Part shown: positions 1-64,000 of the stretch, one piece after another
Numbering within the stretch: position 1 is the stretch's first letter
Layout of the letters: every line of letters begins with the position of its first letter
Source of the DNA: Lachnotalea glycerini
Lineage (GTDB): Bacteria > Bacillota > Clostridia > Lachnospirales > Lachnospiraceae
Assembly: GCF_003201285.1 (NCBI RefSeq)
Contig: NZ_QICS01000001.1
Span: 272,678 to 336,677 of the forward strand
Length of the DNA: 64,000 bases
Direction: 5' to 3'
The notes under the pieces: generated by a model
The model's input: only the letters and a program-made list of their open reading frames with translations
Told to the model about the DNA's origin: nothing
The model's database searches: none
Translations under genes and position numbers: made by a program

Positions 1-2565
1 TATGATAGCATAGAAACATTTTCAAATAATGAGGAACAAAAAGAACGACAAAATAGGTGGTTGCAGACGGGCAGCTATGAGAAGCTTCTTGGTGATTGGG
101 TAAAAGGGCTGAATCTTAATTGGGCTGATTTATATCAGCGGGCAGGCATCAGAAAACGTATCAGTCTTCCCTCCTACGCTTTTGATAAAGAGAGGTATTG
201 GGTATTTGGCGAAAGCAACAGTAATAATTCGCTGCCATCTAGACCAAGTAACCTAAATATTCATCCGCTGATACAAAAAAATGAATCAAATTTACGGGAA
301 ATAAAATATAGCAGCACGTTTACAGGAGAGGAATTTTTCTTAAGTGCTCACGTAATCAATGGAAAAAGAATATTACCGGGAGCTGCATACTTGGAAATGG
401 CATATACAGCAGTAAAAGAGATGCTAGAGCTCAGTAAAAAAGAACAGCGGCTCATTTCCTTAAATCATGTTGCATGGGCAATGCCCATTGTAGTAAAGCA
501 GGATTTGGTTACCGTCCAGACAAAGTTAGCGTTAGAAGAGGATGGTAGCGTAACCTATGTAATATGTGATAAGGCGGATCAGCGTAAAATTTATAATGAG
601 GGCAGGGTACTATTACAGGAGAATGCAATACATACCAAATTAGAACTGGATTATGTAAAAGAACAATGCAATCAGAAAACCTTTTCTAAAAAACAAATAT
701 ATGATGAGCTAGAAAGCATTGGATTCCAATATGGTGAGGCACAGCAGGGAATTGAGATGTTATATGTTGGCGAGGAAACAATCCTTGCAAAGCTTGCTTT
801 ACCAAAAATCATTGAGTCTACAAAGGATCACTATTTTCTTCATCCAAGCTTACTGGATTCAGCAATACAGTCCATATATGGGCTGATGCTGACAGAAAAA
901 AAGGCAGAAGTATTCATCCCTTTTGCTTTGGAAGAGCTTACTGTATATGAGGAAGCCCCAGACTTTGCGTGGGTATCCATACATACTGGCGGCAATGTAA
1001 AAACAGGTTCCAAGATTAAAAAGTATGATATCGATTTGTATAACAAAAATGAAACGATTTGCGCTTCTCTAAAGGGACTTACGCTTAAGAAATATGAAAC
1101 AGACAAAACGTCTGTCATAGAAGAAGCAGAGAACGTGCTCTTTGTACCAGAGTGGGTAGAAAAAAAGCCTGATTTAAACAGGGTGGCATTTTCAGGCAGA
1201 CATTGCGTGCTTTTTTTAGAGGAGCAAGGTTTTACCGCTGAAAACCTGAAAGAAGAATTGAAATATGACATAGGTGAGACAGAATGTTTCATCGTTACAT
1301 CAAAAGAAGTCATGGTAACAAAGAGGATACATGATTATGTACTCCAGGTATTTGAACAGGTAAAAGATAGGATGACATCAAAGAACGAGGCAGAAGTACT
1401 GATGCAAATTTTTATAAGGAATGAGGGGATTGCACAGATTAACAACGGACTTTTTGGATTGTTGAAAACCGCAGAGCAGGAAAATCCGGATTTTCATGGG
1501 CAGGTGATTTTGGTTGACAGTGACGAATCTCTCTTTGAGGTCAGACAAAAAATACTGGAAAACCGATTGTGCATAGAGGATCAAGAAATTTTATACGCGG
1601 ATAACAAACGATTTGTCAAACAATTAAAGGAAGTATCCAATGTGGATAGAACAGACTGGGATTGTTGGCGTGAGGATGGTGTTTATCTATTGACTGGCGG
1701 TACAGGAGAATTAGGTTTCTTGTTTGCAAAAGAAATTGCAAAGAAAGCGGCTCATCCGGTGATTATCCTAGCCGGACGAAGTGAGCTTGGTGATGAGAAA
1801 AAACGTAAATTAAAAGACATCCAAAATTGGGGAGCAGAGGTACATTTTAAGCAGGTGGATGTAAGTAAATCAGAGGAAGTAAATAACCTGATTCAAGAGG
1901 TGCTGGAACAACATGGAAAGCTAAATGGCATTTTACATTTTGCGGGGATTAACCGGGATCAATACCTATTAAGAAAGTCCAAACAAGAAGTTACACAGGT
2001 TATAAAATCTAAATTGGATGGAATGATTTATTTAGATGAAGCAACAAGCAGCGTAAAACTTGACTTTTTTGTATTATTTTCTTCATTAGTCGCAGTGATA
2101 GGAAATGCCGGGCAGGCAGATTATGCCACGGCAAATGCATATATGGATGCTTTTTCTGGTTATCGCAATCGTCTAAAAGAGCGTGGTAAACGAAATGGTA
2201 ATACCGTATCAATTAACTGGCCACTCTGGAAAAGTGGGGGAATGCGCATGAACAATCAGCAAATGGAGGTATTTTCGTATCATACAGGCTTAACGGAAAT
2301 GGATACAGAAGATGGTATCAACGCATTTTACAACGCATTTTCTTTAGAACAGCCGCAAGTAATTGTATTTGCAGGAAATAAAAAGAAGTTCAAAAAATAT
2401 AGATTGGGAAATAGAAAACAGGAAGCTCAAGAAGAGTCCAAAAGAAAGGAAACATTTTCAGAGCAGCAATTTTTTGCACAGCTTTGCAAGGAAATTGTAG
2501 AGGGAAAAATATCTGAGAAGCAATTCAGTAATTTAATCTTATCAAGAAAGTTACCTGTTTCTTAA
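1..2565 (+). CDS. Trans-AT polyketide synthase, C-terminal part (DH-KR), 5' truncated
   Basis: The reading frame is open from the first base, so the gene starts before the window and only its last 854 codons are seen. Numbered from the first visible codon, the order is: the end of a KS flanking linker (ISLPSYAF...YWV type), a dehydratase with the HxxxGxxxxP motif at His117 and a DxxxQ motif at Asp286, then a ketoreductase with a TGGTGELG nucleotide loop near residue 565 and catalytic Ser695/Tyr708. The KR retains the Asp of the LDD region (AGINRD), which fits a B-type reductase. The last 30 residues form a charged helix (FAQLCKEIVEGKISEKQF) like the C-terminal half of a four-helix docking domain. 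The module has no ACP of its own; it is supplied by the next gene. The expected product of this module is an alkene. No AT domain is present, as in trans-AT systems. Domain identity is confident; the substrate is not known. Confidence 0.95.
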   Translation, partial: YDSIETFSNNEEQKERQNRWLQTGSYEKLLGDWVKGLNLNWADLYQRAGIRKRISLPSYAFDKERYWVFGESNSNNSLPSRPSNLNIHPLIQKNESNLREIKYSSTFTGEEFFLSAHVINGKRILPGAAYLEMAYTAVKEMLELSKKEQRLISLNHVAWAMPIVVKQDLVTVQTKLALEEDGSVTYVICDKADQRKIYNEGRVLLQENAIHTKLELDYVKEQCNQKTFSKKQIYDELESIGFQYGEAQQGIEMLYVGEETILAKLALPKIIESTKDHYFLHPSLLDSAIQSIYGLMLTEKKAEVFIPFALEELTVYEEAPDFAWVSIHTGGNVKTGSKIKKYDIDLYNKNETICASLKGLTLKKYETDKTSVIEEAENVLFVPEWVEKKPDLNRVAFSGRHCVLFLEEQGFTAENLKEELKYDIGETECFIVTSKEVMVTKRIHDYVLQVFEQVKDRMTSKNEAEVLMQIFIRNEGIAQINNGLFGLLKTAEQENPDFHGQVILVDSDESLFEVRQKILENRLCIEDQEILYADNKRFVKQLKEVSNVDRTDWDCWREDGVYLLTGGTGELGFLFAKEIAKKAAHPVIILAGRSELGDEKKRKLKDIQNWGAEVHFKQVDVSKSEEVNNLIQEVLEQHGKLNGILHFAGINRDQYLLRKSKQEVTQVIKSKLDGMIYLDEATSSVKLDFFVLFSSLVAVIGNAGQADYATANAYMDAFSGYRNRLKERGKRNGNTVSINWPLWKSGGMRMNNQQMEVFSYHTGLTEMDTEDGINAFYNAFSLEQPQVIVFAGNKKKFKKYRLGNRKQEAQEESKRKETFSEQQFFAQLCKEIVEGKISEKQFSNLILSRKLPVS

Positions 2566-2653
2566 AAGGGTGTATGGACTTGCTTGTTTTAGCAGGAGTC
2601 TAAGCTTTTACAAAAATACCACGAAGTGGCAATAAGGATAGAGCTATGTAGCG

Positions 2654-2676
2654 AAGCGGATTGCAAACATCCGCTT
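2654..2676. repeat. Inverted repeat in the gap between the first two PKS genes
   Basis: A perfect 8-bp inverted repeat, AAGCGGAT / ATCCGCTT, with a 7-nt spacer lies in the 140-bp gap between two PKS genes. No T-run follows, so it is unlikely to be an efficient terminator. The same two arms, also 7 nt apart, form the operon terminator near 39569, and one arm recurs near 26273. A second small hairpin (CCAC-GAA-GTGG) lies at 2619-2629. The role could be transcript processing or attenuation; this is inference. Confidence 0.6.
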
Positions 2677-2705
2677 GACTAAAATGATAAAGGGGATATT
2701 AGAGA

Positions 2706-5700
2706 ATGGATAGACAGGTAAAAGAACTTTATGAAGAAATTAAAGATAAAAAAATAACGTCAACTGCACTAATGCAAAGAATCAATGAGTTAAGACGCAT
2801 GAAAGCAGCTTCTGACGATACCAAGGACTTAGAATGCGAAAAAACTGAATTCTCTGAAAAAAAGATTATTGATTATGATGCTGCACTCGCCTATTTTAAA
2901 GAAACATTATCATCCAAAATCAAACTTGCAGCATATAAAATAGAGGAAGATGCACCGATGGAACGATATGGAATTGATTCTGTTATGGTTCTGAATTTGA
3001 CGCAGAGTCTGGAGAAAGTATTTGGTTCATTGCCAAAAACACTGTTTTTTGAATACCAAACCATTGGTGAGTTAACAAACTATTTTATCGAAAAGCATTC
3101 CAACAAGCTAGGTGAACTTCTGGGAGTGGATTTTAGTGAAAAAGAAACAAAGAAAGCAGCAAAGACAACCAAAGAACCAGAAGTTTCTGTAAAGAAAGTA
3201 ATCAGTCATGAGGATAGACAGCGTTCTAAGACGTCCGATTTCAATAAACCGATGGATATTGCTATCATCGGTTTAGCAGGAAAATATCCAAAAGCAAATG
3301 ATTTAGATCAGTTTTGGGAAAATCTAAAAGCCGGAATGGATTGCGTTACAAAAATTCCAAAAGAACGCTGGGACTACAGTCAGTATTTTGATCCGGATAA
3401 AAACAAAGAAGGAAAAACTTGTTCAAAATGGGGCGGTTTTCTGGATGGAGTTTACAATTTTGACCCTCTTTTCTTTCAAATATCCCCAAGAGAAGCGGTG
3501 CAGATGGATCCACAAGAGCGTCTGTTTCTAGAGTGCGTATATCAGACATTAGAGGATGCCGGTTATACCAAAGAGGCATGCAGAAAATATAAGAATTATG
3601 GCTTGGAGGGTAATATCGGTGTATTTGTTGGAGTGATGTATGAAGAATACCAATTGTATGCGGCACAAGAACAGGCACGGGGAAATATGATATCGGTTTA
3701 TGGCAATCCTTCGTCCATTGCAAATCGTGTTTCCTACTATTTTGATTTTCACGGTCCATGCATGGCAGTGGATACCATGTGTTCCTCATCTTTGACAGCC
3801 ATTCATCTGGCGTATCAAAGCTTATTACGTTTTGAATGTGAAATGGCCATCGCAGGTGGCGTAAATGTATCCATTCATCCCAATAAATATTTGCTGCTTG
3901 GTAAAAATAAATTTATGTCAAGCAAAGGCAAGTGTGAAAGCTTTGGAGAAAACGGAGATGGTTATGTACCGGGAGAAGGAGTTGGAGCCGTTCTTTTAAA
4001 ACCATTGGAAAAGGCGATTGAAGATGGAGACATGATTTATGGTATTTTGAAGGGCACTTGCATTAATCATGGCGGAAAAACAAACGGCTTTACAGTTCCA
4101 AATCCGAATGCACAAGCACAGGTCATAAAACGTGCTTATGGTGAAGCCAATCTGAATCCGCGCTTGGTAAGTTATATAGAGGCACATGGAACCGGAACCT
4201 CATTAGGAGATCCAATCGAAATGACCGGATTAAATAAGACGTTCAGAGAGTATACAAAGGATTCCCATTTTTGCAAAATCGGTTCTGTAAAATCCAATAT
4301 AGGACATTTGGAAAGTGCATCCGGTATAGCCTCTTTGACAAAAGTGTTGTTACAAATGAAACATCAAAAACTTGTGCCGTCGATTCATTCACAAGTTCTA
4401 AATCCCAATATCGATTTTGAGGATACGCCATTTGTGGTTCAAAGAGAATTAGAAGACTGGAACCGACCGGTACTAAATTTAGATGGAGAGGAAAAGGAGT
4501 ATCCTCGTATGGCAGGAATTTCTTCGTTTGGAGCCGGAGGTTCTAATGCGCATATTATTGTAGAGGAATATGTACAACCATCAAAAGAAGAAGTCCAGGA
4601 AGATATTCCATACTCAAAACAGTTATTTGTAATAAATGGCAAGAATCAGAAAAGATTAAAAGAAAATGTTCAAAGGCTGATTCAATACGTTGATCAAGCA
4701 ATCAGTGATCAAGCAGGAGGAGCATTGTTTTCCAATATGGCCTATACGTTACAGATAGGAAGAGAAGCAATGACAGAAAGGCTTTCAGTCGTAGCTTCTG
4801 ATTTGGAAGAGCTAAGCAGTAAATTAAAGCTGTTTGTTAATGACGAAGAATATATTTCAGGTGTTTATTATAATAATGTGAAAACAGCAGTATTCAAGAA
4901 AGTTTTTGAAGGACAGGCAAGTACTGTGTTTTTAAAGACACTAATGCGAGAAAAAGAATTTGATAAAATCGCTTTGTTGTGGGTTTCAGGGATTGATATT
5001 GACTGGGAACTTCTTTATCAGGATGAGGCAGAATATCAACCTTACCGGATTTCGCTGCCCGGATATTCCTTTGCCACGGAAAAATATTTTCCAAAAATCA
5101 CGCAGATAAAGCAGATGGATAGGATAAGCGAGCAGGCCATCGATGTGATAGAGCAAGCAAGAGCAGATTATTTTTATGTACCAAAATGGAAACAAGTTAA
5201 GGATACGGCACTAGCAAAGATAGAAGAAAAACAAGGCCGTAATGTTATAATCATTTATCCCGTGGAAGCAGAAAGACTGAGTCAGGCGATTGCACTGGCG
5301 CATTCCGGTGATAGGGTGATAAAGGTTAAGCAAGTTAACATAGAACAAAAAACAGCAGATGATTGTTATGAAATAGACAGGGCAGCGAAAGATGCCTACC
5401 AAAATCCAATGGAAGAAATCGATTCGATTGATGTGGTGTATTACTTAGGCGGCATCGAGACAAGACAAAAAGATTCCATGGATTTGACTTATCTCGATGC
5501 GTTTAAAGAGCAAAGTGTAATCGGGCTGTTTCGTTTGATAAAGGCTTATGCGAAATGTGGTCATATACGAAACAATACAAAATTAAAGATAGTTACCAAT
5601 CATGTATATAAGGTAGAAGAAGCAGATCAATTGAGGCCTTTTGCAGCAGGGCTTTTCGGGTTGGGAAAATCAATTGAAAAGGAATTTCGAGGCTGTCATG

Positions 5701-8700
5701 TAACAGGAATCGATGTTGACTTTACAGGAAGTGAGAAAGTACAAGACTTACAACGACTGGCAAAAATGATTCAGATTGAAACTACTTCTCTAAGCCTTGG
5801 AACAACAGCAATCCGTAAAGGAGTTCGCTATGTTCAAAAATTATATAAGCTGGATATGCCGGTACAAGAGAAAACACAGTTTAAAGAGGGTGGCGTTTAT
5901 TTCATTTTAGGCGGAGCAGGTGGCATTGGCTTAGAGCTATGCCTCTACCTTGCAAAACAAATCCATTGCAAATTTGTACTGGTCGGCAGAAGAGACGCAG
6001 CAGATATTCCAAAGAGTAAGATAAACGAAATTCAACAGTCTGGTTCAGAAGTTCTCTATATTAGTGCAGATGCAACAGATGAGCAGAGCATGTTACAAGC
6101 GGTTAAAAAAGCAAAAAAGGCTTTTGGTAAAGTAAATGGTGTCATTCATTCCGCCATTGTACTGAAAGATCAGGCAATATTAAATATGGAGGAAGAAACA
6201 TTTTCAAAGGTATTGGACCCGAAAATGAGAGGCAGTATTGTATTGTATCAAGTATTCAAAGATGAGCCACTAGACTTTAAATTGTATTTTTCTTCGGTTC
6301 AAAGTTTTGCCGGGAATGCAGGACAAAGCAATTATGCTGCCGGATGCACGTTTAAAGATGCCTTTGCTTTATATGAAGAAGAAAATGCAGGCTATCGTGT
6401 CAGCTTAATTAACTGGGGATACTGGGGTGAAGTCGGTGTTGTGGCAAGTGAAGAATATAATAATCGATTAAAGGCAATGGGCATTTACAGTCTCAAGACA
6501 GCAGATGGTATGAAAGCAATTGAAAGCATCTTAAATTATAATGGGGTACAGGTTCTGACGATTAAGGCAGACGAAAGTACAATGGAAAAAATGGGTGCAG
6601 ATTTTAGCAGTAATCGATTAGAGATAAGTGATGAACAGGAAAGCTTCATAGAACATGCACTTTCGTATGAAAAAATGCCAGCATTGGACACGATCAGCTT
6701 CAATCATCTAGAGGATGCTTTTTTGCAGTTAAGAAAATTTACGCAATTAGTGACCTTAAATGTATTTCAAACAGCAGGTAGATTTCTTAAAGCAAAGGAA
6801 CGCTGCGAAAAGCAGGAATTATTCACATCCTTAGCGATACTGCAAAAATATGATCGTTTATTTGGAGCGATGCTTACTATTTTGGAGAATGCCGGTTTTA
6901 TACAAAAGATTACGAAGAGTCAGTACATCAGTAATGAAATAGTAGAAAGCCAGGAAACGAAAGAACAATTAAGAAACCTTGCAAAGAAAAAGAATTGGAT
7001 GATTCAGAAATATCCGTCTATTACACCTCATGTGGAATTTTTATGGACCTGCATGTCCTATAGCTGGGATATCTTTAGAGGGGTAAGACTGGCTACGGAA
7101 ATTATATTCCCGAATTCTTCTATGAAGCTGGTTGAAAAAATATATAAAGAGAATCAATTATCCGATTACATGAACGAAGTGGTAGCTTGGACAATCGTTT
7201 CTTACGTTAACAGACGTAAAGAGGATTTGAAAGAAAATGAAAAAATTAAGATTTTGGAAATTGGAGCAGGAACCGGTGGAACAAGCAGTGTTGTATTTCG
7301 AGATTTAAAACAATACAAAGACATTGTTACATATGATTATACAGATATTTCAGAAGCATTTATGAAATATGGAAAATCAATGTATGGTGCAGAAAATCCA
7401 TATGTTAATTATAGACTTTTTAATGTAGAAAAGGATCCGGTTGCGCAATCTTATGAAAGCAAAACATATGACATAGTGATTGCTACCAATGTATTGCATG
7501 CAACACGAAATATTAGAAATACAATTCAAAATACCAAAGTATTGTTACGTAAGAACGGTTGGATTGTCATGAATGAAATTACAACGCTTGAAGATTTCCT
7601 TACTTTAACATTTGGTCTGTTAGATGGCTGGTGGCTTTATGAAGATGAGAGCAACAGGATAAGCAATTCGCCAATCCTTAGCAATCAGTTATGGGCAGAA
7701 GCACTTACAAAAGAGGGATACCAAAATGTAAAAACATTTGGTCAGAAAAAGGATTCTCAAATCAGCCTGATGCAAAGTATTATTGTTGCAGAAAGCAATG
7801 GAGAAATAAGCTTAAGTGGGGAGCCAAATCGGACAGTTATAACCAAGCAGTCTAAAAAAACAGAGCAGCCAAAAGTAAAAGAAGTACGTTCGGCAAAGGA
7901 ACATATAATAAAAGATTCGTTTAAAGAAGAAGAGATTGCATTTGCAGTAGAAGAAGCCATTTTAGATAGTTTATCGTTTGTATTGCAGGTTGATAAAAAT
8001 GAATTAGATATTGAAATGCCTTATACAGAATACGGAATGGATTCAATTTTATCTGGTCAGGTAACGAATATGATTCATGATAAGTTAAAGATAGAAATAA
8101 ATTCTACTGCACTGTTTAATTATCCAAATACTTCTAAATTACGGGATTATATATTGAGTAGCTTTCAAGAGAAAATGCTGCAATTTATGAGAAAGCAGGA
8201 GGAACAAGTCAATGCAGATGAGCAGGTCAATGCAGATGAGCAGGTCAAAGCAGTTGAACAGGTCAATGCGGATGAACTAGTCAATGCAGATGAGCAGGTC
8301 AAAACGGTTGAGCAGGTTGATGCAGCTATGCAGGCTGCGGCAGATGTGCAGGATAAGGTGGATAAGCAGGGTGAGCCAAATAGGCAGTATGAGTCAGTCG
8401 GATTTCTGAATACGGAGCAAGTAACAAATTCAGGTATGAATGACAATATTAGTATCACTACAAGAGAGACAAAGTCTGTCATAGGAAACGAGTTACAAAA
8501 TGGTTCTATGGATATTGCAATTGTTGGTATGTCAGGAGTATTTCCGGGTGCGGATACGTTAGAAGAGTACTGGGATAATCTGACTCATGGAGTAGATTCA
8601 GTCACAACCATTGACCGCTTCAATGAAAAAGATTATTTTGACCCAGATAAAGATGTAGCGAATAAGAGTTACATCAATCGTTCCGGTATGGTGCGAGGTA

Positions 8701-11321
8701 TGAAGGAATTTGATCCTTTGTTTTTCAATATATCTCCGAAAGAAGCAGAATTTATGGACCCTCAGCAACGGCTGTTTTTGGAAGCTGCATGGAATGCGTT
8801 AGAAGATGCAGGATATAACGATAAATATTTGGATGAAAGAAAATGCGGTGTTTTTGTAGGATGTATGGAGGACTACTATGAACGGCTTATTGAGGAAAGT
8901 GGAGCAGATCAGAGTAACTATATATTTAATGGCATTACCATTCCGATTTTGTCCGCCAGAATTTCATATTTTTTAAATTTACGTGGACCAAGTATTGTAG
9001 TAAGTACCGCTTGTTCCTCTGCCCTTGTAGCGCTTCACCTTGCATGTGAAAGCATTATAAACAAGACATCAGAAATTGCCATTGCAGGAGGAGTCAATGT
9101 ATTAGCGACACCAATGTTTCATATTCTTGGAAGCAGCACCGGAATGTTTTCTTATACAAATGAAATGAAGCCATTTGATAATGAAGCAGATGGTTTTATA
9201 CCGGCCGAGGGCTGTGGAGCTTTTGTGCTAAAACCGCTAGAGAAAGCCAAAAAAGATGGGGATCATATCTATGGGGTGATTGTCGGAACAGGTATTAATC
9301 AGGACGGAAAGAGCAATGGAATTACAGCACCAAGTGCACCATCACAGGCAGCTCTTGAGTGCGAAGTTTATGAAAAATATAAGATAAATCCTGCGCATAT
9401 CAGTTACATTGAAGCACATGGAACAGGAACAAGATTAGGAGATCCCATTGAAATTGAAGCACTTAGAGAATCGTTTTCTAAGTTTACCGACAAGAAGCAA
9501 TTTTGTGCAATTGGTTCTGTGAAATCCAATATAGGTCACGCATTGCAGGCAGCGGGTTCGGCGAGTCTGGCAAAAGTTTTATTGTGCATGAAATATAAAA
9601 AACTGGTTCCTTCGATTCATTTCCAAACCGAAAATGAACTGATTCCATTTAAGGACAGTCCGGTTTATGTAAATACCGAATATAAGGACTGGATTCCTAC
9701 AGAAGGGGCACCTAGAATGGCTGCCATAAGTGCATTTGGCATTAGTGGAACGAACTGTCATGTTGTTGTGAAAGAGTATGACGAGATGAAACAAACAATC
9801 ACAAAAGAAGAACCGTATTATCTGATTGCATTGTCTGCCAAGACCAAGGAACAGTTAGATAAAAAAGCATTGGATTTACAGAAATGGCTTCCTAAGGAAA
9901 GTAAAACCCATTCACTAGGCGACATTGCAAATACATTAATGACAGGAAGATGTCATTTCAGTTACCGCATGGCGTTGATTGTTAATTCTTTACAGGAGCT
10001 TTTTGTCAAGCTTGAAAAGGCAATCAATAAGGAAGCAGATGAACGCCTGATGACCGGAGATTTTATAAGTAACACGTTTCGTGCAGATGTAAAGACAAAA
10101 CAATATGGGCAGGCGCTTATCGATGGCATGGCACAAGGGCGATACACACAGATTGAGTATTATGAATCCTTAGTGGATGTTGCAAAGCTCTATGTAAAAG
10201 GATATTTATTTGACTGGATGGGTATTTACAATACCAATGATTATAAAAAGATTTCCCTGCCTGCCTATCCGTTTTCCAAAGATAGCTATTGGATTCAAAA
10301 TTACAAGAAACAGCAAGATAAAACATCTTCTAAACCAACCCGGCTTCATCCGTTGGTTGGAGCGAATACAGCAACCTTGAAAGAGCAAAAATATACAACT
10401 TATTTTTCTAAAAATGAATTTTATATACAAGGGCATCAGATTGAAAACGAAAAAGTTATGCCGGGTGTTGTTTATCTGGAAATGGCTCGCGCAGCAGGAA
10501 CGCTGGCAGCAGAAGAGAATGTAAAAGCATTAAAAGATGTGATTTGGGGAAGTCCGATTACGATAGAAGATACGAAAGAGGTAAACATCAGCTTAGAACC
10601 AAAGGACGAGGACGAGGTAGCATTTACTATTTACACAGAAGATGCAGAGGAAAGAAAAGCACATGCAAAGGGAATTCTGTTATATGAGAATGACAAGACC
10701 AAGGAGCATACATTTACTCTGGATACCTTGGAAATAAGAAAACGGTGCAATGCCCATTTTACGGGAGAAGACTGTTATGAAATGTTTGAGTCAATGGGAT
10801 TTCATTATGATAAGAATTTTCAGGCGATTCATACGATGTATAGCAATGAAACAGAGGTATTGGCCTATTTGAAGCTTCCTCAAGGTTTGTCTGAGGAGTT
10901 TGAAACATTACAAATTCATCCATCGATTATGGATGGTGCATTACAAGCAGCGATTGGACTGGTGAGAAACGATAAGAATCGTTCTTCATCCATCTACCTA
11001 CCTTTTTTAATTGAGGAGATTGACTTGGTGAAACCATTAACAAAGGAATGTATCGTTTACGTAACATTTGCATCCAAACAGGCTCAAAGGACAAACGGAT
11101 TTATGTTTCATGTTACCGTAACTAATATGGATGGCGAAGTACTTGCATATGTAAAAAAATATGTGATTCGAGAATATTCGCAAAAACGTGTCGTGCAGAA
11201 AACAGATGAAACGTATGATAGAGCAGATGATACATATGAAATAATCAATGATACATATGAAATAATCAATGATACCTCACAGATACCGGAAGCAGAGAGT
11301 TTGTCGGCATGGGAAGACTAA
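2706..11321 (+). CDS. Trans-AT PKS: ACP-KS-KR-cMT-ACP-KS-DH
   Basis: A 2871-residue protein. Residues 1-35 form a charged helical docking segment matching the C-terminus of the preceding protein. An ACP follows (Ser92 in YGIDS). KS1 (about 183-620) has Cys359 in DTMCSSS, the HGTGT His near 494 and the NIGH His near 534. A KR follows (nucleotide loop LGGAGGIG near 1062; Ser near 1196, Tyr near 1209), then a C-methyltransferase with the SAM loop EIGAGTGG near 1520, and an ACP (Ser1780, YGMDS). A low-complexity linker with 18-bp repeats (about 1833-1877) precedes KS2 (Cys2103 in STACSSA). The last domain is a DH (His2577 in HQIENEKVMP, where the usual Gly is Asn; Asp of DGALQ near 2743). Module 1 should give an alpha-methyl-beta-hydroxy unit. 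The module that starts with KS2 is cut after the DH; its KR and ACP are in the next gene. The start has an upstream AAAGGGG. Confidence 0.96.
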   Translation: MDRQVKELYEEIKDKKITSTALMQRINELRRMKAASDDTKDLECEKTEFSEKKIIDYDAALAYFKETLSSKIKLAAYKIEEDAPMERYGIDSVMVLNLTQSLEKVFGSLPKTLFFEYQTIGELTNYFIEKHSNKLGELLGVDFSEKETKKAAKTTKEPEVSVKKVISHEDRQRSKTSDFNKPMDIAIIGLAGKYPKANDLDQFWENLKAGMDCVTKIPKERWDYSQYFDPDKNKEGKTCSKWGGFLDGVYNFDPLFFQISPREAVQMDPQERLFLECVYQTLEDAGYTKEACRKYKNYGLEGNIGVFVGVMYEEYQLYAAQEQARGNMISVYGNPSSIANRVSYYFDFHGPCMAVDTMCSSSLTAIHLAYQSLLRFECEMAIAGGVNVSIHPNKYLLLGKNKFMSSKGKCESFGENGDGYVPGEGVGAVLLKPLEKAIEDGDMIYGILKGTCINHGGKTNGFTVPNPNAQAQVIKRAYGEANLNPRLVSYIEAHGTGTSLGDPIEMTGLNKTFREYTKDSHFCKIGSVKSNIGHLESASGIASLTKVLLQMKHQKLVPSIHSQVLNPNIDFEDTPFVVQRELEDWNRPVLNLDGEEKEYPRMAGISSFGAGGSNAHIIVEEYVQPSKEEVQEDIPYSKQLFVINGKNQKRLKENVQRLIQYVDQAISDQAGGALFSNMAYTLQIGREAMTERLSVVASDLEELSSKLKLFVNDEEYISGVYYNNVKTAVFKKVFEGQASTVFLKTLMREKEFDKIALLWVSGIDIDWELLYQDEAEYQPYRISLPGYSFATEKYFPKITQIKQMDRISEQAIDVIEQARADYFYVPKWKQVKDTALAKIEEKQGRNVIIIYPVEAERLSQAIALAHSGDRVIKVKQVNIEQKTADDCYEIDRAAKDAYQNPMEEIDSIDVVYYLGGIETRQKDSMDLTYLDAFKEQSVIGLFRLIKAYAKCGHIRNNTKLKIVTNHVYKVEEADQLRPFAAGLFGLGKSIEKEFRGCHVTGIDVDFTGSEKVQDLQRLAKMIQIETTSLSLGTTAIRKGVRYVQKLYKLDMPVQEKTQFKEGGVYFILGGAGGIGLELCLYLAKQIHCKFVLVGRRDAADIPKSKINEIQQSGSEVLYISADATDEQSMLQAVKKAKKAFGKVNGVIHSAIVLKDQAILNMEEETFSKVLDPKMRGSIVLYQVFKDEPLDFKLYFSSVQSFAGNAGQSNYAAGCTFKDAFALYEEENAGYRVSLINWGYWGEVGVVASEEYNNRLKAMGIYSLKTADGMKAIESILNYNGVQVLTIKADESTMEKMGADFSSNRLEISDEQESFIEHALSYEKMPALDTISFNHLEDAFLQLRKFTQLVTLNVFQTAGRFLKAKERCEKQELFTSLAILQKYDRLFGAMLTILENAGFIQKITKSQYISNEIVESQETKEQLRNLAKKKNWMIQKYPSITPHVEFLWTCMSYSWDIFRGVRLATEIIFPNSSMKLVEKIYKENQLSDYMNEVVAWTIVSYVNRRKEDLKENEKIKILEIGAGTGGTSSVVFRDLKQYKDIVTYDYTDISEAFMKYGKSMYGAENPYVNYRLFNVEKDPVAQSYESKTYDIVIATNVLHATRNIRNTIQNTKVLLRKNGWIVMNEITTLEDFLTLTFGLLDGWWLYEDESNRISNSPILSNQLWAEALTKEGYQNVKTFGQKKDSQISLMQSIIVAESNGEISLSGEPNRTVITKQSKKTEQPKVKEVRSAKEHIIKDSFKEEEIAFAVEEAILDSLSFVLQVDKNELDIEMPYTEYGMDSILSGQVTNMIHDKLKIEINSTALFNYPNTSKLRDYILSSFQEKMLQFMRKQEEQVNADEQVNADEQVKAVEQVNADELVNADEQVKTVEQVDAAMQAAADVQDKVDKQGEPNRQYESVGFLNTEQVTNSGMNDNISITTRETKSVIGNELQNGSMDIAIVGMSGVFPGADTLEEYWDNLTHGVDSVTTIDRFNEKDYFDPDKDVANKSYINRSGMVRGMKEFDPLFFNISPKEAEFMDPQQRLFLEAAWNALEDAGYNDKYLDERKCGVFVGCMEDYYERLIEESGADQSNYIFNGITIPILSARISYFLNLRGPSIVVSTACSSALVALHLACESIINKTSEIAIAGGVNVLATPMFHILGSSTGMFSYTNEMKPFDNEADGFIPAEGCGAFVLKPLEKAKKDGDHIYGVIVGTGINQDGKSNGITAPSAPSQAALECEVYEKYKINPAHISYIEAHGTGTRLGDPIEIEALRESFSKFTDKKQFCAIGSVKSNIGHALQAAGSASLAKVLLCMKYKKLVPSIHFQTENELIPFKDSPVYVNTEYKDWIPTEGAPRMAAISAFGISGTNCHVVVKEYDEMKQTITKEEPYYLIALSAKTKEQLDKKALDLQKWLPKESKTHSLGDIANTLMTGRCHFSYRMALIVNSLQELFVKLEKAINKEADERLMTGDFISNTFRADVKTKQYGQALIDGMAQGRYTQIEYYESLVDVAKLYVKGYLFDWMGIYNTNDYKKISLPAYPFSKDSYWIQNYKKQQDKTSSKPTRLHPLVGANTATLKEQKYTTYFSKNEFYIQGHQIENEKVMPGVVYLEMARAAGTLAAEENVKALKDVIWGSPITIEDTKEVNISLEPKDEDEVAFTIYTEDAEERKAHAKGILLYENDKTKEHTFTLDTLEIRKRCNAHFTGEDCYEMFESMGFHYDKNFQAIHTMYSNETEVLAYLKLPQGLSEEFETLQIHPSIMDGALQAAIGLVRNDKNRSSSIYLPFLIEEIDLVKPLTKECIVYVTFASKQAQRTNGFMFHVTVTNMDGEVLAYVKKYVIREYSQKRVVQKTDETYDRADDTYEIINDTYEIINDTSQIPEAESLSAWED
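8202..8336 (+). repeat. In-frame 18-bp tandem repeats coding an inter-domain linker
   Basis: About seven imperfect copies of an 18-bp unit (GAGCAGGTCAATGCAGAT type) code for EQVNAD/EQVKAV hexapeptides between the ACP and KS2. The unit length is a multiple of three, so copy number can change without a frameshift. The encoded stretch is acidic and probably a flexible or helical spacer. Confidence 0.85.
11229..11270 (+). repeat. Two perfect 21-bp tandem repeats at the PKS C-terminus
   Basis: Two exact copies of a 21-bp unit encoding DTYEIIN lie near the stop codon of the second PKS gene, after a more divergent related unit. They lengthen the tail at a point where a module is split between two proteins (DH here, KR in the next). 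Confidence 0.85.
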
Positions 11322-11341
11322 GTCAATAACGGAGGGATAAT

Positions 11342-14300
11342 ATGAATGATAAGGAACCTGATGTAGAAAAAGATGGGGTAATTTTAGAAAAAACATATAG
11401 TGTAGAGTGGGAAGAAAGAGACACGGTTCCCATAAAAGAAACCGAAAAATCAGAGTATATCATTTTATTTGACACGAAGGACGAATTTCGTAATTGCTTA
11501 ATGGATCAGTATAAGGGGAATCCCAGTCATATTATCCTGATAAAACAATCGGATCATTACAGGAAACTTGACGAAACCACTTTTGAAGTTGCACCGGGGG
11601 AGAAAGGTGATTTTATTCAACTGATTGAGGAACTAAAAGCCTGTCATGTACAGATGAATCAAATCATATACAGGTGGACCAAGAAAAGATTTCAGATGGA
11701 TCAAATGGCGATAAAAAATCAATTGGAAGAAGGATTTTATTCTCTTTTATACCTGAGTCAGGCAATGATAAAACAAAAGATTTCATACAAAATAAAGTTA
11801 TTGTACGTTTTTGTGGCAGAAGAGATAGAACCGCTACATGAGGCGGTTAGCGGATTTTGCAAAACAATACATTTAGAACAACCAAATTATTCGTATGAAA
11901 TTGTAAAAATTCAGGAAGATTTTGCTTTGGAGGAAAATAAAATTGCTGATTTCATATTACAAGAACTGAATAATCCAAAGGAGGATACACAGGTATTCTT
12001 TCAGGGAAAATCAAGATTTGTTCCGTGCATCCGTGATGTAGACCTTCAAAAGCCAAGCACAAATCCAGTCAGATTTCAGAAAAACAAAACGTATCTGATT
12101 ACAGGTGGAACGGGCGGAATTGGAATGATTTTTGCAAGATATCTGGCATCCGAATATCAAGCTAATTTGATTTTGTCAGGAAGCTCCGTTTTAAATGACA
12201 GAAAGCAAAAACAAATAGATGAATTAGTCCAAATGGGTGCAAATGTTAAATATATTCAGGCCAATCTTAGTGTAGAGGAGGAGGCAGCGTACTTACTGAG
12301 AGCGGCATATGGATATTTTAAAAAGATTGACGGAATCCTTCATTGCGCCGGTATGATTCAAGATTCCTTGTTGTTGTTTAAGGAAAAAGCTGAGGTAGAA
12401 AAGGTATTTGGACCAAAAATTTATGGAACGACCTATTTAATGAAACAATTCATAAATAAGCCACTTGACTTTATCATACTTTTTTCAGGACTGGCATCGG
12501 TAGCAGGAAACGTTGGACAAATTGATTATTCTTATGCCAATGCATATTTAGATCATATGTCTTTCTATTTAAAAAGTGAATTAAAATGTACCCGGATCAT
12601 TTCAATCAACTGGCCATTATGGGAAAACGGCGGAATGAACATTGATTCGCAGATAAAGGAACAGTTGAGAGAAATGACCGGGCTAGAGACAATAGATAAC
12701 CAATATGGAATTTTGGTTGTTAACAATGCGTTGCAACACGATTACTCACAAATTATTGTGGTTCGAATAAATTCAGAAAAGAAAGAAGTGATTCAATCTA
12801 TGATGCAGGAAGAAAGAAGAGATAACATTCCAAATAAAAATCCGATTCCTTTAGAATCAAAAAGTCAATTAAAAAGGCAGATGGAAGAATATTTAAAACA
12901 GATTCTTTCAAATCAGTTAGGAATTCCAATTGCCAAAATTAAATTGAGTGAACCGTGGGAACAATATGGAATCGATTCTATGTCGATTGTGCGGATGACA
13001 AATGAAATGGAAAAAAAGTTCAAAGAATTGTCCAAAACACTATTCTTTGAATATTTAAATATCAATGAGCTATCTGATTTTTTTGTTGAGAATTATGCAG
13101 ATATAATTCAAAAAGAACTCGTTGCCACGGGTGAAAAAGCAGAAACAACAGATCTTTTGGAACAAAAGAAACGAACAAAGGAAAACAACAGATTTATAAC
13201 AAAAAAGGAAGATTCTAAAAAAGAGGAACGAAAAGAATATGTGGTTAGCCAAAATCGAACAGATACGGATATTGCCATTATCGGCATCAGTGGAAGCTAT
13301 CCGGAAGCAGAGAATTTGGAAGAATATTGGGAAAACCTGAAAGCAGGAAAAGATTGCATTACTGAAATTCCATTGAAACGTTGGGATTATCACAAGTATG
13401 AATCAGAAAAAAAAGATGAAAAAGGAAACATATATGCAAAATGGGGAGGTTTTCTCAAGAACTATGATAAGTTTGATCCGATGTTTTTTGGTATTACACC
13501 AAAGAATGCAGAACAAATGGATCCACAGGAGAGATTGTTTTTAGAAACTGCATTTCATGCGCTAGAAGATGCCGGCTATAATTTTGATGAGTTAAGTCAC
13601 CATGAAGTTGGTGTCTATGTGGGGGTTATGTATGGACATTATGAGCTGTTTGCCAGTCAGGAATTAGAAAGAGGAAATGCAATGGCATTAAGTTCTTCGT
13701 TTTCCTCCATTGCAAATCGTGTTTCTTATACCTTTCATCTTACAGGCCCAAGTATTGCAGTTGATACCATGTGTTCGTCTTCATTGACATCGGTTCATCT
13801 GGCGTGTCAGAGCATCCGGGATGGGGAATGTGACATGGCAGTTGCGGGGGGTGTAAATTTATCCATTCATCCAAGTAAATATCTTTATTTATGTGAAAAT
13901 AATTTTGCATCCAGTGACGGACGCTGCCATAGTTTTGGAGAAGGTGGAGACGGTTATGTTCCTGGGGAAGGCGTAGGAGCCGTTATTTTAAAATCGCTCA
14001 AACAGGCAGAAGCAGATCACGATCATATTTATGCGGTGATAAAAGCCAGTACAATTAACCATGGTGGAAGAACAAACGGCTATACCGTACCAAATCCAAA
14101 TAAACAGGCGGATTTGATTATAAAGGCTCTAAAGAAGGCGGACATTACTCCAAGAGCAATCAGTTACATAGAGGCACATGGAACAGGAACCTCTTTGGGC
14201 GACCCGATTGAAATTACAGGATTGACCAAAGCATACACGCAATTTACCAAAGACAAACAGTATTGTGCAATCGGTTCGGTAAAATCAAATATCGGGCATT

Positions 14301-16390
14301 TGGAATCAGCAGCTGGGATTGCAGCAATCACGAAAATAATTTTACAAATGCAGCATAAGCAACTGGTTCCCTCCATTCATTGTGAAGTGTTGAATCAAAA
14401 CATTTCCTTTAAAAGTACACCGTTTTATGTACAAAAATCACTGTCTGACTGGAAACAGCCGATCGTAACAAGACAGGGAAAAACAGTTGAATTTCCTAGA
14501 ATTGCTGCCATCAGTGCGTTTGGTGCGGGAGGCTCGAATGCACATATGATAGTTAAGGAATACAGCGAAAAAAATAAGGAAAAAGAGATATTAAATAACA
14601 GTCAGCAGGTCATTTTATTATCGGCAAGAAATCAGAACAAATTAAAGGAATGTGCGAAAAGACTGTTAGAGTATCTTGATAAAAATAGGACGATTGGATG
14701 GAATCAGACAATTAAACCAGCAGACAGAATAGAGAAAGTCAGAGCATTTTTAATCGAATCCGTAGCATTTTTAAAACATATTTCTATCACGGAACTTGAT
14801 ACAGAAAGTTCATTAGATGAAATGAATTTTAGTCTTGTTGAATGGTCAAATCTAGCTGAGAAAATAAATGAAGAATGGAAGATTGGTTTATCTGTAGAAA
14901 ACTTACTGGAACATTTTTCAATCAATGAAATGGCAGAATTTATCTGTAGCGAATCTAGTGAGGAAATGAATCGAGGTCAGATTGGTGATGAGCAAAACAA
15001 AAAGAGCTACACTGCTTTCAAATTAGAACAAATTGCTTATACCTTGCAGGTTGGCAGGGAAGAAAAAGAAGAAAGAGCAGCCTTTGTTGTTACAACATGG
15101 GAGGAATTAGAACAAGCGCTCAAGTACTATTTGGAAGATAAGGCAAATGAATTTACTTATTTCGGCAAAAAGAGCATCAATCAGATAGAAGATAATCAGG
15201 AAAGCGGTGAGCAGCAGATTGAGCAGTGTTTACAAAATAAGGATATGAAACAATTGGCAAAGCTTTGGGTTTCAGGCTCAAAAATAGATTGGAATCAATT
15301 GTATTTCAAGCAAAAGCCAAGACGAATCTCATTGCCGGGTTATCCATTTGAACGAAAACGTTACTGGTATGACAGTTATGAGAAAAAGAGTGAAACGAAA
15401 GAGGAACCATTAGTAAGGAAAGAGCAAAAACCGTTATTGGATCAAACAAACAATTACTTAACGGCTGGCTATGAGGATGCGATTAAAAATTATCATGGAG
15501 ATGAGGTTTTAGTTCAAATCGTTGAAGATTCCATCGCAATTATATCCATGCAGGATAAAAAACACCGTAATATGTTTCATGAGGATTTAGTTATTGGTCT
15601 TATGGCAAAATTTCAAGAGGTTTCACAAAACCAAACTATTAAGGCCATTATTTTAACTGGATATGAGAATATTTTCAGTATGGGTGGAACCCAGGAACAG
15701 TTATTGGAAATTTCTAATAAAGAGAGACGTTTTACAGATGCACCGTTTTTATATCGAGGATTACTTGAGTGTCCGATTCCTGTAATCGCTGCCATTCAGG
15801 GACATGCATCGGGCGGCGGCTTGTTGTTTGGACTGTATAGCGATATGGTGGTGATGTCAAATGAGGGAATTTATACCGCTGTATTTATGAAATATGGTTT
15901 TACTCCCGGTATGGGAGCAACTTACATATTAGAAAAAAGATTTGGTGAGACTCTTGCAACAGAAATGATGTTTACTGCGAAATCGTTTACGGGGGAAGAA
16001 CTTGCAAAGCGTGGAGCACCTGTAATCGTAAAAAAAAGAGAAGAAGTGTTAATGGAGGCTATGAGAATAGCAAAGCTTTTATCTGAAAAGTCAAAGCTTT
16101 CCTTAACTACCTTAAAGAAAGAACTGGCGGGAAGAATGTTAGAGCAATTACCTAAATACATTGAGCGGGAAGATATTATGCATGATAAAACCTTTACCAC
16201 GCAGGAAGTGAAAGAACGAATCAGGCATTATTATTTGGACGGACACGAATTTGGTGAAAACCAAAACAGTGTTTCCAAGACAGTAAATGAAGAACCACAA
16301 CCTTTAAACGAAATGCTAGATGCATTAGAGTCAGGAAATATGTCACCGGATGAGGCGAAGCAGTTTTGTTTGAACAACATTAAATTTTGA
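11342..16390 (+). CDS. Trans-AT PKS: KR-ACP-KS-(ACP-like)-ECH
   Basis: A 1682-residue protein with a good GGAGGG site before the ATG. It opens with the structural and catalytic halves of a KR (TGGTGGIG near 255). At the catalytic serine position the sequence reads LFSGLAS, giving Gly383, while Tyr396 and the YANAYLD motif are intact; reduction may be impaired. An ACP follows (Ser546, YGIDS), then KS3 (from about 641; Cys811 in DTMCSSS; HGTGT and NIGH His present). The post-KS linker is interrupted at about 1129-1203 by an ACP-like segment whose Ser1164 lacks the preceding Asp. Residues about 1382-1630 are a crotonase domain with FSMGGTQEQLL and MKYGFTPGMGAT motifs, which mark the PksI-type (ECH2) decarboxylase of beta-branching. 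PksI is usually a separate protein; here it is fused. The C-terminus (LESGNMSPDEAKQF) is a docking helix. The acceptor ACPs are in the next gene. A beta-branch is therefore predicted at this module. Confidence 0.95.
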   Translation: MNDKEPDVEKDGVILEKTYSVEWEERDTVPIKETEKSEYIILFDTKDEFRNCLMDQYKGNPSHIILIKQSDHYRKLDETTFEVAPGEKGDFIQLIEELKACHVQMNQIIYRWTKKRFQMDQMAIKNQLEEGFYSLLYLSQAMIKQKISYKIKLLYVFVAEEIEPLHEAVSGFCKTIHLEQPNYSYEIVKIQEDFALEENKIADFILQELNNPKEDTQVFFQGKSRFVPCIRDVDLQKPSTNPVRFQKNKTYLITGGTGGIGMIFARYLASEYQANLILSGSSVLNDRKQKQIDELVQMGANVKYIQANLSVEEEAAYLLRAAYGYFKKIDGILHCAGMIQDSLLLFKEKAEVEKVFGPKIYGTTYLMKQFINKPLDFIILFSGLASVAGNVGQIDYSYANAYLDHMSFYLKSELKCTRIISINWPLWENGGMNIDSQIKEQLREMTGLETIDNQYGILVVNNALQHDYSQIIVVRINSEKKEVIQSMMQEERRDNIPNKNPIPLESKSQLKRQMEEYLKQILSNQLGIPIAKIKLSEPWEQYGIDSMSIVRMTNEMEKKFKELSKTLFFEYLNINELSDFFVENYADIIQKELVATGEKAETTDLLEQKKRTKENNRFITKKEDSKKEERKEYVVSQNRTDTDIAIIGISGSYPEAENLEEYWENLKAGKDCITEIPLKRWDYHKYESEKKDEKGNIYAKWGGFLKNYDKFDPMFFGITPKNAEQMDPQERLFLETAFHALEDAGYNFDELSHHEVGVYVGVMYGHYELFASQELERGNAMALSSSFSSIANRVSYTFHLTGPSIAVDTMCSSSLTSVHLACQSIRDGECDMAVAGGVNLSIHPSKYLYLCENNFASSDGRCHSFGEGGDGYVPGEGVGAVILKSLKQAEADHDHIYAVIKASTINHGGRTNGYTVPNPNKQADLIIKALKKADITPRAISYIEAHGTGTSLGDPIEITGLTKAYTQFTKDKQYCAIGSVKSNIGHLESAAGIAAITKIILQMQHKQLVPSIHCEVLNQNISFKSTPFYVQKSLSDWKQPIVTRQGKTVEFPRIAAISAFGAGGSNAHMIVKEYSEKNKEKEILNNSQQVILLSARNQNKLKECAKRLLEYLDKNRTIGWNQTIKPADRIEKVRAFLIESVAFLKHISITELDTESSLDEMNFSLVEWSNLAEKINEEWKIGLSVENLLEHFSINEMAEFICSESSEEMNRGQIGDEQNKKSYTAFKLEQIAYTLQVGREEKEERAAFVVTTWEELEQALKYYLEDKANEFTYFGKKSINQIEDNQESGEQQIEQCLQNKDMKQLAKLWVSGSKIDWNQLYFKQKPRRISLPGYPFERKRYWYDSYEKKSETKEEPLVRKEQKPLLDQTNNYLTAGYEDAIKNYHGDEVLVQIVEDSIAIISMQDKKHRNMFHEDLVIGLMAKFQEVSQNQTIKAIILTGYENIFSMGGTQEQLLEISNKERRFTDAPFLYRGLLECPIPVIAAIQGHASGGGLLFGLYSDMVVMSNEGIYTAVFMKYGFTPGMGATYILEKRFGETLATEMMFTAKSFTGEELAKRGAPVIVKKREEVLMEAMRIAKLLSEKSKLSLTTLKKELAGRMLEQLPKYIEREDIMHDKTFTTQEVKERIRHYYLDGHEFGENQNSVSKTVNEEPQPLNEMLDALESGNMSPDEAKQFCLNNIKF

Positions 16391-16403
16391 GGAGGCTTAC
16401 GAA

Positions 16404-19400
16404 ATGTCAGACAATAATAGGTTAGAGTTAGAGATATATACTAGGTTATCCAAAAAAGAAATAACGAAGGAAGAGGCAAAACAATTGTTGATAGATTTGT
16501 TCGAGAAGAAAGCTCCTGTTTCAAAGGAGCCGACTGAGAAGAAAAATAGTTCAATCGATGTGATATTAACAGAGATTGCAGCAATTGTATCGGATAATCT
16601 TCATCTTTTGGAGGGGGAACTTTCCTATGATGAAAACTTTAAGGATTTAGGAGTAGATTCCATTAATGGAATTGAAATGATTCGTGACATCAATCAAAAG
16701 TACGCGCTCAATCTGGATGCAGTTGTTTTGTATGACTATGAAACCGTGACAAAGCTTAGTGAATATGTGCTGGAACAACGAAGCAAACATTCCGATTTTA
16801 TTCATACGGGAATGCCAGAACCAAAGGAAATAACAGAATCAAAGGAAATAACAGAATCAAAGGAAATAACAGAATCAAAGAAAGTAACGAAATCGAAAGA
16901 AATGCCAAACGCAAAAGCAGTAAGCAAGGAAAAAAAAGAATCGGACCTTACGATTGTTTCAGCAATAGTAAAAATTGTATCGGATAATCTTCATCTGTCA
17001 GAAGAGGAATTGGATTATGATATGAGTTTTAAAGATTTAGGAATCGATTCGATTAATGGGATTGAAATTATCCGAGATATGAATGCTAAATTTGGCTTAA
17101 GTTTAGATGCCGTAGTGCTTTATGATTATTCAGCAATCTCTTCGTTAACCAAAATGATTTCAGAGAAATTGACACAGAAAGAAACTACATTAAAGGAGAT
17201 GGAACCAGATTTTGTATCTCAGTTTGAATCACTTCAATTGAAAAAGGAAAAAGAACCGATTGAAAAAGTAGTTCTGGAAAGAAAAATAAATACGAATCAA
17301 ACATTAGTTCCAAGAGAAAATGTAGTTCAAAGCGAAAAAGTAGGATCAAGGAGAACCAACAATGGGACGGTTTTGCTTCAAAATCCGACGGATATTCAAA
17401 AACAGTTAGAATCAGGATATGACCAGTCAGCTTACCAACCTAAAGTAAAATTGTCAGACCTAAAACAAAGTCAGGCGTTTGATTCTTCAATAACTGAGAA
17501 AAAACAAAAAAAACCAATAGCAGAAGAATTCCATTCAAAAGAGGATATTGCAATTGTAGGGATATCCGGCCGCTTTCCCGGTGCAGACAATGTAGAGGAC
17601 TTCTGGATGAATTTGATAGAAGAAAAAGACAGTGTAATTGAAGTTCCCAAAGACCGATGGGATGCGGATGAAATTTTCAGTGCAGATTCAAGAGCACCTC
17701 ACAAATCATATAGTAAGGTAGGAGGATTTTTATCAAATATTAAGAAGTTTGATTCCATATTTTTCAATATTCCGCCACTCGAAGCAGTTTATATGGACCC
17801 TCAGCAAAGAATTTTTATGGAAGAAGCATGGAAAGCACTGGAAGATGCAGGTTTTAGTGATCGAAATCTAGCCAATGAAAAATGCGGGGTCTTTGTCGGT
17901 GCAACGCAGGGAGATTATTGGAAATTATTGATGAAGAACCAAGAAGATACAAGTGGCGAGGCATTTACAGGAAATGAGCCATCTATGTTTGCTGCCAGAA
18001 TCGCTTACTTCTTAAATCTTACCGGACCAACTGTAACAATGGATACAGCATGCTCTAGTTCACTGGTAGCCCTCCATTTAGCGTGTCAGAGCATACAAAG
18101 TGGTGATAGCAGTATGGCATTGGCGGGAGGAATTCGGTTAAACATCGTCTCCGATTTACATATTGCTACGAGCAAATTAGAAATGTTGTCACACAAGGGG
18201 AAATGCAGCGCATTTGACCAAGAAGCAGATGGAACCATTATGAGTGAGGGAGTTGGCGTAGCGTTACTTATGCCGTTGAAAAAGGCACAGAAAGAAGGAC
18301 ATTCCATTTATGGCATCATAAAAGGTTCAGGAATTAATCAAGATGGTAAAACAAATGGGATTACAGCACCCAGCGCTCAGTCACAGTATCGGCTTGAAAC
18401 ATCCGTATATAAGGCAGCCAATATAAATCCAGAAGAAATCAGCTATGTGGAAGCACATGGAACTGGTACCAAATTAGGAGATCCAATAGAAGTCAAAGCG
18501 CTGACCAATACGTTTCGTGATTACACCGATAAAAACCAATATTGTGCCCTTGGATCTGTAAAAACCAATATTGGCCATACGACGAATGCGGCAGGAATCA
18601 TCAGTTTAATCAAAGTTTTATTGGCCATGCAGCATGGGACAATACCTGCCACGCTGCATTTTAAGAAAGCCAATGAGCATATTTTGTTTGAAACAACACC
18701 ATTTTATGTAAATGCCAAACCGATGAGCTGGAATCTTGCTCAAGGAAAAAATAGAATGGCTGCCATCAGTGCGTTTGGATTTAGTGGAACCAATGCACAT
18801 GTGGTCGTGGAAGAATACAAAGAAAATACAAACATACAGACAAAAGGTATACTTCCATACTACTTAATCACCATATCAGCCAAAGACATAGATTGTTATG
18901 AGAAAAAAATAGAAGATTTACATCAATGGTTAGAAGGGAACAAAACAAAATATTGTCTGAAGGATATCGCCTATACGCTGAATGTCGGAAGAAGCCATTA
19001 TCATGTTCGAGGAGCATTGATTGCAAGAAGTATATCAGAATTACAGAATAAGTTGAAAGAACTAGTGGATTACAAAACAACCAAAGAGTATTTTTTTCAG
19101 CAGGAAAATGGAAAAAATATACGTGCAGATGAGGAAACAAAGGATCAAATAGAGGCTCTTTTTGCAAAGATTTGCAGCACTGAAAAGAGCAATGAGCCAG
19201 AATACAGACAGGGACTTTTATCGGTGGCAAAGTATTATACAATGGGATTTTTGACAGACTGTAAGAAAATTTTTACAGACAAGTCCTATCAGCTTCTTCA
19301 TTTGCCCGTCTATCCTTTTGCAGAAGAGGAATATTGGATTGATGAGTCGGCGAAGCAAGAGTCTTGCTTCATTGGGAAAAGATGCGCTCTTCATCCGATG

Positions 19401-22400
19401 CTTGATGAAAACATATCAACTTTGCAGGAACAATGTTTTCAAAAAACCTTTACCGGAGAAGAATTTTTCCTGAACGATCATTTGGTGGGAGATACCAAAG
19501 TACTACCGGCTGTGGCCTATCTTGAGATGGCTAGAATAGCCGGAGACTTGGCAGACAGAAAACGAAAAGTAATCAAACTATCCAATAATTACTGGTTAAA
19601 TGCAATTAAGGTTTTAGAAGACCCGAAGAAGGTTGAAATTCATTTCATACCGGAAAAAGAGGATGAAACGGTTGTTTCCTATGAGGTTGTAAGTCAGGAT
19701 AAGGATAAAAATGTAATTCTTCATGGAAAGGGAGAGATTACCTTTGGATGGGAGGAAAGTGAAGCTAAGAAAGAAAATATATCCCTTCCTCCAATAAAAG
19801 AGCGTTGCCATGAAAAAGTATCCAAAGAGGAATGCTATCAAATGTTTCACATGGCAGGACTCAATCTTTTACAAAGCTATCAGTCTATTCAAGAATTACA
19901 GTTTAGTGAGAATGAAGTGCTGGCTAAGTTAGAATTACCAAAGCATTTAAAAGCTTCCTGGAAGCAATTTAAGCTTCACCCGATTCTTATGGACGGCGCA
20001 CTCGAAGCAGTGATTGGTATGCTAAGTATGAGAGTAAAGTCAGACAAAATACGTTTGCCATTTTATATAGGAGAGGTTGAAATTCTGGGAGAATTAACGC
20101 AATGCTGTTATTCTTATGCCAGATACATTGGAAAAAAGAAAATTAATTTACAGGAAACAGAATGTTTTGATGTGTTTATTTTAGATGAAGCAGGAACTGT
20201 ACTGATTAAGATTAAGAATTTTTCTTTGTGGGAAATAGGGAAAAATTTGCAAGACAACGATGAAACGGACAATCCAATGATGTATTACCAGACAATTTGG
20301 GAGCAAAAAGAAGAAGTCCCAGAAAACAGTGATGATTACAAGCAAAGCCTATTGATTTTTGATACAGAAGAAAAGCTATCTGATTCTCTTCAGACATTGA
20401 GCCAAGAAACGGCTATTATAGTAAAACCATCTTCTGATTATTCAGAATCCGGGGATGGAACAAGATTTGAGATAAATAAGGAGCAGAAAGAACATTATGT
20501 TCGTATGTTGAAAAAAATTTTGCAAGTCAGAAAATTACCGGATCATATTGTGTATGCATGGGCGAACGATCCCCTTGAATTGGCAGAGCCGTTTACAATG
20601 GATGAGCTAAATCGAAGCTTATTTCCGGTTATCTATTTGACACAAGCGCTAGAGGAGCAGGGTGTTGGGAAAATTCATTTTAATTATGTGTATGATGGAA
20701 AGAATGATTCTTATCATCCGTTTGAGGCTGCTTTTGGTGCTTTTGCAAGAGCACTTCATCTGGAAAACAACAAATGGATTTATAAGTCCATAAAATTTGA
20801 AAATACGGTATCCTTATATGAAAAAAGCAAATGGATTTTAAGAGAATTTGCAGACAGTAGAGAGAATGATTTCGATGTCTTATATAGAGAAGAAATACGT
20901 TATATCAAACAAATCAAAGAGTTTGACGCAAGTAAGGCTGAAATGCAAACAACGAAGCTTGTAAGGGGTGGCAGCTATGTGATAACCGGAGGATTTGGTA
21001 AGCTTGGCTATCTATTTGCCAAATATCTTGCCAAAGAATATCATGCAAAAATTTGCTTGTCAAGCCGTGGTTCACTTAATGATGAAAAGAGAAGAATGAT
21101 TTCAAAACTAGAAGCCTTAGGTGGAGAGGTACGGTTTGTACAGGCAGATAGTTCTAACCTAAATGATGCAAAGAAATTATATGAAGCAGCAAAAGATCAC
21201 TTCCATAAAATAAATGGAGTCATCCATTGCGCGGGAATGATTCACGATAATTTTCTGAAAAACAAGACAATCGAAGAAATCAAACAGGTGATTACTCCAA
21301 AGATTGCAGGAATGATTCATTTCGATTTGCTGACACAAAACGAAGCATTAGATTTTTTTATGACGTTTTCTTCAACAGCAGCAATTACCGGAAATATGGG
21401 ACAGACAGATTATGCTTATGCAAATAGCTTTATGGATTATTTTGTTTTGAACCGTGAGCAATTGCGACAAAAGGGGTTACGCTCAGGAAAATCCTTATCA
21501 CTGAACTGGCCGTTATGGAAAGAGGGCGGCATGCAGGTTGATAAAGAAACAGAGAAGCTGTTTCATACGATGGGAATTCAGGCGCTAAAAACATCCATGG
21601 GTCTACAGGCATTTGAAGATTCCCTGAAATCAGATTTAAATCAGATGATTATTTTTTGTGGTGATCAAAAGAAGATTCGAAAATTTTTAAAAATGAATCA
21701 GGGGGCAGAGCGCAAGACAGAAAATAAGAATAGTGTAGAACTAGCAGATGATCAGGAACAAATCCAACAGCAACTGAGCAATATGGTTTGTGAGATTTTA
21801 AGGCTGAAGAAAAAAGATATTTATTTAGAAAAGGAATTGGGAGATTACGGATTTAACTCCTTAACTCTCGTAGATTTTGCAAATAAAATGAATGATTTTT
21901 ATCAAATAGAATTAAATCCAAGTGCTTTATATGAGTATTCAACGATTTCTTTATTGGCATCCTATCTGAATGAGGAATTTCAGGCTGAAATATCTGCATA
22001 TTACAGGGGAAGCCAAGTAAAAGAAGAAAAGAGCTTTTCACCAAAGGCAGAAGAAATACCAGAGCATAGGGAAGAAGAAAAACCGAATATAGCCAAAAGC
22101 AGCAGATTTCGTATACCGGAAAGGAACGTCGTTGAAGATTTGGTCAAAGTAAATCAGACAGAGAGAGAACCTATTGCCATAGTAGGAATGAATGGTGTAA
22201 TGCCTCAATCTGAGAATCTTGAGATTTTCTGGAGAAATCTGGAGAATTCCAAGGATTTAATTTCAGAGGTTCCATCTAATCGATGGAAGATGGATGAAGT
22301 AGCAGAAAACATTCCAAAATGGGGCGGCTTTCTAAATGAAATTGATAAATTTGACCCGTTATTTTTTGGAATTTCACCAATGGAAGCACAACTGATGGAC

Positions 22401-25400
22401 CCGCAGCAAAGAATATTCATGGAAGTGATATGGAAAACAATAGAGGATGCCGGATATAAACCTTCCGATTTATCAGGAACCCAAACCGGTTTGTTTGTAG
22501 GCGTATCTACGACAGATTACCGTGACGTAATCAGTGACAGAGAAATTGAGGCCGTTACGTCAACAGGAAATTCCCATTGTATTCTGGCAAACCGTATTTC
22601 GTTTTTATTAAATATTCATGGACCCAGTGAACCGATTGATACCGCATGCTCTTCCTCTTTGGTAGCCATTCATCGTGGTGTGGAATCGATTTACAATGGA
22701 GACTGTGAAATGGCACTGGTTGGAGGTGTCAATGTAATTGCAAGCCCAACTCTTCATATCAGCTTTGGGAAAGCCGGCATGTTATCTGTGGACGGAAGAT
22801 GTAAAACCTTTGATGAAAGTGCAAATGGATATGTCAGAGGCGAAGGTGCAGGAGCAATTTTCTTAAAACCATTGAGCAAGGCGAAAAAAGATGGTGACCA
22901 TATTTATGGACTGATTAAGGGAACAGGAATTAATCATGGCGGACACGCTTCCTCACTCACTGCTCCAAACCCAAGTGCACAAGCAGACCTGATTAAAAAG
23001 GTGATTGAAAAATCAGGTATTGCACCAGATACCATAAGCTATATCGAGGCACACGGAACAGGCACAAAGCTCGGGGACCCGATTGAAATTAATTCTTTAA
23101 TCAAGTCATTTAAAGAATTGAGCAAAAAGCATGACATTTTGTTCAATCAAAAAGAATATTGCGGAATTGGCTCAGTAAAGACGAATATCGGACATTTGGA
23201 AACAGCAGCCGGCATTGCAGGGGTTTTGAAGGTGTTACTCGCGATGAAATATAAAAAACTTCCCGGGCTGGTCAACTTAAAAGAACAAAATCCATTTATC
23301 AAACTGGAAGAAACACCTTTTTATTTGGTTAAGGAGACAAAAGACTGGAACACACGTATCGATGAGTACGGCAATGAACTTCCAAGGCGTGCAGGAATCA
23401 GCTCATTTGGATTTGGAGGTGTTAATGCACATATGATACTCGAAGAATACAAAGAGGAGAAAGAACTGACACCAAACGATAGTAAACCACAGATTATTGT
23501 ACTTTCCGCAAGAAATAGAAATTGCCTGAAGGAGTATCTAAAGGAGTGGAACGAGTATTTGAATCAGGATGCCAAAAACCAGATATCCTTATCCGATGTG
23601 GCATACACACTTCAGGTAGGTAGAGAAGGTATGACGAGGCGAGTTGCCTTTGTTGTTAACAGTCTTTCTGAGTTAAAGAACAAGGTGAATCAGGTTCTAA
23701 ATGGGGACGAATCCATTGAAGGAGTATATGAGGGAGACAAAAACGAAGGAGGGAAAGATTTCCTATTAATGGACGGCAGTTTAGGGCAGGAAATTTTAGA
23801 TATGCTAATTCAAAATCAGGAATATAACAAATTAGCAGCACTTTGGGTATCAGGAATTGAGGTTGATTTTCGTATACTCCATCAAAATTGCAAGCGAAAG
23901 AGAGTATCGCTGCCGACCTACCCATTTGAGCGAAAGCATATATGGGCAGAAAAAGATAGTGAAAAGGCAATTCATGTGCCATCAGTAAAAGAAGAAAAGC
24001 AGAATAACAAAGAAGATACGACTGATATCACACAATGTTTTTACCAACAATGCTGGAAAAATGTAGAACTGCCATCGAATTTAGAAAAACCATTGGATAA
24101 AAAGACCAAAAGAAGCGTATTAATTATGATCCCAAAGGATCATGAGGATATTTTAAATCGATTACTGCAATATCACAAGGATGATGAAGTAACCATTATG
24201 ATACTTGGCTTCGAGAAGAAACATTTGGAGGAAAACCGCTATCAAATTAATGTATGGGATGAAAATGCGGTCGAAGGCTGTTTAGAAAAAATAAATACAC
24301 TTGATATTGTATATTTTCTGGGTGGTTTATTGCCAAAAACTTTGGACATTGAAAATAGGGATGCTTTAAAAGAGAGTCAGGAAAAAGGAATTATTTCGCT
24401 GTTTCGTCTGGTAAAAGGTTTGACAAGGAAGGAATTGGATAATAAACCACTGCAATTCTATGTTTGGACCAATCAGGTTACCGCAATGGCACCAAAAGAA
24501 ACGAATATACCAAATTCCGCAAGCATTCTCGGTTTTGTTAAGACCATGGCAAAAGAATATTTGTATTGGAAGGTAAGTTGTGTCGATTTTGATTCCAATG
24601 ATTTGTATGGCGAAAAGACAGAAGCGCTATTTCAAATGCTGCTTCATGAGCCACCGAATGCGCGGGGAAATGAAACGGTTATTCGTGGCAAAAAGCGTTA
24701 TGAGCGAAGTATTTCATCTGTTTTTGCAGATGAAATTCAGGAAAATCCGTTCCGAAAAGATGGTGTGTATGTCATCTTAGGAGGAGCCGGAGGAATTGGA
24801 CTGGAGTTCGCCCGTTACCTGTCCAAAACGGTTCATGCAAAAATAGCTTTAATTGGTCGTTCTGCGCTTTCAGAAGAAAAGAAAGAAAAAATGGCAGAAG
24901 TGGAAAGGCTTGGAGGAAAAATTTTATATGTAAAAGCGGATGCAGTTGATTTGGAAAGTATGAGACATGCAGTTACAGAGATTCAATCTAATTTTGGTTC
25001 GATTCATGGTGTCATTCATTCGGCAATTGTTATGAAGGATAGCTCCATCCGTAATATGGAGGAGAGTAATCTACGGGAAGCATTGGCTCCGAAGGTACAA
25101 GGCAGCTTGAATCTTTATCAGGTTATGAAAAATGAAACGCTTGATTTTATTATGTTTTTCTCGTCAATCCAGACATTTATCGGTAATTTAGGGCAGGGAA
25201 ATTATGCAGCAGCCTGTGCGTATAAGGATGCATTTGCAGATTATATAAGAAGTCAAACGAAAAGTAAGGTCAAGACGATTAATTGGGGATATTGGGGAAG
25301 CGTAGGCGTTGCATCTTCCAAAGCTTACAATCAAAAAATTTTGGCAACCGGCTTAGGCTCTATCATGCCAGAGGAAGGAATGAAAGCACTAACACAAATT

Positions 25401-26270
25401 GTCGCCCACCCAGATATGGATCATATTGCAGTCATTAAAGCAGAGGAAGCCCTGCTGAAAAAGTCCGGAATCGAGACAAAAAAGGCAAAAGTGCAAAAAG
25501 TATCAGTAAAAATAGCCCCAAAACATTCAGCTATCAAAGAGGACGCACTACCAAGGATAAAAGAAAAAATCATGGAAAGCTGTGGCGATATTTTAAAGGT
25601 AGACAAAAATGAAGTAGACAGCGATATCCCTTTTTCAGAGTATGGAGTTGATTCGATTACGGGGATGGAGCTGATTAAAAACATCAATGAAACCTTTCAA
25701 ATCAATTTAAAGAATACCGTACTGTTTGATTATAGTAACATAGATGCCTTGAGTGAATATTTATGGAATGAGTATAAGGAAGAGATTATGACTGCGTTTC
25801 ATGACGTTGAAGAGGTACCTGATACAGATAGCGACAGAGTAGAAACTCAGATTACAAACAACAATGAAAGTCACAGCGCAAACAACAATTCAAGTGGATA
25901 TAAACAGGTGGAGCAAAAAGTAATGCAGTGCTTAAGCAAGGCATTGGGTGTAGAAAGCTGTGATATTGATTCAAACATGTCATTTTCTGATTGCGGTGTT
26001 GATTCGATTACCGGACTTACACTCATAAAGGCAATCAATGAGAGCTTTGGAATCACTTTGAAAAGTACGGTGTTGTTTGACTATAGTAATCTACATGATT
26101 TTTGTCACTATCTAATTAAGGAGTATAAAGAGGCTGCTTTGTGTATGGTTCAGGGAAAAGAAGAAAACGTTTTAACTTTAGATACCAGTCAGGATGCAGA
26201 AGAAAATGTATTTCAGCAATTAGCAGAGGGAAAAATGGATATTGATGAAGTCTTTCATCTAATAGACTAA
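16404..26270 (+). CDS. Trans-AT PKS: ACP-ACP-KS-DH-KR-ACP-KS-KR-ACP-ACP
   Basis: A 3288-residue protein, 13 nt after the previous stop, with GAGGAGG before the ATG. An N-terminal docking helix is followed by two near-identical ACPs (Ser86 and Ser216), likely the carriers for the ECH-containing module upstream; neither has the Trp often found six residues after the Ser in beta-branching ACPs. KS4 (Cys550, DTACSSS) leads a DH (His1026; second motif DGALE with Glu for Gln), a KR (TGGFGKLG near 1527, FSS and Tyr intact) and an ACP (Ser1819 in GFNSL). KS5 (Cys2082) is followed by a KR (LGGAGGIG near 2792; YAAACAYKD in place of YxxxN) and two more ACPs (Ser3084, Ser3201). The last residues (LAEGKMDIDEVFHLID) are a docking helix. 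Expected steps are an alkene in module 4 and a beta-hydroxyl in module 5. Confidence 0.96.
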   Translation: MSDNNRLELEIYTRLSKKEITKEEAKQLLIDLFEKKAPVSKEPTEKKNSSIDVILTEIAAIVSDNLHLLEGELSYDENFKDLGVDSINGIEMIRDINQKYALNLDAVVLYDYETVTKLSEYVLEQRSKHSDFIHTGMPEPKEITESKEITESKEITESKKVTKSKEMPNAKAVSKEKKESDLTIVSAIVKIVSDNLHLSEEELDYDMSFKDLGIDSINGIEIIRDMNAKFGLSLDAVVLYDYSAISSLTKMISEKLTQKETTLKEMEPDFVSQFESLQLKKEKEPIEKVVLERKINTNQTLVPRENVVQSEKVGSRRTNNGTVLLQNPTDIQKQLESGYDQSAYQPKVKLSDLKQSQAFDSSITEKKQKKPIAEEFHSKEDIAIVGISGRFPGADNVEDFWMNLIEEKDSVIEVPKDRWDADEIFSADSRAPHKSYSKVGGFLSNIKKFDSIFFNIPPLEAVYMDPQQRIFMEEAWKALEDAGFSDRNLANEKCGVFVGATQGDYWKLLMKNQEDTSGEAFTGNEPSMFAARIAYFLNLTGPTVTMDTACSSSLVALHLACQSIQSGDSSMALAGGIRLNIVSDLHIATSKLEMLSHKGKCSAFDQEADGTIMSEGVGVALLMPLKKAQKEGHSIYGIIKGSGINQDGKTNGITAPSAQSQYRLETSVYKAANINPEEISYVEAHGTGTKLGDPIEVKALTNTFRDYTDKNQYCALGSVKTNIGHTTNAAGIISLIKVLLAMQHGTIPATLHFKKANEHILFETTPFYVNAKPMSWNLAQGKNRMAAISAFGFSGTNAHVVVEEYKENTNIQTKGILPYYLITISAKDIDCYEKKIEDLHQWLEGNKTKYCLKDIAYTLNVGRSHYHVRGALIARSISELQNKLKELVDYKTTKEYFFQQENGKNIRADEETKDQIEALFAKICSTEKSNEPEYRQGLLSVAKYYTMGFLTDCKKIFTDKSYQLLHLPVYPFAEEEYWIDESAKQESCFIGKRCALHPMLDENISTLQEQCFQKTFTGEEFFLNDHLVGDTKVLPAVAYLEMARIAGDLADRKRKVIKLSNNYWLNAIKVLEDPKKVEIHFIPEKEDETVVSYEVVSQDKDKNVILHGKGEITFGWEESEAKKENISLPPIKERCHEKVSKEECYQMFHMAGLNLLQSYQSIQELQFSENEVLAKLELPKHLKASWKQFKLHPILMDGALEAVIGMLSMRVKSDKIRLPFYIGEVEILGELTQCCYSYARYIGKKKINLQETECFDVFILDEAGTVLIKIKNFSLWEIGKNLQDNDETDNPMMYYQTIWEQKEEVPENSDDYKQSLLIFDTEEKLSDSLQTLSQETAIIVKPSSDYSESGDGTRFEINKEQKEHYVRMLKKILQVRKLPDHIVYAWANDPLELAEPFTMDELNRSLFPVIYLTQALEEQGVGKIHFNYVYDGKNDSYHPFEAAFGAFARALHLENNKWIYKSIKFENTVSLYEKSKWILREFADSRENDFDVLYREEIRYIKQIKEFDASKAEMQTTKLVRGGSYVITGGFGKLGYLFAKYLAKEYHAKICLSSRGSLNDEKRRMISKLEALGGEVRFVQADSSNLNDAKKLYEAAKDHFHKINGVIHCAGMIHDNFLKNKTIEEIKQVITPKIAGMIHFDLLTQNEALDFFMTFSSTAAITGNMGQTDYAYANSFMDYFVLNREQLRQKGLRSGKSLSLNWPLWKEGGMQVDKETEKLFHTMGIQALKTSMGLQAFEDSLKSDLNQMIIFCGDQKKIRKFLKMNQGAERKTENKNSVELADDQEQIQQQLSNMVCEILRLKKKDIYLEKELGDYGFNSLTLVDFANKMNDFYQIELNPSALYEYSTISLLASYLNEEFQAEISAYYRGSQVKEEKSFSPKAEEIPEHREEEKPNIAKSSRFRIPERNVVEDLVKVNQTEREPIAIVGMNGVMPQSENLEIFWRNLENSKDLISEVPSNRWKMDEVAENIPKWGGFLNEIDKFDPLFFGISPMEAQLMDPQQRIFMEVIWKTIEDAGYKPSDLSGTQTGLFVGVSTTDYRDVISDREIEAVTSTGNSHCILANRISFLLNIHGPSEPIDTACSSSLVAIHRGVESIYNGDCEMALVGGVNVIASPTLHISFGKAGMLSVDGRCKTFDESANGYVRGEGAGAIFLKPLSKAKKDGDHIYGLIKGTGINHGGHASSLTAPNPSAQADLIKKVIEKSGIAPDTISYIEAHGTGTKLGDPIEINSLIKSFKELSKKHDILFNQKEYCGIGSVKTNIGHLETAAGIAGVLKVLLAMKYKKLPGLVNLKEQNPFIKLEETPFYLVKETKDWNTRIDEYGNELPRRAGISSFGFGGVNAHMILEEYKEEKELTPNDSKPQIIVLSARNRNCLKEYLKEWNEYLNQDAKNQISLSDVAYTLQVGREGMTRRVAFVVNSLSELKNKVNQVLNGDESIEGVYEGDKNEGGKDFLLMDGSLGQEILDMLIQNQEYNKLAALWVSGIEVDFRILHQNCKRKRVSLPTYPFERKHIWAEKDSEKAIHVPSVKEEKQNNKEDTTDITQCFYQQCWKNVELPSNLEKPLDKKTKRSVLIMIPKDHEDILNRLLQYHKDDEVTIMILGFEKKHLEENRYQINVWDENAVEGCLEKINTLDIVYFLGGLLPKTLDIENRDALKESQEKGIISLFRLVKGLTRKELDNKPLQFYVWTNQVTAMAPKETNIPNSASILGFVKTMAKEYLYWKVSCVDFDSNDLYGEKTEALFQMLLHEPPNARGNETVIRGKKRYERSISSVFADEIQENPFRKDGVYVILGGAGGIGLEFARYLSKTVHAKIALIGRSALSEEKKEKMAEVERLGGKILYVKADAVDLESMRHAVTEIQSNFGSIHGVIHSAIVMKDSSIRNMEESNLREALAPKVQGSLNLYQVMKNETLDFIMFFSSIQTFIGNLGQGNYAAACAYKDAFADYIRSQTKSKVKTINWGYWGSVGVASSKAYNQKILATGLGSIMPEEGMKALTQIVAHPDMDHIAVIKAEEALLKKSGIETKKAKVQKVSVKIAPKHSAIKEDALPRIKEKIMESCGDILKVDKNEVDSDIPFSEYGVDSITGMELIKNINETFQINLKNTVLFDYSNIDALSEYLWNEYKEEIMTAFHDVEEVPDTDSDRVETQITNNNESHSANNNSSGYKQVEQKVMQCLSKALGVESCDIDSNMSFSDCGVDSITGLTLIKAINESFGITLKSTVLFDYSNLHDFCHYLIKEYKEAALCMVQGKEENVLTLDTSQDAEENVFQQLAEGKMDIDEVFHLID
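16824..16877 (+). repeat. Three perfect 18-bp tandem repeats between twin ACPs
   Basis: Three exact copies of AAGGAAATAACAGAATCA, then a decayed fourth, encode KEITES hexapeptides in the linker joining the twin N-terminal ACPs. A 22-bp stretch (starting ATTGTATCGG, ending TTCATCT) is also identical in both flanking ACP coding regions, so the ACP duplication looks recent. Confidence 0.85.
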
Positions 26271-26272
26271 TA

Positions 26273-26288
26273 AAATATCCGCTTTGAC
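26273..26288. repeat. Copy of a dispersed PKS-operon element
   Basis: The 16-mer AAATATCCGCTTTGAC in the 39-bp gap between two PKS genes is the exact reverse complement of 39566-39581 in the operon terminator, and its core (ATCCGCTT) also forms one arm of the repeat at 2654-2676. All three copies sit outside coding sequence. Function unknown. Confidence 0.55.
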
Positions 26289-26309
26289 AATAATAAGGAG
26301 AGAACAAAG

Positions 26310-29300
26310 ATGATGCATTTAGATTATGAACAGGAAGTAAAACAAGTCTTAAAGTTGATAAAAAATAAGAAAATGTCTCCCCAGGAAGGAAAGCAAAAGA
26401 TAGAAAAACTCAGATATCAAAAAGAAAGTTCATTTTCAGAAGGGGTAGCTATTATAGGAATGTCCGGAAGGTTTCCTGGTGCAGATAATGTCAGTGATTT
26501 CTGGGATATTTTAAGCAATGGGAAAAACTGCATCACACAAGTGCCAAAAGAGCGATGGGATCATGATACCTATTATGACCCCGATGTAAAAAATTTAAAG
26601 AAAACAAATTCTCGCTTTGGAGGATTTATCAATGACATTGATAAATTTGACCCGCTCTTTTTCAATATATCAGGAATGGAAGCAGAGGTTATGGATCCGC
26701 AACAGCGCTTGTTTTTAGAAGAGAGTTATCATGCACTGGAACAGGCCGGATATGCCAATGATAAAGTATCCGGTGAAAAATGTGGCGTTTATGTTGCTGC
26801 GGCACCAAGAGATTATCTGACTCATTTGGAAGAAAAAAATATTGAAGGGAGCGCGCAGGCATTTTGGGGAAATACAGGCTCGATCTTAGCTTCCAGAATA
26901 TCGTACTATTTAAATTTGAAAGGACCGGCAATTTCTTTGGATACCGCTTGCTCCTCTTCCTTAGTCGCAGTGCATCTGGCATGTCAGGGAATTTTGTCAG
27001 GAGATGTTAAGATGGCTGTTGCCGGGGGGGCTTGGATTTGTACAACACAGCACTACTATATACTCACAAGTAATGCAGGGATGCTCTCCCCCGATGGGAA
27101 ATGTAAAACATTTGATGACAGAGCAGATGGAATTGTAAACGGGGAATGTGTGGGAGCAATTGTATTAAAATCCTTAAAAGATGCAGTCAAAGACCATGAT
27201 CACATACTTGGAGTCATCAAATCCTCTGGAATCAATCAGGATGGCAAAACAAATGGAATCACTGCTCCAAGTTCCTTGTCCCAGACAAAGTTAGAAATGG
27301 AAGTGTATGATAAGGCAGATATTAATCCGGAGACAATTTCATACATAGAGACGCATGGAACGGGAACGAAGCTTGGAGATCCGATTGAGGTTGAGGCATT
27401 AGACCGTGCATTTAAACAGTATACCAATAGGAAACATTTTTGTGCGCTGGGATCCGTAAAAACAAATATTGGACATGCTTCCCTTGCAGCAGGCATCGCA
27501 AGTGTTATAAAAGTTTTACTCGCATTAAAATATAAGAAAATACCCGCATTGTTAAATTTTGAAACGTTAAATGAGCATATTGACTTAAGCCAGAGCGCAT
27601 TTTATGTTAATACTGCTCTTACAGACTGGGAAGGCTTTGGACAGCCATTAAGGGCAGCAGTCAGCTCGTTTGGTCTGGGAGGTACGAACGCACATTTAGT
27701 AATTGAAGAATATACAAGAAATAAGCAGTCTGATGTAAAGAAAATGTTTTATCCGATTACCTTTTCAGCAAAAACAAGTGAAGCTCTCTATCATAGGATA
27801 AGAGAATTTGGAATTTGGCTGGAAGAAGATGGGAATATTTCTAAATTAGAGGACATTTCTTATACTTTGAATGTTTGCAGAGCACATATGGAAATTCGTG
27901 CGGGTTTTGTGGTAGAAAACCACCAGGAATTAAAACAGAAGATGGATGATTTTCTGAAAGCAGATGCCAAATATTCTAAAAAAACGGCTGACCCAAAAAA
28001 CAATGTAGAACTATCGAAGGTGCTAACAGAATTAAAAAGTTCATCTCTTTCAAGACAAGAGTACCAAGAAAAAGTCGTATGTTTAATGGAGTATTACCTG
28101 AGCGGTCATACGGTTGAATGGGAACAGTTATACAAAAAGGAGGACTGCTATAAAATACCTTTACCGGTATATCCGTTTAGCAAAGAATCCTACTGGATTT
28201 CCAAAATTGAAAAGGAGGAAGAAGTGATACTATCCGGAAACCAGTTGTATTCATTAATGGATGAAAACGTAATTCATTCTGAAGCTTCTTCTGGATATAG
28301 ATTAAATTATTATGAAACGCGATGGGTAAATCAGACGGATGATTTAAAAAAAGCACTGACATTCCATGAACCTGTTTTAGTATTTGCATATAAAACGCAG
28401 GATGCACTTCTTGATGAAATCAGACAAAGAAGCGAAAACATGGTAGTGATATACCCAGGTGATGCGTATCGGTATTTAGGAGATAATGAGTATGAAATTC
28501 ATAAGGATAATGAAAAGGAACTGTCTGTTGTATTAAATGAGTTAAAGGAACAAAATCTTTATCCTAAGAAAATTATATATTTATGGACATGGAAGAAATT
28601 TGATATAAATGAAAATACATTTGCAGAATGTGCTTATTCTATATTCCATTTACTGAAAAATCTTCATGCATTATATAGCAGAGAGTTAAAAGAAATAAAG
28701 GTATTATATCAGACAGAGGATGGGCAGATCAATCCGTATTTGGAGGCAATTGGAGCTTATAGCCAGTCACTGGGATATTTGTTTCCCGAGCTTTTATTCT
28801 CCACAATCCATTTAATAGGCAGCGATATTTCTGTGAATGATGTTATGACAGAGCTATATGATAAGTCAGCTAAGAAAGAAGTTCGGTATCAAAATGGAAC
28901 AAGATGGATTCAAAAAACAGATGCGATTACTTTAAAAAAAGAAAACGAAAATATTCTAAAGCAAAATGGGGTGTATCTGATTACTGGAGGAGCCGGTGGT
29001 CTTGGATTACTATTTGCAAGGTATTTGGCGGTTCATTATTCAGCCAGACTGATATTAATTGGTCGTTCTGCGTTATCGGAAGAGAAAAAAAAGATAGTAG
29101 AAGAATTTGACGAGCAAGGAGCCAAAGCCGTGTATTATCGAGCTGATGTTTCAGAACCAAAACAAATGGCAGCGGTGATAAAGAAAGCAGCAGAGATCTT
29201 TGGGCCAATTCAGGGTGTCATTCATGCGGCAGGAATTATGAGTGATAAACTAATCATACAAAAGGAGCAGAAGGATTTTGAACAAACAGTACAGGCAAAA

Positions 29301-32300
29301 ATAAAAGGATCTGTTGTATTAGACGAAGTTACAAAGGAGGAACCTCTTGATTTCTTTGTGCTCTTTTCCTCCACATCATCTATACTCGGTGATTTTGGAC
29401 AATGTGATTATTCGATTGGGAACCGATTTTTGGATAGTTATGCAAAGCACAGAAATGCATTAGTAAAGAAGAAGCAAAGAAACGGAAAAGCGATCACAAT
29501 CAACTGGCCTTTATGGCAGGAAGGTGGAATGCATGTTCAAAGGGATACAGAAACCCTTTACCTAAAAACATCCGTGATGGGATATCTTAAGACAGAAGAT
29601 GGATTGGAAGCATTCAGAAAAATCATGGAATCTGGAAAGGAACAGGTTATGGTTTTATATGGAGAGAAAGATAGAATCGATGCATCCATGGGAATTGAAA
29701 AGGGAGAGCTAACACATTCAGTTACAGAAAAATTTAATCAAGTAGATAAAAGTCTGCCCCATTGCATACAGGAAGACAAACCAATGGCAATTAATTTTCA
29801 GTCGGATATAAGAAAAATTGCTGCAGCTATTTTAAAAATCCGTCCGGAGCAAATGGAAACGGATACCAATGTAGCAGAATATGGTTTTGATTCCATATCA
29901 CTAAAGGTATATGCAGATAAAATATCAGAACAGTTCCAGATAGAGTTATTACCCACTGTTTTCTTTTCTGAAAATACAATAGAAAACTTAGCAAGTTACA
30001 TATTAAATGAGTACAAAGAAAAAATATTCAACTATTATGACAAAGAGAAGCAGGAAATAAAAGCAGTGGAGGTGAAAGGGCACAAGCAGCAAAGCGATTT
30101 AAAACCATTAAAGGAACAAATGTCATCCTTACAGCGTATTCCAATAGAAACACGAAACGTGCAGCAGAATAAAAAATATGAGCCAATTGCAATTATCGGT
30201 GTTACAGGAATGCTTCCAGGTTCTAAGGACTTGAATGAGTTTTGGACAAACTTAATGGATAGTAAAGATTTAATTACTGAAATTCCTTCCGACAGATGGG
30301 ACTGGCACAAATTTTACAGTAAAGATCAAGCAGAAAGAAATAAGTCGATTTCTAATTCTGGTGGATTCATAAGAGATGTTGATAAATTTGACGCATCATT
30401 TTTTAATATTTCACGCCGGGAAGCGGAATTAATGGACCCACAGCAAAGATTATTGTTGCAGTCAGTATGGAGTACAACAGAAGATGCAGGGTATAGAGCG
30501 TGTGACCTTGCCGGGAAAGACATAGGAGTTTTTATCGGATTTCAGTTCAGTGACTATCAGGAACTATTAATGGAAATAGGAGAAGCAAAACCACAAATAG
30601 CAACCGGAAATGCACATTCTTTGTTAGCAAATCGAATTTCCTATTTTATGAATTTTATGGGACCAAGTGAATCCATTGATACGGCGTGTTCCAGCAGTCT
30701 GGTAGCAATTCACAGAGCGGTAAAATCCATCCAAAGTGGAGAAAGCGAGATGGCATTTGCCGGGGGTGTCAGCCTGATGCTGTCACCGGGAGCTTTTCTA
30801 AGTGCCAGTAAATTAGGAATTTTGTCACCGAATAACAGGTGCAAAACCTTTGATAAGGATGCAGATGGCTATGTGAGAGGAGAAGGCGTAGGAACTCTTT
30901 TGTTAAAACCTTTAAGTAAAGCAATACTAGACAAAGATAATATCTATGCAGTGATTAAAGGCAGTGCACTAAACCACGGAGGCAGGGCAAATTCCCTGAC
31001 GGCACCAAATCCAGATGCACAAGCAAAGGTATTGGTAAAAGCTTATCAGGAAGCGGAGATTACGCCAGATACCATCGGCTATATTGAGGCACATGGTACG
31101 GGAACAGAATTAGGAGATCCCATCGAAATAGAAGGGTTAAAAAAGGCATTTAAAAAGCTATATAACATAAATGGGATGACAGAGCAAAAGGTAAATTATT
31201 GTGGGATTGGAGCGGTTAAAACAAACATCGGTCATTTGGAACCGGCGGCAGGTTTAGCGGGAATCATCAAAGTAATCTATGCACTAAAGCAGAAAGAAAT
31301 ACCTGCGACCATTCATTTAAATAATTTAAACCCATATATTAATCTGACCGATACGCCATTTTATATTGTAACAGAACCGACAAAGTGGGAAAAGCCAAGA
31401 GATCAAAACGGCGTAGAATTGCCACGTAAAGCCGGAGTCAGTTCCTTTGGTTTTGGTGGAGCAAATGCTCATGTAGTACTAGAAGAATATAATCAGCCTC
31501 TTTCTGAAAATACTAAGATTGAACCACAGATTATTATTCTCTCAGCAAAAAATCAGGAATGCTTAAGAGAGTATGCCATAAATTTGTTTGAATTTCTTGC
31601 GGCCAAGAACGATGCAAATAACAAGCCTGTTCATTTTTTAGATTTGGCATATACACTACAGTTTGGACGAGAGGCAATGCAATGGCGGCTGGCAATTGTG
31701 GCATCGAATCAAAATGAGCTGGAACAATATTTAAAAGCATTTATAGATGGAGAATCCGAGGAGGGAAGTCCTGTTTATTTCAATTATAAAAACATAGCAA
31801 AACATACGTTTGATCTGTTTGACCAAGATGACGATGCATACGCCATGATTTCGCAATGGATTGAAAAGAAAAAACTGGATAAACTGGCGAAACTATGGGT
31901 TTTGGGATACGAAATTGATTGGAACCATCTACATAAAGGTGAAACATACTTTAGAATTTCATTGCCCACCTATCCATTTAAAAAGGAACGTTTCTGGCTG
32001 GCGAAAGAGGGGAGCGAAAGAAGTAGATTTCAGGCAAATGAGTATGGTACTCTAATTGATTCTTTGGAATTTGATTTAAGCATGAAAGAAGGAATCGTAT
32101 TTAAAAAGGCAATGAATAACCAGTTAGATATGATAAGGGATCACATTATAAACGGCAAATCCGTTTTTCCGGGTGTTGGATACCTTGAAATGGTATATCA
32201 AGCCGCCTGTATTGTGAGAAAACATAAGAGAATCTCCTTCAAGCATATTTATTGGATGAACCCGCTTAGTTTAGATGAAAAAGAATGTGTGGTATTAGTG

Positions 32301-35300
32301 CGCATATCAAAGAAGGATGAGAAGCTAGTTTTTTGGATTTCAGATGAAGAAGAAAAGAAACTATATGCAAAGGGTGAACTCGATGAGAATCAAAGCGAAA
32401 CGCAAGAATTAGAAAAGGTTTCTATTGAATTGATAAAAAGCAGATGCCACAAGAAAGTTAGCAGCGAGGAAATTTATGAGCAATATGCTAGAAATGGAGT
32501 TTCCTATGGCTCGTTTTTCAAAGGAATCCAAGATGTTTATCAAAATAAGGAAGAAGCATTAGGAGAAATTCATTTAACCTCAGGACAAGATCTTAATTCC
32601 TATTCCTTACATCCGACTTTGTTGGATAGTGCATTGCAGGTGATCGGCTGTTTAAAAGAGTCGGGCAATCAAGTATTCGTACCATTTGCCGTAGACAAAA
32701 TTGAAATTTTCAGACCATTACAACCAGAAATGTATGCCTATGTACGCTCATCCGGCCATAATAGATATCATATAACAATCCTGGATGAGAATGGAAATGT
32801 ATGTGTAAGATTTAACGACTATACATTAGGGGAAGTAACAAATATAAGTGAAAAACTTTATTATGAACCGGTATGGGAGAAGAAAGCACTTACGTCAAAG
32901 GTGGAACAAAGGATAGAAGGAAAAGTCGGTATTGTGTATACCGGGGACAGTGAATGTCTGGCAAAAAGAATAGCAGCAAAATATGAGGATGCGGTAGAAA
33001 TTAAATTAGGTACGTGCAGCGGCCAGTCAGAAGGCAATCAGTACGAATTAAATGTAGAAAATGCATCCGATATCAGTCAACTGGTTAACTGTCTGCCTCC
33101 ATTAAATGGGATATATTTTTTAGGTGGAATTCAGAAAGATTCAAAGAATACAAACAACTATCAGGCAGTTGCCAAAAAACAGGAACAAGGGGTAATCAGT
33201 TTATTCCGTTTCATAAAGGAAATAGGTAATAGCTCCAAATTTGGTGGGCTTGGTGATTTAAAAATAGTGACAAATAATGTGTATCCTGTTGCAGGCAGCA
33301 ATGTGGTATTGCCGGTAGCTGCCCAAATAATAGGATTTGTCAAGTCTTTTGCAAAAGAGTATCCCAAAATAAGAGTAACTTCTGTGGATCTCGACTTGCC
33401 AGACTTATATCATACTTTTTCAGATGAGGAATTTGATGCATTGATACAGCCAATTTTTATGGAGGAAAGTAATGAAAATGGAGAAACGGTTGTATACCGG
33501 AATAACGAACGGTATGTTCGGACATTGAAGCCAATTAAATTGACTGGTAATGAAAAAAGCGTTTTAAAAGAACACGGTATTTATATGATCATTGGCGGAA
33601 CAGGGGGAATCGGGATTGTATTAAGCAAATATTTAAGCCATGCCTATAAAGCAAACTTGATTTTAGTAGGCAGAAGCAGTCTGACAATGGAACAATCAGA
33701 ACGATTAATGGAGATTGAGAAAGAAGGCGGTAAGGCTTATTACTATCAGGCAGATGTTACAGATGCAGATGGGATAAGAGAAGTTGTAAGTAAAGTAAAA
33801 CATCAGTTTGGCAGAATGAATGGTGTGTTTCATTCAGCAATTGTATCAAAAGATAAAACCATTCAAACTATGTCAGAAGATAATTTTCGTGCAGCACTTG
33901 ATCCAAAGGTAATAGGAAGTGAGGTATTGTTTCACATATTGAAAGAGGAGCCGTTGGATTTCATGGCATTTTTTTCATCAACCTCTTCCATTGCAGGTAT
34001 GCCGGGACAATGTAATTATGTCAGTGGACTTAATTTTGAAGACAGCTTTGCTTCTTATATTCAACCCAGAGTCTCTTATCCGGTAAAGATATTTTACTGG
34101 GGGTACTGGGGACTGGGTTCTAGTGAAGATAAGGAATATGGAAAATATCTTAAGATGCAGGGGATAGATAAGATTAGCGTAGAGGAAGGAATTCAGACAC
34201 TGGAAAAGGTATTAAATAGTTCCTATCATCAGGTATTTATACTAAAAGCAGAGGAAAGCGTCTATCAGAAGCTTGGCATCTATGAAGTAGATGAAGTCCC
34301 AAGTCAGAAGAATCAGATACAAATGACTACTGCTGAAACAATCATACAGGAAAGAGAGTTAACAATCAAAGATACCGTTGGTTCTGAAAAGGATCGGTTA
34401 AAAGAATTTTTAAAAGATAGGATAGCAACGCTGTTAAAAGATGAAAAAGACAGTATTGAGGATGAAACACTCTTTTCGGATATGGGTATTGACTCTTTAT
34501 TAGGATTGGAATTTCATGCAAATCTTGAAAAAAGCTTTGGAGAGCTTCCAACTTCACTGCTCTTTGAACATACAAATGTCAAATCCTTAGTCAAATATCT
34601 ATTAGAGAATAAAAAGGAAAAAGTCAAAGAAATATTAATGGAACCGATGAAGGATAATAATCGTATTAATATGTTTTCCTATCGTACTAAGAAACAAGAA
34701 GAGTTACAAAAGGAGGAGTCACTTGGAGTTTTAAAGGAGAAACCCAAAAATGTAGACCTTCCGATAGAACTTGAGAGCTTTATGGTGGAACTGGATTCAG
34801 GTACTAAAATAGAAGTGAGTGTGAAAGGAACGAAAGATCCTGTTTTAATCATTCCCGGTTTCGCTGTAAATTCTGTTATCGATATTTATCAGATAAGAGA
34901 TTTGTCAGAGGATTATCAGGTGATTTCAATTAACCTTCCGGGCCACGCAAAAAGTGATATTATTGAAGATTTATCACTAAAAGGCATGAGCCGTATGATG
35001 ATACAAGTCATGGACAAGCTCAATATTATAAAACCATTTCACGTTATTGGCGGTTCATTTGGTGGCATGATTGCCCAAAGTATTGCAAAAGAATTTCCAG
35101 AACGAATAAAAACACTTACCTTACTAGGAAGTTTTACCCTGTCAAAGTTTGAGGGAGTGACGAAATACTTTTCATTTATCGAGACAGTTTCCAATGATTT
35201 TGAAATTGTTAGAAAAAATACAACATCAGAAGAAATCAAACAGAACATAGATTATTGTCTCAATTTATATAAAATTAGTCAGGAAACAAATACAGCTTTG

Positions 35301-35555
35301 CTGATGAAGTATCTGGATTTAATGAAACAGGGCATGACAACGAGTCATATTTTAAGCCAGATAAAAGTGCCAACGTTAATCATGGCAGGTGAACTGGATT
35401 CTGTTGTAGATCCACAAGAATCCAAAATGATTCATGAAGGGATTGAATACTCCAAATATATAAAAATTGAGGACGGGGGGCATTTTATAAATTTAACACA
35501 CCATAAAAAGGTAAACGAAACGGTAAAAGAATTTCTGGAACAATTTGACACATAA
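26310..35555 (+). CDS. Terminal trans-AT PKS: KS-KR-ACP-KS-DH-KR-ACP-TE
   Basis: A 3081-residue protein that ends the assembly line. Residues 1-40 form the docking helices that receive the previous protein. KS6 (Cys214 in DTACSSS; the usual EAHGTGT reads ETHGTGT) is followed by a KR (TGGAGGLG near 892, FSS/Tyr/Asn intact) and an ACP (Ser1195, GFDSI). KS7 (Cys1460) leads a DH (His1945 in HIINGKSVFP, HPTLLDSALQ later), a KR (IGGTGGIG near 2429; NYVSGLNF lacks the usual Asn) and an ACP (Ser2729, GIDSL). The C-terminal alpha/beta hydrolase thioesterase has nucleophile Ser2916 in GGSFGG, a probable catalytic Asp in AGELDSVVD and His3058 in GGHF. Predicted chemistry is a beta-hydroxyl, then an alpha,beta-alkene next to the released carboxyl. 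Release by hydrolysis or lactonisation cannot be told from sequence. AAGGAG precedes ATGATG. Confidence 0.96.
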   Translation: MMHLDYEQEVKQVLKLIKNKKMSPQEGKQKIEKLRYQKESSFSEGVAIIGMSGRFPGADNVSDFWDILSNGKNCITQVPKERWDHDTYYDPDVKNLKKTNSRFGGFINDIDKFDPLFFNISGMEAEVMDPQQRLFLEESYHALEQAGYANDKVSGEKCGVYVAAAPRDYLTHLEEKNIEGSAQAFWGNTGSILASRISYYLNLKGPAISLDTACSSSLVAVHLACQGILSGDVKMAVAGGAWICTTQHYYILTSNAGMLSPDGKCKTFDDRADGIVNGECVGAIVLKSLKDAVKDHDHILGVIKSSGINQDGKTNGITAPSSLSQTKLEMEVYDKADINPETISYIETHGTGTKLGDPIEVEALDRAFKQYTNRKHFCALGSVKTNIGHASLAAGIASVIKVLLALKYKKIPALLNFETLNEHIDLSQSAFYVNTALTDWEGFGQPLRAAVSSFGLGGTNAHLVIEEYTRNKQSDVKKMFYPITFSAKTSEALYHRIREFGIWLEEDGNISKLEDISYTLNVCRAHMEIRAGFVVENHQELKQKMDDFLKADAKYSKKTADPKNNVELSKVLTELKSSSLSRQEYQEKVVCLMEYYLSGHTVEWEQLYKKEDCYKIPLPVYPFSKESYWISKIEKEEEVILSGNQLYSLMDENVIHSEASSGYRLNYYETRWVNQTDDLKKALTFHEPVLVFAYKTQDALLDEIRQRSENMVVIYPGDAYRYLGDNEYEIHKDNEKELSVVLNELKEQNLYPKKIIYLWTWKKFDINENTFAECAYSIFHLLKNLHALYSRELKEIKVLYQTEDGQINPYLEAIGAYSQSLGYLFPELLFSTIHLIGSDISVNDVMTELYDKSAKKEVRYQNGTRWIQKTDAITLKKENENILKQNGVYLITGGAGGLGLLFARYLAVHYSARLILIGRSALSEEKKKIVEEFDEQGAKAVYYRADVSEPKQMAAVIKKAAEIFGPIQGVIHAAGIMSDKLIIQKEQKDFEQTVQAKIKGSVVLDEVTKEEPLDFFVLFSSTSSILGDFGQCDYSIGNRFLDSYAKHRNALVKKKQRNGKAITINWPLWQEGGMHVQRDTETLYLKTSVMGYLKTEDGLEAFRKIMESGKEQVMVLYGEKDRIDASMGIEKGELTHSVTEKFNQVDKSLPHCIQEDKPMAINFQSDIRKIAAAILKIRPEQMETDTNVAEYGFDSISLKVYADKISEQFQIELLPTVFFSENTIENLASYILNEYKEKIFNYYDKEKQEIKAVEVKGHKQQSDLKPLKEQMSSLQRIPIETRNVQQNKKYEPIAIIGVTGMLPGSKDLNEFWTNLMDSKDLITEIPSDRWDWHKFYSKDQAERNKSISNSGGFIRDVDKFDASFFNISRREAELMDPQQRLLLQSVWSTTEDAGYRACDLAGKDIGVFIGFQFSDYQELLMEIGEAKPQIATGNAHSLLANRISYFMNFMGPSESIDTACSSSLVAIHRAVKSIQSGESEMAFAGGVSLMLSPGAFLSASKLGILSPNNRCKTFDKDADGYVRGEGVGTLLLKPLSKAILDKDNIYAVIKGSALNHGGRANSLTAPNPDAQAKVLVKAYQEAEITPDTIGYIEAHGTGTELGDPIEIEGLKKAFKKLYNINGMTEQKVNYCGIGAVKTNIGHLEPAAGLAGIIKVIYALKQKEIPATIHLNNLNPYINLTDTPFYIVTEPTKWEKPRDQNGVELPRKAGVSSFGFGGANAHVVLEEYNQPLSENTKIEPQIIILSAKNQECLREYAINLFEFLAAKNDANNKPVHFLDLAYTLQFGREAMQWRLAIVASNQNELEQYLKAFIDGESEEGSPVYFNYKNIAKHTFDLFDQDDDAYAMISQWIEKKKLDKLAKLWVLGYEIDWNHLHKGETYFRISLPTYPFKKERFWLAKEGSERSRFQANEYGTLIDSLEFDLSMKEGIVFKKAMNNQLDMIRDHIINGKSVFPGVGYLEMVYQAACIVRKHKRISFKHIYWMNPLSLDEKECVVLVRISKKDEKLVFWISDEEEKKLYAKGELDENQSETQELEKVSIELIKSRCHKKVSSEEIYEQYARNGVSYGSFFKGIQDVYQNKEEALGEIHLTSGQDLNSYSLHPTLLDSALQVIGCLKESGNQVFVPFAVDKIEIFRPLQPEMYAYVRSSGHNRYHITILDENGNVCVRFNDYTLGEVTNISEKLYYEPVWEKKALTSKVEQRIEGKVGIVYTGDSECLAKRIAAKYEDAVEIKLGTCSGQSEGNQYELNVENASDISQLVNCLPPLNGIYFLGGIQKDSKNTNNYQAVAKKQEQGVISLFRFIKEIGNSSKFGGLGDLKIVTNNVYPVAGSNVVLPVAAQIIGFVKSFAKEYPKIRVTSVDLDLPDLYHTFSDEEFDALIQPIFMEESNENGETVVYRNNERYVRTLKPIKLTGNEKSVLKEHGIYMIIGGTGGIGIVLSKYLSHAYKANLILVGRSSLTMEQSERLMEIEKEGGKAYYYQADVTDADGIREVVSKVKHQFGRMNGVFHSAIVSKDKTIQTMSEDNFRAALDPKVIGSEVLFHILKEEPLDFMAFFSSTSSIAGMPGQCNYVSGLNFEDSFASYIQPRVSYPVKIFYWGYWGLGSSEDKEYGKYLKMQGIDKISVEEGIQTLEKVLNSSYHQVFILKAEESVYQKLGIYEVDEVPSQKNQIQMTTAETIIQERELTIKDTVGSEKDRLKEFLKDRIATLLKDEKDSIEDETLFSDMGIDSLLGLEFHANLEKSFGELPTSLLFEHTNVKSLVKYLLENKKEKVKEILMEPMKDNNRINMFSYRTKKQEELQKEESLGVLKEKPKNVDLPIELESFMVELDSGTKIEVSVKGTKDPVLIIPGFAVNSVIDIYQIRDLSEDYQVISINLPGHAKSDIIEDLSLKGMSRMMIQVMDKLNIIKPFHVIGGSFGGMIAQSIAKEFPERIKTLTLLGSFTLSKFEGVTKYFSFIETVSNDFEIVRKNTTSEEIKQNIDYCLNLYKISQETNTALLMKYLDLMKQGMTTSHILSQIKVPTLIMAGELDSVVDPQESKMIHEGIEYSKYIKIEDGGHFINLTHHKKVNETVKEFLEQFDT

Positions 35556-35581
35556 GACACAAACAGATAAGGAGGCTTTAT

Positions 35582-36439
35582 ATGCTGATTGATACGATAA
35601 AAGCCAAATGGGACAAACTATTGGAAGAAGGACTCATACATTTTTATCAGGAACAGAATAAAGAGATGATATGGAACGGTAAAACCATGACCTTTTGTAT
35701 GGAATATGTACCGGAACGGGCAAAACGTGTGGGATGCTATCAGGCAAGCACGCATCCTTTGGGGGATAACATAATAAACAGAGAAGACTGCCTTTATGAT
35801 TTTGGAGAATTGGCATTATTAGCCAATAACAGACCGGTTGAAAAATACCATAGTATCCTTTGTTCCAAATCCTTCATACCACAAAATGAGTTTACCAAGG
35901 ATGAGATTATGGCAGTATCAAAAATTGTAGAAGAGACTGGGATACGATCTTTTTTCAATATGCGTGGAACAGCCGCAACGTTAGAACATTTTCATACGCA
36001 GGTGTTATGGAATCAGTTTCATATAGAAAATTTAGTAAAAGTATCAATCGACGAAAATATAGGCTATTTGCCTGATTATCCGGTTGGAAATATTCTTTTC
36101 ACTGGTGAGCTTTCCAAAAGATGTGATCTGTTATTTGAAAAGCTGAAGCTGCTATCAGAGTCAAAACTTCCACTTACAGTTAAGGACGATGGCAATTTAA
36201 GCAAAACGCCGCTCTTTACCTTGCTTTTTTGGGAGAATAATATTCTTCTGATTCCACGAAAACAGGAAACCTCAAGTCGGATGAAGGCAATGGTGGGAGG
36301 GTTAGAATTAAGTGGGTATTTTCTGATCACCGCTCCGCTTGCAAGAGAAAATCCTTTTAAAGGTGTAGATGAGAAGTACCTGATTGAGATTATCAGAGAG
36401 GTTGCTTTTGAAAAAGAAGATATTAATTTTTTATACTAA
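35582..36439 (+). CDS. GalT/Ap4A-phosphorylase-like (HIT superfamily) nucleotidyl-transfer enzyme
   Basis: A 285-residue soluble protein, 26 nt after the TE gene, with AAGGAGG before the ATG. The key motif is EHFHTQVLW, an HxHxQ triad like that of galactose-1-phosphate uridylyltransferase and Ap4A/GDP-sugar phosphorylases, which use the second His as nucleotidyl carrier. An upstream run (SFFNMRGTAATLEHFH) fits the strand leading to the triad. The family assignment rests on this motif and the general layout; the substrate is unknown. Placed before a CofD-like protein and a HAD enzyme, and in the same cluster as an epimerase and a glycosyltransferase, it may activate a sugar 1-phosphate. A house-keeping nucleotide phosphorylase is the alternative. 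Confidence 0.7.
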   Translation: MLIDTIKAKWDKLLEEGLIHFYQEQNKEMIWNGKTMTFCMEYVPERAKRVGCYQASTHPLGDNIINREDCLYDFGELALLANNRPVEKYHSILCSKSFIPQNEFTKDEIMAVSKIVEETGIRSFFNMRGTAATLEHFHTQVLWNQFHIENLVKVSIDENIGYLPDYPVGNILFTGELSKRCDLLFEKLKLLSESKLPLTVKDDGNLSKTPLFTLLFWENNILLIPRKQETSSRMKAMVGGLELSGYFLITAPLARENPFKGVDEKYLIEIIREVAFEKEDINFLY

Positions 36440-36461
36440 GAACTTTATCATAAGGAATGCA

Positions 36462-36493
36462 AAGTACCGCATTTTTGTGCAAAAATGTTACTT
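36462..36493. other. Intergenic hairpin between GalT-like and CofD-like genes
   Basis: AAGTA-CCG-CATTTTT and AAAAATG-T-TACTT arms face each other around a GTGC loop in the 167-bp gap, with a small bulge. No T-run follows. The rest of the gap holds no ORF with a start and site; the next gene's AAAGGAGG is at its end. A processing or attenuation role is possible. Confidence 0.4.
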
Positions 36494-36606
36494 CAAAGCC
36501 GTAAGGCATAATGGTAACAGGATTCTAATTATAAAGGAATGTCAAGGCTCTATGAAATAGGTGCCAAGGATTCCAAGAGCTCATAAGAAAAAAGGAGGAA
36601 AATATT

Positions 36607-37863
36607 ATGCTAGAGGTTGTTATTTTTTCAGGTGGAAGAGGTTCTAAAGCATTTGTGAAAGAATTGCTAAAGGATGAGTCAATTAAATTATCATTAATCG
36701 TTAATTCCTATGACGATGGGAAATCCACTGGTGAGATCCGAAGATTTTTTAATATGCTTGGCCCATCTGATATAAGAAAAAATCAGGAAAATTTAATGTC
36801 AAGTAACTTTGAATTATATAAGATGTGGTCTGAAATTTTTGCATTTCGATTTCCAAAGGATGTTCAATATAATCACTGCATATCTGTTATGCAGGCTTTT
36901 GCAGACGGTAAAACCAATATGATAGAGGAAATACAGATTGATGAGCCTAATTTGGTACAGTTGTTGAGAAAAATTATAGAACAATTTTTGACTTCACTGA
37001 AAACATATGAAAAAATAATTGGAAGAAAATTTAATTTTAGTGACTGTTCCTTGTCTAATTGTTTGTATGCAGGAGCTTTTGAACTTTTGGATAAAAGCTT
37101 TTACAAAACAATTGCGTTGTTTAATGTTTTATTACATACGCGTGGCGATGTCATACCAACAAACTTAGAAAATAAAAAACTGGTAGCAATACGTGAAAAT
37201 GGAGAAATATGCTATACCGAGGATATTATCGTAGAATTGCGTTCCAATGACAGAATTAAAGATTTATTTTTACTAGATAAAGATCTTGATCCAACGCTCA
37301 TTGAAAAGAAATTTACAACGCTAGAAGAAAAAAGTGATTATCTTCACAGAATTGAAAGCTACGTACATGGAACACCGGAATCTATCAAAGCAATTGAAAA
37401 TGCGGATATTATTATTTATGCACCCGGAACACAGCATTCATCCTTATATCCAAGTTACACAACAATTGGAATTCCGGAAGCAATCTATTCGAACAAGAAA
37501 GCTTTAAAAGCGTTTGTATGTAATATAGGTGAAGATTATGAGACTCCGGGATATGAAGCCAGTGAGTTTATAACAAGCGCATACAAATATTTAACAAAGA
37601 ATTGTAAATATAAAATTCCTATTTCAGAGCTTATTCATGTAGCCTTAGTGAATACGTCCCGTTCCCAGCAAAAAGAAGATTTTCGATATGTAGAAAATGA
37701 TTTTCAAAAACTTGAAGAATTACCAGTTGAGATTTTATGTGGAAATTTTGAATCCAACTCAGATTTGGGAAAGCATGATGCTCATAAAGCAATAAAGACC
37801 ATCGAAGAAGCCTATTATAAGAAATTTTATAAGAATTTTTACAATGAAACCAATAAGTATTAA
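36607..37863 (+). CDS. CofD/YvcK superfamily protein
   Basis: A 418-residue protein with an AAAAGGAGG site. The N-terminal loop IFSGGRGSKAF, then NSYDDGKSTGEIRR and GPSDIRKNQ, match the signature blocks of the CofD (2-phospho-L-lactate transferase) and YvcK (UDP-sugar binding, cell-wall metabolism) superfamily, where the DD pair and the PGDIR-type loop bind the phosphate substrate. A later block, IIYAPGTQHSSLYPS, corresponds to the second superfamily motif. It is about 100 residues longer than typical CofD or YvcK, so it is probably a distinct subfamily. No F420 biosynthesis gene is visible, so a CofD role in cofactor F420 is unlikely. The stop overlaps the start of the HAD gene by 20 nt. Function in polyketide tailoring or nucleotide-sugar handling is inference. 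Confidence 0.75.
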   Translation: MLEVVIFSGGRGSKAFVKELLKDESIKLSLIVNSYDDGKSTGEIRRFFNMLGPSDIRKNQENLMSSNFELYKMWSEIFAFRFPKDVQYNHCISVMQAFADGKTNMIEEIQIDEPNLVQLLRKIIEQFLTSLKTYEKIIGRKFNFSDCSLSNCLYAGAFELLDKSFYKTIALFNVLLHTRGDVIPTNLENKKLVAIRENGEICYTEDIIVELRSNDRIKDLFLLDKDLDPTLIEKKFTTLEEKSDYLHRIESYVHGTPESIKAIENADIIIYAPGTQHSSLYPSYTTIGIPEAIYSNKKALKAFVCNIGEDYETPGYEASEFITSAYKYLTKNCKYKIPISELIHVALVNTSRSQQKEDFRYVENDFQKLEELPVEILCGNFESNSDLGKHDAHKAIKTIEEAYYKKFYKNFYNETNKY

Positions 37864-38491
37864 TAAAAAATGTGCTATTTTTGATTTCGATGGGACAATT
37901 GCAGATACAAACAGCATTCATGCAAAAGCATTTCAAATGGTTTTTGAATTATTATATATTGATAATTTTCATTATGAAGAGTATATGGGGCGAAAGACAA
38001 TAGAGGTTTTTAAAGATTTTTTTCATACACATAATCTGAACTATTCTGAAGACAAAATCGTTCAGATGGTAAAGCTAAAGCAATCGTTAGCAAGAGAACT
38101 AATGCTGACGCAGTTAGTAAGCTATGATGGAGCAATTAGTTTTTTAAAATTACTAAAGCAGAAAGGAAAAATTTTAGTTTTGGCTACGTCATCATCTAGA
38201 GAAGGGGTCAGTGTAGGACTTAAAAAATTAGGAATCTATGAACAATTCGATTATATACTGACAGGCGATGATGTCAAAATGGCTAAACCTGATCCAGAGA
38301 TTTTTTTGAAATCACTACAACTTGTAAATGTAAAGGCAGATGAGGCAGTAGTGATTGAGGATTCATTAAGCGGTGCGTTAGCCGCACAGCGTGCAAACAT
38401 AGAAGTTATAATCGTAAATAATCGTAAAATGGGAAAAAGTTATTATTTTACCAGTTATTCAAAGCTGATAAATGAACTGATTCACTTGTAA
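37844..38491 (+). CDS. HAD superfamily hydrolase, beta-phosphoglucomutase-like
   Basis: A 215-residue protein. It has all HAD motifs: DFDGTIAD with Asp14 nucleophile and Asp16, ATSSSR (motif II), KMAKPDP with the Lys, and VVIEDSLSG (motif IV). A helical cap follows motif I, as in the beta-phosphoglucomutase/phosphatase group; phosphatase and mutase cannot be separated by eye. It starts inside the end of the CofD-like gene with little ribosome binding site, so translation is probably coupled. It may make or consume the sugar phosphate used by the GalT-like enzyme at 35582. Confidence 0.85.
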   Translation: MKPISINKKCAIFDFDGTIADTNSIHAKAFQMVFELLYIDNFHYEEYMGRKTIEVFKDFFHTHNLNYSEDKIVQMVKLKQSLARELMLTQLVSYDGAISFLKLLKQKGKILVLATSSSREGVSVGLKKLGIYEQFDYILTGDDVKMAKPDPEIFLKSLQLVNVKADEAVVIEDSLSGALAAQRANIEVIIVNNRKMGKSYYFTSYSKLINELIHL

Positions 38492-38498
38492 TAAATTG

Positions 38499-38553
38499 GT
38501 AACTAATCAGTACCCATATTACAGCGGAAATTAGGAAAGTACTGATTAGTTAC
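38499..38553. promoter_or_regulatory. Perfect 15-bp inverted repeat upstream of the AT-like gene
   Basis: GTAACTAATCAGTAC at 38499-38513 is exactly complementary to 38539-38553, with a 25-nt spacer. No T-run follows directly. It fills most of the gap before the AT-like gene and ends 34 nt before its start codon. It could be a regulator binding pair, a transcript-processing hairpin or the remnant of a small mobile element. Confidence 0.6.
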
Positions 38554-38587
38554 GTAAACTTAAAAAATCTTAGGGGGAATGTACTCA

Positions 38588-39553
38588 GTGAAAAGAAACA
38601 TAGTCTTTATGTATTCGGGACAAGGTTCTCAATATAAAAATATGGGACTTGATTTATATTATTCGGAACCCATCTTTCAATACTGGATGAATCAATTAGA
38701 TCAATATTTTATTAAATTCATAGGGAGTTCCGTGTTTGACCTGTTGTATGGGGATAAAGGAAAAAAAGAAAGTAATACATTAACACATACTCATCTTGCC
38801 ATTTTTATGGTCGAATATGCTGTTACCCAGGTTTTATTTAAACACGGAATCTATCCGGACTCTATCGTTGGTGTAAGTCTGGGTGAATTAACTGCATCCG
38901 CTGTAAACAATCGAATCAGTCTTTTAGAATGCATGGAAATGATCTATGAACAGGCACATATCATTACCAAATCATGTTCAAAAGCCAGAATGCTATCCAT
39001 TCTGGCTGATTCACAATTGTATCATTGTTCCAAAGAATTATATCTAAATTCTGAAATCGTTTCGAATAATTTTAAGGATAACTTTACAATAGCATTTCCA
39101 GAAGAGAAAGAAAAAGTAATTTATAATTTTTTAAAAATGAATCAGATTACGTACGTACCACTGGCAGTTGAATATGGATTCCACTCCTCCCTGATAGACG
39201 ATGGGAGAGAGCCATACCAGAAATACCTTGCCAAGAGGAATATAACATGGAATGAAAAGATACGATATAAACAGTATTCAAGTGCCTTGGTGGATCAATT
39301 AGATGATTTTTCAATGGATTATTTCTGGAAAGTAGTAAGAATGCCAATTGATTTTCAAAATACAGTGAAAAAGGCAATTGATAGAAATTACATTAACATT
39401 TTGGTGGATCTTGGTCCAAGCGGTACATTAGCTACTTCCTGCAAATATATATTTAATGAAGAAAATATATTGCCATATACTATTTTATCACCTTATGGAG
39501 GGGCGATGAAACATCTGGATTTATTATATAAGGAATTAGACATGCAGAAATAG
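38588..39553 (+). CDS. Free-standing acyltransferase homologue, probable acyl-ACP hydrolase
   Basis: A 321-residue FabD-fold protein. MKRNIVFMYSGQGSQ is the typical opening of trans-acting AT proteins; the GTG at 38588 is preferred because AGGGGG lies 10 nt before it but only 1 nt before the ATG at 38579. The nucleophile motif is GVSLGE (Ser97) rather than GHSLGE, and the catalytic His is His199 in EYGFHS. At the position of the FabD Arg117 that binds the malonyl carboxylate (25 residues after the Ser) there is Gln122 (MIYEQAHII). Loss of this Arg is a feature of the PedC/PksD acyl hydrolase group, which cleaves stalled acyl chains off ACPs, so proofreading is more likely than malonyl loading. 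A malonyl-specific AT is not seen in the window and would have to be encoded elsewhere. Confidence 0.85.
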   Translation: MKRNIVFMYSGQGSQYKNMGLDLYYSEPIFQYWMNQLDQYFIKFIGSSVFDLLYGDKGKKESNTLTHTHLAIFMVEYAVTQVLFKHGIYPDSIVGVSLGELTASAVNNRISLLECMEMIYEQAHIITKSCSKARMLSILADSQLYHCSKELYLNSEIVSNNFKDNFTIAFPEEKEKVIYNFLKMNQITYVPLAVEYGFHSSLIDDGREPYQKYLAKRNITWNEKIRYKQYSSALVDQLDDFSMDYFWKVVRMPIDFQNTVKKAIDRNYINILVDLGPSGTLATSCKYIFNEENILPYTILSPYGGAMKHLDLLYKELDMQK

Positions 39554-39568
39554 ATAGAAATAGTAGTC

Positions 39569-39600
39569 AAAGCGGATATTTCCAATCCGCTTTTCTACTT
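39569..39600 (+). terminator. Rho-independent terminator of the PKS operon
   Basis: AAAGCGGAT and ATCCGCTTT form a 9-bp perfect stem with a 7-nt loop, 15 nt after the AT-like gene, followed by TTCTACTT. The next gene is convergent, and the structure may serve both strands. Confidence 0.8.
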
Positions 39601-39617
39601 GCTGTTATATATATGCA

Positions 39618-40040
39618 TTACTTGTTAAGCGTTTCAATAAAATCCTCTAGATTCTTCTTATTCAGCCAGGTTTCTTGTGGTGGATTAGTAAATGCTGGCT
39701 TACCACCAAAGGATTTGATACAGCTTGAGTGACTGATCAGTTCGACTGGTATATTTTTATCAATTGTTTTTTGGAATGTATCAGGGTAAGCGTTACATAA
39801 GTAAATCTTCACTGTCTTAGTTAATAATAAATTTAAATTCTGCCTGATATAATTGAATACCGGTTTATATATTTTCCCCATATGTACACCTGCCCCAATA
39901 ATAATCGTATCATAACCCGAAATGTCAGGGGTACTCTGCTTCAGATTGTATATGGGACAATTGTCTAATTTTTTTGCTAAAATATTGGCGCATTCTTCGG
40001 TTGCACCAGACTTTGTTGCGTATAAAATAAGTGTCTGCAT
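39618..40040 (-). CDS. Flavodoxin-domain protein
   Basis: A 140-residue protein that opens with LILYATKSGATEECA, the FMN phosphate loop of flavodoxins, and continues with the alternating beta/alpha pattern (TIIIGAGVHMGKIYKP). It most resembles the short flavodoxin group that includes HemG-type protoporphyrinogen oxidases. It is the last gene of the minus-strand TetR operon, 3 nt after a small membrane protein. An electron-transfer role under stress control is plausible; the partner is not known. Confidence 0.8.
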   Translation of the reverse strand: MQTLILYATKSGATEECANILAKKLDNCPIYNLKQSTPDISGYDTIIIGAGVHMGKIYKPVFNYIRQNLNLLLTKTVKIYLCNAYPDTFQKTIDKNIPVELISHSSCIKSFGGKPAFTNPPQETWLNKKNLEDFIETLNK

Positions 40041-40043
40041 AAT

Positions 40044-40244
40044 TTAAGCCCCTTTCTTTATGCTGCGAAAACTAATGATTGTAAGTATGAATGTGATAAA
40101 GCAGAAAATTACGGATGCAATACCACAATTTATGTGGAAATTAATAGAGCCTGGTTGACCTGAATGGATCCATAAACCACATATCATAGTAGAGAATAAA
40201 AGTAATAATGTAATAATTGAGCTAATAATTGTCGCTATCTTCAT
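40044..40244 (-). CDS. Small membrane protein, two transmembrane helices
   Basis: A 66-residue protein with two hydrophobic segments (about 4-27 and 39-60) separated by a short hydrophilic loop with two His, and a basic end (RSIKKGA). It lies between the TetR gene (6 nt) and the flavodoxin gene (3 nt), so it belongs to that operon. I do not recognise the family. It may anchor or pass electrons to the flavodoxin, which is inference from position only. Confidence 0.7.
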   Translation of the reverse strand: MKIATIISSIITLLLLFSTMICGLWIHSGQPGSINFHINCGIASVIFCFITFILTIISFRSIKKGA

Positions 40245-40250
40245 TTGAAT

Positions 40251-40829
40251 CTACTCCTTTCTTTCGTTAATTAAATTATCAAGCAACTGGTCAATGAATT
40301 GATTTCTTGCCTTTTTATCATACAAATTAAAACTGCTGTACATACAAAAAGCTGTTGGGGCTATAGCAGCAACCTGCAAAGGTTGTAGAATTTGTAACGC
40401 GATAACTCGCAATTCTATTTCTTCTTTTTTATCCTTAAATATTTCTTTTAAAATAGGAATAATATAAAGCAACGCATGCATGTTTCCACTTAAAATATCA
40501 TGTGTAACCATAAATTGAGTCAATTTTTCGTTCGTCACCGCTGCATTACACAGTTCTTTCAACATAGTTTTTAATCGGTCACGAGGATTTAAATTTAAAT
40601 TTGCAGTTGGTTTCGAAAGATTAATCGCCATTTCTGCAAGAACATCCCTGACTGCTATACTTAACAAATTATCTTTTGAATTAAAATGATAATTAATGGA
40701 ACCTACTCCTACCTTTGCCCGCTTGGCAATCTGGCGTACCGTTATTTTTTCGATATCTGGAATTTCGTTCAATAGTTCGATCGTTGCCTTAATCATGCAC
40801 TGTCTTACATCTTTTTCGTTACGATTCAT
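40251..40829 (-). CDS. TetR family transcriptional regulator
   Basis: A 192-residue regulator. Its first 60 residues show the TetR helix-turn-helix (IAKRAKVGVGSINYHFNSKDNLL). The C-terminal region is helical and has no family-specific motif I can name. It is first in a three-gene operon with a membrane protein and a flavodoxin, and is divergent from the sugar/HMG-synthase operon. A palindrome overlaps its own -10 box, so autorepression is likely. It may also affect the divergent operon, but that promoter is more than 150 bp away. Confidence 0.92.
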   Translation of the reverse strand: MNRNEKDVRQCMIKATIELLNEIPDIEKITVRQIAKRAKVGVGSINYHFNSKDNLLSIAVRDVLAEMAINLSKPTANLNLNPRDRLKTMLKELCNAAVTNEKLTQFMVTHDILSGNMHALLYIIPILKEIFKDKKEEIELRVIALQILQPLQVAAIAPTAFCMYSSFNLYDKKARNQFIDQLLDNLINERKE

Positions 40830-40906
40830 TGCGATACCCCCTAATATTATGTCTTTTTCTCGTTTTGTAAAAAGCTGCCCTCCCTTATCGTTTTTTGAAT
40901 ATGTTT

Positions 40907-40918
40907 TGAATGCGTTCA
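40907..40918. promoter_or_regulatory. Candidate TetR operator
   Basis: TGAATGCGTTCA is a 12-bp palindrome with one mismatched pair. It touches the last base of the -10 box of the TetR promoter, a usual place for a self-repressor. Confidence 0.55.
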
Positions 40919-40946
40919 GTATAAATCGATATCATTAGTTTGTCAA
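40918..40946 (-). promoter_or_regulatory. Sigma-A promoter of the TetR operon
   Basis: On the minus strand, TTGACA (40946-40941) and TATACT (40923-40918) are 17 bp apart, nearly the ideal sigma-70/sigma-A consensus. The start codon of the TetR gene is 88 bp downstream. Confidence 0.8.
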
Positions 40947-41095
40947 TAGCCATATTTTCTTTAACACTTGCAAAAGTTTCCTTTTAAACTACAAAAATTA
41001 CCAATTCTATTGTCCAAAAATGGAAAAAAAATTAGAATAAAGAAAAGTGATGTAGAAATAAATAATGGAAATGGTAAAGAAATATTTTGTGAGTA

Positions 41096-41124
41096 TTTCA
41101 TAACTAAATAGTGGATTTTATAAA
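41096..41124 (+). promoter_or_regulatory. Possible promoter of the epimerase/glycosyltransferase operon
   Basis: TTTCAT and TATAAA are 17 bp apart, 72 bp before the TTG start. The match is modest. The rest of the 367-bp gap (40830-41196) holds the divergent TetR promoter and AT-rich sequence with no convincing ORF. Confidence 0.35.
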
Positions 41125-41196
41125 AGATGAATCTCATTGTTTAGCAAAAATAAGGGTTAGAGATTCCTGAGTTTTTAATTATAAGGAGGTATTATT

Positions 41197-42105
41197 TTGA
41201 AGGAAATTATGGTTGTTACAGGAGGAGCAGGATTTATTGGAAGCCATCTATCACAGAAGCTGTTGAATTTAGGATATATTGTAAGAATTATAGACAACTT
41301 ATGTCAGGGCAATCCAGATTATATCCCAGATGGAGCAGAATTTTATGAGGGTAATGTTTTAGATAAGGACTTGCTTAAAAAAGTTTTTACAGGAGCAAAA
41401 GGCGTTTTTCATATGGCAGCAATGAGTAAAGTAGCGCCATCCATCGAAAAAATTGAGTATTGTACGGAACAAAATGTGTTAGGAACATTGAATGTTTTAT
41501 TAATGGCCAGAGAATGTAAAGTACAAAAAGTAGTATATAGTGCCTCTTCAAGCTATTACGGAAACAGACAGGCACCACAAAATGAGGAAATGCTTCCAGA
41601 TCCATTAAATCCCTATGCACTGTCTAAATACGTTGGTGAGCAGTATTGTGAATTGTATACGGTTTTATATGGACTTCCAACAATCAGTCTGCGTTATTTT
41701 AATGTTTACGGAAGGAGGCAGCCATCAGAAGGTGCTTATGCATTGGTACTAGGTATTTTTCTAAAGAATCTAAAAGAAGGCAAGCCACTCCTTATTCATG
41801 GAAAAGGAGAACAGCGTCGTGATTTTATTCATGTAAGTGATATTGTAGAGGCTAATATCGCAGCCTTTAAAAGTGAAGCCAAAGGCATGGTTCTAAATGT
41901 AGGAAGCGGTAAGAATATATCCATTCAGGAACTAGCCGATTTAATTTCGAAAGATCAAATTTATGAGCCAAGACGTGCAGGGGATGCAGAAATTACACTG
42001 GCAGATATATCAAAAACAAAAGCAATTCTTAACTGGGTACCAAAAGTGTCAATTGAAGAGGGAATTCAGCAAATGATAGATGATACACGAAATGGTTATC
42101 TTTAA
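41197..42105 (+). CDS. NAD-dependent sugar-nucleotide epimerase/dehydratase
   Basis: A 302-residue short-chain (extended SDR) enzyme with the NAD loop TGGAGFIGSH at 8-17, an SSSYYG stretch carrying the active serine, and Tyr140/Lys144 of the YxxxK pair (NPYALSKYVGE). It resembles UDP-glucose 4-epimerase and related UDP- or dTDP-hexose enzymes. The TTG at 41197 is chosen because AAGGAGG ends 7 nt before it, whereas the first ATG (41209) is 19 nt away. It leads an operon with a glycosyltransferase, so it likely shapes the sugar donor for the polyketide. The exact sugar is not predictable. Confidence 0.9.
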   Translation: MKEIMVVTGGAGFIGSHLSQKLLNLGYIVRIIDNLCQGNPDYIPDGAEFYEGNVLDKDLLKKVFTGAKGVFHMAAMSKVAPSIEKIEYCTEQNVLGTLNVLLMARECKVQKVVYSASSSYYGNRQAPQNEEMLPDPLNPYALSKYVGEQYCELYTVLYGLPTISLRYFNVYGRRQPSEGAYALVLGIFLKNLKEGKPLLIHGKGEQRRDFIHVSDIVEANIAAFKSEAKGMVLNVGSGKNISIQELADLISKDQIYEPRRAGDAEITLADISKTKAILNWVPKVSIEEGIQQMIDDTRNGYL

Positions 42106-42136
42106 ATAAAATATTTTATAAGAAAGAAGGTTTTTC

Positions 42137-43393
42137 ATGGCAAAAATTGAAATTGTTGTTATCGGAACGCATGGGGAGGTAAGACCTTTGCTTGCTTTAG
42201 GAGTTGCCCTAAGAGATGCCGGACATGATGTGATTCTATGTGCTCCACCAAATGAAGAAAAGTGGATTCAAAGCTATGGCTTTAAATTTTATTCTGCAGG
42301 ATGTGATGTTTATCAGCTAATTAATGGCTTAAATAAATATATGGGGCATCCCATTGAGTTATTAAAAGCAGTTAAGGCTACTTTAGAAAATATTATCTGC
42401 GGTCAGTTTGAGTTGGTCAAAGAGGCAAGTGAAGGGGTTGATTTGATCATAGGAGGGGGAGAACCTTTCGCAGCACCTTCCATTGCAAAATATTTAAATG
42501 TACCATATATTTTTGTGAATTTAGTTACGCAATTTATGCCATCGAATCATTATCCACCAACTGTAATACCATGGCAGAATATGCCCAGATTTATGAACAC
42601 AATTGCTTGGAAACTGGTTAATTCTCTCATTAATCTGTCTTTGATAAAAAAGATAAATGAAAATAGAATAAAGTTAGGTTTAGATAAAATAAAGGATTTT
42701 TACGACTATTTTTTAAATAATATAGCTCTTTGTATTATAGCAATATGCCCTTATTTAGATGTATCACCGAAGTATAAGTTTAAGTATATTCAGACAGGAT
42801 TGTGGCAGATTCCAGAAGTTAAGGAAGAGGAACTAGAGCCGGGACTGGAAGTATTTTTAAAAAGCGGACCGCCCCCAGTATATTTTGGATTTGGAAGTAT
42901 GAGTGATTCAAATCCAAAAGAGACGATTAAGATTATTAATGAGACAATTAAAACACTTAAAATAAGGGCGTTAGTATCAAAGGGCTGGGCAGAATTAAGT
43001 GAAGATTTTGATTTCAAGGATGTCTATATGGTTGGTTTTGTTGAACATAGCAAATTATTTCCAAGAGTATCTTGTGTGGTTCATCATGGAGGACCCGGAA
43101 CAGTATACACCGCAGCTCATGCAGGGGTACCACAGGTAATCGTACCTCATATGCTGGATCACTATTATCAGGGTGATTTGCTCTATAAAAAGAAATTAAC
43201 ACCCAAAGCAATTAATCGTTCCAAGCTGACAAGCAAAAAGCTAACTCGGGCAATTCATGAGGCTATTACGAATCAAGAGTATATAGAAAATAATAAAAGG
43301 CTTGGTATACAGCTTCGCAAGGTGGATCAAGAATGTATTAAGAAAGCGGTAGAATCTGTTAATAAAGTGTTAAAAGACAAAGGATTGAGTTAA
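42137..43393 (+). CDS. GT1 (MGT/UGT-type) glycosyltransferase
   Basis: A 418-residue GT-B fold enzyme. The N-terminal acceptor half opens with EIVVIGTHGEVRPLLALG, as in sterol and macrolide glycosyltransferases. The C-terminal half has PPPVYFGFGSM and the donor-binding block VVHHGGPGTVYTAAHAGVPQ near residue 315, followed by DHYYQ. No signal peptide is seen; it should act in the cytoplasm on the polyketide or a late intermediate, using a nucleotide sugar. It sits between the epimerase and the beta-branching genes. A self-resistance role by inactivating glycosylation, as known for some macrolides, is also possible. Confidence 0.9.
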   Translation: MAKIEIVVIGTHGEVRPLLALGVALRDAGHDVILCAPPNEEKWIQSYGFKFYSAGCDVYQLINGLNKYMGHPIELLKAVKATLENIICGQFELVKEASEGVDLIIGGGEPFAAPSIAKYLNVPYIFVNLVTQFMPSNHYPPTVIPWQNMPRFMNTIAWKLVNSLINLSLIKKINENRIKLGLDKIKDFYDYFLNNIALCIIAICPYLDVSPKYKFKYIQTGLWQIPEVKEEELEPGLEVFLKSGPPPVYFGFGSMSDSNPKETIKIINETIKTLKIRALVSKGWAELSEDFDFKDVYMVGFVEHSKLFPRVSCVVHHGGPGTVYTAAHAGVPQVIVPHMLDHYYQGDLLYKKKLTPKAINRSKLTSKKLTRAIHEAITNQEYIENNKRLGIQLRKVDQECIKKAVESVNKVLKDKGLS

Positions 43394-43405
43394 ATAGGAG
43401 ACATT

Positions 43406-44170
43406 ATGGATTACCATACATTACGGGTACGTTATGAAGAACAGGTATGCTATATACAGTTTTATCGCCCAGAAGCCAATAATACAATTAACTACAGGAT
43501 GGTTATAGAATTATCAGAAGTTTTGAAAGAGTGTGATACGTCAGCTTCTATTATAATTTTAGAAGGACTTTCAGATGTTTTTTGCTTTGGAGCTGATTTT
43601 CAAGGAATTCATGATGATATGACCAGTCACACAGAGTCTGAGAACAACCCTAAGCTTTTGTATGAGCTGTGGCTTAAACTAGTTTATGGCCCTTATATAA
43701 CGATTGCTCATGTTCGTGGAAAAGCAAATGCAGGAGGCGTTGGATTTGTAGCTGCTTGCGATATTGTTCTGGCAGATTGTACCGCTTCCTTTTGTTTGTC
43801 AGAATTACTCTTTGGATTATATCCGGCATGTGTATTACCGTTTCTTATTCAAAGGATTGGATATCAAAAAGCAAACTATATGACACTTATGACACAGTCG
43901 ATCGGAGTAGAAACAGCATATGAGTGGGAACTGGTCGATGCTTATGATAAAAATAGTGAATCTTTATTAAGAAAGCACTTGCTTCGCTTGAAACGTTTAC
44001 AAAAGTCAGCTATTAAGCAATATAAAAGCTATATAAGCCAGTTACGTCCAAACTTGTATCAAGAGAAAGAAATGGCAGTCCAGGCAAATGTAGATTTGTT
44101 TAAAGATCGTCAAATCAGGGAATGGATTTATCAGTTTGAAGAGTATGGAAAATTTCCCTGGGATAAATAA
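43406..44170 (+). CDS. pksH: PksH-type enoyl-CoA hydratase (ECH1) of the beta-branching cassette
   Basis: A 254-residue crotonase-fold protein. FCFGADFQGI and AHVRGKANAGGVGFVAACDIVLAD are the characteristic blocks of PksH/BaeH, which dehydrates the HMG-ACP-like intermediate bound to the synthase. It starts 12 nt after the glycosyltransferase gene with TAGGAG, and is followed by the HMG synthase. Its decarboxylating partner (ECH2) is not a separate gene but the domain fused to the KS at 11342-16390. Confidence 0.88.
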   Translation: MDYHTLRVRYEEQVCYIQFYRPEANNTINYRMVIELSEVLKECDTSASIIILEGLSDVFCFGADFQGIHDDMTSHTESENNPKLLYELWLKLVYGPYITIAHVRGKANAGGVGFVAACDIVLADCTASFCLSELLFGLYPACVLPFLIQRIGYQKANYMTLMTQSIGVETAYEWELVDAYDKNSESLLRKHLLRLKRLQKSAIKQYKSYISQLRPNLYQEKEMAVQANVDLFKDRQIREWIYQFEEYGKFPWDK

Positions 44171-44235
44171 TGAAAAGGAAATATATCAATAAAGCTAAAA
44201 AATAGTTATAAAAATACTTATAAGAAGGTGAAGAT

Positions 44236-45495
44236 ATGTTAAACGTTGGTATAGAAGCAATTAACTTTTTTGGAGGAACCGCATTCCTTAATGTCAGACA
44301 TTTGGCAGAATATCGTAAGCTTGATACAACCCGATTTGAAAACTTATTAATGAAAGAAAAATCCGTTATACTACCATATGAAGATCCAGTAACATTAGGT
44401 GTCAATGCGGCAAAACCGATTATTGATTCTTTATCGGAAGAAGAAAAAAACAAAATTGAGCTTTTAATTACCTGTACTGAATCAGGAATTGATTTTGGAA
44501 AGTCTTTAAGTACTTACGTACACGACTATTTGGGATTGAACAGGCATTGTCGCCTTATGGAAATAAAAAATGCCTGCTATTCAGGAACAGCCGGGTTTCA
44601 AATGGCAGTAAATTTTATCTTATCTCAAAGCTCTCCCGGTGCCAAAGCACTTGTTATTGCAAGTGATCTTGCAAGATTTATGACAGTTGATGCTGGTGAA
44701 GTGCTGACTGAGGATTGGTCATTTGCAGAACCAAGCTCCGGAGCAGGAGCCGCGGCTATCCTAGTGAGTGAAAAACCTTATGTGTTTCAAGTGGATATAG
44801 GAGCGAATGGTTATTACGGATATGAAGTAATGGATACTTGCCGTCCTGTACCGGATAATGAAGCCGGTAATTCGGACTTGTCATTGCTTTCTTATCTGGA
44901 TTGCTGCGAGCAGGCATATCTACATTATCAGTCAAAAGTAGAGAATGCAGACTATCAAAAGACATTTGATTATATCGCTTATCATACTCCGTTTGGAGGA
45001 ATGGTAAAGGGAGTACATCGGACAATGATGAGAAAGATGGTAAAAGCAAAACCAGCAGAAATAGAAAAAGATTTTAAAGAAAGAGTGACACCTGGTATGA
45101 CGTTTTGTCAGCGAGTTGGAAATGTAATGGGAGCAACGGTTTTTCTATCCTTATTGAGTACCATTCATAATGGAAATTTTGAACAACCAAAACGAATTGG
45201 ATGCTTTAGCTATGGTTCTGGTTGCTGTTGTGAATTTTACAGTGGTGTGGTCACCCAAAAGGGAAAGGATATTATACTGGGATATGATGTGGATAGTCAG
45301 TTGAGCCAGCGTTATCGGCTTTCTATTGAGGAGTATAATAAATTACTGATGCAAAGCAATTTCATACCATTTGGAACGCGTAATTGTATTATGAATTTTG
45401 ATTTAATTCCGGGTATTATGGAATCAATGAAAGGAAAGAATCGTTTATATTTAACTGAGATAAAAGAATTTCACAGAGAGTATCAGTGGATATAA
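44236..45495 (+). CDS. pksG: HMG-CoA synthase homologue of the beta-branching cassette
   Basis: A 419-residue thiolase-fold enzyme of the PksG/CurD group. The acyl-carrying Cys114 lies in KNACYSG, the acid/base Glu82 in TCTESGID, and the active His in AYHTPFGG. It condenses an acetyl unit from a donor ACP with a beta-keto acyl-ACP, starting a beta-branch. AAGGTGAAG precedes the ATG. The cassette members seen are this gene, the ECH1 gene just before it and the ECH2 domain in the PKS. The donor ACP and the KS-like malonyl decarboxylase are absent here and are probably upstream of the window. Confidence 0.93.
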   Translation: MLNVGIEAINFFGGTAFLNVRHLAEYRKLDTTRFENLLMKEKSVILPYEDPVTLGVNAAKPIIDSLSEEEKNKIELLITCTESGIDFGKSLSTYVHDYLGLNRHCRLMEIKNACYSGTAGFQMAVNFILSQSSPGAKALVIASDLARFMTVDAGEVLTEDWSFAEPSSGAGAAAILVSEKPYVFQVDIGANGYYGYEVMDTCRPVPDNEAGNSDLSLLSYLDCCEQAYLHYQSKVENADYQKTFDYIAYHTPFGGMVKGVHRTMMRKMVKAKPAEIEKDFKERVTPGMTFCQRVGNVMGATVFLSLLSTIHNGNFEQPKRIGCFSYGSGCCCEFYSGVVTQKGKDIILGYDVDSQLSQRYRLSIEEYNKLLMQSNFIPFGTRNCIMNFDLIPGIMESMKGKNRLYLTEIKEFHREYQWI

Positions 45496-45546
45496 AACAT
45501 ATGAATGGGTATAGAGCTTTCAGGATAAATTAAAAACAGAAAAACA

Positions 45547-46146
45547 ATGATTGATAAAATTGTAAATAAATTTATTGAATATCAATTTCGAGTAGGATTG
45601 ATTTCAAAAGAAGACATTTGTATATATAAATATGGATATACGCTTATGTTAGAAATGTTAATTAACTTATTAATTGCAATTTTAATAGGATATTTTTTGG
45701 GTGAATTGCCAGTTGTATTATTTTTTTTAACTTGTTTCATTCCATTGAGAAGTTATTGTGGAGGGTATCATGCTCCAAAAGCGTGGCTTTGTATTATATT
45801 GTCAAACACCATTATTTTAAGTATTACTTTAATATTTAAATATTTTTATTTAAGTATCAGCAGTATAGAATTATTTCTACTCTTTTTAATTGAAATAATA
45901 CTTATCGCTTTCATAGTAAAATTATCACCTGTTGAAAGTTTAACCAAAAAGTTAAATACCAATGAAAAGAATAGTTATAAAAGACATATTAAAGTGATTC
46001 TAATAATTGAATTAATTTTAGGGATAATTCTTTTTGGCATTGAATGGAAAAAATATTGCTATGCTATTATCATAACACATATTGTTCAGGTGTTTGCATT
46101 GATTTTAGCACGTAATGAGTTAACATTTTGCCATTCGGCTTCCTAG
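45547..46146 (+). CDS. agrB: AgrB-like autoinducer-processing membrane peptidase
   Basis: A 199-residue integral membrane protein with about five hydrophobic segments. LRSYCGGYHAPKAWLC carries the AgrB catalytic pair His75 and Cys82, spaced seven residues apart as in staphylococcal AgrB. AgrB cleaves and cyclises the AgrD pro-peptide. The gene begins 51 nt after the HMG synthase, has no strong ribosome binding site (upstream is A-rich), and precedes a strong terminator, so it appears to be the last gene of the biosynthetic operon. No clear agrD lies between it and the terminator. A LytTR regulator and a GHKL kinase follow. Confidence 0.88.
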   Translation: MIDKIVNKFIEYQFRVGLISKEDICIYKYGYTLMLEMLINLLIAILIGYFLGELPVVLFFLTCFIPLRSYCGGYHAPKAWLCIILSNTIILSITLIFKYFYLSISSIELFLLFLIEIILIAFIVKLSPVESLTKKLNTNEKNSYKRHIKVILIIELILGIILFGIEWKKYCYAIIITHIVQVFALILARNELTFCHSAS

Positions 46147-46359
46147 TTATAATAATGCATAAAAGTTATTACATACAATATAGAGTCAGGACAATTAATG
46201 TCCTATTTGAATAAAATATTTACTTTATTATAGAAGAAGAAAAGCAGTTTGTAGTATTTCGAATGAGGAAAAATCAGAAAAACTTATTCCATTTTATTTA
46301 GAAACTTGTCTTAGTAGATGAGCTTTTAAATATAGGGATTTATATAACAAAAATTTTTA
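46147..46359. other. Non-coding stretch after agrB, no clear agrD
   Basis: This is where agrD is normally found. The only starts give short peptides: 11 codons from 46198 (MSYLNKIFTLL, then TAG) and 12 codons from 46263. A longer open frame at 46213-46321 has no ATG, GTG or TTG. It would follow from the first peptide only by a frameshift, so a decayed agrD is possible but unproven. Confidence 0.4.
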
Positions 46360-46397
46360 GAAACTATGATATAAGGGTATCATAGTTTCTTTGTTTG
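46360..46397 (+). terminator. Strong rho-independent terminator after agrB
   Basis: GAAACTATGAT and ATCATAGTTTC form a perfect 11-bp stem with an 8-nt loop, followed by TTTGTTTG. It separates the biosynthetic operon from the regulator genes. Confidence 0.9.
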
Positions 46398-46548
46398 TAT
46401 AAACGCATAAAGAAAACTATCAATTAAATAAATTAAAAATATATTGTATTGAATTTTGACACAAAATGAAACAATGTACATATATAGACATAATTACAAT
46501 GATTAAAATTGATAAAAGTTTATATTTTCGGAAAATGTGTAAAAATAA

Positions 46549-46596
46549 CAAAATATGACAGTTTATTATTTATCTTTCGTCAAAATATGATATAAT
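46549..46596 (+). promoter_or_regulatory. Promoter and possible LytTR-binding region of the regulator gene
   Basis: TGATATAAT at 46588-46596 is an extended -10 element, with no good -35. Upstream, ACAGTTTAT (46558-46566) fits the nine-base half-site of LytTR regulators, and CAAAATATGA occurs twice (46549 and 46581). Autoregulation is likely but unproven. The rest of 46398-46548 is AT-rich without a supported ORF. Confidence 0.45.
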
Positions 46597-46645
46597 ATTA
46601 CCATAATTTAGGAGGTATTTAGAAGGTATTTTAGGAGGTATGATC

Positions 46646-47386
46646 ATGTTTCATATAGCAATTTGTGATGATGAAAAAAGATTTATTCAGTATATGAAAA
46701 ACATTATATACAATGCAGGATTAAAACGAGGAGAAGTTATATTTTATGAATTTTCTTCAGGAGAAGAATTTATTGATTACCTAAAAGAAACAGCTAGCTT
46801 TGATTTACTGATTCTAGATATGCAATTGAAGAATATGGACGGTAATGAAACAGCAAAAGAATTTAGAAAAGTGTTTCCGACTACTACCTTAGTATTTTGT
46901 TCAGGTGTTTGTATGCCTACTGTGCGAAATTTTGAAACAATTCCTTTTAGATATTTGTTAAAAGGGTATACCGATGAACGTATGCGATTTGAGATGAAGA
47001 CCATAATTAATGAAATGATAAATAAAAAGGTAGAACCGTTTATTATAGGAAATAATCATTATAATTTAGTTAAATTAAGACCAAGTGATATTTTATATAT
47101 AGCAATTGCTAAACGGGGAAGTTGTATTCATATATGTCCAAATATAATAGAATATAAATTTGAAGAAAATATCACATCAAAAGAGAAAATCGAAAGCCTT
47201 TATAATCTGCTAAAAGATTATGGATTTGCATATGCACATAATAGTTATATTGTAAATTTGAAATATATAAAAAAAGTAACAACAACAGAACTACAACTAG
47301 TTGATGACACAAAATTGACAATTTCTAGGTCTAAGGCAAAAAATTTTCGAGAAGAATTTGCAAAGGTGTTAGCTAAGAAGTATTAA
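46646..47386 (+). CDS. LytTR-family response regulator (AgrA-like)
   Basis: A 246-residue regulator. The receiver domain has the acidic pair in ICDDE and phospho-acceptor Asp58 in LLILDMQ. The C-terminal half (from about 135) is a LytTR DNA-binding domain with HNSYIVNLKYIKKV and LTISRSKAKNFREEF. The ATG at 46646 is 7 nt after AGGAGG and is preferred over the ATG at 46640, which nearly touches it. The leader has three AGGAGGT/AGAAGGT-like blocks in a row. The kinase gene follows after 17 nt. The pair is the expected output of a cyclic peptide signal and may control the polyketide cluster. Confidence 0.92.
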   Translation: MFHIAICDDEKRFIQYMKNIIYNAGLKRGEVIFYEFSSGEEFIDYLKETASFDLLILDMQLKNMDGNETAKEFRKVFPTTTLVFCSGVCMPTVRNFETIPFRYLLKGYTDERMRFEMKTIINEMINKKVEPFIIGNNHYNLVKLRPSDILYIAIAKRGSCIHICPNIIEYKFEENITSKEKIESLYNLLKDYGFAYAHNSYIVNLKYIKKVTTTELQLVDDTKLTISRSKAKNFREEFAKVLAKKY

Positions 47387-47403
47387 GCATCGGGAGAAAA
47401 AGT

Positions 47404-48717
47404 ATGGAGTTATTGGACAAATTTATTTTATTCGCAGGATGTGTAGCAGAAGTTTATATGGTATTTGATTTTTATAATAATTTTTTTAATATAAGAAAAA
47501 TAGTAAAAAGTCAATTAGTGATTATTATAATCAGCATATTGATTATTACATTATTATTTGTTGTTAATCTTTTCGGAAAAGCATATTTGAATTTAAGTCT
47601 ATTTCCTATAATATTGTGGATCTATGTTACGATATTATTTGATACAGATATTGGAACAAGGTTGATTTATTTGGTTATTTCTATTTCTATTATTGTGGGA
47701 TGTGAATTTATATTTGTAATTTTATTAAAGATACCGAGCTATTTTGTGAAACAAACAAGTTTTATGGAACTGACAGATATCACTTGGCAGGTATTGAAAA
47801 TGAAATTATTAACATATATATTATTTACCATATTAAAACAAGTATCCTCTAAATCGAAAAACAAATTATCTGGAAAAATATTTTTAATGTATTTATGTGT
47901 TCCAATAGCAAGTTTATGCATTTTGTTAATTACATATTATTCAGGCGTAGATTTTTCTGATAATATCATGATTAAAGTTATGATGTTAATATGCTTTTGC
48001 TTTATGTTAATTGGAAATGTTTTAATGTTTTATGCTTTTAATATTTATGAAAAAGAAGTTTACAATGGGATTCAGCAAAAATCAATTATAATGAAAAAGG
48101 ATGTTGAATTGAAATATTACATTCAAATTACTGAAGTAAATGAAGAAAATAAAAGATTCATACACAATTCAAGCAATTATTTAAAAGTGATTGGAGAATT
48201 AGCAAAAGCATATAAAATCGAAAACATTCTGGAAATAGTGAAAGAACTAAATATAGAATTAGAGAACAATGAGATGAAAATATATAGTGGAACACCTGTT
48301 TTGAATGCAATCTTATCAGCCAAAGGTTTATGGGCAAAAAAACAGTCGATAAGTTTTGATGTATATGTAGAACCAGTGATACACTTAGGAAATGTAACAG
48401 ATTCTGATTTAATTACTATATTGGGAAATCTTCTTGATAATGCAATAAGAGCAGCAGCTAGTTGTGAGAATAATAAAAGTGTAAAAGTAAGAATTTTTAT
48501 GCAAAACGAAGGTAATTTCTGTGTCATTAAAATTACCAATAGATTTACCGGAAAGCTATGTAAAACGGAAGGAGGATTTTTAACAACCAAAGAAGAAAGA
48601 GGCATACATGGAATAGGACTTAAAAGTGTTGAATCTATCGTAAAAAAATATAATGGATATTTAAATTGTTTTATAGAAGATAAAGAGTTTCAAGCAATCG
48701 TATTTTTATCACTATAA
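47404..48717 (+). CDS. GHKL sensor histidine kinase (AgrC-like)
   Basis: A 437-residue membrane kinase with six hydrophobic segments in the first 220 residues, a linker helix and a DHp-like segment where His254 lies in KRFIHNSSNY, followed by a GHKL ATPase domain with the N-box LGNLLDNAIRAA and GIHGIGLKSV. This is the layout of AgrC and other peptide-sensing kinases paired with LytTR regulators. It lies 17 nt after the regulator gene. The ligand is presumably a cyclic peptide, but none is identified nearby. Confidence 0.9.
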   Translation: MELLDKFILFAGCVAEVYMVFDFYNNFFNIRKIVKSQLVIIIISILIITLLFVVNLFGKAYLNLSLFPIILWIYVTILFDTDIGTRLIYLVISISIIVGCEFIFVILLKIPSYFVKQTSFMELTDITWQVLKMKLLTYILFTILKQVSSKSKNKLSGKIFLMYLCVPIASLCILLITYYSGVDFSDNIMIKVMMLICFCFMLIGNVLMFYAFNIYEKEVYNGIQQKSIIMKKDVELKYYIQITEVNEENKRFIHNSSNYLKVIGELAKAYKIENILEIVKELNIELENNEMKIYSGTPVLNAILSAKGLWAKKQSISFDVYVEPVIHLGNVTDSDLITILGNLLDNAIRAAASCENNKSVKVRIFMQNEGNFCVIKITNRFTGKLCKTEGGFLTTKEERGIHGIGLKSVESIVKKYNGYLNCFIEDKEFQAIVFLSL

Positions 48718-48749
48718 AAAGACAGTGGGCTGCTGGTCATCAGTATATA

Positions 48750-48778
48750 TTGACAGATAATAAAACGTGATATAAAAT
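48750..48778 (+). promoter_or_regulatory. Sigma-A promoter of the ABC exporter
   Basis: TTGACA (48750-48755) and TAAAAT (48773-48778) are 17 bp apart, between the kinase gene and the ABC transporter gene. The exporter therefore probably has its own transcript. Confidence 0.6.
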
Positions 48779-48825
48779 TAAAAATAAGACTTGTCTCATT
48801 TTTAAAAGTTTAATGAGAGGAATGA

Positions 48826-48888
48826 ATGATTATGCCTAAATATGCTTTCAAAAAATATCATTCATATGTTGAAAAAAGCCGCTTCTAG
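48826..48888 (+). CDS. Possible 20-residue peptide upstream of the ABC exporter
   Basis: ATG at 48826 follows GAGAGG by 5 nt and opens a 20-codon frame rich in Lys, Tyr and Phe (starts MIMPKYAFKKY, ends EKSRF). It lies between the promoter and the exporter gene, whose ATG is 17 nt after the stop. No family is recognised. It could be an exported peptide, an upstream regulatory peptide or chance. Another short frame from 48844 overlaps it. Confidence 0.25.
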   Translation: MIMPKYAFKKYHSYVEKSRF

Positions 48889-48905
48889 TACAAAAGGAGG
48901 TAAGC

Positions 48906-50639
48906 ATGTCAGGTAGTAGTCAGGAATTTAATAATTGCCTGAAACAGTTTAGGCTTCATAACCGTATGAATTTATTCATGACTCTGGTTGTTCAGGTAAT
49001 TGTGGTAATCACGAATGTTTCGCTTGCTTTTTTTATTATGATGATTGTAAATTCGATGGAACAGAAGAACCAGTCTTTGTTTTTTTGTTCCATGCTCTTT
49101 ATGTTACTGGTAGTGGTCATCTATTTTCTATTTAGCACTCTGCTGAAATACTTTAAGAATCTTTATATGAAGAGAGCCTTGTCTCAATTTAAAAAGTATG
49201 TTTTTGAAAAGATTCTTAAAAAGTCAATCAGCGAATTTAACAATGAATTTTCAGGCAAGTTCATTAGTGCTTTCACCAATGACTTGAATTCAATCGAGAT
49301 GAATTATTTAAATGGTAATATTGCTATCTTCAATTACGGGGTTATGTTTTTTATTGCTATTTTGGCTATGGCTTATGTCAATCTTGTTATCACCTTGTGT
49401 GTGCTTTTTGGTTGTCTTATTCCCGTTGCTGTTTCATTGATTCTGGGAAAGAAATTGGTCGCTAAGGAGAGGAAAACCTCCGATGAGAATGCTACTTTTG
49501 TAGATCAGATAAAGGATTTATTAAACGGATTCTTAGAAATTAAGAGCTTTAAGGCAGAAAACGAAGTACTTGCGTTATTTGGAGAGCAAAATTTTACCTT
49601 AGAAGAAACCAAGAGAGAGCGGCGTGATACAAATGATACCATGTTAATCGCTGGACAGATTTCTTCTTTGGTGGTTATTATCATCATTTTTATTCTGGGA
49701 ATTATTTTTATTTTTAAAGGTACAATGACGATTGCTTCAGTTCTTGGCTGCGTACAGCTTTCTAATTATATTACTGATCCCATTAAACAACTGGTTTCGC
49801 TGATTAGTAATAAAAAAGCCTCTATAGGCCTGATTAGTAAACTGGCTGATATCATTAAAGAGAGAGTGAATCAGGCTGTCAAAGAAATACATATCAACGA
49901 AATCAAAAGGGGGATTACCCTAAAAGATGTTACACTGAAATATGAGGAAGGCACCTATATATTGAATCATATAAATATGGTCTTTTCGAAAGGCAAAAGC
50001 TATGCCATAGTTGGAGGCAGCGGTAGTGGTAAGTCTACGCTGATAAAGCTTATGCTGGGATATTTTGAGAATTATGGTGGTAAAGTGGAATATGACGACA
50101 AAGAACTTTCAACAATTAATTTAGACAGCTTGTATGATGTAGTCTCTGTGATTCAACAGAATGTATTCCTGTTTGATAAGAGCATTAAGAATAATATTAC
50201 CATGTTTAAGGAATTTGATGAAGAGAAAATGGAGCATGCTATTTCGCTGGCAGGACTTAAGAATCTGATTGCAAAAAAAGGTGAGGATTACAACTGCGGT
50301 GAGAGCGGTTCGAACCTGTCAGGCGGTGAAAAACAAAGGATTTCTATAGCAAGGTGTTTACTTCGGGAAACACCAGTACTGCTTATGGATGAAGCTACGG
50401 CATCCCTTGATAATGCCACGGCATATCTGGTAGAGAACCAAATTCTGCAGATTGAAGGAATTACAAGAATTATTGTAACGCACAGACTGGAAGAGTCTTT
50501 GCTGCGTAAATACGATGAAATCCTTGTAATGCGTGATGGAAGGATTGAAGAAGCCGGAAACTTTGAAAAACTAATGAAAGCAGGCGGCTATTTTAGTGCT
50601 CTGTTCCTTGTAGCAAAGGAAGGCTGCTGTGAAAGTTAG
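48906..50639 (+). CDS. ABC exporter half-transporter (membrane domain plus ATPase)
   Basis: A 577-residue type I ABC exporter. The first 300 residues hold about six transmembrane helices. The ATPase half has Walker A GGSGSGKST near 371, the signature LSGGEKQR, Walker B VLLMDEA and the H-loop VTHR. It has no N-terminal C39 peptidase domain. AAAGGAGG precedes the ATG. It should work as a homodimer or with an unseen partner. Export of a peptide signal or the polyketide is possible from position, but a general drug/lipid role cannot be excluded. The next gene begins 36 nt later on the same strand. Confidence 0.92.
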   Translation: MSGSSQEFNNCLKQFRLHNRMNLFMTLVVQVIVVITNVSLAFFIMMIVNSMEQKNQSLFFCSMLFMLLVVVIYFLFSTLLKYFKNLYMKRALSQFKKYVFEKILKKSISEFNNEFSGKFISAFTNDLNSIEMNYLNGNIAIFNYGVMFFIAILAMAYVNLVITLCVLFGCLIPVAVSLILGKKLVAKERKTSDENATFVDQIKDLLNGFLEIKSFKAENEVLALFGEQNFTLEETKRERRDTNDTMLIAGQISSLVVIIIIFILGIIFIFKGTMTIASVLGCVQLSNYITDPIKQLVSLISNKKASIGLISKLADIIKERVNQAVKEIHINEIKRGITLKDVTLKYEEGTYILNHINMVFSKGKSYAIVGGSGSGKSTLIKLMLGYFENYGGKVEYDDKELSTINLDSLYDVVSVIQQNVFLFDKSIKNNITMFKEFDEEKMEHAISLAGLKNLIAKKGEDYNCGESGSNLSGGEKQRISIARCLLRETPVLLMDEATASLDNATAYLVENQILQIEGITRIIVTHRLEESLLRKYDEILVMRDGRIEEAGNFEKLMKAGGYFSALFLVAKEGCCES

Positions 50640-50675
50640 GAGAAATTTTAGAGGAATTGGGGAAAGGGAAGGTTT

Positions 50676-52196
50676 ATGATTTTAGAAAAAGATAAATTGA
50701 ATAGAAAGATTTATTCTTTACTTTTAGTGACGTTATTTCTGGGAACTGCTTCTATGATAGGATATCTGTTTCAAAAGTTAGAGTTCTCTGAAACCAATAT
50801 AGTAATTGTATATATTTTGTTTGTTTTATTATCGGCCAGGTTAACATCAGGATATTTTTATGGTATTTTATCATCAATAGCCTCTATGTTTGCCTATAAT
50901 TATTTGTTTACAGAGCCATATTTCACATTTCAAGTAAACGATCCCGGGTATATAATAACTTTTATAATCATGACTATAACGGCTGTTATTACAAGTGCGT
51001 TAACATCCAGAGTGAAGCAAAATGCTGTAGAATCATCCAGAAAAGAAATAGAAACCAGAGCTTTGTACCAGCTTACCAATCACTTGACAGATGCAATTGA
51101 TATGCATGACATTGCAAAAATCACAGCAGAAACAATTAGTGAGATAGTTTCATATAAAATAGGATTTCTTTGCTTTGATGAGAATGGAGTTCCTGAAAAA
51201 TCATTTGTTCAGCAAGTCTCAAAGGAAAAATACATTTATAGGGAAATTGATGATATTAAGCAAATCAAATATAGAATTGAAGAATTACGAACTGCATATT
51301 ATATAAGTGATGAGTTCTGCGATTGGCCAATCTATGGAAGAGAGACAATTCTTGGAATTCTTCGTATTCCTAAAGAAATTTCAGAGAGTTTAAAGGATTC
51401 ACAGATTAAATTATTGCATACAATGTTAGAAAGTACGGCTCTGGCAATGGACCGGTTAAGAGAGTCAAAACAACGTCTTAAATCAAAAGAGGAGATAGTT
51501 CAGGAGCGTTATCGTGGTAACTTACTACGAGCGATTTCTCATGATCTTAGAACACCATTATCAGCAATTATGGGTACAGCGGAAATTTTAATGGATATGA
51601 CAAAAGAACAACAAGAGGAGTATATCTTAGTATCTGCCATATATAAAGATGCAGATTGGTTACGTTCTCTTGTAGAAAATATTTTGAATTTGACTAAGCT
51701 TCAAGAAGGTAAATTAGTGATTAACAAACAGTATGAGGTGCTAGAAGAACTGATTGGTAGTGCAATTGGGCATTTTTCACGCAGATCACTAGAGTTTGAG
51801 ATTACAGTAGATCTACCTGAAAAAATTATCATGATACCAGTAGATGCGAAACTGATTATGCAGGTACTAATAAATCTTATAGATAATGCTATGAAACATT
51901 CCAAAATAAACAGTGAAATTCGGATTGAGGTAATGGAAATGGAGTCTAAAAAGGAAGTTGAAGTATCTGTCATTGATCATGGAGAAGGAATTACGTCCGA
52001 AGATTTACCAAATATATTTCAAATGTTCTACACATCAAATTGTCGAATTACTGATGTAAAACATGGTATTGGATTAGGGTTAAGTATATGTGAAGCTATC
52101 ATTCAAGCACATGGAGGAACCATAAGGGCGGAAAATAGACAAGATAATTGTGGAGCGATTTTTCGTTTTACTTTACCAATGGAGGAAAAAATATGA
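50676..52196 (+). CDS. KdpD-like sensor histidine kinase lacking the N-terminal KdpD/Usp region
   Basis: A 506-residue kinase. Four hydrophobic segments at about 14-105 match the DUF4118 membrane domain of KdpD (SSIASMFAYNYLFTEPYFTF). A GAF-like region follows, then the phospho-acceptor His289 in RAISHDLRTPLSAIMG and an ATPase domain (LINLIDNAMKHS, DHGEGI, GIGLGLSI). The large N-terminal KdpD domain that binds c-di-AMP in some species is absent. The stop overlaps the start of the regulator by 4 nt (ATGA). No kdpFABC genes are visible; the target appears to be the downstream Trk operon. Confidence 0.9.
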   Translation: MILEKDKLNRKIYSLLLVTLFLGTASMIGYLFQKLEFSETNIVIVYILFVLLSARLTSGYFYGILSSIASMFAYNYLFTEPYFTFQVNDPGYIITFIIMTITAVITSALTSRVKQNAVESSRKEIETRALYQLTNHLTDAIDMHDIAKITAETISEIVSYKIGFLCFDENGVPEKSFVQQVSKEKYIYREIDDIKQIKYRIEELRTAYYISDEFCDWPIYGRETILGILRIPKEISESLKDSQIKLLHTMLESTALAMDRLRESKQRLKSKEEIVQERYRGNLLRAISHDLRTPLSAIMGTAEILMDMTKEQQEEYILVSAIYKDADWLRSLVENILNLTKLQEGKLVINKQYEVLEELIGSAIGHFSRRSLEFEITVDLPEKIIMIPVDAKLIMQVLINLIDNAMKHSKINSEIRIEVMEMESKKEVEVSVIDHGEGITSEDLPNIFQMFYTSNCRITDVKHGIGLGLSICEAIIQAHGGTIRAENRQDNCGAIFRFTLPMEEKI

Positions 52197-52891
52197 GTAA
52201 TTACAATGAAACAATTCTAATTGTTGAGGATGATCCTCAAATACGTAATTTTATAAAATATACAATAGAAAAAGAAGGGTTTCAATTATTTAGTGCTGCC
52301 AATGCACAAAATGCATTAAATATCATCGTTACGGAAAAAATTGATTTAATTATTTTAGATTTGGGATTACCAGATTTTGATGGGATTGAAGTAATTCGAA
52401 AGGTCAGAGAATGGTCAGAAACACCTATTATCGTTGTTTCAGCAAGGGATCAAGATAAAGAAAAAGTACTTGCACTTGATACAGGAGCAGATGATTATAT
52501 TACAAAACCTTTTTCGGCAACAGAATTATTGGCACGGATCAGAGTTGCTATCAGGCATTTATATAAAAAAGGAATAAAAGCAGTACAGCCATATTTTTTG
52601 GTAGGAGATTTAAAAATTGATTTTGAAAGCAGGATTGTATCGGTGGCTGGTACGGAAATACATTTAACGCCAAATGAATATAATTTGCTTAATTTACTCT
52701 CAAAAAACGCTGGAAAAGTAATAACTACAGGTAGTATTTTAAAGGAAATTTGGGGTATGAATTATGGATCAGATACACAAGCACTAAGAGCTCTGATGGC
52801 TGGTCTAAGAAGAAAAGTTGAGAAAACACCTGCAAAACCAAGATATATTATTACTGAAATTGGAGTGGGTTATAGATTAGTTGATGAATGA
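52193..52891 (+). CDS. OmpR/PhoB-family response regulator (KdpE-like)
   Basis: A 232-residue regulator with phospho-acceptor Asp56 in LIILDLGLPD, a conserved Lys in YITKPFS, and a C-terminal winged helix ending GVGYRLVDE. The ATG at 52193 follows GGAGG and overlaps the kinase stop, which fits coupled translation. A terminator follows at once. Phased direct repeats just beyond it, before the potassium-uptake genes, are the likely binding site. Confidence 0.93.
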   Translation: MSNYNETILIVEDDPQIRNFIKYTIEKEGFQLFSAANAQNALNIIVTEKIDLIILDLGLPDFDGIEVIRKVREWSETPIIVVSARDQDKEKVLALDTGADDYITKPFSATELLARIRVAIRHLYKKGIKAVQPYFLVGDLKIDFESRIVSVAGTEIHLTPNEYNLLNLLSKNAGKVITTGSILKEIWGMNYGSDTQALRALMAGLRRKVEKTPAKPRYIITEIGVGYRLVDE

Positions 52892-52924
52892 AAACTGCTT
52901 TGGAAACAAAGCAGTTTCTTTATG
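52892..52924 (+). terminator. Rho-independent terminator after the KdpE-like gene
   Basis: AAACTGCTTTG and CAAAGCAGTTT form a perfect 11-bp stem with a GAAA tetraloop, followed by CTTTATG. It starts directly after the stop codon. Confidence 0.85.
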
Positions 52925-52930
52925 TAAAAA

Positions 52931-52980
52931 TCTCACACAAATCTCACACAAATAAAAGAATTCTCACACTGAAGTCACAA
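52931..52980 (+). promoter_or_regulatory. Helically phased direct repeats before the Trk operon
   Basis: TCTCACAC occurs at 52931, 52942 and 52962, and a related AGTCACAA at 52973. The steps are 11, 20 and 11 bp, so all copies lie on one face of the helix as two pairs. This is the layout expected for an OmpR-family dimer pair. The site lies 45 bp before the TPR gene start codon and just after the KdpE-like gene. Confidence 0.6.
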
Positions 52981-53024
52981 CTTAAGAATTAGAATATAAG
53001 TGAATACAAGAGGAGGTGTTTATT

Positions 53025-53435
53025 ATGACAGGACAAAATAAGAATGAAACTAAATTCAATCAGTTGACTTTGAGTGCACAGGTAAGAGAATTAATAAAAA
53101 GTGATCTATATGATGATTGCTATAAGATAATAGTAGAAGAAATGATGAATTCACCTCATGCACCAGAACCACATAATCTTATGGGAATGATTTTGGAATG
53201 GCAAGGAGATCATCTTTTAGCCATGAAGCACTTTAGAGCATCATGGGATTTAGATCCCTCCTATTTGCCGGCAAGGCATAACCTTGATGTATATGGATCG
53301 TTCTTCTCAAGGAGAATGGGGGCATATGATGAAAGCGATTGCCCAGCACTTGAGGAAAAGAATCCTTATAAATTGGAATATGGCGAAAATAATATTGGGC
53401 ATGTTGCGAGGAGGAATACATATGAAAATCAATGA
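53025..53435 (+). CDS. Small TPR-like protein of the Trk operon
   Basis: A 136-residue soluble protein. Residues about 40-90 form a TPR-like helical pair (PEPHNLMGMILEWQGDHLLAMKHFRASWDLDPSYLPARHNL). The ATG at 53025 follows GAGGAGG by 8 nt; an in-frame GTG at 53016 lies inside that site and is unlikely. The end overlaps the next gene by 14 nt. It is first in a potassium-uptake operon and may be an adaptor or assembly factor. Function is not known. Confidence 0.75.
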   Translation: MTGQNKNETKFNQLTLSAQVRELIKSDLYDDCYKIIVEEMMNSPHAPEPHNLMGMILEWQGDHLLAMKHFRASWDLDPSYLPARHNLDVYGSFFSRRMGAYDESDCPALEEKNPYKLEYGENNIGHVARRNTYENQ

Positions 53436-53865
53436 TATAAAGGATGATTATCAGATCTTGATAATTGGATGCGGCAGACTTGGTGCAAGTATTGCGAATG
53501 CATTATCAAATAGAAATAGAAATGTAACTATTGTAGACATAAATAAGGATTCTTTTCGGAAACTGTCACCATCTTTTAGTGGATTGTCAATGGAAGGGGA
53601 TGCAACAGATATAAAAGTATTAAAAGAAGCAGAAATAATTAAAGCAGATGTTCTAATAGCTGTTACAGATAATGACAATGTAAACATTCTCATTGCACAG
53701 ATGGCGAAAAGTATTTTTGATATAAAGGAAGTAATTGCGAGATTATACGATCCTGAGAAGGAATGTGTTTACAAAGAGTGTTGTATTCAGACCGTTTTCC
53801 CAGCTTTGTTATCGGCAAATGAAATTGACCGAATTCTAGATAAGGAGGAAAAGAATGAAAAATAA
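53422..53865 (+). CDS. TrkA-N (RCK) NAD-binding protein
   Basis: A 147-residue single-domain protein with the Rossmann loop IIGCGRLGASIANAL, an acidic end of strand 2 (VDIN) and EGDATD, as in RCK/TrkA-N domains that gate potassium channels with NAD(H) or ATP. GAGGAGG lies before the ATG at 53422, which is preferred to farther upstream starts inside the TPR gene. It has no TrkA-C domain. It overlaps its neighbours on both sides (14 and 11 nt), so the three genes are likely translationally coupled. It probably pairs with the next protein. Confidence 0.88.
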   Translation: MKINDIKDDYQILIIGCGRLGASIANALSNRNRNVTIVDINKDSFRKLSPSFSGLSMEGDATDIKVLKEAEIIKADVLIAVTDNDNVNILIAQMAKSIFDIKEVIARLYDPEKECVYKECCIQTVFPALLSANEIDRILDKEEKNEK

Positions 53866-54520
53866 AGTATTATTAGTAGGTGGATTCCATAAGGCAACAG
53901 CCTTAGCAAATTCACTCATCCACAGAGGATATTTAGTAACAATTATAAACGAAAATTATTCTGATTGTATGAGTCTTGCTGAAAACAATAAGTTAAAAGT
54001 TATTCATGGAGATGGATCGAAACCATATGTATTAGATGATGCGGAAGCATATGATAATGAAATAGCAATAGCACTTACACAGCATGATGAAGATAATCTT
54101 GTGATTTGCCAATTGTGCAAAAAAAAATTTGGAATTAAAAAAACAGTGTCATTAGTGAATGATCCCAAAAAAACAGATTTTTTTCACAATATGGGAATTG
54201 ATTCAGTGGTGTGTGCGATTAATACAATTACAGGAATTATTGAGCAACAGGCGTTTATGGATGAAATGGCTACTGTTTTACCTATTGGTCAAGGAAACCT
54301 AAGTATTGCTGAAGTACCAATATCACAGTCGGCACCAAGTGTGGATAAAAAAATATGGGAAATAGATTTACCGAAAGAAGTCATTATTGGCTGTATCTTG
54401 AGAGGTGAAAATAGTATGGTTCCAAGAGGGGATACCAGACTTTTAGCTGGAGATATACTTGTATTAATTTCTTCTAAAGAAAACCAAATATCAGCAATCA
54501 GAGAGTTGACAGGAAGGTGA
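53855..54520 (+). CDS. trkA: TrkA-like regulatory subunit (TrkA-N plus TrkA-C)
   Basis: A 221-residue protein. The N-terminal half is a degenerate Rossmann domain (LLVGGFHKATALANSL, HGDGSKPYVL) that lacks the full GxGxxG. The C-terminal 80 residues are a TrkA-C domain ending LLAGDILVLISSKENQISAI. It sits on the cytosolic side of TrkH. The preceding gene supplies a canonical nucleotide site, so the two may form a hetero-ring, which is inference. The gene overlaps its upstream neighbour by 11 nt. Confidence 0.88.
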   Translation: MKNKVLLVGGFHKATALANSLIHRGYLVTIINENYSDCMSLAENNKLKVIHGDGSKPYVLDDAEAYDNEIAIALTQHDEDNLVICQLCKKKFGIKKTVSLVNDPKKTDFFHNMGIDSVVCAINTITGIIEQQAFMDEMATVLPIGQGNLSIAEVPISQSAPSVDKKIWEIDLPKEVIIGCILRGENSMVPRGDTRLLAGDILVLISSKENQISAIRELTGR

Positions 54521-54525
54521 TGACA

Positions 54526-56004
54526 ATGAAAAAATTGTTTGTACATTCTGGTAGTATTGGAAAACTAATACTTTTGGTTAGTTTATTCATTATTCTGCCT
54601 TTAATAATAATACCATTTTATCCGGAAGATTTAATATATACTCCGTCATTTCTAATACCAGGATTACTCTCTGCTGTTTTAGGGATATTAATTTGTGTTG
54701 TAACGCAAAGTACAAATAATGAAGAGACATTTACAACAAAAAGAGGTAGTATTACTGTATTATTTGTATGGCTCTATAGTTTTTTTATTGGAGCACTTCC
54801 ATTTGTATTAGGCGGACAGTTGACCTTTATTCAAGCTTTGTTTGAATCAGTAAGCGGTTGGACAACAACAGGACTTTCTGCTATGGATGTAAGAGAAGTA
54901 CCAAAAATATTTTTGTTTTACAGAAGCTTTATGCAGTATTGTGGTGGTCTTGGATTTGTAATGGTTATGGTAATGCTGATTCAGGGAAAGCAGGCAATGA
55001 GCTTGTATAGTGCAGAAGGTCATTCAGATCAATTAGTACCCAATCTTGGGAAAACGGCTAGAACCATATTTTTAATGTATATGACGTATCTTTTGCTAGG
55101 TACAGGGCTCTACATAATCTTTGGAATGTCAGCATTTGATGCAATAAATCATTCTATGTGCGCATTATCAACAGGAGGGTTTTCAACACAATATGACAGT
55201 ATTGGAGTATACAATAGCATTGCTATTGAAGCGGTGACAATATTCCTAATGATTATTGGAACAACTAATTTTGCTGTATTACTGTTAATTTCCAAAAGAA
55301 AATTTAAGCAGGTGGCAAAAGTAAGTGAAGTAAGATTTTTACTTCTATTACTCATATTTACAGTTCCAGCTGTTGCAGGTTCTCTTGCATCTGGTTTATA
55401 CATTAGTATGGGTGAAGGCTTTCGATTATCTGTATTTAATATTGTTTCAGCATTGTCAACGAGTGGATTTTCAACCATGTCATATGCGCAATGGCCTGCA
55501 TTTAGTATTGGAATGATGATAGTTCTTATGATAATTGGTGGTGGTATTGGATCAACCGCAGGCGGTATGAAATTGACCAGAGTTTATTTAATGTATCGCA
55601 TAATGAAAGAAAACATAAAAAAGCGATTATTAGCATCAAGGACAGTTAGCAATCCCTATTTTTATAGAGCGCAGGGAAAGACTTATATTGATCAAACTTT
55701 GGAGTCAGATACGGTTGGATTTATATTTCTTTATATTGTAATATTCATTATTGGCTCACTATTAATAACTTTAACTGCATCTTGCTCATTAAGTGATGCT
55801 ATGTTTGAATTTGCCTCATCACTTGGTACAGTAGGACTTTCCATTGGATTGACTGGACCTGCAACAAACAAAATGACACTTATAATTGAAATGATAGGAA
55901 TGCTTTTAGGTAGACTAGAAATCTTTATTGTAATAATCGGTGTTCATTTAAGTATAAAGCATGCATCTAACTTCTTGAATACTAGGGTTAGGAAAGTGAA
56001 TTAG
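54526..56004 (+). CDS. trkH: TrkH/KtrB-family potassium uptake channel
   Basis: A 492-residue integral membrane protein with repeated M1-P-M2 units. Selectivity-filter-like segments are visible: SGWTTTGLS, ALSTGGFST, ALSTSGFST and SLGTVGLSIG, with GGIGSTAGGMK between. The ATG at 54526 is 8 nt after AGGAAGG and is preferred over closer upstream starts. It carries potassium into the cell with the two TrkA-like subunits encoded just before it. It is the last gene of the operon and converges with the recombinase gene. Confidence 0.94.
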   Translation: MKKLFVHSGSIGKLILLVSLFIILPLIIIPFYPEDLIYTPSFLIPGLLSAVLGILICVVTQSTNNEETFTTKRGSITVLFVWLYSFFIGALPFVLGGQLTFIQALFESVSGWTTTGLSAMDVREVPKIFLFYRSFMQYCGGLGFVMVMVMLIQGKQAMSLYSAEGHSDQLVPNLGKTARTIFLMYMTYLLLGTGLYIIFGMSAFDAINHSMCALSTGGFSTQYDSIGVYNSIAIEAVTIFLMIIGTTNFAVLLLISKRKFKQVAKVSEVRFLLLLLIFTVPAVAGSLASGLYISMGEGFRLSVFNIVSALSTSGFSTMSYAQWPAFSIGMMIVLMIIGGGIGSTAGGMKLTRVYLMYRIMKENIKKRLLASRTVSNPYFYRAQGKTYIDQTLESDTVGFIFLYIVIFIIGSLLITLTASCSLSDAMFEFASSLGTVGLSIGLTGPATNKMTLIIEMIGMLLGRLEIFIVIIGVHLSIKHASNFLNTRVRKVN

Positions 56005-56065
56005 ATAACTTAGTAACAAATAAGCCAGTTGTCATTGGATAAGAATTTTTTTACTTAAATATTAT

Positions 56066-57118
56066 TTAAAGTTTCTCTCTCAGCCTTACCGCCTTAGCAG
56101 CACTGCGACGACGTTCATCTTCAATAGCCGCGTAGTGCTTTTTGGTTGTGTTAACGTCCTTATGGCCTAATACGTCAGCAACCAGATAAATATCACCTGT
56201 TTCACGATAGAGATTCGTTCCATAGGTGCTTCGAAGCTTATGCGGCGTAATGTTCTTAAGCTGCGTAACAAGCTTTGAGTATTTCTTTACCAGATTTTCT
56301 ACAGAGCGTACATTGATTCTTTTATTTTGCAAGGAAAGAAATAGAGCATTCTGACTTTTATCCTCTGCTATGATAAGTTCACGCTCCTCTAGGTAATTCA
56401 GTAATGCAAGCTCAACCTCTTCTCCAAAATATACAACTACTTCATTTCCACCTTTTCTATGTATCTTAATTCCACCGTTTTTGAAATCAATATCAGTGAT
56501 GTCCAATCCAACACACTCTGATACACGGATTCCTGTACCGAGCAAAAGTGAGAGCATAGCCAAATCACGAAGCTTTGTTTTAGAATGGAATTGCTGCTGC
56601 TTCTTGGTTAAGCCAGTCCCCTGTTCGACTTCATCCAATAGAGATGCCACCTCATCAACATCAAGACGGACAATGTTTTTATCATGTATTTTGGGCATAG
56701 TAACAAGCAGAGCAGGGTTTTTTTCAATTAATTCTTTTTTGTAGTAATAATTATAAAAGGTTCTTAAAGCCGCAAGCTTTCGCATTTTGCCTCGTTCATC
56801 ATTTGTATGTTCAGTGCCGTCTTTTACATAATACTTTAAATAATCAAGATATTCTTCAATATCAACGGCCTTAATCTGATCTAAAATAGAAAGCGGAATT
56901 TTAGTAATATCCATTGATCTGCAATAGGAATTGTTTTCATGTAAAAATATAAAAAAGGTACGTAGGTCATAAGCATAAGCAATACGGGTTCTGGAAGAGG
57001 TAGAAGGCTCAATTCCCCTGAAAAAATCACTGCAAAATTTGGGCAGTGAAGCAATCAGAGTACGAAGCTTCATTGCATTATCAATATTCACCTGTTCATG
57101 ATAGGTATGTTCTTTCAT
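56066..57118 (-). CDS. Tyrosine recombinase (XerC/XerD-like)
   Basis: A 350-residue integrase-family protein. The N-terminal SAM-like core-binding domain ends near residue 135. The catalytic domain has Arg198 in GTGIRVSE, HKLRSTYG (His and second Arg), LGHKDV (His) and the nucleophile Tyr near 331 in KKHYAAI, so all active residues are present. No flanking direct repeats, tRNA end or phage gene is seen, so this is more likely a chromosomal Xer-type enzyme than an element integrase. GGAGGATATCAAC lies before the ATG on the minus strand. Confidence 0.9.
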   Translation of the reverse strand: MKEHTYHEQVNIDNAMKLRTLIASLPKFCSDFFRGIEPSTSSRTRIAYAYDLRTFFIFLHENNSYCRSMDITKIPLSILDQIKAVDIEEYLDYLKYYVKDGTEHTNDERGKMRKLAALRTFYNYYYKKELIEKNPALLVTMPKIHDKNIVRLDVDEVASLLDEVEQGTGLTKKQQQFHSKTKLRDLAMLSLLLGTGIRVSECVGLDITDIDFKNGGIKIHRKGGNEVVVYFGEEVELALLNYLEERELIIAEDKSQNALFLSLQNKRINVRSVENLVKKYSKLVTQLKNITPHKLRSTYGTNLYRETGDIYLVADVLGHKDVNTTKKHYAAIEDERRRSAAKAVRLREKL

Positions 57119-57415
57119 GTTGATATCCTCCCATTTGTCTATTTCTATTATTATAAAGCATTGAACCTGAATGCAAAATAAATTATTTCATTCGTTAAAA
57201 TATTTTCAGTAAACGTTATTATAACATAAATTGTAGAAGGGTGCATACTGTTGTGTTATAATATGGAAGATTTCTTTTATAGTTTGCCAGAAAGATTATT
57301 TCGCAAAATCTTGGCACAGTTAAAACATAATAAATGATACCGTATACTCTTAATGCATTCGCTTATAATAATAAAAGAGTGCATGATAGTATGCTGGTAA
57401 CTTGGAGGATAGGGC
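57119..57415. other. Intergenic region between divergent genes
   Basis: AT-rich, 297 bp. TATAAT boxes occur on the plus strand (57257-57262, 57364-57369) and on the minus strand near 57150, but none has a convincing -35 partner at 17 bp. No ORF with a site is supported. TTGGAGG just before 57416 serves the permease. Confidence 0.4.
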
Positions 57416-58762
57416 ATGAGATATCACTGGGACAAAAAATATTTATATTGGGGCGTTACTGCTTTTTTTGTGATTGCAGTAAGTATTCTGTTCTTTTACG
57501 GAGTTTTTCACAATAACAAATTAGTTAATTTTTTTGACAAATTGATTACTATTTTAATGCCCATTATTTATGGGATGATTATTGCTTATTTACTGGCACC
57601 GGTAGTCAATTATTTAGAAAAACATATTTTCTTCCCTTTCTTTTTTAATAAATGTAATATGAAACAAAAGAAAAAAAGCAGAAAACGTATCCGAGGACTC
57701 GCCATCTTTATTACACTTTCCATTGCAATTTTAAGTGTGGTTGGACTATTCTCGTTATTACTGCCACAATTATTTATCAGCATGAGCAGCCTAATTGCAA
57801 CATTTCCAACTAATTATGAAAATTTCTCCAAATTACTTGGAGAAATATTAGTTAAAAATCCTGATTTAGAATCCACGGTTACTTCTAATTTAGATGCTGT
57901 CTCAGGTTATATCGAACAGTATCTCAATCAACAAATATTACCGAAAATGAATGATATTTTCGTTCAATTTTCTTCGGGTATTTTGAATTTCATAGGTGTG
58001 CTAAACAATCTCCTGATTGGAGTCATAGTTTCCATCTATGTATTAAGCAGTAAAGAGCTTTTTGCAGCTCAATCGAAAAAACTGGTATATGCTGCCCTAA
58101 AGCCTTACAGAGCAAATATTTTAATCAAAAATCTTCGTTTGACCAATGATATGTTTAGTGGATTCATCAGTGGCAAGCTTTTAGATTCCTTTCTTATTGG
58201 AATACTATGTTTCATTGGTACCAAATTATTGAATACGCCGTATCCCGTGCTTGTTAGTGTAATTATTGGAGTGACAAATGTAATTCCTTTTTTTGGACCT
58301 TACTTAGGGGCAATTCCCTGCGGAATATTAATTCTGTTTGTAGATCCTCTTCAATTTTTTTATTTCATCGTATTTATTATTATATTACAAACCTTTGACG
58401 GCAATATATTAGGACCCAAAATACTTGGACATTCAACAGGTCTGTCTAGCTTTTGGATTATTGTAGCTATTTTGTTAGGCGGAGGCTTATTCGGAATTTT
58501 GGGTATGTTCATCGGTGTACCTGTATTTGCAGTAATATATGCCTTAGTGAAAGCGTTCGTAAATAGGAGTTTAATTGCACATAATCTGCCTCATAAAACA
58601 ACCGATTATTATAATTTAGATTATATTGATGAAGATACCTTTCACAAATTTTATAACCGTAATGAAAAAGAAGAATCCAAGCTTCATTCTAAGCTTGAAG
58701 AAATAAAAGCTAAAATAGAGGTAAAAGAGGATCAAAACAGAAGCAATAATACAAAAAAATAA
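57416..58762 (+). CDS. AI-2E/PerM family membrane permease
   Basis: A 448-residue membrane protein with about eight hydrophobic segments and the family layout: paired helices at the N-terminus (MPIIYGMIIAYLLAPVVNYLEK), a long amphipathic middle region, and a C-terminal block with GVTNVIPFFGPYLGAIP and GGLFGILGMFIGVPVFAVIYAL. The C-terminal 50 residues are charged and cytosolic. Family members export various small solutes; the name AI-2 exporter is often not justified. It stands alone. Confidence 0.9.
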   Translation: MRYHWDKKYLYWGVTAFFVIAVSILFFYGVFHNNKLVNFFDKLITILMPIIYGMIIAYLLAPVVNYLEKHIFFPFFFNKCNMKQKKKSRKRIRGLAIFITLSIAILSVVGLFSLLLPQLFISMSSLIATFPTNYENFSKLLGEILVKNPDLESTVTSNLDAVSGYIEQYLNQQILPKMNDIFVQFSSGILNFIGVLNNLLIGVIVSIYVLSSKELFAAQSKKLVYAALKPYRANILIKNLRLTNDMFSGFISGKLLDSFLIGILCFIGTKLLNTPYPVLVSVIIGVTNVIPFFGPYLGAIPCGILILFVDPLQFFYFIVFIIILQTFDGNILGPKILGHSTGLSSFWIIVAILLGGGLFGILGMFIGVPVFAVIYALVKAFVNRSLIAHNLPHKTTDYYNLDYIDEDTFHKFYNRNEKEESKLHSKLEEIKAKIEVKEDQNRSNNTKK

Positions 58763-58925
58763 ATCACTCATCATAAGTAATTACTTAATGTGACTTAGTT
58801 ACAGAATTGAGGATTATAGAAGCTTATAATCAAAACAAAGTAGAAGAAATGCTTATTTGGGATAAAAACGTCCTAAAAAGTTAAATCTTTAACATAGTTA
58901 TTCTAAGAGAAGGAGAGTAATTACT

Positions 58926-61427
58926 ATGAATCAGAAAACGATTATTATTGGCGGTGTGGCAGGTGGTGCCAGTGCAGCAGCACGCCTGAGAAGAAGAGAT
59001 GCAGCAATGGAAATTATAATGCTTGAGAAAGGCGATTATATTTCCTATGCAAACTGTGGGCTTCCATACTATATCGGAGATGTCATTCAAAACAGAGATG
59101 CTTTATTACTGCAAACACCACAGGCCATGAAAAAGAAATTTAATATTGATGTCAGAATTTCATCAGAGGTCATAAAAATTAATCCAGATGAAAAAAAGGT
59201 TCTTATTAAAAATCAAAAAACAGATGAAGAATATGAAGAGAGCTATGATAAATTGATTATTGCAACCGGTTCTTCACCAATTAAACCTCCAATTGAAGGG
59301 ATTGATAACGAAAGTATTTTTACCTTGTGGACCATACCGGATATGGACAAAATCAAAGCATACCTAAAAAGCAACACACCAAAACGCGCGGCTGTGATTG
59401 GCGGAGGTTTCATCGGCTTGGAAATGGCAGAAAATCTGCACGCCGAAGGTCTAAATGTGACTCTAATAGAAATGCAAAATCAGGTAATGGCACCGGCAGA
59501 TTTTGAAATGGCACAATTATTGCATGAAAATATGAGAGCCAATAATGTGAATCTTCTATTAGGGGATGGCGTTAAATCATTTTCCAATGAAAACGGCATC
59601 ACATCTATTTTATTAAACAGTGGTAAAACCATTCAGGTAGATATGGTTATCTTATCAATTGGGGTTAAGCCAAACAGTGCATTGGCCAAGAATGCAGGAA
59701 TCGCTCTAAATAGCAAGGGAGGCATCATAGTTGATGAACATCTGCAAACCTCAAAACCTGATATTTATGCAGTTGGTGATGTGATAGAGGTAGATAATTA
59801 CGTACTTAAGAATAAAACCATGATCCCTTTGGCAGGTCCTGCAAACAAGCAGGGACGTATTGTGGCAGATAATATTGCAGGAGACAAGAAACGATATAAT
59901 GGCTCTCTTGGAACAGCAGTTGCCAAGGTATTTGATTTAAGTGTTGCAACGGTTGGTATGAACGAAAAAACACTAATGACTCAGGGCAAGGAAAAAAATA
60001 AGGATTACTATACCGTATTAATTAATCAGAAATCACATGCCGGATATTATCCCGATGCAACACCAATTACACTGAAACTGATATTTGACCATGAAGGTAA
60101 GATATACGGAGCACAGGCGGTAGGACAGGATGGAGTAGACAAGCGAATTGACACTATTGCTGTAACAATGCGGTTAAATGGTACAATATATGATTTAACG
60201 GAACTTGAATTGGCTTATGCGCCTCCTTTTTCTTCCGCTAAGGATCCTGTGAATATGCTTGGCTTTGTAGCTGAAAATGTTTTAAACGGCTATGTTTCAT
60301 TTATCGAATACAATGAAATGGATGAGATGATTCTAAACAGTGATCAATCAAAGTACACAGTGCTTGACGTTACTGAGGATATTGAGCGTATGGTATTTCA
60401 AATTCCTGATTCCCATCATATTCCATTGGGACAGTTAAAAGAGCGCTTTCATGAACTAAACAAAGAAAAGTTAATCATTACGTATTGTGCAATCGGAGTC
60501 CGCTCCTATAATGCCGCCCGATTACTCATGCAAAATGGATTTAAAAGGGTAGCGGTATTATCAGGCGGAACATCCTTTTATAAATCGATGCATCACGCGG
60601 ATATGCTGAAAGAGGAAAATGAAATGAAATCAACTGTTACGGCTGCACAGATTAAGGAAGCACCAAGTGAGAATGTGACAGCCAATCAGGAGCTAAAGGT
60701 ATTAGACTGCTGTGGTCTGCAGTGTCCGGGACCTATTGTCAAAGTAAACGATGCAATGAGTCAAATGAAGGACTCTGAGATTCTTCGTGTTAGTGCAACT
60801 GATATGGGATTTGCCAGAGATATTGAGGCATGGTGTAAAAGAACGGGTAATACTTTAGTGAAAAAGGAACGCAAGGATAAAGAAAATATTGTTTATATAA
60901 AAAAGGGTACCGGATTTTGTGAAATGGAACGCAGTACAAATGAAACAGTAGTATTGCCGCAAGGAAAAACAATCATTGTATTTAGTGGAGATTTGGATAA
61001 GGTGTTAGCATCTTTCATTATTGCAAATGGAGCTGCTGCAATGGGAAGGCCTGTCACCATGTTCTTTACTTTCTGGGGACTCAACGCTCTTAGGAAAACG
61101 GAGACGGTTAAGGTAAAGAAGCCATTGATTGAAAAGATGTTCGGAATTATGATGCCGCAAGGAACTAAAAAACTGAAATTATCAAAAATGAACATGGGCG
61201 GCATGGGCACACAGATGATGAAAAAGGTTATGAAAGATAAAAATGTTGACTCTTTAGAAGCACTTATGAAGCAGGCTATGGCAAATGGCGTTAAGCTGGT
61301 AGCTTGTACGATGTCGATGGATGTGATGGGAATTACAAAGGAAGAATTAATTGATGGTGTAGAATTAGCTGGAGTTGCTTCCTACCTGGGAGATGCAGAA
61401 GAGTCAAACGTAAATCTATTTGTATAG
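58926..61427 (+). CDS. CoA-disulfide reductase-type flavoprotein fused to rhodanese, TusA and DsrE domains
   Basis: An 833-residue fusion. Residues 1-450 are a FAD/NAD(P) disulfide oxidoreductase with the FAD loop IIGGVAGGASAAARLRRRD, the single redox Cys44 in SYANCGLPYY (CoADR/NADH-peroxidase type), an inner NAD loop VIGGGFIGLEMAENL and YAVGDV. Residues about 460-560 are a rhodanese with Cys521 in TYCAIGVRS. Residues about 590-660 are a TusA domain with LDCCGLQCPGP. Residues about 675-833 are a DsrE/F-type domain (IIVFSGDLDKVLASFIIANGAAAMG). The chain suggests persulfide transfer between domains with NAD(P)H-driven reduction of CoA or protein polysulfides. The start follows AGAAGGAGAG. Confidence 0.94.
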   Translation: MNQKTIIIGGVAGGASAAARLRRRDAAMEIIMLEKGDYISYANCGLPYYIGDVIQNRDALLLQTPQAMKKKFNIDVRISSEVIKINPDEKKVLIKNQKTDEEYEESYDKLIIATGSSPIKPPIEGIDNESIFTLWTIPDMDKIKAYLKSNTPKRAAVIGGGFIGLEMAENLHAEGLNVTLIEMQNQVMAPADFEMAQLLHENMRANNVNLLLGDGVKSFSNENGITSILLNSGKTIQVDMVILSIGVKPNSALAKNAGIALNSKGGIIVDEHLQTSKPDIYAVGDVIEVDNYVLKNKTMIPLAGPANKQGRIVADNIAGDKKRYNGSLGTAVAKVFDLSVATVGMNEKTLMTQGKEKNKDYYTVLINQKSHAGYYPDATPITLKLIFDHEGKIYGAQAVGQDGVDKRIDTIAVTMRLNGTIYDLTELELAYAPPFSSAKDPVNMLGFVAENVLNGYVSFIEYNEMDEMILNSDQSKYTVLDVTEDIERMVFQIPDSHHIPLGQLKERFHELNKEKLIITYCAIGVRSYNAARLLMQNGFKRVAVLSGGTSFYKSMHHADMLKEENEMKSTVTAAQIKEAPSENVTANQELKVLDCCGLQCPGPIVKVNDAMSQMKDSEILRVSATDMGFARDIEAWCKRTGNTLVKKERKDKENIVYIKKGTGFCEMERSTNETVVLPQGKTIIVFSGDLDKVLASFIIANGAAAMGRPVTMFFTFWGLNALRKTETVKVKKPLIEKMFGIMMPQGTKKLKLSKMNMGGMGTQMMKKVMKDKNVDSLEALMKQAMANGVKLVACTMSMDVMGITKEELIDGVELAGVASYLGDAEESNVNLFV

Positions 61428-61465
61428 TTCTGTTATAAAGTGAATGTTGCAATTCATTCAATGCC

Positions 61466-61494
61466 TTGCTAAATTAGTTTCAATCATATATAAT
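61466..61494 (+). promoter_or_regulatory. Sigma-A promoter of the zinc-ribbon gene
   Basis: TTGCTA (61466-61471) and TATAAT (61489-61494) are 17 bp apart and 81 bp before the start codon. Confidence 0.65.
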
Positions 61495-61575
61495 TTAATC
61501 AGAATATGGAAATCTAAATAGTATCAAAGAATTAGTGATTCATAAAATATTTTTAAATAAAATGGAGGAATGAAT

Positions 61576-62022
61576 ATGGCATTCTTAGATAAACTAGGAG
61601 AAACGATTTCAACAAAAGGCAAAGACGTTGCCAAAAGAGCAAAGGAACTTGCGGAAGTAGCCAGCTTAAACGCCAAAATAAATACACAGGAAGAAATCAT
61701 AAGAAAGGCTTATATCGAAATAGGTCAAAAATATTATGAAAAAAACAAACTCGATACTACCAATGAGTTTGGCTCTGAATTTGAGATTATCTCAGAGTCG
61801 ATGGATGAAATCACTAAAATAAAAAAAGAAATTCAAATTATCAAAAATTATAAGGTATGTTCAAAATGTGGTGCAGAGGCACCTGCAGAAGCACTTTATT
61901 GCTCTGTATGCGGCGCTCAGTTTCAAATTGTAGAAGGAAATGCCAAAGAGTCTGATGAAACAAACGATAACATTTATGAAGAGGAATCAATTCACTCAGA
62001 GACAAAAGACAAAATTGATTAA
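61576..62022 (+). CDS. Zinc-ribbon protein with N-terminal coiled coil
   Basis: A 148-residue soluble protein. Residues 1-90 are helical and charged, likely a coiled coil. CSKCG (about 96) and CSVCG (about 113) form a four-cysteine zinc ribbon. The tail is acidic. The ATG at 61576 is 7 nt after GGAGG and is preferred over the ATG at 61570. It has its own promoter and terminator. Such short zinc-ribbon proteins are common in Lachnospiraceae; their role is not known to me. Confidence 0.8.
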   Translation: MAFLDKLGETISTKGKDVAKRAKELAEVASLNAKINTQEEIIRKAYIEIGQKYYEKNKLDTTNEFGSEFEIISESMDEITKIKKEIQIIKNYKVCSKCGAEAPAEALYCSVCGAQFQIVEGNAKESDETNDNIYEEESIHSETKDKID

Positions 62023-62089
62023 GTTTATGAAATCGTTAAGAACATTCTATTAAAAATTTATTAAATATATTTCAACTATATTTTAAAAA

Positions 62090-62134
62090 GATAATATTAA
62101 AAATCCTTAAAGGGTTATTAATGTTATCTTTTTT
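62090..62134 (+). terminator. Rho-independent terminator after the zinc-ribbon gene
   Basis: A 17-bp arm starting GATAATATTAA pairs with one ending ATGTTATC with a single mismatch and two G-U pairs, loop TTAAA, followed by TTTTTT. The remaining gap to 62328 holds the promoter of the next operon and no supported ORF. Confidence 0.85.
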
Positions 62135-62260
62135 ACTATTTTCGACATCAATTGAATATTTTATAAAAACATACTGATGAAAATAAAAGAAAAAGCAAGA
62201 ATTGACGAGTTAATTAGACATACCGCCGCAAAAAATTGTCAATTTTATACCTAACTAATT

Positions 62261-62289
62261 TTGCAAAATAATACAATTAATAGTATAAC
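62261..62289 (+). promoter_or_regulatory. Promoter of the LuxE/LuxC-like operon
   Basis: TTGCAA (62261-62266) and TATAAC (62284-62289) are 17 bp apart, 39 bp before the start codon. Further upstream, AATTGAC and GTCAATT face each other about 30 bp apart (62200-62243), a weak operator candidate. Confidence 0.5.
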
Positions 62290-62328
62290 AAAGCTACCGG
62301 AGAGTATAAAAATTAGGAGGTTTAAAGT

Positions 62329-63465
62329 ATGGAGAATTTTTTTGAAGATTTTAGGGACAATTTGCTTGAGCAATATGATACCTGCCCTGCTTACAAGTAT
62401 CTTTGCGATAATCAGGGATTTGATCCTAATATTCACCTAAACAAAGAAGAGGATATGGAGTCCGTACCTTTTATTGCTACAACTCTATTTAAAAAATCTG
62501 CACAAATGTTTACAAGCTTGCTTCGCGTACCATTAGAAACAATTGATAAATGGACTGTGTCAAGCAGTACAAGTGGTGATCCAAGCATTGTAGGAAGAAG
62601 AAAATGCGATCTTATGCAAATGGAGAGATTCAATGAATTGAATCGGGGAATTTTTCAACCAGGTAGTTCACAGGAATGCGTTTTCTACCCCGAGCCTGAA
62701 GTAATGAAGAGCTATAAAAGCGAGATGATATATGGCAAGAGAACAGAATCTTATATGGGAAATCTTCTAGACTCATTTCATTTTAACGAAGACGCCATAT
62801 TTTTTGTAAAACAAAAAGGCAATGAATTAATGGTTGATCTTGGAGAATTTAAAAGAGTAATAAAAACGAATGATGGTTTGTCTCATCATTTGTCTCTAAG
62901 AGGTTCTACACCACTAATCTATAACGCTGTCAATGAATTAAAGGATGAAATGGAACCGGTAAAGCTGGGAGCAAATGTTTTAGTACATACCGGCGGAGGC
63001 GGATGGGATGGTAAAAAAGGTACCATTACTATGGACGCTGCAATTCAAAGAAAGGATTTCGTAGAATGTGTATCACAATTTCTTGGAATTCCAGAGGAAA
63101 ATTTTATTGATTCCTATTCTTTTACAGAAAATAGTTTTCCAATTACCGGACACTATTCCCCAAAATATAAGGACTACTTATTTCATATTCCAAAATGGGG
63201 TCAGGTTATCATAAGAGATATCAAAACACTAAAACCTCTTCATAATCCAGGTGATATAGGCTTTATTCAAATGTTGAATGCGTACGGAACAAGCACCTTT
63301 GCGGGAGCATCTATTATAGTTGACGATATTGGACAAATTGTTTCTATGGACGAATGCCCCGATTGCAAAGAAAAATGTATGACAATCAAAATAATTGGCC
63401 GTGTAAAGGGAGCAGAAGCAAAAGGCTGCGGAGCTACCTTAAATGTAGAGGGGGAAAAACAGTGA
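62329..63465 (+). CDS. LuxE-like acyl-protein synthetase
   Basis: A 378-residue ANL-type enzyme. TVSSSTSGDPSIVGRR is the adenylate-forming phosphate loop in the LuxE style, and LVHTGGGGWDGKKG is the typical LuxE second block. LuxE activates a fatty acid as acyl-AMP and passes it to the LuxC reductase, which follows here with a 4-nt overlap (GTGA). A four-cysteine cluster (CPDCKEKCMTIKI...CG) near the C-terminus may bind zinc. There are no luciferase genes, so the pair probably serves another acid-to-aldehyde reduction. AGGAGG precedes the ATG. Confidence 0.9.
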   Translation: MENFFEDFRDNLLEQYDTCPAYKYLCDNQGFDPNIHLNKEEDMESVPFIATTLFKKSAQMFTSLLRVPLETIDKWTVSSSTSGDPSIVGRRKCDLMQMERFNELNRGIFQPGSSQECVFYPEPEVMKSYKSEMIYGKRTESYMGNLLDSFHFNEDAIFFVKQKGNELMVDLGEFKRVIKTNDGLSHHLSLRGSTPLIYNAVNELKDEMEPVKLGANVLVHTGGGGWDGKKGTITMDAAIQRKDFVECVSQFLGIPEENFIDSYSFTENSFPITGHYSPKYKDYLFHIPKWGQVIIRDIKTLKPLHNPGDIGFIQMLNAYGTSTFAGASIIVDDIGQIVSMDECPDCKEKCMTIKIIGRVKGAEAKGCGATLNVEGEKQ

Positions 63466-64000
63466 GAATAGAATATACCTGTGGAAATACTGCACTATCA
63501 AAGAATATCAACGATCTTAATCTTGAGCTGATCGGCTCAGAGGAAAATGAAATTATAAATGAAATCAATAAACTAAGGGCAAATACAATTAAGACACATG
63601 ACTTACCGTTGCAGTATACGATTGATTTATTAGACCAATGTGGTAAACTCTGGCTCAATCGGGAGTATTCAAAAAAGCATGTTGAAATCTTATCGCATAT
63701 CTTAAGTCAAAGTAAAGAACTTGTCATCTATGAGCTAGAGCATACAATGCAAATGCTATTAAAGGAAAATCTTGAAAAAACAATAAAAGAGGAGCTTGGA
63801 ACAAAAGAAGTTCTGGATACTTGGGTGAATACTGGTTATGGAAAAGTACATCGTCAACCAAGGGGTGTTATATTTCATAATATTTCAGGTAATGCATTTG
63901 TCGTTGTTCCAACCAGTATCTCGATGGGACTCTTGTCAAAAAACTGTAACCTAGTTAAGGTTTCTGGTGATGAACCATATTTTGCTTACGCATTTTATAA
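63462..64000 (+). CDS. LuxC-like acyl-CoA reductase, 3' truncated by the window
   Basis: The GTG at 63462 overlaps the LuxE-like stop by 4 nt, and the frame is open to the window edge (179 full codons). GVIFHNISGNAFVVVPTSI matches the N-terminal nucleotide-side block of LuxC, an aldehyde-dehydrogenase-related NADPH reductase that forms an acyl-enzyme and releases an aldehyde. The catalytic Cys region is beyond the edge. GAGGGGG lies upstream of the GTG. The operon likely continues with genes that set its substrate. Confidence 0.88.
   Translation, partial: MRIEYTCGNTALSKNINDLNLELIGSEENEIINEINKLRANTIKTHDLPLQYTIDLLDQCGKLWLNREYSKKHVEILSHILSQSKELVIYELEHTMQMLLKENLEKTIKEELGTKEVLDTWVNTGYGKVHRQPRGVIFHNISGNAFVVVPTSISMGLLSKNCNLVKVSGDEPYFAYAFY

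Follow-up and report, generated by a model that had tools for sequence, protein, structure and literature searches.

A nucleotidyltransferase-like, CofD-superfamily and HAD gene trio in a Lachnotalea polyketide cluster and its possible role in making a sugar donor

The trio and its neighbors

The stretch of DNA analyzed here, which we call the window, is 64,000 nucleotides of the Lachnotalea glycerini genome. Its open reading frames include three intact genes on the + strand at 35582-38491, flanked by the last polyketide synthase (PKS) gene and a free-standing acyltransferase (AT). ORF1 (35582..36439, 285 aa) is nucleotidyltransferase-like and probably of HIT/GalT type. ORF2 (36607..37863, 418 aa) falls in the CofD superfamily, and ORF3 (37844..38491, 215 aa), which overlaps ORF2 by 20 bp, is a predicted HAD protein of subfamily IA. 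The PKS gene directly 5′ of the trio (26310..35555, + strand) ends in what, read by eye from the translation, looks like a thioesterase of the alpha/beta-hydrolase kind. The AT (38579..39553, + strand; PF00698, E 3.9e-29) follows the trio and lies outside it. The original prediction, three genes between a PKS thioesterase gene and an AT-like gene with two of them overlapping, describes this layout correctly. Further along the + strand come a GalE-like NAD-dependent sugar epimerase (41197..42105; PF01370, E 2.4e-60), a glycosyltransferase (GT) of EryCIII/UDPGT type (42137..43393; PF06722, E 5.4e-15), which lies 3.6 kb from the trio and is our proposed user of its product, and ECH and HMG-CoA-synthase-like genes of the beta-branching type (43406..45495).

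The same trio occurs, in identical order, in three further genomes: Clostridium sp. KNHs205 and two Anaerocolumna (stretches L018-L020). In all three it is preceded by the last PKS gene and followed by a glycosyltransferase, and trio, PKS and GT are together in four of four clusters, the window's own counted. Identity to the window's proteins is about 53% for ORF1, 70% for ORF2 and 55% for ORF3. The window's GT has a 63.5-65% identical orthologue 3′ of each trio, followed in all four clusters by the ECH and HMG-CoA-synthase-like genes; neither the free-standing AT nor the epimerase has a counterpart in these 21-kb stretches. With dS saturated in nearly all pairs that involve the window, the dN/dS ranges are those among the three further genomes: 0.17-0.25 for ORF1, 0.014-0.029 for ORF2 and 0.09-0.20 for ORF3. 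An order kept in three other genomes, with dN/dS of 0.014-0.25, argues that the trio is no chance assembly. Wide conservation outside biosynthetic clusters was not seen in the relatives, class and phylum genomes, plasmids, viral contigs and genome collection searched. The scan of the collection detects exact short peptide patterns only, so further trios may exist. Among 391 class genomes no close GT was seen without the trio; besides the window's own, one genome has relatives of the GT (about 41 and 33% identical), on stretches that lack the trio.

ORF1 had been read as a GalT/HIT-like enzyme with an HxHxQ active site. The motif is there, as HFHTQ, and is invariant in 4/4 orthologues; the fold comes from an AlphaFold (AF2) model of low confidence (pLDDT 54, pTM 0.61). 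That model has seven PDB matches at E <= 0.001, all Apa2 or DUF4931, with the Ap4A phosphorylase Apa2 nearest (E 2.3e-7) and GalT-like and HINT structures weaker. ORF1 is like the Apa2, GalT and GalT-like HIT enzymes in its motif and, by that low-confidence model, its best fold matches, but differs in having no significant sequence match to solved PDB chains (four weak matches are ferritins) and no matching Pfam or NCBIfam model in profile scans. It is probably a HIT/GalT-superfamily protein, an assignment less sure than those of ORF2 and ORF3. A search of 98 relatives and a profile search of 196 class genomes each found one genome with an ORF1 relative, the window's own. None appeared in the plasmids, the viral contigs or, by peptide pattern, the genome collection as searched, nor in 28 CofD-HAD fusion loci.

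ORF3 carries the HAD-IA nucleophile DxD as FDFDGT and clears the cut-offs of HAD_2 (124.2 vs 23.8 bits; E 8.3e-36) and TIGR01509 (68.7 vs 29.4 bits). Its best PDB match is the phosphatase TM_1254 (3kbb, E 5.1e-18). Describing ORF3 as beta-phosphoglucomutase-like was right about the superfamily and does not extend to the enzyme. Beta-phosphoglucomutase (beta-PGM) has a cap motif, GxSRxxSL, whose Arg and Ser have a functional role. ORF3 is below the beta-PGM cut-off (TIGR01990, 101.4 vs 189.4 bits) and lacks the motif, placing GRKTIEVF opposite the GISRMESL of 4gib, with GRKT in 4/4 orthologues. From these matches we assign ORF3 to HAD-IA, with likeness to beta-PGM predicted at superfamily level only. 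A beta-PGM-like protein with GISRLESL is present in stretch L066.

A separate clade of the CofD superfamily

The CofD fold is known from the phosphotransferases of F420 synthesis and from YvcK regulators. ORF2, originally called CofD/YvcK-like, is rightly so named: it matches PF01933 (CofD) at 123.6 bits against a gathering score of 30 (E 1.1e-35), and Foldseek with its AF2 model (pLDDT 83.7, pTM 0.84) ranks YvcK-type structures first (2hzb, E 8.5e-19; TMt 0.71-0.79). CofD/FbiA structures come next (F420 CofD 3cgw, E 2.7e-9; TMt 0.53-0.62), among 18 fold matches at E <= 0.001. By sequence as by fold, its best PDB matches are YvcK/UPF0052 proteins, which bind UDP-GlcNAc. However, ORF2 is below the YvcK cut-off (TIGR01826, 122.8 vs 196 bits) and differs from YvcK in motifs, clade and gene context: its neighbors are PKS, ORF1, ORF3 and AT, and the rapZ-yvcK-whiA context is absent. 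It is also below the cut-off for the GAK-system CofD (TIGR04357, 114.2 vs 340 bits). A YvcK example from elsewhere does have rapZ and whiA in its neighborhood.

ORF2 and its fellow members form one clade apart from YvcK (FastTree support 0.998), in a tree that also included ten YvcK-labeled proteins, eight of them phylum-scan matches; L007 and L011 were left out of it, and L013 yielded no protein for it. The motifs of this GPSD-RKNQ clade, NxYDxGxSTG, GPSDxRKNQ and GTQxSSLxPxY, occur with slight variants in 13/13 members and in 0/10 of the YvcK-labeled proteins. Viral members outside the tree vary more (GVSDIRKNH and GPSDVRKQQ, for example).

To the F420 pair CofC/CofD (FbiD/FbiA) the likeness is a nucleotidyltransferase followed by a CofD-fold phosphotransferase, with PF01933 common to both. 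The differences are an identity to ORF2 of 12-14% in structural alignments, partners of HIT type and HAD in the trio, and no other PF01933 protein in three host relatives, each of which gave one match, the trio's own. Motif comparison suggests Asp36 and Asp55 of ORF2 as possible equivalents of Asp45 and Asp57 of FbiA. With ORF2 as query, the window's genome gave no second CofD-family protein. On the profile cut-offs, the tree and the single copy (PF01933 being the F420-related family searched) we reject a house-keeping YvcK or F420 role, and the original view that neither F420 synthesis nor cell-wall control is supported here holds. Judged by sequence, ORF2 belongs to neither group and represents a separate clade of the superfamily.

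Relatives of ORF2 are rare in the genomes searched. With E <= 1e-30, a search of 391 class genomes gave one match, the window's own genome. With 1e-12, 23 phylum genomes out of 398 matched; apart from the window's own, these 22 score about 47-55 bits and resemble YvcK. The four plasmid matches are a clade member from Acaryochloris, an annotated YvcK and two in unannotated records. The Acaryochloris protein (L003) is an orphan, neither a nucleotidyltransferase nor a HAD being annotated within 12 kb of it.

CofD-HAD fusions in bacteria and viruses

Bar that orphan, the other members of the clade that were found are CofD-HAD fusions next to a MobA-like nucleotidyltransferase, at seven bacterial loci of glycan type and on 20 viral contigs. 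All seven of the distant bacterial relatives, from the genome scan, are about 590-620 aa long, with a CofD domain, a C-terminal HAD-like part and an adjoining nucleotidyltransferase-like gene. Pfam gave a HAD match in four of five fusions scanned and PF12804 in three of three partners. The best solved match of the HAD part is alpha-phosphoglucomutase (4bnd, E 4.5e-11), across the C-terminal half. Every viral fusion locus (20/20) has its nucleotidyltransferase partner, overlapping or at most 13 bp away in 19 and 1.2 kb off in one, with three of the 20 partner calls weak (E 1e-13 to 7e-10). A fusion profile matched 0/391 class genomes at 1e-40, which carries little weight, since no genome in that set is known to match.

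Glycosyltransferases are frequent neighbors. A T4-type DNA beta-glucosyltransferase is present in 16 of the 20 viral contigs, or 13 of 17 when three identical pairs are each counted once, and PF09198 was confirmed in all six of those scanned. The beta-glucosyltransferase was not found in the fetched flanks of L041, L042 and L060, nor in LR756500.1; one L060 neighbor, when scanned, gave no Pfam family. L053 has TAGT to either side. Six of the seven bacterial stretches have a GT2-like group, defined by BLAST grouping with one member scanned with Pfam.

These systems resemble the trio in that the fusions fall in ORF2's clade, combine the same three activities and mostly lie near a glycosyltransferase. 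They differ in that the trio is three separate genes in a PKS setting, with a HIT-type rather than a MobA-type enzyme and a HAD-IA protein rather than a HAD-IIB-like domain with an alpha-phosphoglucomutase match. A nucleotidyltransferase, a CofD-clade protein and a HAD thus recur together with differing partner families, mostly near a glycosyltransferase. A CofD and nucleotidyltransferase pair has also been noted in M. fermentans (PMC11658790), which we liken to them by its description.

What the trio may make

The original prediction offered two products, an unusual nucleotide sugar or a phospho-group on the polyketide. Outside PKS clusters the clade is mostly HAD-fused, has another type of nucleotidyltransferase and is often near glycosyltransferases, which favors the first option, without proving it, and makes the second less attractive. 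We propose, with about as much doubt as confidence, that the trio is a donor-making module, supplying an unusual nucleotide-activated or phospho-substituted sugar to the cluster's glycosyltransferase. ORF3 would make or trim a sugar phosphate, and ORF1 would place a nucleotide on that phosphate. On ORF2 a hydroxyl would then attack the beta-phosphate of the nucleoside-diphospho intermediate, as happens in F420 CofD. The outcome would be an activated or phospho-substituted sugar of an unusual kind, for the glycosyltransferase to join to the polyketide. The identity of the product as a glycosyl donor, the step order and the CofD chemistry are what we infer; that GT families and acceptors vary around a homologous CofD protein suggests that these systems have the donor in common, and not the acceptor.

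Several observations pull against the donor reading. The proposal does not account for the way in which CofD chemistry would lead to a glycosyl donor, and glycosyltransferases are common in PKS or glycan-type clusters anyway. The viral flanks mentioned above lack a beta-glucosyltransferase, the Acaryochloris orphan lacks annotated partners, the fold of ORF1 comes from a low-confidence model, and the GT stands at some distance from the trio in the window. M. fermentans makes glucofuranan although its CofD gene has been reported as a pair of pseudogenes (PMC11658790).

The main rival, which we consider unlikely but worth weighing, is a direct phosphodiester on the polyketide. ORF1 would make a nucleoside-diphospho-X (X being a phospho-acid, glycerol or sugar), ORF2 would move P-X to a hydroxyl of the polyketide or its sugar, and ORF3 would strip a terminal phosphate. 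CofC is a MobA-like enzyme, like the fusion partners, and ORF2 has the CofD fold. CofC and CofD/FbiA act in this way in F420 synthesis, according to PMC7253369. Against such decoration, the fold of ORF2 is closer to that of YvcK-type proteins than to that of F420 CofD, and its clade is common to settings whose final acceptors (polyketide, glycan, phage DNA) are probably unlike, so that a common small-molecule substrate fits better.

The trio might instead serve self-protection or salvage, for example by phosphorylating or nucleotidylating the compound in the cell, rather than tailoring. Proteins of HIT type and HAD proteins can take part in nucleotide salvage, and the window's GT has some likeness to Rgt, which inactivates rifamycin (157.4 bits vs a cut-off of 800). 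But viral and glycan-type loci, too, have the clade together with a nucleotidyltransferase and a HAD, and we think this explanation improbable. Equally improbable is that ORF2 is a YvcK-like sugar-nucleotide sensor regulating carbon flow or wall synthesis and is in the cluster incidentally: YvcK/UPF0052 proteins are its nearest solved structures, but the TIGR01826 score, the separate clade with its own motifs, the lack of adjoining rapZ or whiA and the tie to ORF1 and ORF3 in 4/4 clusters all tell against it.

Returning to the donor module, a broader and more tentative form of it is that the CofD clade and its nucleotidyltransferase and HAD partners make an undescribed kind of glycosyl donor, recruited three times, for polyketides, bacterial glycans and phage DNA, the PKS lineage having partners both of unrelated types. 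The original statement that no role for the trio in polyketide synthesis had been described stands: the literature search found no paper joining CofD and trans-AT. One paper retrieved for CofD and polyketide clusters concerns F420 in its accessible text (PMC11104420), and the available part of PMC7930024, on distinct trans-AT PKS architectures in metagenome-assembled genomes including Anaerocolumna, gives no detail on the trio genes. A clade that keeps these two partners, mostly near glycosyltransferases of different families, would offer a new way of making activated sugars or sugar phosphodiesters, and its gene would be a reporter for glycosylated natural products of unusual kinds. The clade would also be a lead to phage DNA modifications so far not known. 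The chemistry is directly testable, since the PKS trio is small and named strains, such as Clostridium sp. KNHs205 and Anaerocolumna sp. AGMB13025, carry related clusters.

The trio within its polyketide cluster

The large PKS cluster is of the trans-AT type, since the four PKS proteins scanned all lack an AT domain and the ATs are free-standing. Three plus-strand genes separate the last PKS gene (26310-35555) from one such AT (38579-39553): ORF1 (35582-36439), HIT/GalT-like, ORF2 (36607-37863), of the CofD superfamily, and ORF3 (37844-38491), a HAD gene. ORF1 and ORF2 are 167 bp apart and ORF2 overlaps ORF3 by 20 bp. Farther 3' come flavodoxin-like and TetR genes on the opposite strand, then GalE-like, glycosyltransferase (GT; EryCIII/UDPGT type, 42137-43393), ECH and HMG-CoA-synthase-like (HCS) genes. 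Beyond the cluster, at 45547-48717, lie genes for an AgrB-like protein, a LytTR response regulator and a GHKL kinase, which perhaps provide peptide quorum-sensing control. A second biosynthetic-looking region lies on the same contig, 20-40 kb upstream of the window; it encodes an 816-aa PPDK_N and PEP-utiliser protein together with one HAD, one NHL and two B12-binding radical SAM proteins, and two genes close by resemble transporters by eye.

Scanning the genome collection with two queries, ORF2 and a cyanobacterial relative, gave 10 loci; exact-peptide-pattern searches and sampled genomes mean that relatives are undercounted throughout. Three of the 10 hold the whole trio: Clostridium sp. KNHs205 (L018), an Anaerocolumna MAG (L019) and Anaerocolumna sp. 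AGMB13025 (L020), the genera of the nearest relatives of the window's cluster in that scan. In all three the trio is preceded by the last PKS gene and followed by GT-ECH-HCS. Identity to the window is about 53% for ORF1, 69-70% for ORF2, about 55% for ORF3, 63.5-65% for GT, 60-61% for ECH and 72% for HCS. The 20-bp ORF2/ORF3 overlap recurs in each; ORF1 runs 7 bp into ORF2 in L018 and L019, and 14 bp separate the two in L020. The clusters are homologous in their entirety (upstream parts compared for two of the three), sharing carboxylase-subunit-like, AT and KS-like proteins and PKS modules, assigned by eye except the AT (PF00698). The window's AT at 38579-39553, which is additional to one upstream of the PKS genes, and its GalE-like gene are unmatched in the 21-kb stretches of these three clusters.

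Of five genes compared across the three relatives, ORF2 is under the strongest constraint: its dN/dS is 0.014-0.029, against 0.17-0.25 for ORF1, 0.09-0.20 for ORF3, 0.059-0.066 for GT and 0.044-0.059 for HCS.

Families of the three proteins

ORF2 matches CofD (PF01933, E 1.1e-35). Its model (pLDDT 83.7, pTM 0.84) lies nearest to YvcK-type solved structures (E 8.5e-19), then F420 CofD (2.7e-9) and FbiA (1.6e-8). It scores below the curated cut-offs for both YvcK (122.8 against 196) and GAK-system CofD (114.2 against 340). The three relatives encode exactly one PF01933 protein each, the trio's own, and the window's genome has a single ORF2 match at E <= 0.001; by these searches, therefore, no YvcK is seen in any of the four.

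ORF3 is a HAD-IA protein. As a beta-phosphoglucomutase (beta-PGM) it scores 101.4 against a cut-off of 189.4; among solved structures it is closest to the phosphatase TM_1254, and beta-PGMs rank lower. At the site of the beta-PGM cap motif GxSRxxSL, all four members carry GRKTxEVF.

ORF1 matched no family or solved chain in profile and PDB sequence searches. An AlphaFold model built on four sequences has low confidence (pLDDT 54, pTM 0.61). The seven PDB matches at E <= 0.001 are six chains of yeast Ap4A phosphorylase Apa2 and a DUF4931 protein; GalT-like, GALT and HINT structures, with one spliceosome chain among them, follow from E 0.007 upward. Because of these fold matches and an HFHTQ motif, we assign ORF1 to the HIT/GalT superfamily with fair, if not full, certainty.

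A CofD clade in bacteria and viruses

The remaining seven loci encode proteins of about 590-620 aa (26-31% identity) in which a HAD-like domain bearing DxDGT comes after a CofD domain. Pfam found CofD in 5/5 of those scanned and a HAD family in four (none in L024). NCBIfam places the HAD part in HAD-IIB or Cof types, every score under its cut-off, and its nearest solved structure is alpha-phosphoglucomutase 4bnd (E 4.5e-11; C-terminal half only). Each fusion adjoins a gene for a protein of about 245-275 aa; these partners align as one nucleotidyltransferase family, MobA-like (PF12804) in all three scanned.

A FastTree analysis of 24 proteins groups ORF2 and its three orthologues with eight fusions (L021-L028) and an Acaryochloris protein in one clade (support 0.998). 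Ten proteins labelled YvcK by neighbourhood or similarity fall outside it, and a Sinorhizobium protein is the next branch (0.971). Motifs around N33-D36, GPSD[IL]RKNQ and GTQxSSLxP[ST]Y are common to the 13 members and absent from the ten. The Acaryochloris marina member (365 aa; plasmid pREC4, L003:11983-13080) has no HAD domain and no annotated nucleotidyltransferase within 12 kb.

Fusion-profile patterns also found 20 viral-contig loci, 13 on contigs above 80 kb; one, L059, shares its contig with L028. All 20 keep D-x-D-[DG]-T in the HAD part and have the nucleotidyltransferase, adjoining the fusion in 19 and 1.2 kb downstream in one (matches weak in L047-L049, by iterated profile alone in L055). 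A T4-type DNA beta-glucosyltransferase lies upstream, on the same strand and within 1.6 kb, in 16 (PF09198 in 6/6 scanned); L053 is instead flanked on both sides by TET-associated glycosyltransferases (TAGT), and a search aimed at the T4 type found none in the fetched flanks of L041, L042 and L060. Three pairs have identical fusion proteins, leaving 17 distinct loci, 13 with the glucosyltransferase. Thymidylate-synthase-like genes flank eight of the 20. These neighbours suggest that the contigs carry a hypermodified, sugar-bearing DNA base. Of 50,697 phage records one matched, a 462-kb uncultured phage; the nucleotidyltransferase lies 1.2 kb from its fusion, and nothing in the flanks matches the L028 glucosyltransferase.

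A shared donor as the likely substrate

Nucleotidyltransferase, CofD-clade and HAD proteins thus recur together in PKS, bacterial fusion and viral settings. The PKS trio has a HIT-type where the fusions have a MobA-type nucleotidyltransferase, and HAD-IA where they have a HAD-IIB-like domain; this exchange of partner families points to the three predicted activities being a functional unit.

The other common neighbour is a glycosyltransferase, of a family that differs by setting: EryCIII-type in 4/4 PKS clusters, window included, T4-type or TAGT in 17/20 viral contigs, and GT2-like in 6/7 bacterial fusion stretches by BLAST grouping, where such neighbours are expected regardless, glycan-type loci being GT-rich (label by eye; one neighbour Pfam-scanned, as GT2). 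The acceptors probably differ (polyketide, glycan, DNA), so the conserved CofD protein more likely acts on a shared small molecule, the donor; gene neighbourhood is what ties it to the glycosyltransferases. The pairing of a CofD gene with a nucleotidyltransferase noted in M. fermentans (PMC11658790) fits this reading.

In F420 enzymology a hydroxyl attacks the beta-phosphate of a nucleoside-diphospho compound while two Asp hold a metal (PMC7253369). The CofD-clade step would probably be the same kind of attack, and ORF2 has an invariant Asp36 and Asp55 that may correspond to the metal-holding pair. CofD itself may be dispensable in M. fermentans, since its gene there is reported as two pseudogenes although glucofuranan is made (PMC11658790).
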